Origin: Austropuccinia psidii
Taxonomy: Eukaryota; Basidiomycota; Pucciniomycetes; Pucciniales; Sphaerophragmiaceae
Length of the DNA: 64,000 nt
Assembly: GCA_023105745.1 (NCBI GenBank)
Contig: JALGQZ010000005.1
Span: 67,039,019-67,103,018 of the forward strand
Reading direction: 5' to 3'
Shown: in pieces, positions 1-64,000 of the stretch
Layout of the letters: each line of letters begins with the position of its first letter
Numbering within the stretch: the first letter of the stretch is position 1
The notes under the pieces: generated by a model
Told to the model about the DNA's origin: nothing
Database searches by the model: none
What the model saw: only the letters and a program-made list of their open reading frames with translations
Position numbers and translations under genes: made by a program

Positions 1-384
1 ACATGGAAAGGTCTAACACAATTTCCACCCTATTTCAGGATAGAAAGGAGGCTTTTCACAGCCAGAATTGCTTTCCTCATCCTGCTCTTAAATTCCTACG
101 TAGTACAACTGTCAAAAACAGTTATACTCTTGGAAAATAATCAGGTATAATTATAATCTTAATTATTTTAGTCTTTATTATTGTAATCCAACAGGTAAAG
201 ATGCACCCAGGGCTTTCAACAGCGCTCACCACCATTATTTTATAATAGTAGAGCCCTTTAAATGTATTATAAACCCTTATTTATTCATAAACACTCTTAT
301 TCTAAATATTTTATCACGTGTCACAGTCATTGTTGAAGCTGTAAAATAGCCTAATTATTGCTTCATCATAGACTCAACCTGACA
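1..384 (+). repeat. 3' part of an A-family LTR, cut by the window edge
   Basis: This stretch matches the last ~390 bp of the LTRs of element A (compare 30541-30922): the GGAAAGGTCTA block, the TTTCAGGAT block, TCAAAAACAG, the AGCGCTCACCACCA block and the terminal CCTGACA. It ends at 384, where coding sequence of another retroelement (E) begins at once, so it is an LTR inserted into that element. Its left end and target duplication lie outside the window, so I cannot say whether it is a solo LTR or the 3' LTR of a full element. Confidence 0.85.
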
Positions 385-1065
385 TTCTGGATTCAAATGA
401 ATCCCCTGCCTTGTTCATCACTTATTATACCAAGTGGGTAGTTTACTTGCCTTCCTTCCCAAGCCTTGAATGGGACACTTTTATCATAGATTAACCCAAG
501 GTAGAAGACCTAATATTGGGTTATTATTTCCTCTACCATTTGAGTCCCATTATTGATTGGAAAATGAATTTATCACCTATTATTCTAGTAATAAGGATCC
601 TAGGAGTATTAATTCTTCTACTAGTAATGACTTGGCCACTGCTGTCAACAGCTTTTCTCTGGTTTGTGAACTTAATACACTTTTCCTTCATTCTTCTGTC
701 CATATCCCTTCCATCATGCCCTCTAAGTTGTTACTTCCATCAAGAGATGAAGTATTAAAAGAGATAAAAGATGTTGAAGAAGATGTTTCTATATCTTCAC
801 TTCATCTCTTTTCGGGGGATATGAACCTTACTCCTTTACCTTTTAATGCCTCCCTGGAGGAGCAGTGGGATGAGGAGGGAAAGCAAGAAGAAATTGAAAC
901 TGTTTTGAAGGTAGTCCCTCCTACTTATCACCAATATCATAATGTATTCTCCAAGGTGAAAGAAGAGAAACTTCCTCCACACCACACCTGTGATAATGAT
1001 ATCAAACTGGAGGGTCTTCTACCTCCAGTTGGTGTTGTCTACGCATTATAAAATCAAGAGTCAGA
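385..1065 (+). pseudogene. Element E pol: protease-to-RT linker
   Basis: Translation from just after the LTR gives a linker with the block LILGYYFLYH near 505-545, as found after the protease domain of fungal chromoviruses. An acidic segment follows (557-1051), ending in a stretch like YHNVFSKVKEEKLPPHHTCD, which normally leads into the RT fingers. Two frames are needed to read through it. The protease active site is not present, because the A-type LTR replaced everything upstream. It is a non-functional fragment. Confidence 0.7.
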
Positions 1066-1099
1066 AAAATCATGGGCCTACATTTCAAATAATGTAGAG

Positions 1100-2160
1100 A
1101 AAGTTTTCATAAGGTCGAGCTCCCCTTCAAAAGGAGCACCTGTCCTTTTTGTTAAGAAAAAGGATGGAGGTCTTCGTTTGTGTGTTGACTACCACAATCT
1201 CAATGCTGTCACTAGGAAGAACAGTTATCCTGTTCCTCCTATAAACCAGCTTCTTACCCTATTCAACGGTTCCACTATCTTCTCCAAAATAGATATGCAT
1301 GGTGCATATAATCTCCTGAGAATCAAAGAGGGGGATGAGCACTTAGCTGCCTTCAGAGCCAAATATGGTAGTTATGAGTATTTGGTTATGCCATTTGGCC
1401 TTACCAATGCTCCTGATTCTTTCCATAGACTTGTAAATGATATATTTGCAGATTTCTTTGATATTTTTGTGGTAGTTCATTTAGACAATTTTGTTGTCTT
1501 TTCCAGCTTTGTGGAGGAACATTTCAAACATGTGGCCTCTGTCCTCCAAAGACTGAGGGACAATAATTTGTTTTCCAAAGCCTCCAAGTGTGTATTCCAT
1601 GCCTCAAGTGTGGAATACTTGGGATATGTTGTTTCAAGTGATGGCCTCAAGATGGATTCTTCAAACGTTCAGCAAATACTCAATTGGCCTAAGCCCAAGA
1701 AAATCAAAGCTCTTCAACTGTTACTTGGCTTTTCAAATTTATATTGTTGTTTTCTTAAAAATTACTCTAAAAAGTCACTGCTCTCACATCCCCCCTCAAA
1801 AAGGACTCTCCTTTGATCTTCAATGAGGACACTCTTACTCACTTTGCAATACTCAAAGAAGCTTTCACTACTGCTCCTATCCTTTCCCATTTCAATCCCT
1901 CTCTACCAGCTATTGTCGAGACTGATGCTTCTGATTATGCCTTGGGTGCTGTACTGAGTCAGGAAAGAATCCCATTGGATTTGATCATCACAAGATACTA
2001 CCAGCTGAGCTGAAATATGGAATGTCTTCCAAAGTTCTTACTTGTCCTCAGGCCTGTTGGGATGATTTTCTTTCTCAGTGTCATTTCCCTATCACTTACC
2101 ACCCAGGCAGGCTGGCCACTTTACCAGATGCCTTGTCACGTTGGGACAACGTGTACTAAG
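1100..2160 (+). pseudogene. Element E reverse transcriptase and RNase H remnant
   Basis: RT motifs appear in order: KKDGGLRLCVDY near 1155-1190, IDMHGAYNLLRIKEGDEH near 1290-1335, MPFGLTNAPDSF near 1388-1425, then the catalytic box at 1478-1489. That box reads HLDN where an active enzyme has YLDD, so the second catalytic aspartate is lost and the RT must be dead. The palm/thumb motif VEYLGYVVSSDGLK follows near 1610-1650. After a frame change at about 1810, RNase H begins with IVETDASDYALGAVLSQ (about 1912-1962). Frameshifts then scramble it, and the end (YHPGRLATLPDALS) is read near 2098-2139. Confidence 0.85.
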
Positions 2161-2357
2161 AGAGGGGGGTGCACTATATCAGCAAGAATAATCCAAATTT
2201 TTATCAATTAATCAAGAAATATGGGATTCAAGAGTCAATATTCCTCTAAATCAACTTGTAAATATTGTCATAGTTAGCTGATCAGATTCAAAAATAAGTA
2301 TGGGAATACAAATACTACAAGGAAATAATCAAGCAACTAGCAAGAGGTGAATCAATT

Positions 2358-3734
2358 TTGGATTATTTTCTTGAACCTCAATACAAGTTATTGTTATTCA
2401 AAGATACAGTGGTAATCCCAAGCAATGAAGAAATCCAGCTCAATATTCTTCAAAAGCATCATGACTCACCGTTGGATGGCCATCCAGGCCAGGAGAAGAC
2501 CCTCAAGCTCATCAACAGAGATTCTTATTGGGCTGGCATGAATCAATACATTAAGGACTATGTGTCCTCATGTCAGAAATGTTTGAGAAACAAGAACATT
2601 CACCATAAGAAGTTTGGATTACTCAAGACTCTTCAAATTCCATCTGGTCCTTGAAATTCATTATCAATGGACTTCATTAATCAATTACTCTTGTAAAACA
2701 ACTTTGATTCAATTTTAGTAGTTGTGGACAGGTTCTCAAAAATGGCAACCTTCAGTCCAGCTTATGAAGCAATCACTTCCCTGGACTTAGCTCAAATCTT
2801 CATCAACCATGTCTTTTCCAAACATGGTCTTCCAGCAAGTACTGTTAGTGTTAGAAGATCTTTATTTTTTCAACATTTTGGACTCAATTATGTCAGAAGC
2901 TCAAGATATCAAGAGATCTTTCAACTGCTTTTCATCCTAAAACAGATGGACAGACAGAGAGGGTAAATCAGATTCTTGAAAGGTATATTCAGAAGTATGT
3001 TAGTTACCATCAAGATGACTGCAATACCTGGCTCCCACTGGCTGAATTTTCCTAAAATAATGCAGAACACTCATCAACAAAGCCATCACCTTTTTTCACC
3101 ATTTGTGGAAGAAATCCTAGCTTTGACTCAACTCGCATTTCTAAAGACACACCTGCTGGAAAGTCTTCAACAAAACTCCACTCAGTACAGCAGGTAGTCA
3201 AAGAAGAGCTAGAGTCAGAAACAAAGAGATTCAAGAAGTATTCAGACAGAAATAGGACAACTCCACCTGATTTCCAACCTGGCGACATAGTATGGCTACC
3301 CTCAAAGAATGTAAATACTACAAGAACCATCAAGAATTTTTCAGAAAGATGGTTGGGAGACTTTGAAGTCTTGAAGAAGGCTGCAAGATATCCATATCAC
3401 CTCAAGTTGACTTTTTAAATGGAAGTCAGTTCACCCTGTCTTCCATGTGTCATTACTAGAGCCAGTCAGGAAGTCAAGTATCCCAAATCAAAATCAATCA
3501 CCACCACAACAAATCCTGGTGGAGGAGCAAGAAGAATGGGAAGTGGCTCAGGGTCTGGACTCAAATCTCAAAAGAGGTAAATGATGGTATCTTGTGAAGT
3601 GGAAGGGATTCAGTGAAGACTCCCAAAGAACAGCTTGGGAACCAGCTTCCAAGATTAAAAACCCACCAAACCTTTGCAAGGTTTTCCACTCATTGTATCC
3701 CGACAATCCTGGCCCAAATAGCTCAAGAGTTTGA
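2358..3734 (+). pseudogene. Element E integrase with C-terminal chromodomain, broken
   Basis: The zinc-binding N-terminus lies at 2358-2654, with the HHCC pattern around HHDSPLDGHPGQEK and SCQKC. The core starts near 2670 with VVVDRFSKMATF. The second catalytic block reads TVSVRRSLF where SDRGS is expected, so an acidic residue is lost. The third block ([14 protein letters not shown], about 2935-2975) is in another frame. The C-terminal part (PPDFQPGDIVWL, about 3268-3300; SERWLGDFEVLKK, about 3340-3380) leads into a chromodomain (EWEVAQGLDS, then WYLVKWKGFSEDS, about 3537-3620). It ends PNSSRV with a stop at 3732-3734. Confidence 0.82.
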
Positions 3735-4319
3735 TTTTATGGTTCTTGGTGGGTATTTTATTTTATGAAAGTAAGTTTGTCTCCTGGCATGCACCTTTAA
3801 GGGGTATTCTACCCAAATATGTTGTAAGCATCACCTTGGCCACTTTGTGAGCACTTTTCAATACTTTTTACAGATTCAGAAGTCCCTGCAACATCAACAC
3901 CCTCAAATTTGGACCTTTCATTAATATATGGCCAAATACTTTCTTTTCTCTTTTATTATTTCCTTTCCAGCTTATGCCAATTATCATTATTCAAGAAATT
4001 CATTACTTAAAGGTCAATTATGTCAAAGCTCTCTGTTTATTGTGCTTGGTGGGGAGTGGAAGTTATGAAAGTAAGTTATATCTTGTGGTATGCCCCCCTG
4101 AGGTTTCTATGTTTTGTAAAACATCACCTTGGCCACTCTGTTAGAATCAAATGATTGGTTTTTATCTTTCAGCAAATCCATGGCCAAAATCAAGCAACTC
4201 ACCACAGGAAGGAAAAACCTCAGAAATTTTTTTGTTTCTTTTCTTTACTCTCTTTTTCTCTCAATTGATTTTCTTTATTTACTTGTATAAATTTATTTCT
4301 TTTATATCTTTAAGACAGA
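3735..4319 (+). other. Non-coding tail of E with a divergent internal duplication
   Basis: No gene. Two diverged copies of a block of ~100 bp lie about 300 bp apart (roughly 3741-3855 and 4045-4142). Each has a TTGGTGGG or TTGGTGGGGAG stretch, then TTATGAAAGTAAGTT, then GGCATGC or GGTATGC, then CATCACCTTGGCCACT. The purine-rich stretch before TTATGAAAG resembles a polypurine tract, but no LTR start was recognised. The tail ends at the AGCAT target duplication of element B. Confidence 0.55.
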
Positions 4320-4324
4320 AGCAT

Positions 4325-6308
4325 TGTGAGCCTTTGAGATATGACCACATATCCAAAAAGGTCACAGCAAAATTGCTGTGATAGTTATATTTATGATAAT
4401 TATGTCAAAAATTAGTAAAATACCATAAATAAGTACAAAATCTGAATTAACTCAGGATCTAATGAATAAATATGTGAAATAAATTACGCAATTAGATTCC
4501 TCATGGTAAAATACACATATGTCATTTTTATGGCATATCTGAAAAGTCAATAATTACCAAAGTATAAGTAATAATATCTTAAAAAAGGTAGAAAACCTCA
4601 TTTATCTCAGGAGCCAATGAAGCAACATGTGAAATGAATCTTATCATTGTATTAGCCATACTAATCTACACACAAAACAATTATAAAACTAATCTCTAAA
4701 ATTAATATTTAAGGAATTAAGCTGAATATATGCACTTTTTTGGTCAATGCATATATTCATGGTTTTTAGCTAATATCTCTTGAAATATACAAGATGGAGA
4801 GATAAACCAAAAATAAAGTCACCACTTAAATACTATAGGAATACAGATATGAACTTGATTTCACAACCTATAAACAAGGCTAAAACGTGTAATGGATTTT
4901 TGAATAAAATCAATAGAGCTGTTGACTACTTGGTTGTGAAAGTGGTCCAAACTTCAAAATATTAGACAGTCAGATTCTACTAGCTCATGCATGAAGAATG
5001 ACGTAATTTGTATCATAATATTCAGGGTATAACCCCTTGAAATCATGTCTTGAAGTTCAAAATATTAAATTTCAACAGAAAAGATGAGTTACAAGAGAAA
5101 TTATCAAAAATAGAGTTTTAATGATGTAATAAAATCCTCTTTCCAGCTTGATAATGACATGCCAAGCTATCAGAATACGCTCTCAGAATAGCTGTAGCAT
5201 GTATAACTTAAACGGTATTAATGATCAAAGTTTAAGCTTAAATTTGATCATTTATGATCACTTACTGTAATCTTATTTTACACTTAACAGTCATATAAGT
5301 GATAGAACTGATGAATACTATTAGATCATGATTAAGAATAATAAAATGTACAAAGTTTAGGCTTCTGCAAAGCCTATGATGTCATCAAGCTTAGAGTTAT
5401 AGTGATAACTCTAAATAATGGCGTAATAAGGAGATAAGATGGTTTGATCATGATTTTATCATCACTCAGCCTTAAAATATTGATCATTTCTGGTAGAAAT
5501 CATCAGTAAATGTCTACTAGGAGCCTGCTGGACTCTAGAAGGGAGGTATTTACTATAAATAGAGCTCTTTTTACTCTAATTTCCCCTCAGACGCTTACAA
5601 AACACTAAATAATTAAATCAAAAATGGTAAATTTTTTATTCTTTGTATATAAAATTTTCATATTATTGAAGACCAAAGATCAACTTTATTATAATCATCA
5701 ATCATGACGTGATTACGTCAATTATTTAACTGTTTTGTTAAGTTTCTCTAAAAATCTTAAATACACGTAAAATCGAGATAATTTGTAATTTCTCTTAATT
5801 TTTATTGTAAATACAATTTGAAAGTTTTATCTATATTATAAGGCATAAAATAATTCAAAATTATTATATTAATTGTTAAAATTAGGTTATTCCTTCCTAT
5901 TATAATAATTTTATTTCTATTATTACTTCAAAAATTCTTTAATTAATATAGATAGTATTTATATTAATTTATAACTTTAATATTAGTGATATTATTGGTA
6001 TTAATTGTTTTTCTATTAATAAAAAAAATTTTTTACACTTTTATTATTTGTTGGTAGCAATAATAAAGTGCTTTTGAATATATTAATTATTATATATTGA
6101 TATATTCTTTTATTATATTATTTATTTATGAAACAAATTATATTATTTTATTTATTCAATAATAAAATTATGTTTACGCCTTAATTATAATAATTCTTTA
6201 TTGTTATAGTTTTTTTTTATCTTATTTACTTTATTTATAAGAACATTCAGAATACAATAAGTAAAATATTAGTAATTTTTACTTATTCTTTCATAGTCAA
6301 ACCTTACA
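4325..6308 (+). repeat. 5' LTR of element B
   Basis: 1,984 bp, from TGTGAG to CTTACA. It aligns along its length with 12934-14894, with indels (the right copy is 1,961 bp). Outer ends and the AGCAT duplication fix the left boundary. The right boundary is fixed by the end of similarity just before the shared primer-binding site. It is extremely AT-rich toward its 3' end and belongs to the same superfamily as LTR C at 16385. Confidence 0.95.
5554..5560 (+). promoter_or_regulatory. Likely TATA box in the B 5' LTR
   Basis: TATAAAT inside TACTATAAATAGAGCTC, in the middle of the LTR; the same sequence is kept in the other LTR at 14161-14167. It is followed by a pyrimidine-rich CTCTTTTTACTC stretch, which suits a Pol II start at the U3/R border. 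Its role is inferred from position and conservation. Confidence 0.6.
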
Positions 6309-6310
6309 TT

Positions 6311-6325
6311 TGGGGGCCTGGCCAT
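6311..6325 (+). other. Candidate primer-binding site of element B
   Basis: TGGGGGCCTGGCCAT begins 2 nt after the LTR end and starts with TGG, as sites complementary to a tRNA 3' CCA end do. Element A has the same sequence (TGGGGGCCTGGCCGT) at 30926-30940. I did not match it to a particular tRNA. Confidence 0.65.
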
Positions 6326-6802
6326 GATATTTAATTTAAAAGAACCTTAAAAAATATTCTAATTGGGGTTATCCAATAATAAATTATAATCATAATCATA
6401 AAAATATATAATAATTTAATTTTTATTGATTTTAATAGCTATTGAGGCATCTGGAAAGCAATTTTACTGTCTTACACATGGTTTTTCACATCCTTAGACT
6501 TACAAGAACTTTCTTTAATTGACTCTAGCAATTGAAAAAAGATATTTCTAAATTAAAAATAATTTTATATTATAAATTAATTTCATAAAAAGAATCCTAT
6601 TCATTTTTATTTTATTCTTTAAAAAAACAAGAAAAAATATTCAAAACCAATAAAAAAAGTTATTTTTATTCATTTTTATTCATTCCTATATTCATCTCAT
6701 TTTTTCAAAGATATATAAGCAATTTTTACACGGAAAATTGCCATATATTTCTAAAAATAACACTTCTTATATAAAAGACTTATATTTATTTGTCTTTTTT
6801 AG

Positions 6803-7040
6803 TGTTTGAAGACAATCCAACAGAAACCAACCAAGCCACTGTTGAAAGATTGGTGGAAGAAACTTGCCCAAGTTCTGCAACACCAATTTTCATTATGAAA
6901 AAGAACGCTAATAAATCAGACTTTCCACGACCCACTATTCAGGACTCTGAAGGTGAGTACTTCATTTATAAATTGCCATAAGAAGAACTCTTGTCCTGAA
7001 ATGCTCTTATTTCTTATTTCTTAAATCATGACTACCAGAA
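6803..7040 (+). pseudogene. Element B gag: N-terminal exon and a likely intron
   Basis: A pyrimidine tract ending TTTTTTAG (to 6802) looks like a 3' splice site. It is followed by an open stretch coding VFEDNPTETNQAT and, near its end, RPTIQDSE. At 6952 the sequence is GTGAGT, and at about 7031-7040 a TGACTACCAG acceptor follows. Joining 6951 to 7041 would carry coding on into EQAPNTPSNQMYLDSEVE. The leader of element A also has a strong 3' splice signal at the matching place (31500-31516), so splicing upstream of gag may be a family property. The exon borders are inferred. Confidence 0.5.
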
Positions 7041-9008
7041 CAGGCTCCCAATACTCCATCCAATCAGATGTATCTGGACTCAGAGGTAGAATTGATTCCT
7101 TGTAAGGGAAAAGAAAGGGAAATATCCCCAGTGGAACAGAATCCACACAAGGAAGTTCCTTATCCCAAAGGCAAGTCCCAGAAATGCCCATGATATCTGA
7201 ACCAGAGTTAGAACTAAGTATTAGTAACTCGAACAGGTACAAATCACATTCAGAGGGCTCAGATAGACATTTACATGAGCCAGTACCACCAGTACTATGC
7301 AGTGTAAAAATACAAGGACTGGGAAATGTTGCCTCAAATACACCAAGGAGTGATGAACTCCTGGCACATCCTCAAAAGGTTCCTCACAGAGGAGGAGATA
7401 GTGGTATACTCCAATTGATGGAATCTACTATCATCCAAACCTAAAATGAAAAAGATCAAGGAGGACCACTCCAAAAAGAGGGAGGCAAGCAAGGAAGAAG
7501 CCCAAGAAGCTTCTACCAGTAAGACTCAAGCCAACCAACCTCCCCAAGAAGGGAAGAAGAACAAGAAAAAGAATTGGAGGAAACCATATTCCCCAAGCTA
7601 CAGGATTCCAAAAAGCCAAAAAGATGACATGGACAATGTCTTCAACATGGCCAGAGCTTTGATGGAATTCAAAGACAAAGAGGAGCATAGAATGAGACAA
7701 CCCCATTTCCCAAATAAATACCCTTATCTCCTGATGTTGTAAATACTTTAGCAGAGCTTACAGACACTATTCTTCCTCTTAAAGACATTAAAAATGGTTT
7801 ATTATCTTTACAAGAAATAAACAATAACTTATCATCTCTGACAAAAACTTTTGTACAAATTGAAAAAAACATTGATAACATTAAATTGATGGTTGAAAAC
7901 AACAAACCAAAAGGTTTAATTGACAGTACTCAAAAATTAATACAAGGACAACAAGAATTGTATGAATACATAAAAGATATCAAAGATAAAACTTTGACAA
8001 TCAATTCTGATGTGATTATTGATAATCCGACAGAAAAATTAAACAAATTAAGTATTTCTGTATAAAGATTTGAAGAAAAGACTTCATCACACCAGAAATT
8101 ACTTTTAGACCATGCGGAAAAAAGTGATGAAGCAAGAATACATCTGAAAGATTATATTCAAAGTGAAATAAGGCTTATCACTGAAAAAATGGATAAAATT
8201 AATGTGGCTAACTCAAATATGCCAGAATTATCAACTTCATTTTCTCACATAAGAAGCCCTGTTAAACCAAAAGAGGAATTCACAAATCCATTCATAACAG
8301 ACCTGAGTCCCCAAGACAATAACCAAGTCTTAATGAAGGAAGCACCTCAATAGAAAGAATGGCCAACATTCACAGGAGAAGGTGAATATTACCATATGTC
8401 ATTTATTAAGAAAATTGACATGCCACAAGATTATGCCATACCAGATGAATTAATCACTGCAATATTACACTCATTGTTTGAAAAATCTGCAAAAAGATGG
8501 TATTATGGCATAAGACAAACAAATGGTAAAAATACCTGGTCTTGGTGGAAAAAAGAAATAATCACCAAGTGGGCTAATGATGCCTGGAGGTACAAAATAT
8601 AAAATGCATTTGAAAGCTCCTTCTTTTACCCAGACAAAGATAAACCTTTGACTTGGTTCTTAAAACAAGTTGAGAGATTAAATGTACTGTACCCAGAAAT
8701 GTCATCAAAAATGTATACATTAAAATACCTAATAAATTCAGAGAAGAGTTGGAACATGCCCTGAGAAGCAGGTGTATAGAACCATGCTCCACAGAAGAGT
8801 ACATCAATGCACTAGAAGACATAGTGAAAAGGACAAAAATTGGCAGAACTTGGAAAAACGTGCACAGCAAAAGTGCAAATAAGCCATTGATCAAAAAAGA
8901 TAAATCAAAAGAAGCTTTCAAGCCCAATAAATCCAACAATAACAAGGAAAGAAAATGCCATAAATGTGGAGGTATAGGACACTTGGCCAATAATTGCCTT
9001 AAAAAATG
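7041..9008 (+). pseudogene. Element B gag remnant with CCHC zinc knuckle
   Basis: Coding is spread over three frames with stops (for example 7446-7742, 8396-8602 and 8749-9009). The capsid part is clear around 8360-8640: EWPTFTGEGEYYHMSF, then RWYYGIRQTNGKNTWSWW. This is the same layout as in element A (33130-33360). The nucleocapsid zinc knuckle CHKCGGIGHLANNC lies at about 8956-8997 and looks intact. Gag would form the virus-like particle and bind element RNA. Upstream (7440-7720) is a lysine-rich, low-complexity segment. Too broken to be functional. Confidence 0.85.
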
Positions 9009-9024
9009 AAAAATCAATGGAATT

Positions 9025-9699
9025 GTGGAAACAGAAGACCACAATGAAAAAGAAGAATCTGATTCTGAAAAGGACAAAGAAAAGTCAGAAACTTCTGAGA
9101 GTGAGGAAATTAATATAATTAATGCACAAATTAATAATATTTATTTAATATATGAAGTACTAGATGTTAACTCAAACTTACCACAAGTTGGAATATCTGA
9201 CACAAACCTGACAAATGTACAAGATGCAAAACTGTATAGAACCAAACATGCAAAAGGAATGGGATATACAGCTGGAAAATCAAGTATAAGTATTGTCATG
9301 GTTAATAACCAAGAGGAAAAAGTAAACTTGGATACAGGAACATATTGCACCTGTGTTGGTAAAAGTTATTTAAAAACAATTGTTCTAGATTGGGAAGAAA
9401 AACTTATACCAATACAAGGTATTAAATTTAGTAGTGCAAGTGAGAGCATGAAGCCCCTTGGAATAATTGACTTAACACTCATTTTTCCTTATCCTTCACA
9501 ATGTGTCAGAATTAAAGTAGAGTTTGTGGTAATGGAAAACTGTACTAATAATCACTTCATACTTGGAAATGAGTACTTGTCAATCTATGGTATAGACATC
9601 TCTAACCAAAAAGACACATATTTTACTATAGGAGACAACAAAAGACAAAGGTTTGGCTTCTTAAATAACAAAAAACAAATTACACTAATTAAGAATTAA
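9025..9699 (+). pseudogene. Element B retropepsin region
   Basis: An open stretch of 224 codons begins with an acidic, serine-rich linker (KEEESDSEKDKEKS). The aspartic protease follows: VNLDTGTYCTCVG with the catalytic triplet Asp-Thr-Gly at 9331-9339, and later HFILGNEYLSIYGIDI, which corresponds to the conserved ILG-type strand of retropepsins. This matches the region of element A holding [10 protein letters not shown]. The domain has no internal stop and is the best-preserved piece of B, although it is separated from gag and RT by stops. Confidence 0.82.
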
Positions 9700-9777
9700 T
9701 AAAAAAGTCCAGAGGAGAAACTTTTTATATCTGAACAACTCAAAGAGGCATAATTCAATCAAGATTTAACAGAAAAA

Positions 9778-11200
9778 ATGAAAGAAAAATTGATTGACCT
9801 GTTATTTAAGTATAAAAATGCCTTTGCAACTAACAAAGAGCCACTAGGTGCCATAATTGGGCATGAGGCAGATATAATTCTTAATGTGGAAAAAACTTAC
9901 CCACCCTTACTAAGGAGACCTGCTTACCCAGCTAGTCTAAGGGCTAGAGAAGCCTTGGAGGTACACGTTAAAGAATTAATGGACCTTGGAGTATTAAGGA
10001 AAGCAGGACATAATGAACAGATAGAAGTCACTACAACTGTCATTATAGCTTGGCATAATGGAAAATTAAGAATGGTAGGGGACTTCAGAGCCCTGAACAT
10101 CTATACCATCCTTGACAGATATACAACACCCAGAATCCATGAGACATTGACACAATTGTCAAAAGCTAAGTTCATCACAGCCATGGATTCTCTAAAGGTT
10201 TTCATCAAAATGTCTTAGCAGACAATGCCAAGAGACTACTAAGGATAATAGCCCACTGTGGAATTTTTGAAGACCTAAGAATGCCATTTGGTATAAAGAA
10301 TGCACCTTCCCATTTTCAAAGAATGATGAATACCATATTTCCTGAAGAACTATCAGAAGGATGGTTAATTATCTAAATTGATGATATTATAGTCTGCTCA
10401 GAAACGTTGGAAAATCACCTCACAAGACTAGAAAGGGAACTACAAAAAATAGTGCAATTAAATATGAAAGTTTCCTTGAAAAAGTGTGATTTTGCATATA
10501 GTGAACTAAACGCACTAGGACATTTTTTATCTGGACTTAGGCTAGGCATAGACAAGAATAATGTAGCAGAAAAACTACTTAAACCAATGCCTCAAACCAA
10601 AAGAGAAATGAAATCATTTCTAGGATTTGCTGGTTACTATAGACAGCATATAAAGGCCTTTGCAAAAATTTCCAAATCCTTGTGTAAACTATGTGACCAA
10701 CAAACAGTCTATGAAATGACTGAAGAAAGAGTCAAAACATATGAAGAATTGAAAAATTCCTTCACAAATGCCCTATTTCTTCTAAGGCCAGATTGGAAAC
10801 TACCCTTTAAGCTTTACATTGATTCTTGTGGAGAAGGACTAGGTACTACACTACACCAGACACAAATCATCAATGATAAACCTGTTGAAGGACCAATTTG
10901 CTTCATTTCTAGACAAATGAAGCCAACAGAAGCAAGATATGGAGCAAGCCAAATCAAATTCCTCTGCTTAGGGTGGGCTTTAGAAAAATTACACTATTAC
11001 TTGTATTGAACAGTATTTCATGTGATTACCGACTGTAATGGTGTAAAATCTCTATTAAATATGAAAACTCCAAATAGACATATGCTGAGATGAAAAATTT
11101 CTATCCAAGAATATAGAGAAAATATGACTATTTTTCATAAATCTGGTAATATTCATAAAAATGCAGATGGTCTTAGCAGATGGGCTCTAGCAAATACTCC
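9778..11200 (+). pseudogene. Element B reverse transcriptase and RNase H, inactivated
   Basis: RT starts with AFATNKEPLGAIIGHEAD and YPPLLRRPAYPAS; the fingers read VGDFRALNIYT. A frameshift falls at about 10195, and the palm continues with MPFGIKNAPSHFQ (about 10278-10320). At the catalytic box the tyrosine codon is a stop (TAA at 10374-10376) followed by IDDIIVCSE, so a YIDD active site is cut. The thumb and connection ([13 protein letters not shown], about 10617-10655) and RNase H ([11 protein letters not shown], about 10813-10845; HYYLY, then a stop at 11007-11009) follow. RNase H continues after the stop ([15 protein letters not shown]; later [13 protein letters not shown]). Confidence 0.88.
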
Positions 11201-11269
11201 TGAAAATCCAGCATGGGTATCACAGGAGGAGCACCATATAGAAGGGATATGTGTCACAGACATTGGCAC

Positions 11270-12780
11270 AGAATTTATTAACCAAGCTCAAAAAAGCTAG
11301 AAGATAGATAAGAATTTCCATATCTTAAGCCTACTTCTAATAAAAGACTGTAAAGACCCATCACTTTCATCAAAATTAGATGAAATATGGAAAAAGGCAT
11401 ATGATGAAGGAAGATTCCAACTCCTTGATGGAATCCTCTATCATAGAAAAAAACACCCATGTGTTATTGCCTTAACAGATAGAACTCTAATAAACACTAT
11501 TTTACATGAGTGTCATGATAGTGTTGCAGCTGGAAATCTCTCAGAAGATAGAACACTAGAGAGGGTGAAAACCTGCTCTTGGTGACCAAATTGGAAGAAA
11601 GATGTTTCAAAATACTGCCAAACCTGTGTCATATGTAAAATAGCCAACAGAGCTGCAGGAAAGAAATTTGGAATGATGATCCAAATCCAAGAACCAAAAT
11701 ACCCTTGGGAAATAGTTCATATGGATTGGGTAACAGCACTACCTCCAGGAGGAGACAGAAGTTATAATGCATGCCTAGTGTTAGCTGACAGGTATAGCAA
11801 AATTCCTATGTTCCTACCATGTCACAAAGATGACGCAGGTATGGACACAGCCATAATGATATGGAATAAAGTCATTAGCCACACAGCCTTATTCAAAAAT
11901 ATCATAAGTGACAGAGACCCAAAGTTCACTTCAGCATTATGGACAAACTTCCATAACTTGTGTGGGACAAAAATTGTCATTCTCAACAGCTTACCATCCT
12001 CACAATGATGGCTTAGAAGAAGAAATGATACAAACCTTGGAGGACATTATCAGAAGATTCTGTGCTTATGAACTGGATTTTCAAGATTCTGATGGTTTTA
12101 CCCATGGTTGGTGTACATTAATACCAGCTCTTGAACTAGAATATAAAACATCAATCAATTATTCTAATGGAAAAACACCAGCAATGGTAGAAAAAGGTTG
12201 GAAGCCAAGACTTCCTTATGATACCCTCAAAAAGGACTTAGTGGATATACATCCAACAGAAAGCAGTTTTGAAATAATTCTTGACAAAGCAAGACACCAT
12301 GCAAACAGATGTATGCAAGATTCTTTCAAATATGCAAAAGAAGGATGGGAAAAAAGTCATAAACCACCTTACTTCAAAATAGGAGACTTGGTCCTACTGT
12401 CAACACTAAATTTCAACAACATAAAAGGCCCAAAGAAATTGAAAGATTCCTTTGCATGACCATTTATGATAGAAGCACTACAAGGACCTAATTCCATGCA
12501 ATGAGAGCTCACAGGTGAATTATTGAACAAACACCAAACTTTCCCTGTAAGTCTGATAAAAGCTTAACTCAAGTGAAAAGGAATTATTTCCACTAAGAAA
12601 TAAACCCCCACTTGAAATACCCTCTTTAGAAGAAGGAGAAGAAAAGAAGATTGTAAAAGTCCTTAAAAAAGAAGGACAAGAAACAAAAAAGAAAAAGAAT
12701 TCCTTGTAAGATATGGAGATCCAACTAAAGAAGATGAATGGCTACTTGAGAAGTATATCAAAATGCTGATAAAATACTAA
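11270..12780 (+). pseudogene. Element B integrase and chromodomain, broken
   Basis: In the zinc-binding domain (about 11500-11640), ECHDS is kept but the second histidine of HHCC is replaced (GNLSED where A has GHMSED), and a tryptophan codon has become TGA at 11582-11584. Core: HMDWVTALPPGG (about 11720), [10 protein letters not shown] (about 11905), then after a frame change DGLEEEMIQTLED (about 12008). The C-terminal part carries KIGDLVLLSTLNF (about 12379-12420). A chromodomain tail can be read near 12700-12780 (EFLVRYGDPTKEDEWLLEKY), as in element A. Not functional. Confidence 0.85.
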
Positions 12781-12921
12781 GAACGTTAGGACAATAAATA
12801 AAACCTGAAGAATAGAAAAATCAAGAATTATTGAGCTTCAAGACTAGCAAAGTCTATTGAAGTGGTAGGACAGTGGATGATACCCTAATTAACTATATCA
12901 AATTGTGGTACAATCTTTTTT

Positions 12922-12933
12922 GGTGGTGGGGAA
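12922..12933 (+). promoter_or_regulatory. Polypurine tract of element B
   Basis: GGTGGTGGGGAA directly before the 3' LTR start. In the family this serves as the primer for plus-strand DNA synthesis. Called from position and purine content. Confidence 0.65.
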
Positions 12934-14894
12934 TGTGAGCCTTTGAGATATGTCCACATATCCAGAAAGGTCACAGAAAAGGTTCTGTAATAATTATACT
13001 TATGATAATTATCTCACAAATTAGTAAAATACCATAAATAAGTACAAAATCTGAATTAACTCAGAATCTGATGGATAAACATTTGAAATAAATTACACCA
13101 TTAGATTCCTCATGGTAAAGTACATGTATGTCATTTTTATGGCATATCTGAAAAGTCAATAATTACTGAAGTATAAGTAATAATATCTCAAAACAGGTAA
13201 AGAAACCTCATTTATCTCAGAAATCAATGTAACAACATGTAAAATGAATTGTACCATTTGATTCGCCATAGGAATCTACACATCAAACAATTATAAAGCT
13301 AATCTCTAAAGTCAATACTTAAGGAATTAAGCTGAATATATGCACTTTTTTGGTCAATGCATATATTCATGGTTGTTAGCTAATATCTCTTGAAATATAC
13401 AAAATAGAGATATAAACCAAAAAAAATCACCACGTAATTACTGCAGGAATACAGATATGAACTTGATTTCACAAGATATAAACAAGGATAAAACTTGAAA
13501 TCGATTATTGAATAAAATCAATAGAGCTGTTGACCACTTTGTTGTGAAAGTGGTCCAAACTTGAAAAAAGGAGACAGTAAGATTCAACTAGTTCATACGT
13601 GAAGAATGACGTAATTTTTATTATAATATTCAAGGTATAACCCCTTGAAATCATGTCTTGAAGTTCAAAATATTACATTTCAACAGAAAGGATGAGTTAC
13701 AAGAAAAATCATCGAAAATAGAGTTTTGATGATTTGGTGAAATTCTCTTGCCAGTTTAATAATGACATGCCAAGCTATCAGAATCCACTCTCAGAATATC
13801 TGTAGCATGTATAACTTAAATGCTAGTAATGATCAAATCTTAAGCTCAAATTTGATCATTTATGATCACTCAGTGTAATCTTATTTTAAGTTTAACAGTC
13901 ATATAAGTGATAAAGCAGAGAAATACTATTAGATGATGATTCATAATAAAAAAATCCACTAAATTTAGGTTTATGCCAAGCCTATGATGTCATCAAACTT
14001 AGAGTTATAGTGATAACTCTAAATAATGGCGTAATAATGAGATAAGATGGTTTGATCATGTTTTATCATCACTAAACCTTAGAATATTGATCATTTCTGG
14101 TAGAAAGCATCAGTAAACGTCTAATAGAAGCCTGCTGGACTCTAGAAGGGAGGTATTTACTATAAATAGAGCTCTTTTTACTCTAATTTCCCCTCAGACG
14201 CTTACAAAACACTAAATAATTAAATCAAAAAAGGTAAATTCTTGATTCTTTGTATATAGAACTGTTATATCATGAAAGACCAAAGATCATCTTTATTATA
14301 ATCATCAATAATGAAGTGATTACATCAATTATTTAACTGTTTTGTTAAATTTCTCTAAAAAATCTCAAATACACGTAAAATCAAGATAATTTGTAATTTC
14401 TCTTAATTTTTATTGTAAATACAATTTAAAAAAGTTGTATTTATATTTTTTGGCGTAAAATCATTCAAAAGTATTATATTAAGTGTTAAAAGTAGGTTAT
14501 TTCTTCTTAGTATAACAATTTTCTCTCTATTATTACTTTAATATTTCTTTAATTAATATAAATAGTATTTATATCAATTTATACCTTTAATATTAGTAAT
14601 ATTATTTTCCTTAATTGTTTTTTATTAAGAAAAAACCATTTTTTACACCTTCATTATTTTGTTGGTAACAATAATAAAGTGCTTTTGAATATATTAATTA
14701 TTATATATTAATATATTCTTTTATTATATTATTTTATTTATTCAATAGAATAATTATTTTTATGCCTTAATTATAATAATTCTTTATTATTATAATTATT
14801 TTTTAGCTTCTTTAATTTTTTTATAAGCACATTCAGAGCACAATAAGTAAAATATTAGTAATTTTTACTTATTGTTTCATAGTCAAACCTTACA
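12934..14894 (+). repeat. 3' LTR of element B
   Basis: 1,961 bp, TGTGAG to CTTACA, colinear with 4325-6308; TATA box conserved at 14161-14167. The target duplication AGCAT follows at 14895-14899. Confidence 0.95.
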
Positions 14895-14935
14895 AGCATC
14901 CCCTCCCATTTCATGTATTGGGAGGTTGAATTTTT

Positions 14936-15959
14936 TTATTTTTTAGTATTTAAGAAGAGTGGGGATAGAAGTAAAATCAAACAAAAACAAGGACAAGGAA
15001 AGTAGTTATCTCTACCCAACTCAGCAAAAGTTCTCCGGAAGTCATTGATCAGTTCATCTTCATACCAGGAAGACTTTGCAGCCATCTCCTCAGAGGCAGT
15101 ACCAGGAATGTTCCTATCATTAGCATACTCAATCACTTCCCTACCATTCCTATCAACTCTTCTGAACAACCTGGAAACAGAATCTTGATTTTAACTCACC
15201 ATATTTGGATCTTTTCTTGTAACTCAGATAGGCCAACAATCCCTTCGCTGAAACACTTGAGCAGCACAAAACAGAAAAGGAGAATTCTCTTCTCTTCTTC
15301 TACTGGAGCTGTCCACAGGTTGGAGGTGTTGAGAGGGGACTATGGGGGATGGTCTTACTTCTTGAATCAAGGCAGGCCCAGGGGTGGAAGAAATTGGTGA
15401 AGCAGGAGGAAGAGAAGTGGGAATGGTAGCAAGGGTTGATTGGAAAGTTCTGGGAGTGCTGGAATGATATGGCTTTGGAATCCCTTGGCAGGAGGATGAG
15501 AAGGGGAAGTACTGAATTGATGTCCAACAGAATTATGAACCTCCCCAACTTCTTCACCATCCCATTAATCACTACCTTCAGGATCAGGATCAGGTGGGGA
15601 ATCAAAAATTTATCTTATCCTTTTCACTAAACCTTCAGTATTGATCCTGGATATTGGGACTTCTGAGCTGGAATAGATTGGCCTACAAACAACTGGGATG
15701 GGCCCTCCAACATGAATCCACCTGGCCACATCCCTCTGCCTAGAAACAGTCACTATATCAAGATATCAGTATTCAATGCAATAAAAATCTCACCAGACTC
15801 ACAACTGGAATACACTGAGGTACCATAAGGGGAGGTTCCTCAGAAACTGGGAACGTCTTCCCAAAAGGCCCAGAATTTATACTTCATAAATGCCTCCTGA
15901 AATTGGGATCCCGAGTTCCAATAAAACAACATGGCTTCTTCCCAGCAAGGCAAAAATGG
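14936..15959 (-). pseudogene. Minus-strand gene remnant, C-terminal part (split by element D1)
   Basis: Read on the minus strand from 15959 downward, coding begins HFCLAGKKPCC. A short intron candidate (GTGAGT to GATATAG, about 50 nt) follows near 15745-15800. Then come SRQRDVARWIHVGGPIPVV, YSSSEVPISRINTEG and a proline/serine-rich stretch (SPPDPDPEGSD, FSTSPSHPPAKGF). A frame change lies near 15480-15500. Then TPGPALIQEVRPSPIVP, and a folded-looking end: RLFRRVDRNGREVIEYA, RNIPGTASEEMAAKSSWYED, ELINDFRRTF. The N-terminus is at 49790-49932. Stops and the frame change show it is a pseudogene. The family resembles a repetitive rust-fungus protein I remember but cannot verify; its function is unknown. 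Confidence 0.7.
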
Positions 15960-16384
15960 CGTGGTATTCCATACCATTTTTCTCACCAGGCTCAGGCTCA
16001 TAGTACCCCATCACAGCAGTAAATCCAGCCTACAGGCAGACTTACACTCAAATTTTACACCAAAAGGTCAATTTTACAGCAAGAAGCTGGATTTAACTCA
16101 TAAAACCATGGCACAGGCACCAAAGGGCAGTGTATTTGTTTAAATAAATTATTCAATTTCATTATGCATATGTACAAATCAAGTTACATATAGGAATCTA
16201 TTTACAAAAAATAAGGTACCACCCTTTAAATTACACACTCCACCCAGCTTTACACCCCTCTATAGCCATAGGACTCATGCATCAAGAAAGGGAAAACTGC
16301 AACAACTACATAGAAACTTTGCATTCAACATAGAAAGTCACATGATTAAAAGCTAAACCCCATGGAATTCCTGCAAGTCATTTA

Positions 16385-18306
16385 TGTGAGCCTTGAGGTA
16401 TATTTTACATACCCAAATAGGCCACAATTATCTTAAAAAGAAATTTTGAATTATGCAAAACTCATAAGTCATGCATATATCCAAAATTCATCATTTTCAA
16501 TTTCAGAAAAGATGAATAACTTTTTATTGAGTAAGTAAATCCATGGATTTAAGACCAGATTTGGATTCTACACAAAAATTCACCTAGGGTAGCTCCATAG
16601 AGTGAATAAGCTCAATTTAAGTATTTGAGGTGGTAAAATGGAAAATACTTCAATACCACATCATTAATACCACATAAAAGATCCGTGAAAATTTTTGTTT
16701 TTCTTGATTTTTAGCCAAAATAATGGGAAAGTGAGAAATCCCATGTTACATATACACTAAGAATAGTGTTATGCATGTTTTGAGCACTTAATATCATGGT
16801 ATTCTTACATGGACTTTTGGTACACCCATAGTGGATATCTCACTTTAAGCTTAAAATTACTATTTTGACGTAAAAATTAGGCAAGGGGGACAAAAGACAT
16901 CAAAGAGAGCCAGGGTACCCAACTTCTGAGGCCTCAGAGGCGTGGATAGCTCCAGAGCATGAATCCATGGCTCATCTTGGCCCAATTGGTAAACTAAAAC
17001 TCTTTGGGAACTTGGTTACCAAGTTACACCTACTGTAATCATAAGAAAAATAGCAAATAACCTGCTATTTTGACGTGCCAAGGAGGTAATAAGCTACTTA
17101 GACTCCTGTAACCACGTCAATTCTTGATGACTTTCCATGACTAGACCCTAAAAGAGTAATTAAACCCTTTTGGGATCCATATTTATTGATTTACCTCATA
17201 GCAACCAGCAAAATACTGCTATTTGCAATTCTACGTAGAAATAAGGTAAAAACTTCAAAAATTCATTAAAAATACAATTCTTAATTAATCCTTCTGAAAC
17301 TTTCAGGACCAATGAAGAACTGTATTATCTATGGTACAACCAAAAAGAATTATGGTTTTACTAGTAAAATTGAAAGTTTTACTTACAGTCCATTTTTGAC
17401 CATTCTACGTGAAACACTGAATCTTCAAAAATTCACAGTAATTACAACCTGTGATGAAATTGGCAATAACATTGATAACTTTGAGAAATCAATGATTATT
17501 TTAGAATAAAAGAAGATTTACAGATGTTACTCCTTTTATTCTTAACCATATTGGGGTTGGTAGTCACGTAAAAGCATCAATTAAGTAATTATGATAATCT
17601 TACGTGACAACAGATGATGCAATCATTAATCCAAAAGGGTTTATTGTTTTCTCACTCACTGGTTTTTCAGTTTGCTCCATGGCACGCCTCTGTGAGCTGT
17701 TGTTGATTAAAAGAAGCTTCTTCTTGCTGTTTTTTCATCATCATCATCTTATTAAATCATTTATATCAATATTACCAACAAGTAAGTATTAGTTAAAACT
17801 TTTCTTAAGTGTTTTATTCTTTCAGAATCAATCAGAGAGACGTGAAATCATAGAAATCAACTATATATTGCTGTAATACCTTTATAAATTCATTTTGATC
17901 CCTTAAATCCACAATTCTACGTCAAATTTCTCTACTTATATCTATCAATAAGTTCTTTGGAGTATTAGTGAGTCATTTATTCTTAATTCTTAAAGTTTTT
18001 CTCTAGTAATAGTTTTCTTCAAGAATTATCTTTATAATTATTCTTGCAAAAGATGATTATATATTCAAATAATTTTATTATTTTAATAAAGACGTTTTTA
18101 TTATTAAATTCTTCTTGTAATTGATTCTTGTAGACAATTACTTGCTCACTGTTAAAATCACTAGTAGTGCTTAACATGTGAAAGGAATAATTTTTAATTA
18201 TTTAATTGTGGTTATAATAATATTTTATTATTATATTTCATAAGAACAGACATAGTACTGTTGATTAATATTAATATTATCATCAGTTTCATAGTCACAT
18301 CTTACA
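16385..18306 (+). repeat. Solo LTR C inside the D1 5' LTR
   Basis: 1,922 bp, TGTGAGCCTTGAGGTATAT to CACATCTTACA, flanked by the target duplication ATTTA at 16380-16384 and 18307-18311. Its ends resemble the LTRs of element B, so it is the same superfamily. No internal region remains, so it most likely arose by recombination between two LTRs of a full element. The related LTR at 58918-60408 shares the block TACACCCATAGTGGATATC. Confidence 0.95.
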
Positions 18307-18981
18307 ATTTACAACACAGCCACAGGAGTACCTTACCTTACATCCACAGTAACCCCACTTGAAACCTTAAAACAGAATCAGAATTATTTACACCACTCAG
18401 CAACTCATGAAAGCCAAAGATATTTAAATCAGGATTCATTCAGTACACAATTTTGATTGAATCTCAACCACATGACTATGCACAGCATGTGTCAAACTCA
18501 AAAATCACATCATGCCATAAAAAACAGTTACTTAATCAGTGAAAGAAATTATCACCTGGCCTCATTTTAGAGTTCAAGAAGAAGAAAACAACATGACACC
18601 TGAATAAATTTAACAGCCACTTCTACCAAACCTAAAAAATGACATATGCAAAGGAAATACAAAGTCATCATGTGATACTACACCCACCAACAGAATATCA
18701 TGTGACAGAAAAAAGGCCGTTCACAAGAGATATCCTCAGCCAAAATTGAATCACCTCATGCATGCAAAGAAAATATAATAATATCACATCATAATTAGTT
18801 CACCAAAAGATCATCATGTGATGAATGGAGGCTGTGCAGAGAAAAAATTATCACCAAACCTTAAATCACCTGACCCTTTCAAGAAAGGTCCTCACCAAAA
18901 ATGGGGTCACATGATGAAATCAAGAGGAATTAAAGTGGAAAAAGACAGCTCCCATGGAGGGCCCCCTGGGCTCTCAAAAGG

Positions 18982-18988
18982 TATAAAT
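18982..18988 (+). promoter_or_regulatory. TATA box in the D1 5' LTR
   Basis: TATAAAT within GGTATAAATAGAGGGGCTC, followed by a CTCTCCCCCC pyrimidine run that fits a transcription start. The 3' LTR has GGTGTAAATAGAGGGG at the same place, a TATA to TGTA change that would weaken it. The D2 LTR keeps the same layout near 57738. Confidence 0.65.
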
Positions 18989-19133
18989 AGAGGGGCTCTC
19001 TCCCCCCCGAATTTCAAAATCCTCCCATGCACATTATATCCCATGCACATTATATCCCCTGCACAGTAGAGTCATAGGAATAATTTATCCCTGACCTGGG
19101 AGGTAGTCCAGAGAATTATAGTGAATTTCCTTT

Positions 19134-19250
19134 CCCAGTAGCTAAGGTCAGTGGAAGTACAGTGTTAAAGATTTCCCAGTAGCTAAGCTCAGTGGAAGTA
19201 CAGTGTTAAAGATTTCCCAGTAGCTAAGCTCCATGGAATCTTAGTATTAA
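19134..19250 (+). repeat. 41-bp tandem repeat in the D1 5' LTR
   Basis: Three copies start at 19134, 19175 and 19216 (CCCAGTAGCTAAGSTCAGTG, then GAAGTACAGTGTTAAAGATT; the third decays after GCTAAGCTC). The 3' LTR has only two, at 49042 and 49083. They lie just downstream of the presumed transcription start. The D2 LTR carries six spaced copies of the core CAGTAGCTAAGCTCAGTAGC. Confidence 0.85.
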
Positions 19251-19919
19251 AAAAATATTATTAAATTATCCAGAACCCAAGATTAGGGTTACTACTCTAT
19301 TGAAATCTTTTATCCAGTAAACCTAACACCATTTATCAAGATCTTAAAATTACTTACCCCTTTAAAAATACAATATCAAAGAATCTTACCTATTAAGCTT
19401 AACAAATACTATTTTATCTCATTATTAAACACTCTTAAAAAAACAAACATTTGAAAAATTATTTTACTCTATTGTAACTTTACCTTAACAAAACTACCTT
19501 TATCAACACTCATCAAATCTTCCAGAACACCTTAAAAAAACCATCTTACAATAGGACTTTTCACCAAGAAGAAACTCATCTCAATTCAACTTGAAAAAAA
19601 ATAAAATTGAAACAGATAAGTATTTCATTAAATATAAAAATTAACCAAATTACTGACATTTCTTTTTATTATTATATATTGAATAGGTCTGATCTGAGAT
19701 TGCTGAATTTTGTCTTCTGCAGTTTTAAAGCCACTTACTAATTTTATTTTGGTTTGTGAGCTCCAAGGAAGATTTTGTGCAGTATTTTAGGAGGGGCAGG
19801 CAATACACCCTTGCCACCCTTGGTATAGGAGTTATTAGCAATTCAATACTAGTTACCTGGGATTTCCCCCCTCCAGTTACTGCCTCATTTTAATCCCACA
19901 CAAGAGGAGTTCAAACATC

Positions 19920-19933
19920 TGGTGTCTCAACAG
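19920..19933 (+). other. Candidate primer-binding site of D1
   Basis: TGGTGTCTCAACAG starts 2 nt after the LTR end. It begins with TGG and differs from the site used by A and B, so D1 would use another tRNA primer. Identity of the tRNA not determined. Confidence 0.55.
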
Positions 19934-21803
19934 TGGCAGACAACCTCAACTTCAATAAAAGATCAATTACCTTACAATCCATTTCAACATTCTTAACTAC
20001 TCCAATAATACTATTTTTAAAACAAAAACTGGATTCAAATAATCAAAATCAGCCAAAACCATCATCTCAAGAATCTGAATCATCAACTCCCTCTGACCAT
20101 TACTATTATTCACCAAAGAAAGAAACAGAACTAGGGGAGGAATCAAATAAATATTCCAATTTCCCAATTGAAACACCAAGAACAAATAAAAGGGACTTGA
20201 AGGTTGTGGAGAAATTCTTCCTTGATCTCCTTGAAAGAAACAAACTCACTAGATCAATCTCAAAAGAGGAAATAAACCAATCAAAAATGGATAAACCTTC
20301 ATCATCAAAATTACCCTCCAGTATTGAAGAAATCCAGGAAGAAAACCTTAATGAAGAGACTGTTGAACAAGAGGAAGAAATGTCTTCAACAGAAAGACTT
20401 CATCAGAAAATATTATAAATGCATGAACAATTATTAGCACTAATCAAAAAGGAAGGAAAAAATAAATCATCCAGTTATACTCCACAAAATAGTCCACTTG
20501 AGGAACAGACCACCCTTCCAAGATCATTCAGGCAGCATGGATCACCTTCACCTTGCCCTAGACCCATGGCCACATCAACACCTTATACAGAACAAAGACA
20601 AAGTACCTTACCAAGAAGAGTCAACATTCCTTCCCAAATGCCAACTCCATTACATCAAGAAATTCCCAGAAACACTACTCCAATAGTGAAAATCAGAGCC
20701 AAGGACAATAATCTGTGGTTTGATGGAAAGGATGTTGAAAGATTCATAAAGAAAGCTGAAAATATTGCAGAACTGGAAGGAGCAAGTGGAAGAGACAATG
20801 CAAGACAAATAGCATTTTGGACAAAAGATGAAGAAATCAGTTATCATATTGAAGGAATGTCAGGATATGAAAAAGCCGATTGGGATCACTTGAAAGTGGA
20901 TATGAAATGAAGATGGGGAACAGTCTCACCTGAAAGAAGATACAATTTATCATCAATCACAGAGTTTTTCACAAAACCCCAGCAAGAAGGAAGAATAAGA
21001 AACATGACCCAGTACAGAAAATTCCTTGGGGAATATGAAGCAATTATGACTTACCTCAAAAGATATCAATATATCCAAGGTGATATTAACCATAGCCAAG
21101 AAATATTGGCCAGCCTTTCCACAAGTGTTCAGGAGTCAATTCCCAAAGAAATGATCAAAGACAGGGCTATGGTTCAAGCCTTGGATAGAGGTTACATCAT
21201 ACCCAGATTGGAAATTTTGAAATTATACATTGAACAAAACTTGGAGGCCAAGGTACTGATTCAACAAAAAGAATTTTCTAAACCAAAACCTCCAGAAAAG
21301 AAAATAAGATTTGAGGATGAAAGCTGGGATGAAGTTTTAAAACAAGTAAAAGAACTCACCCACAAGATTAAAAATCCTCCACAACCAGAGCCTCAACCAA
21401 GAAATGAGGGAAAAAAATCCATTAAAGAAGTTTTAAATAAACTCAAAACCTTATCAGAAGCTGTCAATCCACCAAGAAGGAACTGGAACAATAGTCTGAG
21501 CAAAGATTCCCCCAAAATAACCATCCAGACAGATCCAGGAATCCTTTACCACCATTCTTATCAAGTTATCAACCCCACATACCAGCGCAAATGGCTCAAA
21601 GACCACAATTTAAATGTGCTTACTTCAAGGAAGAAGGACATTCAGCAACTAGATGCACTCAGGTTGCTGAAGATTTGGACAAAAGAATCTTCAGAACCCA
21701 AGGAGCATCTTATCTCTTCCCCAACTATCAGAGAGTACCTATGGAAGGAAATGAAAGTGCCAAAGACATGGTCTGGGCTTTTGCAAAAGAACAAGTAGAA
21801 TAA
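19933..21803 (+). pseudogene. D1 gag with a damaged zinc knuckle
   Basis: One frame runs from the ATG at 19933 (MADNLNFNKRSITLQS), which overlaps the primer-binding site, to about 21560. It has two in-frame stops, TAA at 20416-20418 and TGA at 20908-20910. A serine/proline-rich N-terminal half with acidic stretches leads to a capsid-like domain: NNLWFDGKDVERFIKKAEN near 20709-20765, then IAFWTKDEEISYHIEGMSG. A helical, lysine-rich part follows (RKFLGEYEAIMTYLKRYQY). After a frame change, the nucleocapsid knuckle is read at about 21611-21655 as CAYFKEEGHSATRC: the second cysteine of CX2CX4HX4C is phenylalanine. Particle formation is the family role; this copy is broken. Confidence 0.82.
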
Positions 21804-21997
21804 ACAATAAATTTATGTATAAAACTAATGTAAAACAAAAACCAGAATAGCAGGTTAAGCCCACTGAAAAGAAATCAGAACATAAATAAACCTCAATTGC
21901 TCATGTTGAAGATTGGTCAAATTGGAAACCACCTACTGTTTCCTCAGCCAATGACCTCTTTGAATCACATATTGGACTAAGACAGAGAAAACAAAGG

Positions 21998-23227
21998 TTG
22001 GAAAGACAATCCCAAAATCAAGAACCAAAGAATAAAGCCAAAAGTCCAGGAACTTACATTGAAGAAGAAAAGGAAGAAGAAAGAGTCAAAATTCCTACCA
22101 AATTCCAAAATTCAAATATTCCAAAACCAGACCAACCTGAGGAGGAAATTGAAAATATTGCCAATAAGAATGAAGATGAAGAAATTTCTAAAGAAGAAAA
22201 AAAGTTCAGAAAACCTCAAAAGAAACAAGTTGAAACTAAATTGGAAATTAACAAAATTATCAAGAAAATTATGCAACAAAAGATCAACCTCACCATTGAA
22301 GAAATCTTGAGGATGTCACCAAATTTTGTCCATAAATTACAGGAATTATCAGAAGAAGACAAGGAAAGAATGAAATCCCTCAACTCAATGGATCTTCAAG
22401 AAAGACTATTAACATTTGGTTTCAAAGAAACACCAAAGCCCAAGATTCATTATGCCTGTCCTTTGGGGTTTATGAAGATCTTCATTGGAAAAGAAGAATA
22501 TCCTATCAAAGAATTAGCGGACACTGGTGCAGACCTCAACATTATACCAGAAGAAATAGCAATCAAAGCCTCAATCACAACAATAAATCTTAACATGAAC
22601 CTTAGGGGAATTGGAGGCCATACTACTTCATTGGTTGCACTATCAGAATTCACTCCAATCATTTTGGCTTCAGGTGAAGAAGTTCAAATTCACTTCTTCA
22701 TTGCAAAAGGATCTGTCCATACAGTACTTGGAAGACCCTTCCTGGCAGACAACAAAATTAGGCTCAAGGTTTCTCACAAGCAAGGTGAAATACTAAGATA
22801 TCAAGAGCCTGATGAAAGAAGATTATGCATGCCAATATGAAAACCTCAAGCACTTGGATGGCAAACTGGTCCACCTAGAGGAATGGATTTAAGCAAAATG
22901 GCAAAATTGGTCAGAAATACACCAGGAAAGAAATTTCAAAATGAAAAAGGTGACAATACCATTATCAAGTTGACCCAGAAGACCCAAGATTTATCCATAT
23001 CTCCAAAAAGGGATGAAATTGGCCAAGATTTACAAAACCACAAATGGCCAAACAACCTCAAAAGACAAATTGAAGAATAAATATCTGAAGATGAATTACC
23101 CAACATAATTTACAATCCAATTGATAATAATGAAGAAATCGTCCAGATTTTGTTGAATGGAAATTATAAAATAAATGGCAATCCTTTCAAAACTAAACCC
23201 AAAAGGAAGAAAGTAAGATTTAGTTAA
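21998..23227 (+). pseudogene. D1 retropepsin and downstream linker
   Basis: An open frame of 280 codons (21998-22840) starts with a long charged, low-complexity region, then helices (TIEEILRMSPNFVHKLQELS), then the protease at about 22440-22800. Its parts are HYACPLGFMKIFIGKEEYPI, ELADTGADLNIIPEE with the catalytic Asp-Thr-Gly, and VHTVLGRPFLADN as the conserved hydrophobic-Gly strand. The same frame continues past stops at 22838, 23078 and 23224 through GWQTGPPRGMDLSKMAKLV. D2 has the same order (52406-52969, GWHTGPPRGMEL), so this linker is an ancestral part of the polyprotein. RT does not follow; it lies about 20 kb further on. Confidence 0.85.
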
Positions 23228-23284
23228 CATCATGAGATTTCAGATGAAGAAATTATAAATGAAATAGAAAAAGACTTCAAAATT

Positions 23285-23930
23285 ATGGAAGAAAGAGACA
23301 AAAATTTGAAAGAAAAATACTATATAAAATTCTTGGACAGAACCTTGAACAACCAAGAAGAACCTTATGAATGGCAACTGGAAAACCCTGAATTCATTCA
23401 GAAAACCACCAATGAAGAGGATGAAACAGAATCAAACCTAGAAAATGAATTCAACTACCTTTACTTGTCATATATTACCTTTGAAGACATCTATGGGGAT
23501 GAAGCTCAAGAAAGTTTATGTGAAGATAAATATTTATGTCAAATTCCAGGAGCAAACTTGAACAAAATACAATTCTGAGAGCTATTAACTGAAGAAGGAA
23601 TTAAAGGAAACCACTCAAATCAGTTCTGGTATAAAAAATTTTCAATGGGAGTTTTACCAATAAGAGGACTCTACTTCAATCAAATTTGGGCCCAATGGTA
23701 CCTTGTATTAAATGAATCAACATATCAAAGAGGAAAACTGAGATGGGTTGTATATGGATATATATATTCATGAATGAAGACTTATGGTGGTCAGAATTTC
23801 CATCAGAACAAGAAATTGAAGAAATAAATACCTTTTTGGAAGCTCTCAAATACCTCATTTTGGCAAGATTACTCAACAGACACTCACCTTTCCCCCTGGG
23901 GGAAGTTCAACTTTGAAGAAAATCAACAAA
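23285..23930 (+). pseudogene. D1 accessory ORF, unit 1 (unknown function)
   Basis: The frame is the same as the protease linker. The first part (23285-23578, 97 codons) has EPYEWQLENPEFIQ and LYLSYITFEDIYGDEAQ. After a stop the sequence can be read on as LLTEEGIKGNHSNQFWY and YFNQIWAQWYLVLNESTYQ to about 23760, then a frame change. It has many tryptophans and acidic residues, no known motif, and no signal or membrane segment. A second, better-preserved version lies at 24675-25369. I do not recognise the family. It could be extra Gag-like or regulatory sequence peculiar to this large element. Confidence 0.5.
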
Positions 23931-24091
23931 ATTAAGATGTTTTCCTCTAAAAATGTATCAGTATCATACATAAAATGTATCATTAGTTTCTTTTTTCTCT
24001 CAGAGGGAAGTGACTTCCTGCCTCAACAAAGAAGAAATTCATCAACAAAATATTATTATTAAAAAAAACAAAAAAAACACTCACCTTCACC

Positions 24092-24319
24092 ATGGCCAAT
24101 TCACCAATTCTTGGATCCTATGGGGAAGAATTAATAAAAGAAGATCAGATTAATAATGAATATTCAATTTTGGAAGCTGAAGATGATTATTTCAATAAAC
24201 AAAACCTTTGGCACTTGAGGGATACTTCATCAATAGCAAGAAGCCAAGAACTTCAAGGGACCAAAGAATTGCTGAAAATTATGGAGATTTCTGACAAAAC
24301 CAATAATCAAATCGTTTAA
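24092..24319 (+). CDS. Small ORF between the D1 accessory units
   Basis: 75 codons starting MANSPILGSYGEELIKEDQ, with an ATG in a good context (CACCATGG). Very acidic and hydrophilic (ILEAEDDYFNKQNLWHLRD). Not recognised. On either side lie copies of a nucleotide motif of the form GTGACCTCCTGCCTTATCAA (24008, 24435, 24523), so the region was built by duplication and the ORF may be a third, shorter version of the accessory unit. Coding status is uncertain. Confidence 0.35.
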   Translation: MANSPILGSYGEELIKEDQINNEYSILEAEDDYFNKQNLWHLRDTSSIARSQELQGTKELLKIMEISDKTNNQIV

Positions 24320-24674
24320 TAATTAATGGACCAATTAAATTTCAAATAATTAAAGCCCATCTTGAAAACACATAACAGCTCTAAGAATCAAAAATCAAAT
24401 AAAATAGTCAGATTTCAACTTAATCAATCACTAGGCATTGACCTCCTGTCTTATCAAAGAAGAAAATAACTTCTTATAACCAAAATTACAGTATTCACTC
24501 ACCCAAAATCTAAAATTACTGGGCAGTGACCTCCTGCCTTATCAAAGAGGAATATACAAATTCTTACCCAAGATTACCATCCAAAATCCATTAAACCTAC
24601 CCCCAAACTAGTTTGATAAATAAATCTGATAATATTCTCAAATATTATTACCTTAAAACTTCAAATACTTCAAA

Positions 24675-25369
24675 ATGGAATCATGGCCATTACTGGAAAA
24701 AAATACCTTGTTAATGGACAAAGATATCAGCTGGTTAGAAGAAAAGGAAGTCTGGGCCAATTACATCACTGCACAAGAATTAGATGAAAATCCTGAATGG
24801 TTCTTGCAAATAAAAACAGAACCCTGTCCAGATATTTCCACCATAGTACTTCCATATATCAAGTTTGAGGACATCTTTGAAAAAGAAAACTGACCATCAG
24901 AAACTGTAATTCCACATCCATGGAAAGAATTACCTGGATTCAACCTTACAGATATGAATTCCTGGAGTTACTGACCTGGGATGGAATTGATGGCAACCTT
25001 GGAAACCCATACTGGAATGAAATATTCCACATGAATGAACACCTCAGGAAATCATTATTTTGGATAACCTGGGAATGCCAAGACTGTTTCAACCTCCAGG
25101 ATTTTGAAATCAAAAATGGAAAAATAAGCAAGATCTCAGGAGGATATACTATAAAGAATGCCAAATGGGATTGTCACTGGGAGGAAACACTCATACCAGA
25201 AATCCTCAGCCTTAAGGGTGGTGGAACTAAATTTAATAAAGAAAATTGGAAATCTTTTTGTCAAAACTACCTTTTTGAAACCTTTAAAAGAGAAAAATGG
25301 AGGGGAGGAAGATTTATGAAGAATGAATTAGTAAAGAAAATAATTTGTCAAAGGAATTTATCAAAATAA
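24675..25369 (+). pseudogene. D1 accessory ORF, unit 2 (unknown function)
   Basis: Two open stretches: 24675-24893 (MESWPLLEKNTLLMDKD, NPEWFLQIKTEPCP, VLPYIKFEDIFEKEN) and 24920-25369 (ITWIQPYRYEFLELLTWDGI, GNPYWNEIFHMNEHLRKS, FWITWECQDCFNLQDFEI). They are separated by a stop and a frame change. The PYIKFEDIFE block matches SYITFEDIYG of unit 1, and the following YWNEI...LRKSLFWITW corresponds loosely to YFNQI...GKLRWVVYG, so the two units look like an old tandem duplication. The tryptophan-rich composition is unlike standard Gag or Pol. No family recognised. Confidence 0.5.
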
Positions 25370-26120
25370 ATCTCAAAAAAAAAAGAAAAAAAAAGAAACC
25401 AACTTAAATCACCTTTTATTAGCTGTTTATTATTATTTCTTTTTTTTTATCTTTTTCCTTTTGAAACAAGAAGTAATATGATAGCTGAACAGATTATGGT
25501 TTATTATTACTTTAGCTATCTATTTCATCTCAATCTAATTAGTTTAATTTTGATTTGTTTATCTTTAATTGATTTAGAATCTAACTCAATTTATATTTTG
25601 AAATAAAGTTAGCTCAGGACTACTTAAAAGATAGCTAGATGGGCTCAAAATGTTTTACTTTTGTATTTATTATAGCTTTACCCATACACCTTATTGAATT
25701 TAATTAATTTCTTTCTTTTTTTTTTGAACTGATAATTTTTTTCAATATCAATTAAAGTTGTTGTAACCCAAAAAAAAATAATTTAGGTTTCAGCTTACTG
25801 AATTTTATTTTCTTTTAATTGATTAGTTTAGTGTTTTTTTTCATTTTTTATTTTATTTTTATTTTAGCTTGCTTCATATTATTTGTTCATCTTAAGTCTT
25901 ATTTGTTATTTGTTATTTGTTTTCTTTTTTTGGTTTTTTGTATTATTTGCTCAAGATTTCTTTTGTCGCATTATTGCTTTCTTTCAGCTTACTTTATATT
26001 GTTAATTGTTCCTCTTAGTTTTATTCTTTATTTTATTTTATTTTATTTTATTTATTTTATTAGCTCAAGTTCTTTTTTTTGTATAATTATAAATATGTGA
26101 ATTATTCACTACCATTTTTT
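25370..26120. other. T-rich non-coding stretch of D1
   Basis: Long T runs and TTTTATTTTA repeats. Open frames here code only Phe/Leu/Ile strings and are not credible. I see no gene, LTR or structured motif. Confidence 0.6.
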
Positions 26121-26537
26121 TTCAAGGAAAAGCTAAATTACATGAAAGGACCACGAGGAATTACAGTGGGAAGAAGCACACAGACAGTAATAAGCTCCAA
26201 TAGCCCCTCCAACACAAGATTACAGGGAGAGCCTTTGAAAGAATAACACTACAATCCAATATCACATATTCTTGACAGGAGGACGAGTGGAAATGAAACA
26301 CTTGCATCCTTCCACACCCAGATTGATAATTTATTAAAAAATAAAAATAAAAAATAACAATCATAAAATCAAAAAATTAAAATTACAAAATTTTTTAAGC
26401 AATGGTCTGGTATGACAGATGAGGAGAAGCCAGATTAACACTATTATCAAAGACAAAAAAAATCTACCATGTCAGATCTGGGAAGTAGCACTACAGCCTT
26501 TGCATGGTGAAATAGATAATAAAAACAAAAAATTAAC

Positions 26538-26984
26538 CTATTGGGCCTTATACGAGGTGATAGCCCGTCCCTTAGAATTTTGCGGACATAAATGGTAGGA
26601 CACCGGAACCGTCTTTCTGCAACCGCGGAGGTTCCTCTTCCTCTTTGTAATTACTGGAGGATTTTTGTTCAAACAAAACGCTGCAGGGTCCAGAACAAAA
26701 AATTGTGCATCGAATTTCCCCTCAATGAATGTGTAAAAAGCCAATGCAGCTTTGGGGACTGACTCTGTATCAGAGGATACAGAAGGGGTGCAGGAGAAAG
26801 AAGCTAGTGCTGGAGGTGATTGTGGAAGATCAGAAGCATCCAATATTGTCTCAGGAAAGGATGGTAATTTACTCCCAAATAAAATCTCTTTGATCTCACT
26901 GGCTGTAAAGGCTTTTATGAGATCGGAGTAACCTGACCCATAGGAGTGATCAGATGAGCTCATTTGCTTAAGGACTAAACAGGA
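26538..26984 (-). CDS. Antisense ORF inside D1 (unknown, possible last exon)
   Basis: Minus-strand open frame of 141 codons from the ATG at 26963 (MSSSDHSYGSGYSDLIKAF) to a stop at 26538. Upstream on the minus strand a pyrimidine-rich tract ends CTGTTTAG at about 26973-26980, which looks like a 3' splice site, so this may be a last exon. Contents: IKEILFGSKLPSFPETILD, a serine/proline-rich middle, KFDAQFFVLDPAAF, then a basic patch (ITKRKRNLRGCRK). Base composition is less AT-rich than the flanks. The block FDA-x4-LDP also occurs in the minus-strand fragment at 60662-60859. Not recognised; captured host sequence or an antisense gene of the element are both possible. Confidence 0.45.
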   Translation of the reverse strand, partial: SCLVLKQMSSSDHSYGSGYSDLIKAFTASEIKEILFGSKLPSFPETILDASDLPQSPPALASFSCTPSVSSDTESVPKAALAFYTFIEGKFDAQFFVLDPAAFCLNKNPPVITKRKRNLRGCRKTVPVSYHLCPQNSKGRAITSYKAQ

Positions 26985-27384
26985 GATAATAATTTCAAAA
27001 AAACAAAAACAATATAGTAATCAGTATTGAGTAACAAATCAGAATCAAGAAAAGGATTTCAAGCGTATGAGCGCATCAAGTTTCAATAAAAATAACAAAA
27101 TGGGAATGGGGAAGCAGGAGGTCTTTGGAGTATAGCAAGTCAATATGGACATTACCCTTAAGCTATTTATGCTCAAGATACAAATAAAGGAAACCAAGAG
27201 GGCAGAGTCAATCCAAACAAGCAAAGGCCAAAAAGATCAACCACAAAGTAAATAAAAAACATCCTGGAAGACCCCAAAGAAAGCCACACCAAATCAGCCT
27301 AGATAACCTGTCAAGAACTCAGCATTAGAGGATACCCAAAGTCACTAGGCTGAAGAACAATAATAAACTCACAGTATCTGAAAT

Positions 27385-27617
27385 AGCCCCAACTGAACGT
27401 GGCCAGGAATCCAATAAGAGTCTTGAAACTCTATCAATGAGGGTGTAATTATTTTTTGATGGCAACCAAATACAATTTCTTTGCCACGCTGGTAGCTTTT
27501 TCCTAGAATCAGGGAAGGAATACATTGCAACAACTCCAATAAAATGGGAATGACAATTCATAAACTCAAAAGTGGGGGAGGCATCAGAAAGATGGAAAGA
27601 CCCATGATATTGGTGGA
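27385..27617 (-). CDS. Antisense exon-like stretch inside D1
   Basis: Minus-strand open stretch of ~78 codons ending at a GTGAGT splice donor (about 27376-27385). It reads HLSDASPTFEFMNCHSHF, AMYSFPDSRKKLPAWQRNCI and LLLDSWPRSVGAISDT. The mixed amino-acid composition is that of a real protein rather than chance. It lies upstream, on the same strand, of the ORF at 26538-26984 and could be an earlier exon. The phase of a direct join does not work simply, so the exon pairing is unproven. Family unknown. Confidence 0.35.
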
Positions 27618-28618
27618 ATTAACTTAGAAGTAGGGTTTCTTCTTTTTTCAAGGGTACTGCTACACAAAACCTTGTTGGGATCACACTGGGAGGTTGCGAT
27701 GATGAGGAATCATAACCACATCTTGTTGTGAGTGGAGTTAGCTTGTATGAAGTATTCTACAGCTACCACCACTTGTATACCCGGTCATCATCACCGCAGG
27801 GAATCCAGAAACCAGACCCAAATGGATACACCATCCAGCTTTCAAAGCATCCAAACTGACTCAATTCCAAGTATTGGAATTTGTAGTTGGGCTCTCAACC
27901 AGCGTATCTGATGAAATACCCCAAGAACCACCAAAAGTACCCACAGGAAGCATTCAAACTTAATCACATGGTTTTTTGCACTTAATGAGCCAAAAGCCTC
28001 CAATCCAAAGCTGCTTAAAGGGTGCAAAAGGTCTTCTAAGCAAAACTAAACAGCCCAACATTCTTCTCAGAACCAAAAAGGTGTGGTAAGACTTGAACTA
28101 GCCCAAATAACAAACCAAAAGAAACCATAAGCCTAATGTAGTGAGAATAGGCTTGACCTGCTACACCCAACCCCATTCAGAGCACCATACAGTCCAACCA
28201 ACTCAATTTTTAATAACATAAGAGGATTAAAACACCAAAATATCAAATAACAAGCCATGCAAAGTGGTTTCAAGGACAATAAAGTAAATGCAGTGAGATG
28301 TGAAACAGAAATGAGCACATCTGATCAAGCATTGAGCCCTCTAAAAGGTAGTGGAGCATAAACCTACCACAAAATAAGCCACTTGATGTCCTAATAAGCA
28401 CTATAAAGGTGTAATAACCCTGTAACAGCCCAATACAGCCGCACAATGGTTATGAAGCCTCACAGGGTCTTCAACAGAGCCTAAAGAGATAATAAGACAT
28501 ATAATAATAACATAAATAAAGAATATATAAATATTAAAAGTAACCTTATGTTTATTTAGTTATTCATTTGTGTTTATTCAATATTGTAGTCAATTTACTG
28601 ATGAATTTCTCAGTGTTA
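27618..28618. other. No recognised feature
   Basis: Moderately complex sequence without a convincing ORF on either strand. Short minus-strand frames (for example 27842-28027 and 28133-28318) show no motif. It may be more of the antisense gene (intron or upstream sequence), but I cannot support that. Confidence 0.4.
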
Positions 28619-28664
28619 ATTAATTAATTAATTAATAATAATAATAATAATAATAAATAATAAA
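28618..28664. repeat. TTAA/TAA simple repeat
   Basis: TTAATTAATTAATTAA runs into a (TAA)n tract. Simple-sequence DNA just before the motif array begins. Confidence 0.8.
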
Positions 28665-28672
28665 TATAAAAA

Positions 28673-28930
28673 GGCCTCAGTATGGCTATAAACTGCTGGT
28701 TTTAAGTTTTCTATCTTGCATTTTTTATGCTAATTTTATTTTTTATTCTTTTAAGTAGGGCTTAAAAAATAAATAAGCCTCATCAAGGATTTAAACTAAT
28801 GGCTTCTTTTATTTCTATTCATTTTTTATTTTTATCTTTCATGACTGATTTTATTGGAAACTTTTGATTGCTACCAGGGTTTGAAAAAAATTAATAATAT
28901 GTCCTCAGCAAGAAATTAAACTGCTAAATA
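28673..28930 (+). repeat. Structured motif array of D1, first block (3 copies)
   Basis: Copies start at 28673 (GGCCTCAGTATGGCTATAAA, then CTGCTGG), 28777 and 28901. Each has the pattern GYCCT, a variable arm, GRC, two or three bases, TAAAC, then the complement of the variable arm. In the first copy GCC pairs with GGC, and CAGTA pairs with TGCTG with one wobble. The array continues at 39437 once G1 and A are removed. Confidence 0.8.
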
Positions 28931-29484
28931 TTACATTTAATTTGATTTTTGATAATTGACTCATACTGAAATAATTGATTTGAAATCCTACAGGTCTTCA
29001 ATATACAAAAAAAAGAATAAAAAAAAGATAAGCTGTCACAGGGGCTCTTCTAAATGAAGAGGGCCTGGCCCTCAGTGGACAGACTTACTTATGGAGGGCT
29101 CAGAATAAATACTCAATTGATAAGAGTAATGAAATGAGAGAATAAATTCCTAATCATAAAATAATAAGCATTAAAAGATATGAGAGAAAAAACAAAAGCA
29201 ATAATAAAGAGCCAACCACAAATAATCCTGTATCACTGTTTCAACCTGTTCAGAGAAGAGAAAAGGATTAATAAAGGATATGGCCACCAGGACTCTACTG
29301 AACAGGTGAGGGGAGGCAAAGACTAACTTAATAGCTAATACGATAATATTTCTTTAATAAGAAATAGAATAATATTAAATAATAAATCCAATATTTCAAT
29401 TTACTGGGGGAAAAGCCCCCAAGTGGGTGAAAGGGGGCTGGTATATTTGAAAAAGTGCCAGCCTGGAGGTTGAGTGTTGAGAAA

Positions 29485-30922
29485 TGTCAGCCTGTGACTC
29501 AAAACAAGAGCACAAGCATGACAGCCAAAATACCATAAACCAATGGTATAGCCAAAATACCACCAAAACATGGAACTGCGCCAAATCAGCTCAAAAGGTA
29601 TCAAAAGAAAGAGGAAACTCACTTTTTTCTTAAAATATAAGTCCCATCACCATAGGACAAGAAATAACAAAGTTATTCCTGCTCAAAGTTATTGCTGAGC
29701 ATAAACCTTAATTTTCACCTCTCATCTAAAATCTAGAAGGAGAAACTTAACCCCATCAAATGGGTATTCAAAATTAAGCTCTAAGCCAGGGCTATCTAAT
29801 GGTGCTAGCAAAACTGAGCTAGCACCAGTATTCCTTGAGTTATGGTCAAATTCAGACCAAATAAGGGTGAACAAAACATTCACCTCTCATCTAACCTTTA
29901 CAGTTTTAGTGTGAGATACCTAAAGTGGGGTCTTTTTGGAAAGAGCACAATCAGGGCTATCTGATGGTTCTATCCATTTCCTCATAGCTCAACTACAACA
30001 GAAGTTATTGGCCAAACAAGCTTAATACAGCTTTTGCCCAGACCACGCCAATGTACAAAAATACTTGTACATGGGATACCTTTGTCATATTTAATGATAA
30101 CCATGTCAAGTTAGGTACCATTGTGTAAAGCTCATACAGAGCTATTCAATAAACCAACTTTGAGCTTGATATCTCAAAAACTGACAGAGCTATGACCATT
30201 TTAAGGTCAAAATCCCACCTGCTGTCAGATACAGCCTTACCATGGGATAATATCCCATAACCATGAATATGAGCTGTCAAATAGACAAAGAAGCATGTTT
30301 TTACTTCAATACCTCATATGTCAGTCAATACTGGGGTCCCATACAGGTTCTGTACAGCATTCTACGTGTCATACACATCAGAATCAGGCTGTGAGGTCCC
30401 CAGATGAAAATTTTCACCCTGTATTGGTGAAAACCGCCCAGATGTGGTTTCAAAACCACATCTGAGCCAAATACAGGGTATACAGGCTGTTTGCAAACCA
30501 CAAGCCTGTCATAGAGAGTGAAAAATCTTCACTTCCTCTACGTGGAAAGGTCTAGCAGCCTTTCCACCTCAATTTCAGGATAAAAGGAGGGCTTTTCACA
30601 GCCAAAATCCTTTCCTTATCCTGCTCTTGAATACCCTACGTAGTAAACTGTCAAAAACAGTTTTACTCTTGGGTAATAAACAGGTATAATTATATATTTA
30701 ATTATTGTAACTCTTATTATAGTAACCCAACTGGTAAGATTGCACCCTGGGTTCTCAATAGCGCTCACCACCACTATTCTTCAATAGTAGAACCCTTTAA
30801 ATATATTACAAATCATCTTTTAAATCAAAAACCCTTATTTTGAATCAATTTTCTACGTGTCACAGTCATAATTCTAGTTGTAAATACTCTTATTACCACT
30901 TCAATATAGACTCAGCCTGACA
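29485..30922 (+). repeat. 5' LTR of element A
   Basis: 1,438 bp, TGTCAGCCTGTGACTC to CTCAGCCTGACA, colinear without length change with 37716-39153. Differences are mainly transitions, several at CpG sites (for example ACGTGTC against ACGCGTC, CTACGTAG against CTATGTAG). Contains inverted stretches such as AGATGTGGTTTCAAAACCAC near 30431-30450. Confidence 0.97.
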
Positions 30923-30925
30923 TTT

Positions 30926-30940
30926 TGGGGGCCTGGCCGT
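30926..30940 (+). other. Candidate primer-binding site of element A
   Basis: TGGGGGCCTGGCCGT, 3 nt after the LTR; almost the same as in element B (6311-6325). The shared primer site implies the same tRNA primer for both families. Confidence 0.65.
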
Positions 30941-31451
30941 GTTTTAAATCTTTTTTTTGGACCTTATAAGTAAGTCTTTTCTTTCTTTATGACTTATTAA
31001 CCAGTGTTTTATCTTTTTTAGGCGTAATTTTTCTATTTAAATATATATTTCATATATATTTATCCTTTTTTACATATATACTCATATTATAAGAGTATTT
31101 TTCACGTGGCTGATACCCACTGAATATAACTATTTTTGGCGTGTTTTGTATATAAAAACACATAAGCCATCAATAAGTCCTGTATTCTTGACTGAATAAG
31201 GACACCTCTGACTGAAAAACCATCAGTTGAGGCGTGGATTAAGTGTATTGTTAACTCAATAACACTTATACAAAACCACTTGTACAGAATACACTTGAAA
31301 ACCACAAGTGTATCTGTGGGATACTGGCACACAAACAGTGTGACAGGGTACCAAGAGCTGTAATTTTGACGTGGAATTGTTGATTCAATTACACTGTCAT
31401 TATACAGGGCACATTGTAGTAACATACAAGCCCAGAGGCCAATCTTAGACG

Positions 31452-31516
31452 TGCAAAACCAGCATTTTTAAGAAGTCTTAACTGACATAAGTCCTCCCTT
31501 TTCTGCCTTGATTTCA
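31452..31516 (+). promoter_or_regulatory. 3' splice signal in the element A leader
   Basis: CTTAACTGACATAAG branch-site-like sequence is followed by a pyrimidine-rich tract and GATTTCAG ending at 31516, after which coding-like sequence starts (VEENYIPLETQSQANTP). A matching acceptor lies ahead of gag in element B. The donor was not identified. Confidence 0.45.
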
Positions 31517-31865
31517 GTGGAAGAAAATTACATCCCACTTGAGACCCAGTCACAGGCCAACACACCAATGACACCCTCAGAACCAGAGGGCAGCAAGGGC
31601 AAAGGAAAGAGGCACAGTGAAGGTCTCATCACAGGCAAGAAGTGGAGACCAATAGCCACTCAGAGAAGTAGAAAACCACAAAACTCTGCATCCATACAAG
31701 GTAAACCAACCTTAACCACTTGTACAGGAAAGATTACAATTATTAACCCAGTTGTAACTTCCAAAGGCAAACTGCCCAAGTCAGCAGACAGTAAATTTGT
31801 ACAAGGCACAGTCAAAGGTAAATACCCTAAGAACACAAAGTTTTTGACTGCTTGCAAACACTGAT

Positions 31866-33386
31866 ATGTCCCCTGTATACCTCAGAGACCTTGGCTTCCA
31901 AAGGAACCAGCCAGAGGATAGAGGAGGATTGTCCAGAACCAGAAGACCTGAAAGAGGACACCCTGGACACAGTGGTGGATGGAAAAACAATGAGGGAGAT
32001 AATATCAACCTTGCCATTCACACTCCAATTAAACAGAAACCTCAAACCAGAGGACTGGAAGGATATGGAACAAGTTCTTCAGATCCACCAACTCCTCAAA
32101 GATTTATTTCAATGGAGCATGGACAACAAGAGGTTCAACCTAGCAACTCACCGGGCAGAACTGGGATCAAGTTGCCAGAAGATCTGTCTCAAAGAGATAG
32201 ACTTCAAAGACCTTATGGTAATCACCAAAGGTTGGAATCCTACCAGGCAGCACAGACTCCTGGAGGCAAGGGCACAGAGGATAAGGGAGAATCAAGCCAC
32301 TATCCTAGCTATAGAAGAACAGTTGACCCAGACAGGGCCTACTCAGATTCCTTCAGGTTCACAAGGAGCAGGCCAAATCAACTCTCCAGTGGCTTCACAC
32401 CATTCAGAAACCAGCAGATCAGTGTCCAAGAGTCACCATTCTTCACAATTCCAGGAAGTTTCCAGGAGAAGACAAGGAAACAAGGGCAAGAACAAAACCT
32501 CCTTCAACCAGAGGAGGAAAGAGTCAGACCCCATGATCCAGAAGCTGTTGGATTTGGTAAAGGAAGTACACAAGAACCAGAAGTAGTTGTAAACCACTCT
32601 AGAATCAGTAGTCCTAGTAATAGAAACATTACCCCCACTAAGACTGAAAATAACATTGTCACATCTGAGAGTAACATCAACAGTGATACACTGTTGTTAC
32701 AAGTGTCCCAATATGCTGAACAATCTGCAAAGCAATTTGCAGAAATTAAAGCTATCCAAGAGAGGATGAGACAAACTCAAGCCTCCTTGGAACAAATAGT
32801 TAAGAATCTTCAAAAAGGATATGCTCAACTGAGCAAAGCCTCTGAATAATCCAACAAAAGACTGAACCAAGTCTTTGAAGAACAACACCACAGCACAAGG
32901 GACAGGGAGTGTCTGGATCAAGACATTAACAAATTGTTTAATGCCTACCATAGCTTAAAGCCCCAACCACAAGGCCAAGCTATGGAGAATCCATATCAAC
33001 CAGATGACATCAAACCAGATGCCATGATGTTGAATAAGGCAAGATCTCCATCACAATACCAGGATGGAGATGGCATGTCTTATTCAGAGAAGGAAGCCTT
33101 GAAACAGCTTCCTGAGGCCTCAAACTGGCCCAAATTGTCTGGGTCAGGAGAATATGATCATATGGAACTCATAGATTATATTGATGGACTCTTCATTGAT
33201 GTACCCAGCATACCAGATTACTGGATTACTGCTAGACTGAATACTGCATTTAAAGGTCATGCAAGTATATGGTACACAGAAATGAAAGAAATCCATGGCA
33301 GAAGAAACTGGCCATGGTGGAAGAGTCAAATAATCCAAAAGTACAGTAATGGAACTTGGATATGGCAAAAGACCATGTCATTTTAA
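31866..33386 (+). pseudogene. Element A gag, capsid part
   Basis: In the same frame as pol. The N-terminal part (31866-32849, 327 codons) is hydrophilic and disordered (PEDLSQRDRLQRPYGNH, then SGFTPFRNQQISVQESPFF), ending in a predicted coiled coil (SQYAEQSAKQFAEIKAIQER). After a TAA at 32847-32849 it continues (NKRLNQVFEEQHHSTRD) into the capsid: WPKLSGSGEYDHMELIDYID near 33127-33186, and FKGHASIWYTEMKEIHGRR. A second TAA lies at 33384-33386, after which the frame continues into the next ORF. Two stops and no frameshift suggest recent inactivation. Capsid assembly is the expected role. Confidence 0.88.
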
Positions 33387-33401
33387 AATGACAAATACTC
33401 T

Positions 33402-35999
33402 GTGGACAAAGATCCATATGAGTGGTGTCTCAGACAGTCTAAAAGACTTAAAGCCATTGATCCTCAGATGAACATCCAGATGAGGAATCACAAACTTCTG
33501 ACACAACTGCCAGGAGAATTAGAGCATGCAGTGAAATGCAGATGCAACCAAAATTGCACTCTAGATGACATAGCCAATACCTTACAAGACATAAGGAAGA
33601 GGACAAATATAGGGAAATTAACCCCATATAGAAGCAGTAGTTTCAAGGAGAAACAACCTTTCAGGGTGGAGTTTAAAGACAAACCCAGAGAAAGAGTGGC
33701 AGAAGTGGCAAAGAAGAAGAATTCTTGTCACAATTGTGGTTCAACAGACCACTATGCCAACAACTGTCCAAAAGAAAAGAAAAAAGTCTATGCTATAGAA
33801 AAAGTCCCTGAAGAAGAACCTCCAACAGAGGATTCTGAATCAGACTCTATGGGAGATGCCATCAGAGAATCATCTGATGATGATCAAGACCCAAGAGAGG
33901 AATTTCTAGTGGAATACCAAGAGGAAACCCCATTGGAAATCCAGGATATACAGTCGGAAGCAGGCATGCCACAGGACACTGCCAACAAGAACTTGTGCAA
34001 ACACACACAAGATGCACAAACATTCCTGGTTACACCAACCAAAGGAGTGGCATATATACATGGAACAGCCACAAAAATGACTGTATGTATTGACAATGCT
34101 CAGCACCCACTGATCATTGACAGTGGAGCACATTGCTCCATAGTGGCCAGAAACTATCTGGATAACCACTTCCCAAACTGGGAAAAGCAGCTCTTGCCCA
34201 CTAAGGCAAGGAACTTCAAAAGTGCATCAGGGAAGATGACTTCCATTGGGACAATTATCAAAGAGATAATTATACCCCACAGGAAGGGTAATATCAGACT
34301 CAACCCAGAGTTTGTAGTGCTTGAAGATGCCCACATCCAAGGGTTTTTACTGGGAACAGATTACCAGAGGATGTATGGCATAGATATTTACAACAGTAAA
34401 AACAGGCACATTACCATTGGTACCAACAAGGAAAAGAAATTTTCACTTGATATATACCACATATCTTCACAGGATCCACTAGAAGAACTGTTGAAGGAAT
34501 TCAAGGAGGGACATTTTAGCACTACCCTCACCAGTAAACAAAAACTAAGTTTGATGAAGATGCTGAGGAAGAAAAGACCAGCATTTGCCATTGGTGAAGA
34601 ACCACTAGGCAAGATTAAAGGCCATGATATAGAACTATATCTGGATGTGGAAAGACCTTATCCACCCATTCTGAGGAGACCTCCTTATCCAGCAAGTCTG
34701 GAAACCAGGAAAGAAATTGAAAAACACATCAATGAACTCCTGGACATGGATGTCATCAGCAAGATGGGACATAATGAAATAGTGGAAATCACCACTCCTG
34801 TCCTAATCACCTGGCATGATGGCAAGTCTAGATTGTGTGGAGACTTCAGAGATCTGAATAACTATACAAAAGCAGACAGGTACCCTATAACCAGGATACC
34901 TCATGCCTTGGATAAGCTGGCCAAAGCCAAATACATAACCAAGATGGATTGTATGAAAGGCTTCCACCAAAATGGAGTTAAACCAAACTCCATGAAGTTG
35001 CTCAGAATAATATGCCATATGGGCATATATGAGTACACCAGGATGCCATTTGACATCAAGAATGCACCAGCCCACTTCCAAAGGATGATGGACACCATAT
35101 TTCAAGAAGAAATAATGGAAGGTTGGATGGTAGTATATATTGATGATATCATTATATACTCAGAGACATGGGAAGACCATGTACAATACATAGACAGAGT
35201 GCTAAGTAAATGTACACCCATCAATTTGAAAATTTCACTTAAAAAGGGTAATTTTGGCCAACAAGAGCTACTAGCTCTAGGACACAAAGTCTCAGGCCTT
35301 AGTCTGGCAATTGACCAGAACAAAGTAGCAGCAGTACTGCAAAAGCAAGTACCAAAGAACATCAAAGAGATGCAATCCTTCCTTGGATTTGCTAGCTACT
35401 ATAGAAACCACATCAAAACCTTTGCCCACATAACTAGTAGTTTATACAAGTTATGCTCAAAGGATGTAGTTTTTGAAATAACCAAGGAAAGGAGGGATGC
35501 ATATGAGAGGATCAAATATGAACTCACAAATGCACCTATTCTCATCTTTCCTGACTTTGAACTACCATTCAAGTTATATATAGATGCAGCATGCAGCCAA
35601 GGCTTGGGAGCAGCCCTTCACCAAAGACAAATTGTGGATGGTGAACCAAGAGAAGGTGTAATATGTTACATCTCCAGGCAACTGAAAGATTCAGAAGCCA
35701 GGTATGGGGCCACCCAGACAGAATGTCTATGTCTAGTCTGGGCTCTAGAAAAACTCCATTATTATTTGGAGGGTGCAGTCTTTGAGGTCTACACAGACTG
35801 CACAGCCTTGAAGTCTTTACTAAACATGAAGACTACTAATAGACACATGCTGAGATGGCAAATAGCCATCCAGGAGTATAGAGGGAACATGACCATCATA
35901 TACAAGGAAGGTAAAAGCCATACCAATGCAGAGTCAAAAGCAATCCAGCTTATGACCCTGAAGTTGCTGCAAAAATTCCTATCCATTTTATGGAAATAA
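33402..35999 (+). CDS. Element A Gag end, protease, RT and RNase H polyprotein
   Basis: 865 codons open throughout. Order: end of capsid; zinc knuckle [14 protein letters not shown] (about 33728-33769); acidic linker; retropepsin [12 protein letters not shown] with Asp-Ser-Gly at 34119-34127 and [18 protein letters not shown] with [38 protein letters not shown] and an intact YIDD box at 35136-35147; thumb [13 protein letters not shown]; RNase [38 protein letters not shown] and [12 protein letters not shown]. The end ([19 protein letters not shown]) departs from the expected RNase H terminus, which marks a frameshift near 35930; integrase continues in another frame. Catalytic residues of PR, RT and RNase H look intact. 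Confidence 0.93.
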
Positions 36000-37479
36000 A
36001 TAGGAAGAAGAACTTCAGATTCTCTGAATGGGAACCAGGGAGTGGTACCCTTGACAGTGGAAACACTGAATCAGAAGGGATAGAAACCCCCATACTGGGA
36101 ATAAGTTCCTCAGAACTGCACAATGAATTTTTCAATGCAGTGCTGAAATCATATGCTAAACACAAACAGTGTAGCATACTACTCCAACTCCTTCAACAAA
36201 AATACAGGAGCCCAGAACTGAAAACCCAGCTGGAGGAACCCTGGTTGAGGGCCTATAAGGACAATAAATTCTTCCTTATAGATGGCCTGATTTATCACAG
36301 AGAAAAGCACACCAGTGCACTCACAGTAATAGACAGAGACCACATCTCTTTAATCCTGCAGGAATGCCATGACTGCCCCTACATGGGACACATGAGTGAG
36401 GACAGGACTAAAGAGAGGGTAGCAAGCACAGCTTGGTGGCCCAAGTGGGAGCAAGAGTTGAGTGAATACATCAACACTTGTGAAAGATGCCAAAAGGCAA
36501 ATAGAAAACATGGGAAGAAATATGGGTTGCTTCAACACATAGAAGAACCCAAACACCCATGGGAAACCATCAACATGGACTGGGTCACAGGACTTGTCCC
36601 AGGAGGCAAAGAAAACTACAATGCCTGCTTAATCATAGTTGATAGGTTCAGCAAGAGCATGAGATGTCTACCATGCCATAAAGGGACACAGCCATGGACA
36701 CTGCTCTGTTATTTTGGAATAACATCATATCCACCTGTGGAGTCCCTAAGATCATAATTAGTGACAGGGACCCAAAATTCACATCTGAATTTTGGACCAA
36801 TTTATATGACATGCTTGGCACCAAGCTTGCTTTTTCCACAGCTTACCATCCACAAACAGATGGCCTAGCTGAGAGGATGATCCAAACAATGGAGGACATC
36901 CTCAGGAGGTTCTGTGCCTATGGCATGGAATACAAGGACCATGAGGGATACACCCATGATTGGGTCACCCTCTTACCAGCAGTCCAACTGGCTTATAATA
37001 CAAGCCAGCACTCTACCACAGGAAAAACACCTGCACTGGTAGAGAAAGGGTGGAATCCCCTGTTACCTGTGGATCACTTGAAGAAAAATCTTCTGACCAT
37101 CCACCCTACAGCCAAAGACTTCCATGATATGTGGAAGAAAGCCTGTGATACCGCTGCCAAATGCATAGCTGAGGCCAAAGAGTATAGCAAGCAGAGGTGG
37201 GACAAATCACATATGGAACCTAACTTCAAGGAAGGGGACCAAGTGTTAGTGTCTACACTGAGCTTTAACAATCGCAAAGGACCCAAGAAGATGAGAGACT
37301 CATTTGTAGGGCCCTTCACTATCATTAAGTTGATAGGGAAGAATGCAGTAGAGGTCAAGATCACTGAGGAGGTTTCTAGGAAACACCCAGTCTTTCCAGT
37401 AAGCCTGGTCAAACCATACTTCCAAACAGAGGAGGATAAATCCCCTCCAGGAAGAAAAACATCACTCCACCAGAAATAG
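35990..37479 (+). pseudogene. Element A integrase, split by frameshifts
   Basis: Two overlapping frames. 35990-36757 holds the N-terminal extension, the HHCC zinc domain (ECHDCPYMGHMSEDRTKER, then CERCQKAN) and the first half of the core with NMDWVTGLVPGG and IVDRFSKSM. 36694-37479 takes over with [41 protein letters not shown] and the C-terminal GPF part ([44 protein letters not shown]). The Asp, Asp, Glu catalytic residues are all present but need a frame change near 36680. Another shift near 37440 separates the chromodomain. Confidence 0.9.
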
Positions 37480-37691
37480 TGGAAGTAGAAGACTCTCCTG
37501 GACCTGTGAGTAAAATCATCAGGGCCAGAAAAATCAGACTTAATGGGAAGGATCAGAGACAATATCTAGTCAGATTCAAGAACCTAACAGCTGACAAAGA
37601 CAAATGGTTGGCAGAGGATGCCATACCAGATGGGAACCTTCATCTAAGGAGATTCAGAGCCTCTAGGAGGACTGAACAGTCTCATCAATGA
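37440..37691 (+). CDS. Element A chromodomain
   Basis: Read in the frame of 37479-37691: [52 protein letters not shown]. This is the chromodomain-like C-terminus of chromovirus integrases, thought in the family to guide integration to heterochromatin by reading histone marks. Only part of the aromatic cage can be judged by eye (Tyr and Trp present). It fits the clustering of these elements in old transposon DNA. Separated from the integrase by a frameshift in this copy. Confidence 0.8.
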
Positions 37692-37702
37692 TGAGCCTTT
37701 TT

Positions 37703-37715
37703 TAGAGGGAGGGTA
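37703..37715 (+). promoter_or_regulatory. Polypurine tract of element A
   Basis: TAGAGGGAGGGTA just before the 3' LTR at 37716, preceded by a T run; expected primer for plus-strand synthesis. Confidence 0.65.
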
Positions 37716-39153
37716 TGTCAGCCTGTGACTCAAAACCAGAGCACAAGCATGACAGCCAAAATACCATAAACCAATGGTATAGCCAAAATACCACCAAAAC
37801 ATGGAGCTGAGCCAAATCATCTCAAAAGGTATCAAAAGAAAGAGGAAACTCACCTCTTTCTTAAAATATAAGTCCCATCACCATAGGACAAGAAATAACA
37901 AAGTTATTCCTGCTCAAAGTTATTGCTGAGCATAAACCTTAATTTTCACCTCTCATCTAAAATCTAGAAGGAGAGGCTTAACCCCATCAAATGGGTATTC
38001 AAAATGAAGCTCTGAGTCAGGGCTATCTAATGGTGCTATCCAAACTGAGCTGGAACCAGTATTACTTGAGTTATGGTCAAATTCAGACCAAATAAGGGTG
38101 AACAAAACATTCACCTCTCATCTAACTTTTACAGTTTTAGTGTGAGATACCTAAAGTGGGTTATTTTTGGAAAGAGCACAATCAGGGCTATCTGATGGTG
38201 CCATCCATTTCCTCATAGCTCAACTACAACAGAAGTTATTGGCCAAACAAGCTTAATACAGCTTTTGCCCAGACCACGCCAATGTACAAAAATACTTGTA
38301 CATGGGATAACTTTGTCATATTTAATGATAACCATGTCAAGTTAGGTACCATTGTGTAGAGCTCATACAGAGCTATTCAATGAACCAACGTTGAGCTTGA
38401 TATCTCAAAAACTGACAGAGCTATGACCATTTTAAGGTCAAAATCCCACCTGCTGTCAGATACAGCCTTACCATGGGATAATATCCCATAACCACAAATA
38501 TGAGGTGTCAAATAGACAAAGAAGCATGTTTTTACTTCAATACCTCATATTTCAGTCAATACTGGGGTCCCATACAGGTTCTGTACAGCATTCTACGCGT
38601 CATACACGTCAGAATCAGGCTGTGAGGTCCCCAGATGAAAATTTTCACCCTGTATTGGTGAAAACCGCCCAGATGTGGTTTCAAAACCACATCTGAGCCA
38701 AATACAGGGTATACAGGCTGTTTGCAAACCACAAGCCTGTCATAGAGAGTGAAAAATCTTCACTTCCTCTACGTGGAAAGGTCTAGCAGCCTTTCCACCT
38801 CAGTTTCAGGATAAAAGGAGGGCTTTTCACAGCCAAAAGCCTTTCCTCATCCTGCTCTTGAATACCCTATGTAGTAAACTGTCAAAAACAGCTTTACTCT
38901 TGGGTAATAAACAGGTATAATTATATATTTAATTATTGTAACTCTTATTATAGTAACCCAACTGGTAAGATTGCACCCTGGGTTCTCAATAGCGCTCACC
39001 ACCACTATTCTTCAATAGTAGAACCCTTTAAATATATTACAAATCATCTTTTAAATCAAAAACCCTTATTTTTAATCAATTTTCTACGTGTCACAGTCAT
39101 AATTCTAGCTGTAAATACTCTTATTACCACTTCAATATAGACTCAGCCTGACA
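37716..39153 (+). repeat. 3' LTR of element A
   Basis: 1,438 bp, same ends as the 5' LTR; followed by the AGAAA duplication at 39154-39158. Confidence 0.97.
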
Positions 39154-39436
39154 AGAAACCATGATTGTATGATTGAGAAACCTGTATTTGAGATGTGAAA
39201 CTGTATTGGTGTATCCAATACAGATATTTCAATCAATACAGGTATTTGCACCTGTATTGAAGGAAGGCCTGTATTTGGTGAATCCTGTATTTGGGTGTTG
39301 CCTGTATTGAGCTGTATTGAGGTTTGGAACTGGATTTGGTGAATCTTCCATGAACCCCCTTGCTGATTAGGTGTTGGAAGATTTTCCATTAGTAATGAGT
39401 CATAATGCCCTGCCTGTCTCCATGGCTGTGACATAA

Positions 39437-40996
39437 GCCCTCATCAAGGCTTTAAACTGATGGGCTTAAAAAAATAATAATAAAACAAAATAATAAAATC
39501 CCTGGGCAAGGCTTTAAACTGCTTTGTTTCTTTTTTTAATCTTATGATTTTTTTTTGTTTTTTTTAATTACTGACAAACTCTTTGTTTGAATTTTTCAGG
39601 GCCATAAATAAAAAAGGGAAGAACATTAAGAAGCCCTCATCAAGGCTTTAAGCTTATGGTTTCTTTTATTTTCTATTTTACTTTATAATTATATTGGACT
39701 CACATTTCCTATTCTCAATTTCTACAGGGCTTGAAATTTCTTCTTTATATATGAATCAATATATATATATATATATATATGTAAGAAAAAAACTCAATAT
39801 ATATATATAAATAACAGAATGACATTACAATAAATTGAATAAAGGGCTACAAATTTCAAAAAAAATATCCCTGAGCAAGGCATTAAACTGCTCAATTTTA
39901 TATTATTTTATCACTTTATTGCCTTCATTATTTTACTGACAATTTTATTTTATTTTTTACAGCTTATATCAACAAATATATATAAAATAAAAAAAGAAAG
40001 ATCAATATGTATAGCAGAATGAGAGTTAAAAAAGAACATGTCCTCAGCAAGACATTAAACTGCTGGAATTTCCTTTCATTTTCTCCTTCATAGTACATGA
40101 AGCTGACATATTTTATTTTGATGTGCTACAGGGCTGCAAAGAACAATACATGCCCTGAGCAAGGCAATAAACTGGTCAATTCTATTTTTTTATGTCTATC
40201 AATTAAATTCTTAATTATTGAGTTTTCTGATATTATATTTTTTCAGTATATTTCAAAACAAAATGAAAGAAACAAAACAAAAGCAGTATATATATATATA
40301 TATATATATCTCATGAATTAAGGAGGTTGGAATGAACTGAGAAGGAGCCCTCAGAAAGGCTTTAAGATGCTCAATTTTATTTTTTATCATTTATTAAATT
40401 TCTTATTTTAACTGACATATTACTTTACAGTTTTTTTATATTAATCAATATATATAACAGAATGAGGGTTGAAAATGAAAAGGCCCTAAGCAAGGCTTTA
40501 AACTGCTATTTTATTGTTTATGCTTTTTTATGTTGAAGAATAACTATACTAACATATTTAGTTTGGCTTCTACAGGGATTCAACATTAAAAAAAACACTT
40601 TCATGATTTTATAAACTTGAGAAAATACTTTTGAAATGAAGATAAGTCCTCAATAAGACTATAAACTGTTGAATTCAATTTACAGCTTGGCTTTGAAGAT
40701 AAATCAAATGTCATGAAAACCAAAAGTATCAAACAAAAGTGCCTGGACACAGGATAAGGTCCTTCGCAAGACCATAAACTGCCCACCAAAATTATTAACA
40801 GGGACTCAAAAAAAAACAATCAACCAATGGTCCTTGGCAAGACCATAAACTGCCCACCACTAAAAATTCTCAACAAGGACTCAAAATGACAAACAATCAA
40901 CCAATGGTCCTGGGCAAGACCATAAACTGCCTATTTAAAGAAATCAAGAAAATATTAAAGGAGGATAAGTCCTAGGCAAGACTATAAACTACCTAA
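39437..40996 (+). repeat. Structured motif array of D1, main block (13 copies)
   Basis: Copies start at 39437, 39499, 39633, 39868, 40040, 40152, 40347, 40482, 40646, 40758, 40829, 40906 and 40969. Core: GGYCCT, arm, GRC, 2-3 nt, TAAAC, arm complement. Examples of pairing arms: CATCA/TGATG (39437 copy), GAGCA/TGCTC (39868), CAGCA/TGCTG (40040), CAATA/TGTTG (40646), GGCA/TGCC (40829). Outer arms covary as GGTC/GACC, GTC/GAC or GCC/GGC. Between copies lie T-rich tracts, then TACAGGG-like boxes, then A-rich tracts. No ORF. All copies point the same way as D1. Simple (AT)n tracts lie at 39759-39781 and 40290-40310. Confidence 0.85.
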
Positions 40997-42088
40997 GGTT
41001 TCATTTCTTTTTTTACTTTCTGATTTTATGTAATTATAAACAAGTATTAGAAAGATGTATTTACTTGAACCTTTTGAACATACTTTTTTATTTCTTTTTT
41101 AAATTTATTTATTCATTTTCACTAAGAATTAGAGGCATATCCCATTCATTATCTCAAGAATATCATATTTATTTATTGTCTTTATTATACTTCTCCTACT
41201 ATTACAACAAGAGCCATTAAACTGGCTTAAGTTTTCAACTCAAAAATAATAATTAAAAAAACTCTACACCAACTAATTGGTTGAAACAATCAATTCATTC
41301 AAAATATTTCTTGGATTACAAGAAAGTGATGGGAACTTGTTTGAAAGAAAGAAGAATTTGTGCCATGAAGGCATTAATTGAGCTCTGAAGGAGTTATTTA
41401 TATTAAAAACTCATAAATTGATGACATAATCTGGGAAATTTACATATTAATAACACCTCAATGTGCTATTTTTTGCCAAAAGGACTGTAAAAAGCCCCCC
41501 AAAAGCAAACAAGAGTTTTTAAAACTGTACAAATATTTGTTTTTAACTGTTTAAATTCTTTTAACAACTCAAATGCATTTATGGGTAACAGAAAATCTGA
41601 ACCATAAAGGTGATGGACTTGAAATAAAGTCTGAGTCACAATGATGATTCCAAAAATTGAGAGTTGTGGCATCATAAGGGTCACTATATGAATAAAGGAC
41701 TCAAATTATGATCATTCAATTATGTCATATTAATTATAAATACTCTCAAGAGCACCAATTGTTTCTAAATGGCACAAATTACCACCTTTAACCAAAGAGT
41801 TCCATGATCTTGATTGTGATTCAGGATTATTTCCTTTGGAGTGTCATTTTTACTCAGATATATCAGTTTTTAGGTTATTTTATACTTAAAATCTAAGGAA
41901 AAAAAATATTCACTCCACTTTAAAAAAAGAAATTATGTGAGTTTACTGTATTATTATTTATTATTATCAAAATCACTATCAAAAATAAGGGGTGGGTAAG
42001 CTTATTTCTTACACTATCCCTTATAGTGAAAGTTTTGGGGGAATTAGAACATATCCTCTTCCAAATTTGAAAACCAACTCAAGATTTT
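40997..42088. other. AT-rich non-coding stretch of D1
   Basis: No credible ORF, motif copy, LTR or RNA gene recognised. The only notable sequence is the purine-rich tract that ends the stretch (next entry). Confidence 0.5.
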
Positions 42089-42104
42089 TAAATGGAGAGG
42101 GGGG
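42089..42104 (+). promoter_or_regulatory. Second, internal polypurine tract of D1
   Basis: TAAATGGAGAGGGGGG matches 15 of 16 bases of the tract before the D1 3' LTR (TAAATGGAGAGGGGGA, 47810-47825) and the D2 LTR (56423-56438). It is followed by CCCTTATCC, not by an LTR start, so it is not a broken LTR junction as far as I can see. It lies ~1.1 kb before the RT-containing pol segment. A central plus-strand primer, as in lentiviruses and some yeast elements, is the natural interpretation. Confidence 0.55.
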
Positions 42105-42268
42105 CCCTTATCCAAAAAAATATTATTGTAAAGAATATCAATAAATCAATTTTAAAATTAATTTTAAATCATCTTATTATTATAATTTTTCATTTTTCAT
42201 TTTTAATTTCATTTTTCTTTAACAGGAATACTTTAGAAATACAGGAGAACCAAAGGAAGTAAATTATT

Positions 42269-42481
42269 TTGAAAAAATATCAATATAATGAGGAAACATT
42301 ATATCACATACCAATTATCACAATACTGGAAGAAAAAAGAAGATTGTTTATAAAGAAAAGCAGGAGTTCCTTATTGATTGACCTTTGGAAAACACCAGAC
42401 CTTGGAAATTTCATTGATTCTGGATTGAAACACAATTGGAATTCAAGAATCACTGGCCAGGATTTATGGACTGAAGGATGA
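42269..42481 (+). other. Short open stretch upstream of D1 pol (doubtful)
   Basis: 70 codons (MKKYQYNEETLYHIPII...ITGQDLWTEG), acidic and basic residues mixed, no motif. The sequence goes on as LTGLILDSGLNQHDGPIG after a stop. It lies between the internal polypurine tract and the pol ORF and may be part of a decayed accessory gene. Weak support. Confidence 0.25.
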
Positions 42482-42596
42482 CTCACTGGATTAATTCTTG
42501 ACTCAGGACTCAATCAACATGATGGACCAATAGGATGATGTAAAACACTCAACACAAATTTCCCTTGGGATTTTAAAGAATCTTGAAGACTCAAGA

Positions 42597-43093
42597 GGTC
42601 CTCAGCATGACACTAAACTGCTTCCCCTGTAGACTTGGGCAGGGAAAATTATAAAAAAATAAAAATAACAGCCAAGAAGCTGCAGGGGATTTTCATAGTC
42701 AGGAGAAGTGCTGAAGGACCATTTTTTTTCCTTAGAATGACAATAAAATTCTCCCTTTGCGTAACAGGAACAAGGGGTTTCACAGGTGCTTACAATTATC
42801 AAATTGGCCAGAATGAGCAAAGTGGAGTCCCAAGCCATCAATTAAGACAAGAAAATTCTTTATCAAGAAATAAAACAACCAGCAGAATCTTGCATCAAGT
42901 GGGAATAATGAAGATTGAAGGATAAAACAAGATTCAAGTGGAATCCAAAATCAAGCCCAAAGGAGCTCAAGAATAAAGATAAGCCCTTGAATGAACCAGG
43001 AGGTCCTTGCATGAGTTAAACTGCAGGACTTGTATACCTAACATACAGAGGTTACACACCTAGTTGTAGGTCCTGTATGACCTTAAACTAAAT
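42597..43093 (+). repeat. Structured motif array of D1, last block (3 copies)
   Basis: Copies start at 42597 (AGCA/TGCT arms), 43012 (TGCA/TGCA) and 43069 (outer arms GGTC/GACC kept, inner arms weak). They are far apart and end ~100 bp before the pol start codon at 43196. Confidence 0.7.
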
Positions 43094-43195
43094 TTTTTAT
43101 CAAAGAAAGAAGAAGAATTGTGAAGAACTCAATATTTCAGGACACTAGAAAATTCTTAGAAATCATTAAAAAAGAAACAAAATAACTAATTGAAG

Positions 43196-43507
43196 ATGGA
43201 TCACCATATTTTAGCAGCCAAATGCAAATCAGTCCTGAAAAAGGTGAGACCAGTCAATGAGCCAATGCCTCAAGACCTTAACCTGCCTTTGGAAAGGCCA
43301 CCTTTCTCAAGAGATCCTTATTAAACACCCTTATCACCAAACCCACCTATATTTCAAGAAACCTTCAAGGTCACCAATGAAAGACTGCAAGCAGTTAATT
43401 TTCGCCCACCACGATGGTTATCATATGAAGAAATTAATGTACTCAAATACTTTATTACCTTAAGGGAGAAAGCAATAGCTTTCTGTGAAGAAGAAAGAGG
43501 AATACTC
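43196..43507 (+). pseudogene. D1 pol, N-terminal segment
   Basis: Starts ATG at 43196 (MDHHILAAKCKSVLKKV), then NEPMPQDLNLPLERPPFSRD, one stop (TAA at about 43322), RLQAVNFRPPRWLSYEEIN and FITLREKAIAFCEEERGIL. The frame runs up to the TACTC duplication and continues unchanged after solo LTR A-prime at 44933 (KHSYGKPYKMPVIPHEMW). This is the segment before RT in this class of fungal Gypsy elements, and the clean join proves that the LTR was inserted into a continuous reading frame. Function of the segment unknown. Confidence 0.75.
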
Positions 43508-44927
43508 TGTCAGGGTGACTCTATGATATAGCTTTACAATTACAAATAAAAGCTATAACTATGAGTGTGACACGAAAATAAAGATGAGAATTAAGATAAT
43601 AGATGGTTCAAAGGGCTATAATAAATGAATCTAGTGATGGTGAGTACTGTTGATAGCCCTGGGTGCAGTGTTTATCTGTTGGTTTACAATAATAAACCCT
43701 ACAATAATTATAATTTATAATTATACCTGTTAAATTCTGAGAGTACCACTTCTTTTGAGAAGTTAAACCACGTAATAATATGAAGAAAAGGATGCTGGAT
43801 TAGCTTCCTGGTGGGGAAAAGCCTCCTTTTATCTTGTTCTGGGATAGTGGGAGGTTTTTTACCTCTGCATATGACCACAGAGTGAAAATTTTCACTACTG
43901 TGGGCTGGTTTGTGGCTCTATACTCTCAATAAAGACTGTTATTGGGGGGAAATGTGGTTTTAGAGCCACAAGTAGTAATTTTTACCCTATAAAGGGTGAA
44001 CGTTTTCACCAATGGAGTTTACAGGTGTGTTCTGGTGCTTCTGATACGTCAGAAGCTGTACAGAACCTGTATGGACCTCTATAATTGACTTAACTATGAG
44101 GTATTGAAGTACAATCAAGCTTCTTTGTCTGTTTGACACCTCATAATCATAATTATGGGATAGTATCCCACTGTAAGTCTGTATTGGCCAAAATGTGGGA
44201 TTTTATCCTTAAGACTGCTATAACTTGGTCATTTTTTAAGATATTGAGCTCAAAATTGGTTCATTGTGTAGCCCTGGATGTAATATACACAATGGTACCT
44301 CATTTGCGATGGTTATTATTAAATATGGCAAAGCTATGCCATATACAAGCTTTCTTGTATACATTTATGATTTGTCCAAAAACTGTATGGAACTTGTTTG
44401 CTCCATATCTTTTGTTCTAGATAGGATATGGGCAAATGAATGGCACAATCATATAGCCCTGATTGTGCTCTTTCCAACAATACCCCACTTTAGGTATCTC
44501 ACACTAAAACTGGAGAAGTTAGATGAGAGGTGAATATTTTAATCACCGTTATTTGACCTTATTTTGGTCATAACTTCTGTAATACTGGTGCTAGCTCAGT
44601 TTGGCTAGTACCATTGGATAGCCCTGACTTAGAGCTTCAATTTGAATACCCATTTGATTGGTTTAAGCCTCTGCCTCTGGATTTCAGATGAGAGGTGAAA
44701 ATTAAGGTTTATGCTAAGCAATAGCTTTGAGCAGGAATAACTTTGTTATTATTTTTCCTATGATGATGGGAATTGTATATTTTTAAAGAGGTGATTTTCC
44801 TCTTTTCTTTGATACCTTTTGAGCTAATTTGGCTCAGCTCCATGTTTTGGTGGTATCTTGGCTTTACCATTGGTTTATGGTATTTGGCTGTCATGCTTGT
44901 GCTCTGGTTTTAAGTCACAGGCTGACA
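43508..44927 (-). repeat. Solo LTR A-prime, reversed, inside D1 pol
   Basis: 1,420 bp, reverse complement of the A-family LTR (plus-strand ends TGTCAGGGTGACTC and GTCACAGGCTGACA), with the target duplication TACTC at 43503-43507 and 44928-44932. More diverged from the LTRs of A than they are from each other, so an older insertion of the family. No internal sequence. Confidence 0.95.
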
Positions 44928-44932
44928 TACTC

Positions 44933-46316
44933 AAACACTCATATGGAAAACCTTACAAGATGCCAGTAATACCTCATGAAATGTGGCAGAAGAAATCAAT
45001 TCACATTCCCAAATCAATTTTAACTCAGTTTACTGAATTAATCAGAGAAATAATCAAGACTGGACTCTATGAGCAATCCACATCAAGCTACACAAGCCCA
45101 ATATTTTGTGTGTCCAAATCAAATGGGAAACTCAGACTTGTCCATGACCTTCGAGAACTCAACAAAGTCACCATCAAGGATGCGGGCTTACCACCTCACA
45201 TTGAAGAATTTGTAGATGCATTTTCAGGAAGAGCATGCTATGGACTAGGAGGCATCATGGAGGGTATGATGAAAGAGAATTAGATGTCATTACAAGACCC
45301 CTCACCACTTTTGAAACCCCCCTTGGAAGGATGCAACTCACAAGACTACCCCAAGGAGCCACCAACTCAGTGACAGTATACCAAGCCCAAATGACCTGGA
45401 TACTTCAAGAATAAATACCAGAGAGTGTAGGAATTTATATTGATGATGGAGGAATAGAAGGACAAAGATCACTTTACAACCAAGAAACACTACCAGAAAA
45501 CCCCTCAATCAGAAGATTTATATGAGAATATGCCATAACCTTGGAAAGAGTTTTATTCAGGATTGAATAAGCAGGAATTACTATCTCAGGATCAAAGTTT
45601 GCATGCTGTTTTCCAGCTTTGGACATAGTAGGGCATGTTGTATCATTTAAAGGAAGAACAATTTCAAAACAAAAACTCAACAAAATCCAAAATTGGCAAA
45701 CACCTCTTAACAAGAAGGAAATAAGGGGATTTCTTTGACTATGTGCCTATGTAACAATGTTCATTGAAAACTTCTCACAAGCTGCATCACCACTCCGAAG
45801 GCTCACTAGAGAAGATGTTGACTGGGACTGGGATCAAACATGTGAAGAAGCTTTCCATAGGCTCAGAAGAATAGTTGAAGAAGAAATAACCCTCAAGAAA
45901 TTGGATTATGACAAAGGAGCAGGTGAAATTAAGCTAGCAGTAGACTCAAGCTACATTGCTGCAAGAGCAGTACTCACTCAAGAAGATAAAGAAGGAAAAG
46001 ACAGACCAGTATTATATGAATCAATAACTTTTTCAAAATTGGAATCAAAATACCCACAGCCCAAATTAGAACTCTGTGGAGTTGCAAGAATTCTGAAGAA
46101 GCTTCAAACAATACTTTGGGGACAAAATTTTGAATTACAGATTGATGCCAAGGCCTTAATTGAAATTATCAACACCCCTTGCTTACCCAATGCCCCCATG
46201 ACAAGACGGGTGGCTTTCATTCAGCTATTTTGCTTTGATTTGGTACACAAACAAGGGAGAGCTTTCACTATTCCAGATGGGCTATCCATAAGACCAGAAA
46301 ACTTGGAAGAAGAAGA
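44933..46316 (+). pseudogene. D1 reverse transcriptase and RNase H
   Basis: RT begins TGLYEQSTSSYTSPIFCVSK and KLRLVHDLRELNKVTIKD, then AGLPPHIEEFVDAFSGRACY. A frame change near 45255 is followed by YDERELDVITRPL and RLQLTRLPQGATNS. The catalytic box GIYIDDGG is intact at 45430-45450, after a stop at about 45412. Thumb: AGITISGSKFACC, then FLXLCAYVTMFIENFSQAAS. RNase H in the frame of 45757-46320: KLAVDSSYIAARAVLTQED, ESITFSKLESKYPQPKLELC, ELQIDAKALIEII. This RT clade differs clearly from A, B and E (no MPFG block; GG after YIDD). Confidence 0.9.
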
Positions 46317-46449
46317 TTAAGATGCACCAGAATTCGATGAAGAAGAAGATTGGATAAAGGCACACCCTGGATTTGGGGCTAAGAATGTAAATTCACTCCA
46401 TTTTTCAGGAATACAAGTACCAACCAAACAAGAAGTATTTCGGAAGAGA

Positions 46450-47663
46450 ATGAAAGAATACTTAAGTACAATGAAAAAACCACAATTGAGTAATGATGAA
46501 GAATTTAGAAGGATAAAAAGAAGGTCATCCAACTTTTTTTTGGAAGATGGTCAGCTCAGAAGAAGAAATAACCCAAACACTCAATTGGTGATATTAGGTG
46601 AAGAAGTTCAAAGCTACATTTTAAAGTCACTTCATGAAGACATGGGCCACAGAGGGGAAAATGAAAATTACAGAAGAATTAAAGCAAGATTTTGGTGGGA
46701 AGGAATGAAGAAATAAGTTAAGAAATGGGTTCAACCTTGCCTGGCCTGCCAAAAGAGAATTCAAAACTTACAAAGGGAACAAGGAAAATCTACAGCAACG
46801 TCAACAATCTTTGAGAGGGTCAGTATGGATGCAGTACGTATCAAATCTGGAAGATGGAAGTATATGGTTGTGGCCAGAGATGATTTTTCAGGATGGCCAG
46901 AAACAGTTGGACTAGTCAAATCAACAGCAAAAGGATTTGCAGAGTGGTTCACTTCAGAATGGATATGAAGGTATGGCTCACCAAAAGAAGTAACTGTCGA
47001 TGGGGGCCCAGGGTTGGAAATGAATTACAAGATGCAGTAAAGAAAGCCGGATAAATGATCAGAGTCACCACATACTATTACCCAGAGTCTCAAGGAATGG
47101 TGGAAAGGGGCCATAAAAAACTTAAAGATGCTCTAGTCAAGATGTGTGGGGAAAACGGAGGAAAATGGAGAAAATATCTACCACAAGTTACATTGGCTGA
47201 CAGAAATTTCACTAAAAGAACAACTGGTTTCTCACCATTTGAGCTCCAATTTGGACAACTACCAGTATGACCAATTGACATTGAAACAAAAACATTTTTA
47301 GCAGTATAATGGCACAGAATATCCACAACTGAGGAATTATTGGAAGCCAGAGATAAAAAATTGGAAGGAAAAGAAGAAATGAGAAGGAAAGCAGCAGAAA
47401 AAGTCAAAAAATCAAGGGAGGACTCAATGAAATATTGGGATAGAATAATGGCACACCAACTAACATCACCACTTAATCCAGGAGATTTGCTCCTGGTTTA
47501 CCACAAAGCAATAGAAACTTATTGGGGGCTACTTTTCAAAAACAAATGGAATGGACCCTACAGAGTAATCAGACAAATAAACAATGGACCATATGAACTT
47601 GAGGGGCTGGATGGAACAGAATTAGAAAGAAGATTTGCACAATCTGAAGTCAAGAGGCTTTAG
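46450..47663 (+). pseudogene. D1 integrase, no chromodomain
   Basis: Zinc domain at about 46625-46760 (LHEDMGHRGENENYRRIKAR, then CLACQKR), with a stop at 46714-46716. Core: VSMDAVRIKSGRWKYMVVAR, EVTVDGGPGLE (about 46990-47020; an extra stop at 46966) and, in another frame, SQGMVERGHKKLKDALVKM; the Asp, Asp and Glu are all readable. Then FTKRTTGFSPFELQFGQLP. The C-terminal part (47340-47663) has a lysine-rich helix and LNPGDLLLVYHKAIET, KNKWNGPYRVIRQINNG, ending RRFAQSEVKRL. No chromodomain follows, unlike A, B and E, so this family targets sites in some other way. Confidence 0.88.
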
Positions 47664-47809
47664 CCAAGAGGAAAGATAGAAACAAAAGAAGACACGGAAG
47701 AATAACAAAGTGAACAAGATGAATCAATAAATGAGGAAGAGTTATTTGAGGAGACCACAGAATCAGATGAGGAATAGGGAGCTCTCACCTGGAATGCTGG
47801 GGACAGCAT

Positions 47810-47825
47810 TAAATGGAGAGGGGGA
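47810..47825 (+). promoter_or_regulatory. 3' polypurine tract of D1
   Basis: TAAATGGAGAGGGGGA directly before the 3' LTR start; identical in D2 (56423-56438) and nearly so at the internal site 42089-42104. Confidence 0.8.
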
Positions 47826-49789
47826 TGTGGTATTCCATACCATTTTTTTCACCAGGCTCAAGCTCATATTACCCCATAACAGCAGTAAATTCAGCCTACA
47901 AGCAGACTTAAACTCAAATGTTACACCAAAGGGTCAATTTTACAGCAAGAATCTGGATTTAACTCATAAAATCATGGAACAGGCACCAAAGGGCAGTGTA
48001 TGTGTTTAAATAAATTATTCAATTTCATTATGCATATGTGAAAAGCAAGTTACGTATAGCAAACTAGTTACAACAAATAAGGTACCACCCTTTAAATTAA
48101 ACACCCCACCCAGCTTTACACCCTTATATTGCCACAGGACTCATGCAGCAAGAAAAGGACACCTGCAAGAACTACAAAGAAACCTTGCATTCAACATAGA
48201 AAGTCAAATGATAAAAAGCTAAACCCCATGGAATTCCTGCAAGTCATTTACAACACAGCCACAGGAGTACCTTACCTTACATCCACAGTAACCCCACTTG
48301 AAATCTTAAAACAGAATCAGAATTATACACACCACTCATCACCTCATGAAACCCAAAGCTAGTTAAAGCAGGCTTCATGCAGTACACAATTTTGATTAAA
48401 TCTCAACCACATGACTATGTACAGCATGTTTCAAACTCAAAAATGACATCATTCCATAAAAAACTGTTAATTCATCAGTGAAAGAAATTATCAGCTGGCC
48501 TCATTTTAGAGTTCAAGAAGAAGAAAACAACATGACACCTGAATAAATTTAACAGCCACTCCTACCAAGCCTAAAAAAATGACCTATGCAAAGGAAATAC
48601 GAAGTCATCATGTGATACTACACCCACCAACAGAATATCATGTGACAGAAAAAAGGCTGTGCACAAGAAAGATCCTCAGCCAAAATTAAATTACCTCATG
48701 CATGCAAAGAAAATATAATAATATCACATCATAATTAGTTCACCAAAAGACCATCATGTGATGAATGGAGGCTGTGCAGAGAAAATATTATCACCAAACC
48801 TTAAATCACCTGGCCCATGCAAGAAAGCTTCTCACCAAAAATGGGGTCACATGATGAAATCAAGAGGAATTCAAGTAGAAAAAGACAGCTCCCATGGAGG
48901 GCCCCCTGGGCTCCCAAATGGTGTAAATAGAGGGGCTCTCTCCCCCCCAAATTTCATAATCCACCCATGCACAGTAGAGGCATAGGAATAATTCATCCCT
49001 CAACTGGGAGGTAGTCCAGAGAATCATAGTGAATTGACTTGCCCAGTAGCTAAACTCAGTGGAAGTACAGTGTTAAAGATTTCCCGGTAGCTAAGCTCAG
49101 TGGAATATAAGTATTAAAAAAAATATGATTAAATTATCCAGAACCCAAGATTAGGGTTACTACTCTATTGAAATCTTTTATCCAGTAAAATTAACACCAC
49201 TTATTCAAATCTTAAAATTACTTACCCCTTTAAAAATACAATATCAAAGAATCTTACTTCTTAAATTTAACAAATACTATTTTATCTCATTATTAAACAT
49301 TCTTAAACAAATAACAAACATTTAAGAAATTATTTTACTCTATTATAACTTTACCTTAACAAAATTACCTTTATCAACACTCATCAAATTATTCAGAACA
49401 CCTTAAAAAAACCCATCTTACAAAAGGACTTTTAACCAAGAAGAAACAACTTACTTCAATTCAACTAAAAAAGTTAAAATTAAAACAGACAAGTATTTCA
49501 TTAAATCTAAAAATTAACCAAATTACTGAAATTTCTTTTTATTACTATATATTGAATAGTTCTGATCTGAGACTTCTGAATTTTTTCTTATAAAGTTGTA
49601 AAGCCACCTACTAATTTAATTTTGGTTTGTGAGCTCCTAGGAAGATTTTGTTCAGTATTTTAGGAGGGTCAGGCAATACACCCTTGCCACCCTTGGTACA
49701 GGAGTTATTAGCGATTCAAAACTAGCTACCTGTGATTTCCCCCTCCAGGTACTGCCTCATATTAATCCCACACAATAGGAGTTCCCACA
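47826..49789 (+). repeat. 3' LTR of D1
   Basis: 1,964 bp, TGTGGTATTCC to TTCCCACA. Contains the uninterrupted site corresponding to the insertion of solo LTR C (48239-48258). It has one 41-bp repeat copy fewer than the 5' LTR, and the TATA position reads TGTAAAT. The right edge meets the minus-strand gene remnant. Confidence 0.93.
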
Positions 49790-49932
49790 GTCAAACTTTG
49801 AAGACCTTGTATTGTGATGTTAAAACAATCCTTTCCTTTTTCCAAACACTCTGTACAAGCAGGATCAAGAACATCAACTGCTTTATAACCATCATAAGCT
49901 TGGGCAGGATCAAAATTACCAGAAGAAGCCAT
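49790..49932 (-). pseudogene. Minus-strand gene remnant, N-terminal part (split by D1)
   Basis: Minus-strand ATG at 49930-49932 starts MASSGNFDPAQAYDGYKAVD, then PACTECLEKGKDCFN, after which a 1-base frame change leads to HNTRSSKFD at the D1 border. The continuation on the far side of D1 (15959 downward) begins HFCLAGKKPCC. The spacing CX2CX6C on one side and a C-x2-C-x6-C-like pattern on the other suggest a zinc-binding cysteine cluster that D1 cut in two; the cysteine at the break itself cannot be confirmed. The combined cluster resembles fungal Zn2Cys6 spacing, but this is inference. Confidence 0.7.
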
Positions 49933-50979
49933 TGACTGAGCATTTTAGAGCCACAAAGAACAGATGTTGGAAGCACAGAAGGGGAATATTCAGTGAGTTC
50001 AGTCAGTTTGGAACTCATTACTAAAGGATTATGCAAGCAGAAGAATTCAAGGCATCAGAATAATTCACTTCAAATCTGAAGATTCCATCAAGGAAGTGGG
50101 GCCATAACACAATTATGGCCCCCCTCAAAGTCCTCAAGATTAAGATTAAAGGTCCTCTTGCGTTCGAATGAGCACCCAGGACCTCCCCTTCAGCTTTGGG
50201 GAGGTCGGGTTCTTGATAGTCCTGGACCCTCTCAATGGCCCAGGCCATCTGGAGGAATATTGGTATATAGGCCATTTTCTTGGTCCCATGGACCCCCTGG
50301 AGCCCCATCATATTTGGGAACAGGGGGTCATTTTGGTCCTGGGGGACTCCAATAGCCCCCACAGACCCTGGCGTACATTCTGCAGACCATAAGGCACCAA
50401 AACCTCAAAATACCTCCAAAAGGCCAAAAATGGGCCTAGACCCATTTTTTTCGCAAATAGCCATGGTGATTCCAGTACAAGAATTCATCAGAATGGTCCA
50501 ACATGGCCCCAAAGCCATTTTTGGGCCCTTTTCGAAGGACAATGGGGACAAGGCCCCTCCTTTGATTATTCAAAATTTTCAATCAACGCAAGAAGGGCCC
50601 AAAAAATTGATTTGCCCAGTTAATGATGAGATATATGATCATATACTCATTGGCCATCCTTTTTTGAACAGAAGAGCTCTATGGCCTTTTTTTGGATACA
50701 ACCCAAGGGCCATGCATTAAAATGGGGTCACTGATTGAATTCAAAGAAAAGCATATTTCAAAAGTTGAAAAGGACTTACTCAGTGTATAAAGGAAGGGGA
50801 AAATAATTTAATCAAGGATGACAGTGAAAAAATATAAATGAATTTTAAGGATAATGGCCAAGAGGAAAAGAAAAATCAAAAGAAAATCTTTGAAAAAAAT
50901 GTGGGGATATTGAGATGCCACGCAATAGTGGCAGGGTATTATGGTGTTCAGGAGCCCACCAGTTTCAAGGGGGGAATAC
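49933..50979. other. Unassigned region with two strong hairpins
   Basis: Less AT-rich, glycine/proline-coding-like sequence. One plus-strand frame (50280-50720, 146 codons, ending DHILIGHPFLNRRALWPFF) has no motif I recognise. Perfect inverted repeats lie at 50098-50122 (GGGGCCATAA, 5-nt loop, TTATGGCCCC) and 50180-50206 (GACCTCCCC, 9-nt loop, GGGGAGGTC). The end, CAAGGGGGGAATAC (50966-50979), is a polypurine tract before the G2 LTR, so the right part at least is probably the 3' internal end of a G-family element. Confidence 0.45.
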
Positions 50980-51741
50980 TGTAACACCCACTAGTCAGGG
51001 GTAAGGGTATTCAGACTTAAACTCACTAAAGCACCTCAAACCAGCAAATCTACTGTGTGTATCAGCATTCAGTTTCAGCAATCTTCCTTGCTGAAACATG
51101 CATACAGTCTGGTTCATCAATACAGCATGTCAACTTCTGTACAGGTTTGAATTACCCAATACAGTTTGGATACACCATCCTGAAACTGTTTGATCACTCA
51201 ATACCACCACACCTCTTGTATAGATCCTGTACAGCCGTACAGGACCTTTATTGGCCCGACTCAATTCAATCATCAATGATTCTCATGAAAACTCCTGTCT
51301 GGACCAGGGCTGGTGATTCTCAAATATACCAGCCCCTCTTTCTCCTCCATGATACCTTTTCCCCAGTTAATTAATTTTGTTGACTTATTATTTTATAAAT
51401 ATTTGGCCTTTTTTTTGGGTATTATATTTATTTATTCTGAGTTGATCTTTTTTGTTTTCTTTCTTTGCCTGTACAGCATGAGCTGGGTGGCCATATCCTT
51501 ATTAACCCTTCTCCTTCCATTCTGAAAGGTTGAAACAGTGGACCTGGACTTTTTTGTGGTTGGCTCTTTTGTTCCTTCCTCTTATTATTTTGTTGCTGCT
51601 TTGTTATGTTTATTTACTTAGTAATTTCATTTTATCACACTCTTAAGTTTATTCCAAATTTACCATATCTTCAGCCCTCCATACATAAGTCCCAGCTTAC
51701 TGAGTTCCAGGCCCTCTTCACTTAGATGAGCCCCTGTGAAA
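50980..51741 (+). repeat. G-family LTR (G2)
   Basis: 762 bp, TGTAACACCC to CCCCTGTGAAA. A purine tract precedes it, so it looks like a 3' LTR. It matches the reverse complement of solo LTR G1 (for example CAAATATACCAGCCCCTCTT at 51317-51336). No matching 5-bp duplication around it alone (AATAC left, CTGGG right), which fits one LTR of a longer element. It cuts the left side of D2. Confidence 0.8.
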
Positions 51742-51889
51742 CTGGGAAAGGGTCCCCAATGAGGGGAAATTTCCACCAAAATATTGAGTAAGAGAATTTC
51801 AGAAGGAACAAGAGGAACTCAAAAGAAAGTTAGATGATAAGAACAAAGACAAAGAGCACAAAAAAAAGTAAAAATCAACTGATTTTATA

Positions 51890-52969
51890 TCAATGGATAA
51901 TTGGGGTGATTGGGAACCACCATGCATTTAAACAGGATTAAAATACCCTCTTGGGTATGCTTATGGTTTGAGGAACACAAAGCAAAGGCTTGAAGATAAA
52001 GATAAATCTAAGGCTCATCCCCTACCCTCAAAAGAGAGTATTCAACCCAAAGAAATCATAAAGAAGAAGACTAGTATTCCTGGTGGATACATTCAAGAGG
52101 AATAAGTTTAAGAAGAAAAGGTCATAATACCTACAAAAGATAATTCATCAAAACCAGAAGAGGTTGTTAAGCCACAAGAACCAACCCAACCAAAGGTTAC
52201 TACACCAGCTAAAGAGAAGGAGATTGATAGGAAAGCTCTAATAAAATTACCAAACGCAGAAGTGAGTGAAAAACCCTTAATTGAAGATGTCAGGAAAAAG
52301 GTCATGGATCAGAAAATTAATTTCACCTTAGAATAAATAGCCACAATCTCACCAAAGTTTATGTAAGAATTAAAATTTATCTCAGAAAAAGACAAGAACT
52401 ACTTAATGTCTCTTAAATCAATCAATAGTCAGGAGCAAACAACCACTCAAGAAATAATCATTCAAGATAAAATTCATTATTCTTGTCCCCTTGGAATGAT
52501 TGAGGTCTCAGTTGGACAAGAAGGACATATAGTAAAAGCATTAGTAGATACTGGATCTGAACTCAGTATAATATCAGAAGTGAAATCTATAAAAGCAAGA
52601 CTACCAATGAGGGTTCTGAACATGAGGCTTACAGGTATTAGAAGTAACATCACAGAAATTGTTGGATTATCAAAAAATAATGTCCTTGTCTTACCATCTG
52701 GTGATGAAAGAAGAATTCATTTCTTTGTAGAAAGAGGTGCTGTTCACACAGTCATTGGCAGACCTTTCCTTGCTGATAATGGTATTAGACTTGAACACTC
52801 TCAATATGGAGGAATTCTTAGCAATAAAGAATATGATGGAAGAAGATTGTGCATACCAATATGTACACCTGAATCAAAAGGATGGCACACAGGACCACCC
52901 AGAGGAATGGAACTGTGTAACATGGCTAGAGTAACAGAACTGAAAAATGAAGGACCAAAATCAAAATAA
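51890..52969 (+). pseudogene. D2 Gag end and retropepsin
   Basis: Read in the frame of 52406-52969 with a few stops upstream. The sequence around 51890-52000 (DNWGDWEPP, RNTKQRLEDKD) matches the stretch before the D1 protease. The protease has HYSCPLGMIEVSVGQEGHI, ALVDTGSELSIISE (catalytic Asp-Thr-Gly about 52548-52556), LPSGDERRIHFFVERG and VHTVIGRPFLADNGIRL. Then GWHTGPPRGMELCNMAR, as in D1. This domain is open for 187 codons and its active site looks intact. The upstream part is low-complexity and broken. Confidence 0.82.
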
Positions 52970-53047
52970 ACCCTCAAGAAAGTTAAATTTGATACTGAAG
53001 AAGAAAATGGTTATAGTAGCAAGAAAATAAATCAATCAATATTACAT

Positions 53048-54013
53048 TTGATAGAAGATGAACCTGAACAAATTGAATCATTATTAGTATATTCACAGAA
53101 AATTAGCAACATATACAATAATGACCCTCTTCTCCATCCAAAATTTGAAAACACTCATAACTCTAACATAGAAGCTTCCAGTATTGAAGTGGAACCAGTA
53201 CAAAAGAAAGGCTTAAAGCCAAAAGAGTGAGTTAAAAGTGTTTCAAAGAAATATGGAAGGAATGGTACGTATCTGAAAAAGAAAAAGGATGAAATCTTTA
53301 ATGAAGAATACTGTAATGATTCAAAAGTGAATGGGTCCTCTGAAATTAAAAGATATCTTTCAAAAAGAATTTATAAAATTAAAAATGATCATAAATCTCA
53401 ATTTGAATGGGACTTTCAATTCCCTGGAGCTCAACCAACCAATACAGAAGAAATTAATCCAACTAAAATTGAAAATAGCTTTACTAAGCCTGAAGTGGAA
53501 CCAACAAATGAAAATTTGGAAACCAATTTATCAGAGGGAGAATAAATTCAAACCCAAGAACCTCTGGACGTAGAAAAAGTAATTAAAAAGTCAAATTTTA
53601 TGGAATTGGAAATGAACACCAACACAGCATCCACTGGTAGTGAAAATTCTCAAAATAATCCCTTTTCTAATTTTGCAGCAAACTCTGGATTAAAATCAGT
53701 GATATATGTCAGGATAGGATGGGAAAAATACCCTGTTATGGCTTTCTTGGACCAAAACTTAGAATATAACAACATATCTCTTATAATGGAAGCAGGAATT
53801 GGAATTAGAAGAATATCAAAGAAAATAAAAAAGGAAAATGAGAAGTTCAACAAGAAGATCATGAACAGAGTTCAAGTTGTCTTACTTAATAATGAAAAAC
53901 TGTACTTAAGATTCATGGTGGAGGAAAATTCAAGCCAAATAGTCTTGGGAAAAGACTTTTGTGATTATTTCAATCGGCTTCAATCATGGAATTCAATACC
54001 TTCAAGCTATTGA
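53048..54013 (+). pseudogene. D2 linker and second protease-like domain
   Basis: Same frame as the protease, with stops at about 53228 and 53543. The linker is acidic (53048-53545). From 53600, MELEMNTNTASTGSENSQ leads to SVIYVRIGWEKYPVMAFLDQ, LEYNNISLIMEAGIGIRRI, VVLLNNEKLYLRFMVEENSS and QIVLGKDFCDYF. The order of strands copies the first protease: ALVDTGSELSII against AFLDQNLEYNNI, and HTVIGRPFLADN against QIVLGKDFCDYF. The Asp-Thr-Gly is Asp-Gln-Asn, so this would be a catalytically dead retropepsin fold, perhaps a partner subunit or RNA/protein-binding domain. Inferred by eye. Confidence 0.55.
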
Positions 54014-54064
54014 GAAGAAGAATCAAATCAAAGTCCAAAATAAGTCAATCAAGTCCCATCAGCC

Positions 54065-54942
54065 TTGAAAGATACAAATCAATATTCAGAAGACCTATAT
54101 GAAGGAATATTATTTTTTAGTATAGGGATAATGAACTTGACTCAACCGTATTTCCATGAAATGATGACTAGAAGAGAAGGATTTCCTTATACTGCTTCAA
54201 TCCCTCTCACACCATTTGATGAAGAAGAACCATTTACCCTAGGATGCTTACTACATGATTAATATTTTAACATGGGAGAAATTAATTCAGAATAATATTC
54301 CATATCTCAAGCAGTTCTTTAGCCACGCCTTCAACAAAGTTTTGATGTCAATCCAGAACTCACTACATCAAATACCTTAATTCCAGAATGTACTAGTGGT
54401 CCAATAAAAAAGAACACTCTGACAATGAAAAATATACCCAAAGCCTCTCACCATCTATAAATTCCTTGATACAGGAAATCCAATCAAGCTGCAAATTACC
54501 AACAAATAGAGATGTTAAAGTTTTAAATGAAACATTATTAGTCAAAAATGATGTCATGCTCACGGAAAACGCTGAAGAACCATTACCAACACTTGAACCG
54601 CTAATTTTTGAGGAATATTCCAATAATGAGAAAAGTCCTAATAAAAAGCTTGATACCACTCAAATTCATAATTTATCTTTGGAGAAACCCAGTTTTTATA
54701 CCAGCCAAAACATAGCTGGCCAAAATAAATCATTGGAAGACATATGCAGTTTAAAATATGAGGATTTATCCCATATTTATAGCTTAATAAGAGATACTCA
54801 AGGATTATCACCACTTTCAGTAACTTCTCTCGAAAAAGACCCCATCAAAAAAATTCCAAAACAAACAAAAACTTTCTCAAAGAATAATAATATTCAAAAC
54901 AACCCATTAAAATCAACTCTGAAAACCCACAAATATTTTTGA
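54065..54942 (+). pseudogene. D2 accessory ORFs (unknown)
   Basis: Two open stretches in different frames: 54065-54262 (DLYEGILFFSIGIMNLTQPY, IPLTPFDEEEPFTLGCLL) and 54466-54942 (DVKVLNETLLVKNDVMLTEN, EEPLPTLEPLIFEEYSNNE, lysine-rich end). They take the place of the D1 accessory units but I see no clear residue match with them. Hydrophilic, no catalytic motif, no membrane segment. Unknown function. Confidence 0.45.
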
Positions 54943-56422
54943 TAAAACAATAAAATTTAAGTATATGATAATATAAAATGATTTTGTTATTTATTTTTTA
55001 TTTTATTATTATAATAATAAGGATAACTGAATTTTAAACAAGAAACCAGCTAAAAGAACACCCCACCACCAAATCATAAACAAAGGAAATAATACCAATC
55101 AAACTACAACACAAAGCAAAACTAAACAAATATATATATATATATATATATATAAGAGAAAAAAACACAAAATGAAATCAAAATGGAATAAAAGAATTAA
55201 TTTTATTTAATATTTAATTCCAAAAAGGGGATATTCAATTAAGTGAATTTCTTTTGAGAATAAAACAAAAAGAGAATCAAATCTTTTCTGCGTCATTTAT
55301 TAAATAAAAAAATATTTCAATATTCTTTATATTAAAATATTTTTTTATCAAATGGGAAGGAGTTGAAACCCTTTTAGCTCTCAATTCTTCAAGGATAAAA
55401 TAATACAACATGAAAAAGCCAAAAAAACAACACAAAAATGGTCCTTGACATGACCTTAAACTGTCTGAATCACTCTTATCTTATTTCATTAATTAATTCA
55501 AAACTTTCAAGAAATGGTCCTAGAAAAGACCTTTAAATTTCAAAAACATATTTTCTCTATATATATTTATCAATAAACCAAAATCTGAATAAATGGTCCT
55601 GTACAAGACCTTAAAATGGACTAACACATCTGTATAATAATTTTCATCAAAACCAATCTGGATTCAAGAATTGGTCTTGAGTATGACTTTAAATTTCATC
55701 AACACAATTGTTTAACCTCATGATTCATCTCAAGAAATCAATTTTGGTCATTGGAAATTATCAAACCTTACCACTAAATTATTACAAGAAAAAAGAAAAA
55801 ATATATTACCCTCAAGTAACTGCAAAAAAAACAGTTTTATATATAAAAAATTAAAACTCTAAATATTAAGAAAATAAGGTATGTTAACTTGTTTTTTATT
55901 ATTACTCCTTGTGATTTTAAATTTTTAGGGATAGTGGGAATTTATTTTGTTACTTCACAATCTATTTGATATACTTTATGATTAAGAGCTTTTCATCAAA
56001 AATAAGGATAATAATAGATATAGTATAAAGGAAGAAGAGAACAAATAAAGAAGATAAAAAAATGAAAGACAAACCAGAAATTTAAGACATATGGAGAGTA
56101 AAAAACAAAGTATGATTATCTTTGAGGTGGAAAATAAATGGATATGGAATGAATTCAAACCAGTATAAAGAATTGCAATTAGGATACACAACAAACTTTT
56201 ATTTAATTTGCAGCTTTTTTGCTTTAGGGAAACTGGTTCCTCAATATCAAATCCATCTCATAATTACGATTATAAAAGAAAACTGACCAAGGATTAGCTT
56301 TATCATTAAAAAAAGAATAATAATATATTCAACATAAGAGAAATAATCTCACTCAAATAAAAAAAGATATTTGAGATAGGGCGGTTGTCACTAATCCTCA
56401 CTGGAAATGCTGGGGATAGCAC
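54943..56422 (+). repeat. D2 non-coding region with four motif copies
   Basis: AT-rich, with a (TA)n tract at 55131-55154. Motif copies start at 55440 (arms GGTC/GACC and GACA/TGTC), 55517 (GGTC/GACC, GAAA/TTTC), 55595 (GGTC/GACC, GTACA with TGGAC, one mismatch) and 55673 (GTC/GAC). They point the same way as in D1. Nothing else recognised; minus-strand frames here are low-complexity. Confidence 0.7.
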
Positions 56423-56438
56423 TAAATGGAGAGGGGGA
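56423..56438 (+). promoter_or_regulatory. 3' polypurine tract of D2
   Basis: TAAATGGAGAGGGGGA, identical to the D1 tract, directly before the LTR start TGTGGTAT. Confidence 0.8.
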
Positions 56439-58900
56439 TGTGGTATACCTGTACAAGTTTGGATTAATGGAAAAACTAAGAAGGAATATTTTGCAGCTTA
56501 CCATAGGCTTTTCCCAATATATTATAGTATTAATTTTTTTAAGAATAAATTATAAGAATGCCTAAAACCATTAAAAACTAATAAATACCCTTGTTAGAAA
56601 ATGAACTTGACAATTATTGATGTGACACCCCAACACACCACCCAGGTGATGTTAACTTTCAAGGGGTTGGTTGGCCTAAAACAAGTTTTTTTTAATTTTT
56701 TCATTTCTTATATTTTCTTTGCTTTGATTTTTATTAAACATTGTGGGTATTAAAAAAATAAAAAAATATATACTACATCAAAGAAGGTCTTAGTTACAAT
56801 GAGGATGCCTGGAATTAAATTTCAGGGAAGACTTGTAGCATAATAGGGGTCATAAAAATTAATTGAAGGTTCATTTATATATCAAAAAAGTTAGAATTAG
56901 TTATTTAGATTAAAATGAGTCCTTTTATTAATTTTGAGGAGGAAATGAATATGAAATTTAGGTGGTTAAATATAGGAAAAGTGTTTAATTCAGGCTTAGG
57001 ATATCCTTGAAACAATAAAAGTACAGTTATATTGTATTATCTGACTCCTTTGAGGAAGTCTATCACTACCAAAAGGAGTTTAACAGATTTAAAAACTTGG
57101 TAATTAATTTATGACCATGATAAGGTGGTCATTGTGATGTTAGAAGGAAGAAATTCAACATTTAGGGTACAGAGAGATGGTACAATGGTGTGAAATGTGA
57201 AAGAAAATAGGCTAGGAAGAAGAGACTCACAGCAGTATTACAGCAGGTTTAGAGAAAGATTACAGAATCTTCACAATGGTGTACTGTAATCCAGTTACAG
57301 CTACAGGACATCTACGTACAGAGAAAGACATCATAATACAGAAAAATATAGTATAGTGTTCAGGGAGATAAGGATTCCAGGGATTTCAATTGATTACACA
57401 ATAAATGAGATCATAAGTAGGAAATAAACTAGGATTACTAATCATGGAAATAAGGATCCCAGGAAACTCAATTGATTACATAATCAATGACATCAGTAAC
57501 AGGAATTAAACTAGGATTACTAATCATGGAGATAAGGATCCCATGAAACTCAATTTATCACATAAAAAAATGAAATTATTTCCTCACAATTTCAAGAACT
57601 CAATTGAAAATACAGGTCTCTTTATCCAACACCAACAAACTCTATTTCATGATATAGGTCACATGACAAAATCCCAAATGGGAGACCTGAAAAATTCTAA
57701 GTCCCTTTTTTTTGACACTCCCATGAAGGCCCCAAAAACTATAGATAGAGGACCCTCTCCCCCTCAATTCTTTTTTCCTAATGGCCTAAACAGAGGCCCC
57801 TCACAAAAATTTAACTTCTCAATATCTTTTTCTGAGGAAAATCCCCTCCATCAATCCACATTATCCACATTTTTTAGGAATACTCAGTAGTTAAGCTCAG
57901 AAGTAAAGTTATCCTATCCCCATTCCTAAATTCTGCTGATTATCTAAGCTCAGTAGCACTGTCTGAGTAGTTTATAGTTAATAGTAGTTAAATGTTGGTC
58001 TTATTTCATTCATAAACTCATCTCATTGACTACCTCCATTCCTAAATTTCTCAGTAGCTAAGATCAGAAGCACTTTCTGAGTCTTCTTTATATAATTAAT
58101 AGTAGATAACATTGGGTCTACATCGATTTTTGAATTAAACACATTGAGCATACCATTAATATTGTTACCCCATTCCTAAACTTACTCAGTAGCTAAGCTC
58201 AGTAGCACTGTTTGATTGATTTATAGTTAATAGTACTTAATAGTTGGTCTACTTCAATTCATAAACTCATCTCATTGAATACTTCCATTCCTAAATCTGC
58301 TCAGTAGCCAGGCTCAGTAGCATTGTCTGGGTGTTTTATAGATTATACTTGCTGATAGTTTGTGTACATTATTTTATAAAGTCATCCCATTCACAAATTT
58401 CTTTACTCAGTAGCCAAGCTCATCAGTAAATTGAACAATAGTAGTGTCTGTTATCCCAAGGTATAATCATAAAATTATTAAGCCCTTGAAAAATAGTAGT
58501 GTTTTTATTTTAGGTTATCATATTATCAACAGTGTTATCATCAAAATTGGGAATACCTCAAGGTGTTACTGTTCTCACTAAAGTAATTTAAAAAAGGTCT
58601 TTTCTCCAGCTTTATGTCTTTATTTACTTGTGTTAAGGTTTACTAACCATTGTTTCCAGATCAAAAAGGTCTGATAGAGTCTGTTGAATATACTTTTCTG
58701 ACTAGCCACCATGAAATAAAATGAATTGCTTGTGAACTCAAGTTAAGATAATTCAGCATTTTCAGGAAGGGAAGCTCAGATTATTCTGACACACAAGCAG
58801 AAAAAGTGTTCCAACCTTGAACAGCAATTGAAAACTGTTTTATTGTAATTCCCCCTTCCAGATACTGTGTCATTTATCCCACACAAGAGGAGTTCCCATA
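56439..58900 (+). repeat. Divergent D-type LTR (3' LTR of D2)
   Basis: 2,462 bp. Start TGTGGTATACC and end GAGGAGTTCCCATA match the ends of the D1 LTRs, with the last CA changed to TA. The middle is diverged but keeps the order: TATA-like ACTATAGATAGAGG near 57737-57750, CTCTCCCCCTC run, repeated CAGTAGCTAAGCTCAG motif, then a TGTGAGCTC-like block (TTGTGAACTCAAG, 58730). Longer than the D1 LTRs mostly because the repeat section is expanded. Confidence 0.75.
57882..58430 (+). repeat. Six spaced copies of the CAGTAGCTAAGCTCAG motif
   Basis: Copies near 57882, 57936, 58051, 58185, 58301 and 58406, mostly 105-135 bp apart, several with ATTCCTAAA before and AGCACTGTCTGAGT after. Same core as the 41-bp repeat of the D1 LTRs, downstream of the presumed transcription start. 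Confidence 0.75.
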
Positions 58901-58917
58901 GTGGAACTTATACAGTC

Positions 58918-60408
58918 AGTATCCTTACATACACTCTTGGTACACCCATAGTGGATATCAGTCTTGAAGCCTGGATTACTATTTTTGATGTGAAAATAGC
59001 TAAGTGGGACAAAAGACATCATATAGAGCCAGGGTACCCACCTTCTGAGGAGTCTCATGCATGGACAGCTCTTAATCTTAAATCCATGGCTGAATATGGC
59101 CCCAGTAATATACTTAAACCCTTTGGGAGCTTGGTACCAAGTTAAAGTCCCATTAACTCAGCAAATAATTGCAAATAAGCTGCTAGTTTGATGTGACAAG
59201 GAGGTAAAGAGCAGCTCTTCCTCCTGTCAAAATATCAATTCTTATTTATTTTCTGTTGAGAAACCTTAAAAGAGCAATTAAAACCCTTTTTGGAATATTA
59301 TCCAATCATTTACCTCATGCAACCAGCCATACTGTGCTATTTGCAATTCTATGAAGAAATAAGGTAAAAACTTCAAAATCTCACCAAAAAATACAATTAT
59401 TTATGAATCCTTCTGAAGGATTTCAGGGCCAATAAAGGATGGTATAATCCATATAAAAACCAAAATTAATTTTGAATTTATAATTGTAATACAAAGTGTT
59501 ACTTACCTTCCGTTTTACATGATTCCACATGAGACACCCAATCTTCAAAGATTCACAGAGAATACAACCTGTGATGAAATTTCCAATAACATTAAGAAAT
59601 TTGGGGAATTAATTTTTTTTTTGAAATAAAAAAATATTTATAGTTTATACTCCTTTTATTCTCAACCATAAATGGGTTGGTAGTCCTTTAAATGACTTAA
59701 TTAAGTAATTATGATAATCTTACATGACAATTAATGATACAATCAATAATACAAATAGGATAATTGGTTTCTCACTGACTGATTTTTCATATTTCTCTAT
59801 TTCATGCCTCTGTGAACTGTTATTGACTTAAAAGAGGCCTCCTCTTGCTTTTTTTTCTAAATCATCTTATTATTCAATTAGATCCTTAGTACAACAAACA
59901 AGTATTAGTAAACCTCTTCTTGAGTGTTTTAATTCTTTCAAAATAAATCCAAAAGAATTTAGATCATAGAAATATACTATTCAAAATAGTATTTAGCTAT
60001 CACATTGCTGTATTACTGCTATACTACCCTTTGGATCCTCTAAACCCCAAATTAATCCGACAAAATCACTCTGCCAGTTCTTTACAAGATATTTTTGGAG
60101 TATGAGTGAGTTTTTATTTAATTCTTAAATATTTCTTGTAGTGATAGCTTCCTTCAGGAATTATCATTATAATTACTGTTGCGAAAGATTATTATGCATT
60201 CAAATAATTTCATTATTAATTAGTTCATGTAGACAATTACTGCTTACTTTTATAATCACTAGTAGTGTATAACAAGTAAAAGAAACTATAAAGTAATTAA
60301 TCATTTTATTGTGGTTAGAATAAATATATTTATTATATTTCATAAGAATGCTCATAGTACTTCTGATTAATAGTAAAAGTATCAATAGTTTCATAGACAC
60401 ATCTTATA
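58918..60408 (+). repeat. C-family LTR, 5'-truncated
   Basis: Matches solo LTR C from about 16790 onward: GGTACACCCATAGTGGATAT, GGGACAAAAGACATC, AGCCAGGGTACCCA, and the end CATAGACACATCTTATA. The first ~400 bp of the LTR are absent where D2 begins, so D2 may have inserted into it or a deletion joined them. The next bases, AAGGGGGTCAGGGC, resemble a decayed TGGGGGCCTGGCC primer site, so it was probably a 5' LTR. Confidence 0.78.
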
Positions 60409-61085
60409 AAGGGGGTCAGGGCACCAAATAAAAGTCTAAGAGCTCACACTTTGCTAGATCTCCTAGTATGGTGTATCAGTCAGATAGTAAACAGGTTTGG
60501 TGAATGCTGGTGTTTGTAAATTAGAATGAAAATTTAGTAAAATATAAAAAACTTAATAAAAAAGTGGGATTCAGTAAAAAATAAAAGGCAACTCAGTCTT
60601 CTAATTAAGTGTATCATAACACAATAGAAAAAACATAGGCCATTATTATGTCATGAGAATTTCAAAAGTTTTCATAAGCAGGGGGAATGATATCAAAGAA
60701 AATGTTCATGTTAGGATCAAGCTGGTTCATTTCAGCATCAAATAAAAAAAGTAATAACCCAGATCCAGTTTCAATTAAGCCATCATAGGGGGGAGAGGCA
60801 GAGTAGGAATGTTGGATTATATCTGAGAAGGGGTAGTAGGCATAAAAGATGTAGAACACGGTTTGCCAGAATCCAAAAACAGTTTTGGAAAAGGAGAGAT
60901 TGCCACTATGGGATTGTAGTATAAGCTTGGATCAATCACAAAATTTGGAAAAGTTGTAGCAGTGGAAGTTGAAGTGTTATGAGAGTTTGTAATAACAATA
61001 GTTGGACTACTGGCCCTTTGTTGTCAGTAGGGGGGGATTTTAGGAAGTAAAATATGATAAGGAATTAGAAAGTGAAGGGTGGTGG
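60409..61085 (-). pseudogene. Minus-strand coding-like remnant between C-family LTRs
   Basis: On the minus strand two frames give protein-like sequence: TSTATTFPNFVIDPSLYYN with FLDSGKPCSTSFMPTTPSQ, then after a frame change ASPPYDGLIETGSGLLLFLF and DAEMNQLDPNMNIFFDIIPP, stopping near 60664. The FDA-x4-LDP block also occurs in the antisense ORF at 26538-26984, so both may descend from one gene family. Not recognised; clearly broken here. Confidence 0.4.
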
Positions 61086-62864
61086 TGTGAGGTGTGGATA
61101 TGAAACTTTGACAAAAATCCAAGTACTTATCCTGTCCTTATAATATTTATACGCTACAATTCAATTTAAAATAGTAAAACTTAATATTTTAAGAGAAAAA
61201 ACACCAGCTTTAGTGTATTTAGCTTTCTAAGTATGAAAAATTATATTATAAAACTTTATTTTTTTCAAAACAATATAAGTTTATCTAAAAATACTCTACA
61301 AGAGATATTTGGGGCTACAAATGAAATTTCTTCAAGAGAAATTTAAATTTGAATTAATTGAGCAAATGAATGCAGGAAATGAATATAAGAAAAAGGGCTT
61401 TAAAAATATTTTTAAAGAGAAAACACACTCCAAAGTGACTAGAGTGAATTAGGAAACAAAGTGACAAATTTATCAGTGATGAAAGATGCTTTAATTCACT
61501 TATGGGATGGTTCAAGGGTAAAAATTATTATAAGAGTTAAAAAATGATTAAAATATAATTTTCAAATAATTAGAAGGCTTAAAATAATTTAAAAATGGTG
61601 GTTGGAATATTTTATTGATTGGTTTAACAGTGCTTAAACTAATTATAAAAGGAAAATATTCTAATATGAACAGAAAATTTGGGCAAAGAAGAAATTCTCT
61701 TATAGCCACAAAGCTGCTTACTCCAAAATTAAATTTGACTCTTTTCATTGGTGGAGAAAACTCTGACAACTGAAAAGTCAATTATGGCATCATTGAACCC
61801 TGGTTTAGACCAAAAAAGGGCTGTTTTTAGCCATTTTATACCATTAAATCTGCAATTGCTATAGTAATACCTAATTTCAAGCCTTGGAAACATGTCAGAA
61901 TGTGTGTAAGAGACGTCAAAAACAGTTAAAACTGTTTTTGCTTAGATTGTTTTAGCTTAAGGGAAGTTTTACCCTCTTGGAAACAGTCAAAAATGCCCTG
62001 GTTGGTGTCAAAACCTCATCATCAATTGAGTCTCAGACCTTGTGACTCAATTCCAGTTAAAAGTGATGAATTTTTGCTTTTATTTGACATTTAATGCCTG
62101 TCAGCAAGGAGTTTGGGTGATTCTGGCACCCTTGAAGCCAAGATTCCTTTCCCTCCCAGAATTAATCTTTCCAATTTATTTTTTCTTTAATTCCTCATCA
62201 TGTACTATAATTGTAATTTAAATATGTAGTTCAATTTATTTTCTACAGTACACCACTGTAGTAATTGATACCTAATATTTAAATAAAAGCTCACTTATGT
62301 AATACATGTGCACCCTGTGACATTTCAATTGAAATTACTTCAATTCCTCATAACTTCTAAAAAAACACCACACCTCAATTTGAACACAAAAATTGATGAT
62401 TAACACCAAATGCGGTGTGACTAAAATTAAGGCCTTGAGGATTTTCCATTTTAATACAGAAAATAATAAAAATTCAATTTCAGCTTATTTAAAGTTGACT
62501 TACAGACATTTTACCCAGAGGTGACCCCACCTTATTTTTTATGAGGAATCCAATGGTGAAATAAATTTCATATGTTTATTAATTGGATAAAATTGTATAG
62601 TAATTTTTATTTAAATTTTTTCCAGAAATATTTTAATTTCAATATTTTTGTTGAAACTTCATTTTTACTTAATTTTTCCAAGTAAAAAGGTAGTTTCAAA
62701 ATATTCAATTTCAAATTACTTTAATTTTTTAATTTTATATATAAATTTTAAATTCATATTTTAATTTTTGTCGTTTATAATATAAATAAATATAATTTAT
62801 TTATAATTATATCATTCTTTTTTTTTGTGGTCTTTTAAGTATATAAAAATACCTCTAAGGCTCA
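61086..62864 (-). repeat. C-family LTR on the minus strand (3' LTR of the fragment to its right)
   Basis: Minus-strand start TGAGCCTTAGAGGTATTT (first two bases of TGTGAGCC missing), colinear with TGTGAGCCTTGAGGTATAT of LTR C over the first ~45 bp including the GACCACAA/GGCCACAA block. Minus-strand end GTTTCATATCCACACCTCACA resembles GTTTCATAGTCACATCTTACA. A purine tract (GGGGGAGGGAAGG on the minus strand, about 62865-62877) precedes it. The middle was not aligned in detail. Confidence 0.6.
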
Positions 62865-62924
62865 CCTTCCCTCCCCCTGAAAAAAGAATATTTCTTTGTA
62901 ATATTGTTATTTATAGTGTTTCTG

Positions 62925-63732
62925 AACCTCCTGAGAAGTTTGGTAGCTTCAGGTATTCCTTTTTCTGCCAACTATTCATCTTCACAAGTTTGGTCACGGA
63001 CAGGGTATTCTCTTAACTTCTTAGTTCTCAACTTTCTTTCTTTGACAACTTTGTTAAGTTTATTTGTACCAGATGATTAAAAAAGAGGTTCTTTCTGGGG
63101 AACTTTATTTGTGGAGGGGAATTTTTCACCATTGCCAGATTTATATGGATTTATTAAGGTTTCTGGAAATGTAGGATGCTTTTTACTAAGCTCCTCAGAT
63201 AATTCCACTTGAACAGCATTTTCTCCATGGAGGCCTTAATAACAAAAGGTCCTTCAAAGGAGTCTTTGAGATATTTACATCTTTTTATGTTATTAAGGTT
63301 AGTGGTAGATACAAGTACTAAATATCCCACTTTTAAGTCTGAATTGGCATGTGATTTGTCCCATTTGTCTGTGGCATATGCAAATGTGTCCTCCATGCAC
63401 CTTACTGCATTCTTTGTAGCTTTTCTAGCATTTATTTGAAGCTAGAAGCTGTGGGATGTATCTCTACCAAATCTTTCCTAAAGATATGTTGAGGTAATCT
63501 GGGATTCCATCCTTTTTCTATAATAGCAAGAGTTTGATTGGTAATGGCATGAATTGATGTTTTATATTCCAATTCCAATGAATGTGAAAGGGTACACCAA
63601 TAATGGGTGAATCCATCACAATATTTGAACTCTAGGCCATAATCACAGAATCTTCTGACCATGTATTCCAAGGTTTTGATCATTCTTTCAGCTAGACCAT
63701 CAGTTTGTGGATTGTAATCTGTAGAAAATTAT
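62925..63732 (-). pseudogene. Reverse-strand integrase end and chromodomain of a B/C-type chromovirus
   Basis: From 63732 downward: [68 protein letters not shown] and a stop. Then in another frame ATDKWDKSHANSDLKVGYL, NIKRCKYLKDSFEGPFVIK, then HPTFPETLINPYKSGNG, and a chromodomain-like stretch (REYPVRDQTCEDE, stop, LAEKGIPEATKLLRRF, about 62930-63025). Closest here to element B (EKGWKPRLPYDTLKKDLV). The upstream half of the integrase is cut off by the LTR at 63733. Confidence 0.85.
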
Positions 63733-64000
63733 TGTGAACCTGTGACGTATGTATAACATACACATAAGGCCACAAATGTCTTTATATACAGTTGATTTAG
63801 TCTTCAACAGACTTTTCAATTTAATTTAAAAGAAAAAATAATAAAAAATAAGTATAACTTTTTTTTGGATGAGCAAAGCTCTAAATATTATTTCATTTTT
63901 GGATTCTACACCAAAAATGACCAAGGGTACACCCATAGGGTGTTATACCCAAAAATACTTATTTCTTATGTTATTGGAAGATTTAATAATCTCACAGTAC
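63733..64000 (+). repeat. C-family LTR, 5' part, cut by the window edge
   Basis: Starts TGTGAACCTGTGACGTATG, followed by CATAAGGCCACAAATGTC, TTTGGATTCTACACCAAAAA and a CACCCATAGGGTG block, matching the first part of solo LTR C (16385-16620). It interrupts the reverse-strand integrase just upstream of its YNPQTDG block. Confidence 0.8.

Follow-up and report, generated by a model that had tools for sequence, protein, structure and literature searches.

Introduction

In the operator of phage T4 gene 32, a pseudoknot of about 28 nt stands ahead of over 40 nt of RNA with less structure, and the SSB protein nucleates there and then binds cooperatively (PMC535899). In the HIV-1 packaging signal, the major splice donor is sequestered by long-range folding that depends on residues directly 3' of the splice site, so that unspliced RNA is favoured (PMC5192399). 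The type III toxin–antitoxin RNAs ToxI and CptI are tandem repeats that each form an H-type pseudoknot (PMC5086642), and the musD RNA transport element contains a pseudoknot needed for the export of LTR-retrotransposon RNA (PMC5767303).

Here, we analyse a 64,000-nt stretch of DNA (the window) from the rust Austropuccinia psidii, in which two related Ty3-like LTR families carry, on their coding strand, arrays of a small pseudoknot. The loop and helix lengths of the gene 32 operator differ from those of the knot found here. Three phage copies of the knot, at L075, L085 (phrog_44) and S-EIVl, precede SSB genes as the operator does; in contrast, the copies in the fungus form arrays within LTR elements, where no SSB gene is seen. 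Introner-like elements of fungi comprise many related introns in one genome, whereas the knot copies examined sit in LTR-element arrays and their conserved part spans the exon. The HIV-1 signal folds as a single tandem three-way junction within the 5' leader rather than as an array of H-type knots, and the musD element has one larger fold, which includes a kissing interaction, and no array. The ToxI and CptI repeats precede a toxin gene, and no toxin gene (ToxN, CptN or TenpN) was found among the 10 window ORFs scanned. The arms of the present knot vary widely from unit to unit, unlike the near-identical tandem repeats of a type III antitoxin array. An array is present at locus L092 as well.

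The pseudoknot and its copies

The consensus is a 27-nt H-type pseudoknot, NNYC-CU-NNNNN-W-GRNN-N-UAAAC-NNNNN, with a helix 1 of 4 bp (columns 1–4 with 13–16) and a helix 2 of 4–5 bp (columns 7–11 with 23–27); loop 1 is CU, loop 3 is N-UAAAC and the junction between the helices is a single A or U. An earlier note had placed 19 copies of the first family (D1) on the element strand; all were found, on the + strand, with starts within 2 nt of those given, except that the copy listed as 43012 really begins at 43002. The features of the window are as follows.

21890..22840, +, host element protease ORF (RVP), up to 97% to A. psidii MF-1 proteins
28672..28698, +, pseudoknot copy; intron-type unit (intron 28680-28758) with GTATGG as donor at 28680
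28775..28801, +, pseudoknot copy; T at +1 (TCAAGG at 28783); YAG end 28877
28900..28926, +, pseudoknot copy; GCAAGA at 28908
29485..39153, +, nested Ty3-like LTR element that splits the array; LTRs 29484-30922 and 37715-39153
39436..39462, +, pseudoknot copy; T at +1 (TCAAGG); arms CATCA/TGATG
39498..39524, +, pseudoknot copy; candidate intron 39506-39599 (GCAAGG..CTGAC..CAG)
39632..39658, +, pseudoknot copy; T at +1 (TCAAGG)
39867..39893, +, pseudoknot copy; candidate intron 39875-39962 (GCAAGG..CTGAC..CAG); arm 1 of just 2 bp
40039..40065, +, pseudoknot copy; candidate intron 40047-40131; one unspliced counterpart of junction J1
40151..40177, +, pseudoknot copy; candidate intron 40159-40246
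40346..40372, +, pseudoknot copy; candidate intron 40354-40430, with GAAAGG where the donor would be; arm 2 of just 3 bp
40482..40508, +, pseudoknot copy; candidate intron 40490-40575 (GCAAGG..CTAAC..CAG)
40645..40671, +, pseudoknot copy; A at +1 (ATAAGA); arms CAATA/TGTTG; unit strongly conserved; branch site plus acceptor searched for and not detected
40758..40784, +, regular, non-intron pseudoknot copy; arm 2 of just 3 bp
40829..40855, +, regular, non-intron pseudoknot copy
40906..40932, +, regular, non-intron pseudoknot copy
40968..40994, +, final pseudoknot of the main array; arm 2' reads TACCT in 16/17 aligned rows
41983..42048, +, conserved stem-loop 3' of the array
42597..42623, +, outlying pseudoknot copy
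43002..43028, +, outlying copy, arm 2 shortened
43069..43095, +, outlying copy, arm 2 shortened; final copy ahead of the likely pol start near 43199
44828..46320, +, reverse transcriptase / RNase H part of host pol; Pfam match only at 45739-46320
47827..49784, +, host 3' LTR-like segment, resembling 15961-16384 and 18307-19912
55440..55466, +, D2-family pseudoknot; arms GACA/TGTC, as noted earlier
55516..55542, +, D2-family pseudoknot; arms GAAA/TTTC, likewise
55595..55621, +, D2-family pseudoknot; arm 2 with one mismatch
55673..55699, +, D2-family copy; arm 2 of just 3 of 5

The earlier note lists no starts for the D2 copies, and 55440, 55516, 55595 and 55673 were used. Scored in a single register together with the D1 copies, 21 of these 23 copies have at least 3 of the 4 bp of arm 1, and 18 have 4 bp or more in arm 2, which exceeds the first estimates of 18 and about 14. 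With their shortened arm 2, the copies at 43002 and 43069 fall outside this register, and those at 28673 and 28777 have one C fewer before helix 2. Exact matches of CTNNGCAAGNCNNTAAACTGC number 3,676 in the 1.015-Gb A. psidii genome against 0 for the reversed pattern, far more than chance would give; these thousands of matches are spread over two element families. Rfam 15 gave no match above the gathering score anywhere in the window. Judged from its sequence, the motif is almost certainly a real pseudoknot and constitutes one RNA class.

The D1 array occupies the region between the protease region and pol of its large host element. The copies at 28673–28901 and 39437–43069 had rightly been taken as one array: the Ty3-like element inserted between them has LTRs that are 97.4% identical and is flanked by a 5-bp target duplication, AGAAA. 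Pol was found in 14 of 20 loci, where it lies on the same strand as the array. The D1 family has pol, and the D2 family apparently lacks it; one D2 locus has the same PPT as the pol-bearing family, its array stands directly before the PPT and 3' LTR, and neither pol nor any other ORF was found between array and LTR. In one D2 array, the period is 72–87 nt and no intron was seen. A D2-family locus also has a counterpart to the stem-loop at 41983..42048, whose arms differ yet pair. Fungal arrays reach about 26 knots, and those spacers that are short are A-rich and unfolded (0 of 14 fold below -3 kcal/mol).

Covariation of the two helices

When 325 column pairs from 179 distinct copies were ranked blind to structure, the top five were all predicted pairs. 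Covariation supports each of the two interleaved helices of the H-type fold, through pairs 1-16 and 3-14 in helix 1 and 8-26, 9-25 and, weakly, 7-27 in helix 2. Among 150 distinct copies, 86.4% of the cells are paired, compared with 77.0 ± 0.6% with partners shuffled and only 20–41% with partners slid by 1–3 columns, and both sides have changed in 178 cells versus 71.5 ± 15.2 for shuffled partners. On the sense strand, there are 57 cells of G-U type against 25 of A-C type. Clustering at 90% loses pair 7-27 and brings the unpredicted pair 7-26 into the top five; at 85%, a run with an effective 12.7 sequences and 4 outlying rows kept, predicted pairs hold ranks 1 and 2 only, with 1-16 ninth and 2-15 twelfth.

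Many arm variants come from few ancestral units, and the independent compensations are therefore far fewer than the copies. Such an origin, which the earlier note had named as grounds for refutation, is thus true of many variants but cannot alone explain the pairing, because compensated changes occur at several pairs and in sequences without visible relation. The original observation of two interleaved, covarying arms now extends over hundreds of copies, with the structure-blind ranking in agreement, and recurs with other arm sequences in the second element family and in phage contigs.

Candidate introns at the knot

The earlier note had missed the splice donor of a short intron inside helix 2 of D1 knots. 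Many of these knots span an exon/intron junction, the intron start (GCAAG or GTATG) being part of helix 2. The intron 5' end begins in the 5' arm of helix 2 and extends into helix 1', helix 2 taking in donor positions -2 to +3 and helix 1 those from +5 onward, so that the folded knot would cover nearly the whole U1 site. The candidate introns read as U2-type and are about 75–95 nt long, with donor, branch site and acceptor at the usual distances. Branch site and YAG are present in 84 of 198 distinct GCA/GTA units; where both occur, their median distance from the start of the knot is 94 nt. Units with GCA outnumber those with GTA (175 versus 23), also where branch site and acceptor are present (68 versus 16).

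Seven junction classes in other copies read, at the sequence level, as exact removal of the intron at the predicted borders. Three of them have a close unspliced counterpart: J1, spliced in 14 fetched loci and represented in both forms at L032; J3, with L018 paired to L003 and L008; and J6, with L035 paired to L004. An unspliced counterpart was also found for J4, as a looser match. In the fetched loci, RYCCT is followed by GG.[TC][AT].AA at 2 nt 10 times (7 are class J2 and one is seemingly unrelated), against 0, 0, 1, 3 and 0 times at spacings of 0, 1, 3, 4 and 5 nt; the 115 cases with a 6-nt spacing represent the knot. Within the fetched arrays, units that retain the intron are common and loss junctions are few. 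It is very probable from these patterns that introns begin inside the knot.

Grouped by positions +1 to +3, arm 2 pairs over 4–5 bp in 21/21 TCA, 20/21 ACA and 12/12 ATA units, and branch site plus acceptor occur in 1 of 21 ACA and 0 of 12 ATA units. As knots that lack an intron, or whose +1 is T or A, keep compensated pairing, the knot appears to be selected for itself; selection apart from splicing is quite probable.

The same knot in phages

The same knot, also missed in the earlier note, is found between genes in many phage contigs, frequently just past a stop codon and 20–30 nt before an ATG: the stop-to-knot gap is 5 nt in 37 of 114 phage knots, and the knot-to-ATG distance is 20–30 nt in 71 of 116. 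Among 10 proteins scanned, the genes that follow include those for SSB, polymerase, scaffold, protease and capsid. A knot with a bare tract before an SSB gene, the gene 32 arrangement, was found in phages only; in the S-CRM01 gp32 knot, arm 2 has just 3 bp. Over 12 phage loci, Rfam matched only two tRNAs. With thousands of copies in the rust genome and this recurrence between phage genes, the knot looks like an unclassified, widely used RNA module. A recoding pseudoknot (frameshift or readthrough) was rejected, as no steady open frame crosses the phage knots and the fungal copies lie outside long ORFs.

Discussion

We propose that Gag or nucleocapsid would nucleate at each knot with its bare spacer and from there coat the element RNA cooperatively, which would mark this RNA for packaging in the manner of the phage T4 gene 32 operator. 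In D1, the fold would hide splice donors as well, and since splicing destroys helix 2, the complete mark would be confined to unspliced RNA, in parallel to the HIV-1 packaging signal. We count in favour of a cis-acting mark that the knots lie on the pol strand, that they are common to the pol-bearing family and the D2 locus, and that the spacers are bare. Known LTR elements have their packaging signals close to the 5' end, unlike the fungal arrays, which are placed between protease and pol or beside the 3' LTR; furthermore, the frequent position of phage knots directly before start codons points to translation rather than packaging. That the selected role is packaging or Gag nucleation is possible but rather doubtful. 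The combination of knot class, D1 introns and Gag nucleation is the best explanation as a whole, which we hold tentatively as quite conceivable, though short of probable.

The array might instead recruit export factors for the long unspliced RNA, as a nuclear export or stability element resembling musD or the constitutive transport elements found in simple retroviruses. Export elements can lie just before the PPT and 3' LTR, which is where the D2 array stands, and the musD precedent contains a pseudoknot; the knot is also present in phages, however, whose hosts have no nucleus, and this role is unlikely. Still less likely is that the knot serves only to hide its own splice donors and keep the element RNA unspliced. 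The position of the donor within both helices, the excess of GCA units and the rarity of loss junctions would fit such masking, but knots remain compensated in units with T or A at +1, in units without an acceptor and in the D2 family, and the unspliced form of J1, its arms complete, is nevertheless spliced out elsewhere. Because pairing in units with T or A at +1 is no worse than in those with a usable donor, masking is probably not the chief pressure. An action on ribosomes, whereby the array helps to start pol or blocks ribosomes or exonucleases, has a similarly small likelihood: the spacing and downstream genes of the phage knots suggest it, but the fungal knot nearest the likely pol start ends about 100 nt before it and most are kilobases off, no steady open frame runs through the phage knots and no ORF was found between array and LTR in the D2 locus. 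An origin without selection, in which template switching or conversion between arms perfected short inverted repeats and few ancestral units were copied, suits paralogous, clustered copies and their low effective number under strong weighting but is already disfavoured and highly improbable, since conversion does not explain the shared loops CU and UAAAC, covariation tops the unguided ranking, and phages have the same loops with other arms (33/46 and 95/110 distinct matches paired, against 4 distinct sequences, one paired via a T run, in a control with helix 1 mispaired).

Returning to nucleation and packaging, the widest form of the proposal would have one portable class, with fixed loops and free arms, span two domains of life, serving tailed phages between cistrons, ahead of SSB, polymerase, scaffold and capsid genes, and rust LTR arrays as a nucleation site for a cooperative RNA-binding protein, and in one fungal family form the intron 5' end, so that the splicing state would be written into the packaging mark; in this full extent it is rather unlikely. 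The fold itself is classical, and what is new is the class, its loops, its arrays and its position on splice donors. The class is seemingly absent from Rfam, perhaps missed because it is just 27 nt long and pseudoknotted. In phages, the knot precedes replication and capsid genes, and a simple reporter test is possible. In the rust, the knots may explain how very large, intron-bearing LTR elements stay whole through their RNA stage, which bears on the growth of a 1-Gb fungal genome.

Pairing and covariation of the knot

The knot is a 27-nt H-type pseudoknot in which helix 1 joins columns 1-4 to 13-16 and helix 2 (arm 2 and arm 2') joins columns 7-11 to 23-27, with the loops CU and N-UAAAC. When copies were picked by loop sequence alone, leaving the arms free (232 copies, 109 distinct), helix 1 formed 385 pairs, compared with 323.5 ± 5.3 when partners were shuffled, and helix 2 formed 434, compared with 384.3 ± 5.7. 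Both this set and a column-scored set of 276 units require near-consensus loops and miss copies with changed loops. A gapless alignment (A1) of 150 of the 157 distinct 27-nt copies has 86.4% of cells paired in the structure ((((..[[[[[.))))......]]]]]. Among these 150 copies, pair 1-16 is AU in 76, UA in 21, GC in 18 and GU in 11; pair 3-14 is CG in 77 and UA in 66; pair 8-26 is AU in 114 and GC in 21; pair 9-25 is GC in 115, AU in 15 and UA in 10; and pair 10-24 is CG in 103 and UG in 19. Pair 7-27 is weak, being unpaired in 90 of the 150.

When 325 column pairs were ranked by APC-corrected G without regard to the structure (179 copies, four outlying rows of 183 having been removed beforehand), 9-25, 3-14, 1-16, 8-26 and 7-27 took the top places, and 95% clustering left these five unchanged. 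With 90% clustering the unpredicted pair 7-26 joins the top five and 7-27 falls out; with 85% clustering and the outliers kept, predicted pairs hold only the first two places and 1-16 is ninth.

In the genome (1,015,390,075 bases searched), a pattern that fixes helix 1 and leaves helix 2 free occurs at 4,011 places, whereas the reversed pattern occurs at none. Copies resembling D2, the related family apparently without pol, are the majority among the 100 listed of the 4,011 places. These 100 gave 51 distinct strings, D1-like and D2-like pooled, in which arm 2 paired in 231 of 255 cells with one bulge permitted (206.2 ± 3.9 shuffled) and in 192 with the bulge disallowed (179.3 ± 3.4 shuffled).

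The host elements

Ty3-like LTR elements are densely packed in the window. We read the order of the D1 host element, a member of the pol-bearing Ty3-like family with intron-carrying knots, as LTR, gag and protease ORFs, a further ORF, array, pol and LTR-like segment. Matches of the protease ORF (21890-22840) to A. psidii MF-1 proteins reach 97%. The other features are as follows.

End near 19912: LTR of the host element
24881-25369: ORF between the protease and the array
29485-39153: second Ty3-like element inside the array, with the 5-bp duplication AGAAA
43632-44941, inverted: LTR-like copy inside pol
45739-46320: RNase H match in pol
47827-49784: LTR-like segment in the 3' part of the element

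The two parts of pol, interrupted in the window, are contiguous in the fetched loci. The 20 loci fetched from contig 1 have 8 to 26 knot units each, outlying units included; a 1.4-kb stretch 3' of the array is present in 18 of them and pol in 14, every time on the array strand.

The D2 locus L036 has nine knots at 72-87 nt spacing, followed by a stem-loop, PPT and LTR, and no branch site with acceptor was seen by eye between its knots. Fourteen spacers, drawn from D2 arrays and the non-intron part of D1, were A-rich and unfolded, none reaching a fold below -3 kcal/mol. The stem-loop 3' of the array is conserved in D1 copies (window 41983-42048) and in L036 (3896-3962), with arms that differ yet pair; it is possibly a second structured RNA element. 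Another fold is the best one for four of the 10 D1 loci listed, and the D2 copy in the window has lost the stem-loop. Downstream of that D2 copy lies an 82 bp tandem repeat of 2.6 copies (57360-57569).

Probable introns that begin inside the knot

A T-rich stretch with CTRAY and YAG lies 3' of many D1 units (median 94 nt from the knot start), and comparison of arrays revealed copies without exactly the segment from two bases past CCT through YAG. Read as exact intron losses, these fall into seven junction classes across the fetched loci; 14 loci have J1, 10 have J2, and J3, J4, J6, J7 and J8 occur in one each, with J1 and J4 in tandem in L021. For J1, J3 and J6 an unspliced counterpart was identified, and for J4 a less close one; at the threshold used, none was found for J2, J7 and J8. 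The sequence GYCCTNNGGCTATAAA has 37 genome-wide matches, comprising 13 with GTCCTCA, one with GCCCTCA, two with GCCCTTA, two others and 19 with GTCCTGT, the last of which look like part of another repeat. Among 15 fetched places of this sequence, L022 alone is outside any array. A blast search with joined 26+26-nt exon flanks matched 4 junction sites for the true borders and up to 113 for shifted ones, the latter because the exons are A-rich. In the J3 unit (L003, L010, L012, L004), some copies lack about 61-65 bp past CACAG|GTATG, which may reflect recursive splicing or else a simple deletion between AG repeats.

Since the intron-loss copies set the donor two bases past CCT, a U12-type intron with its donor at GTCCT was rejected, and the intron 5' bases, GCAAG or GTATG, fall on knot columns 9-13; of these, +1 to +3 belong to the pairs of helix 2 and +5 to one of helix 1. 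Past YAG, the exons open with a sequence (GGCTATAAA and similar, in L032, L003, L004, L035 and others) like that of helix 1' and loop 3, so that the spliced RNA could form a short hairpin but no longer helix 2. These exon starts look as if the intron had divided a knot-like repeat.

Bases +1 to +3 among the 276 distinct units are GCA in 175, GTA in 23, TCA in 21, ACA in 21, GAA in 19, ATA in 12 and others in 5, and arm 2 has at least 4 bp in 165, 22, 21, 20, 5 and 12 of the six named classes, respectively. A change at +1 is therefore nearly always compensated, and C-to-A at +2 is mostly uncompensated. Intron-like units whose +1 base is T or A (TCAAG, ACAAG, ATAAG) and whose arm 2 is compensated occur at 28783, 39444, 39640 and 40653 of the window and in many loci. 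An acceptor is present in 11 of 21 TCA units, 1 of 21 ACA units and 0 of 12 ATA units; the T-at-+1 units frequently retain both branch site and acceptor. In an A-at-+1 unit, the knot is among the best-conserved stretches (21 aligned copies). The knot may indeed mask the donor, yet this is probably not the chief pressure.

Knots in phage and bacterial contigs

The helix-1-fixed pattern, with arm 2' unspecified, matches 61 times in IMG/VR and 95 times in 84,980 prokaryote genomes; arm 2 reaches 4 or more of its 5 pairs in 42 and 16 of these, respectively. When each flanking sequence counts a single time, the figures are 33 of 46 and 16 of 92. With helix 1 as UGUC/GACA, at least 120 stretches match; arm 2 pairs in 109 of the 127 matches listed, which include 47 distinct arm pairs, and in 95 of the 110 distinct sequences among them. 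A control with helix 1 mispaired gave 14 matches, of 4 distinct sequences, one of which paired. A few perfect knots were observed in bacterial contigs among L096-L190 (L105, L117, L130, L142, L183); these are perhaps prophage.

The phage loci were selected for carrying the pattern, and the isolated cyanophage S-EIVl for a gene like that after the L067 knot. In the phage and viral contigs (L037-L095, L191-L310), knots stand singly between genes or in tandem arrays. That of L092 (3330-3930) has about 14 knots, with arm 2 up to 7 bp and helix 1 as CGUC/GACG, UGUC/GACA, GCUC/GAGC or UCUC/GAGA. A further region is the following.

L270:1340-1730: phage knot region

S-EIVl has five minus-strand knots, each between annotated genes, where shuffling predicts 0.25 for both strands together, and one more match with different loops on the plus strand.

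Across 164 distinct phage knots (L092 excluded), the knot follows a stop codon by 5 nt in 37 of 114 and precedes an ATG by 20-30 nt in 71 of 116. Of 78 leaders, 21 contain an SD-like word, and 21 of the 164 knots lie within an ORF of at least 100 aa. No steady open frame runs through the phage knots, which speaks against a recoding knot. Ten downstream proteins, hand-picked among 122 rows (45 listed), were compared with PHROGs. Two were SSBs, three were scaffolds and one was a DNA polymerase; the others were a head protease, a major head protein, a protein of unknown function and one unmatched. Of an earlier ten knot-adjacent proteins, four had a match in PHROGs, namely an Hsp20, a Gp2.5-like SSB upstream of its knot, and two proteins of unknown function. 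Knots lie 20-21 nt ahead of SSB genes in S-EIVl (KJ410740.1 29657-30466), L075:1789-2559 and L085:6220-7032, where a gene 32-like operator is possible.

Relation to known RNA classes

H-type knots, tandem knots (in type III antitoxins) and knot operators are already known. A type III antitoxin was rejected here, as the arms are too variable. No Rfam family matches the window, and 12 phage loci give tRNAs only; likenesses to U6 snRNA, hammerhead, HDV, twister and fluoride-riboswitch RNAs found no backing in Rfam, where hits were far below gathering scores. No description of such a knot or its arrays was found in the open PMC literature, which is weak evidence of absence; the papers covered include, by word search, PMC5640933 on 15 fungal RNA motifs. 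We found no description of a class with fixed loops, of its arrays in LTR elements, of its position at splice donors or of its occurrence in phages. Newness is claimed for the RNA class; if every H-type knot is taken as one kind, it would count as a variant.

Proposed mode of action

The array is common to the pol-bearing family and to the D2 locus, which has the same PPT and no pol between array and LTR, as would be expected of a cis-acting mark. A role for the array in nuclear export we regard as unlikely, and one for the knot in translation as somewhat less likely still. In the T4 gene 32 operator, as described in PMC535899, a knot nucleates cooperative coating. On that description, operator and fungal element both combine a knot with less structured RNA after it, the fungal knot being of 27 nt and its bare stretch A-rich. 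By analogy, the knot and the bare A-rich RNA would nucleate cooperative coating by a protein, the counterpart of which in an LTR element would be Gag or nucleocapsid. Folding of the D1 knot would additionally conceal splice donors, and splicing would destroy the knot, much as in the HIV-1 signal described in PMC5192399, whose fold encloses the major splice donor and depends on residues directly 3' of the splice site. Nucleation and coating of this kind would, we infer, be the most likely mode of action of the arrays in these elements.
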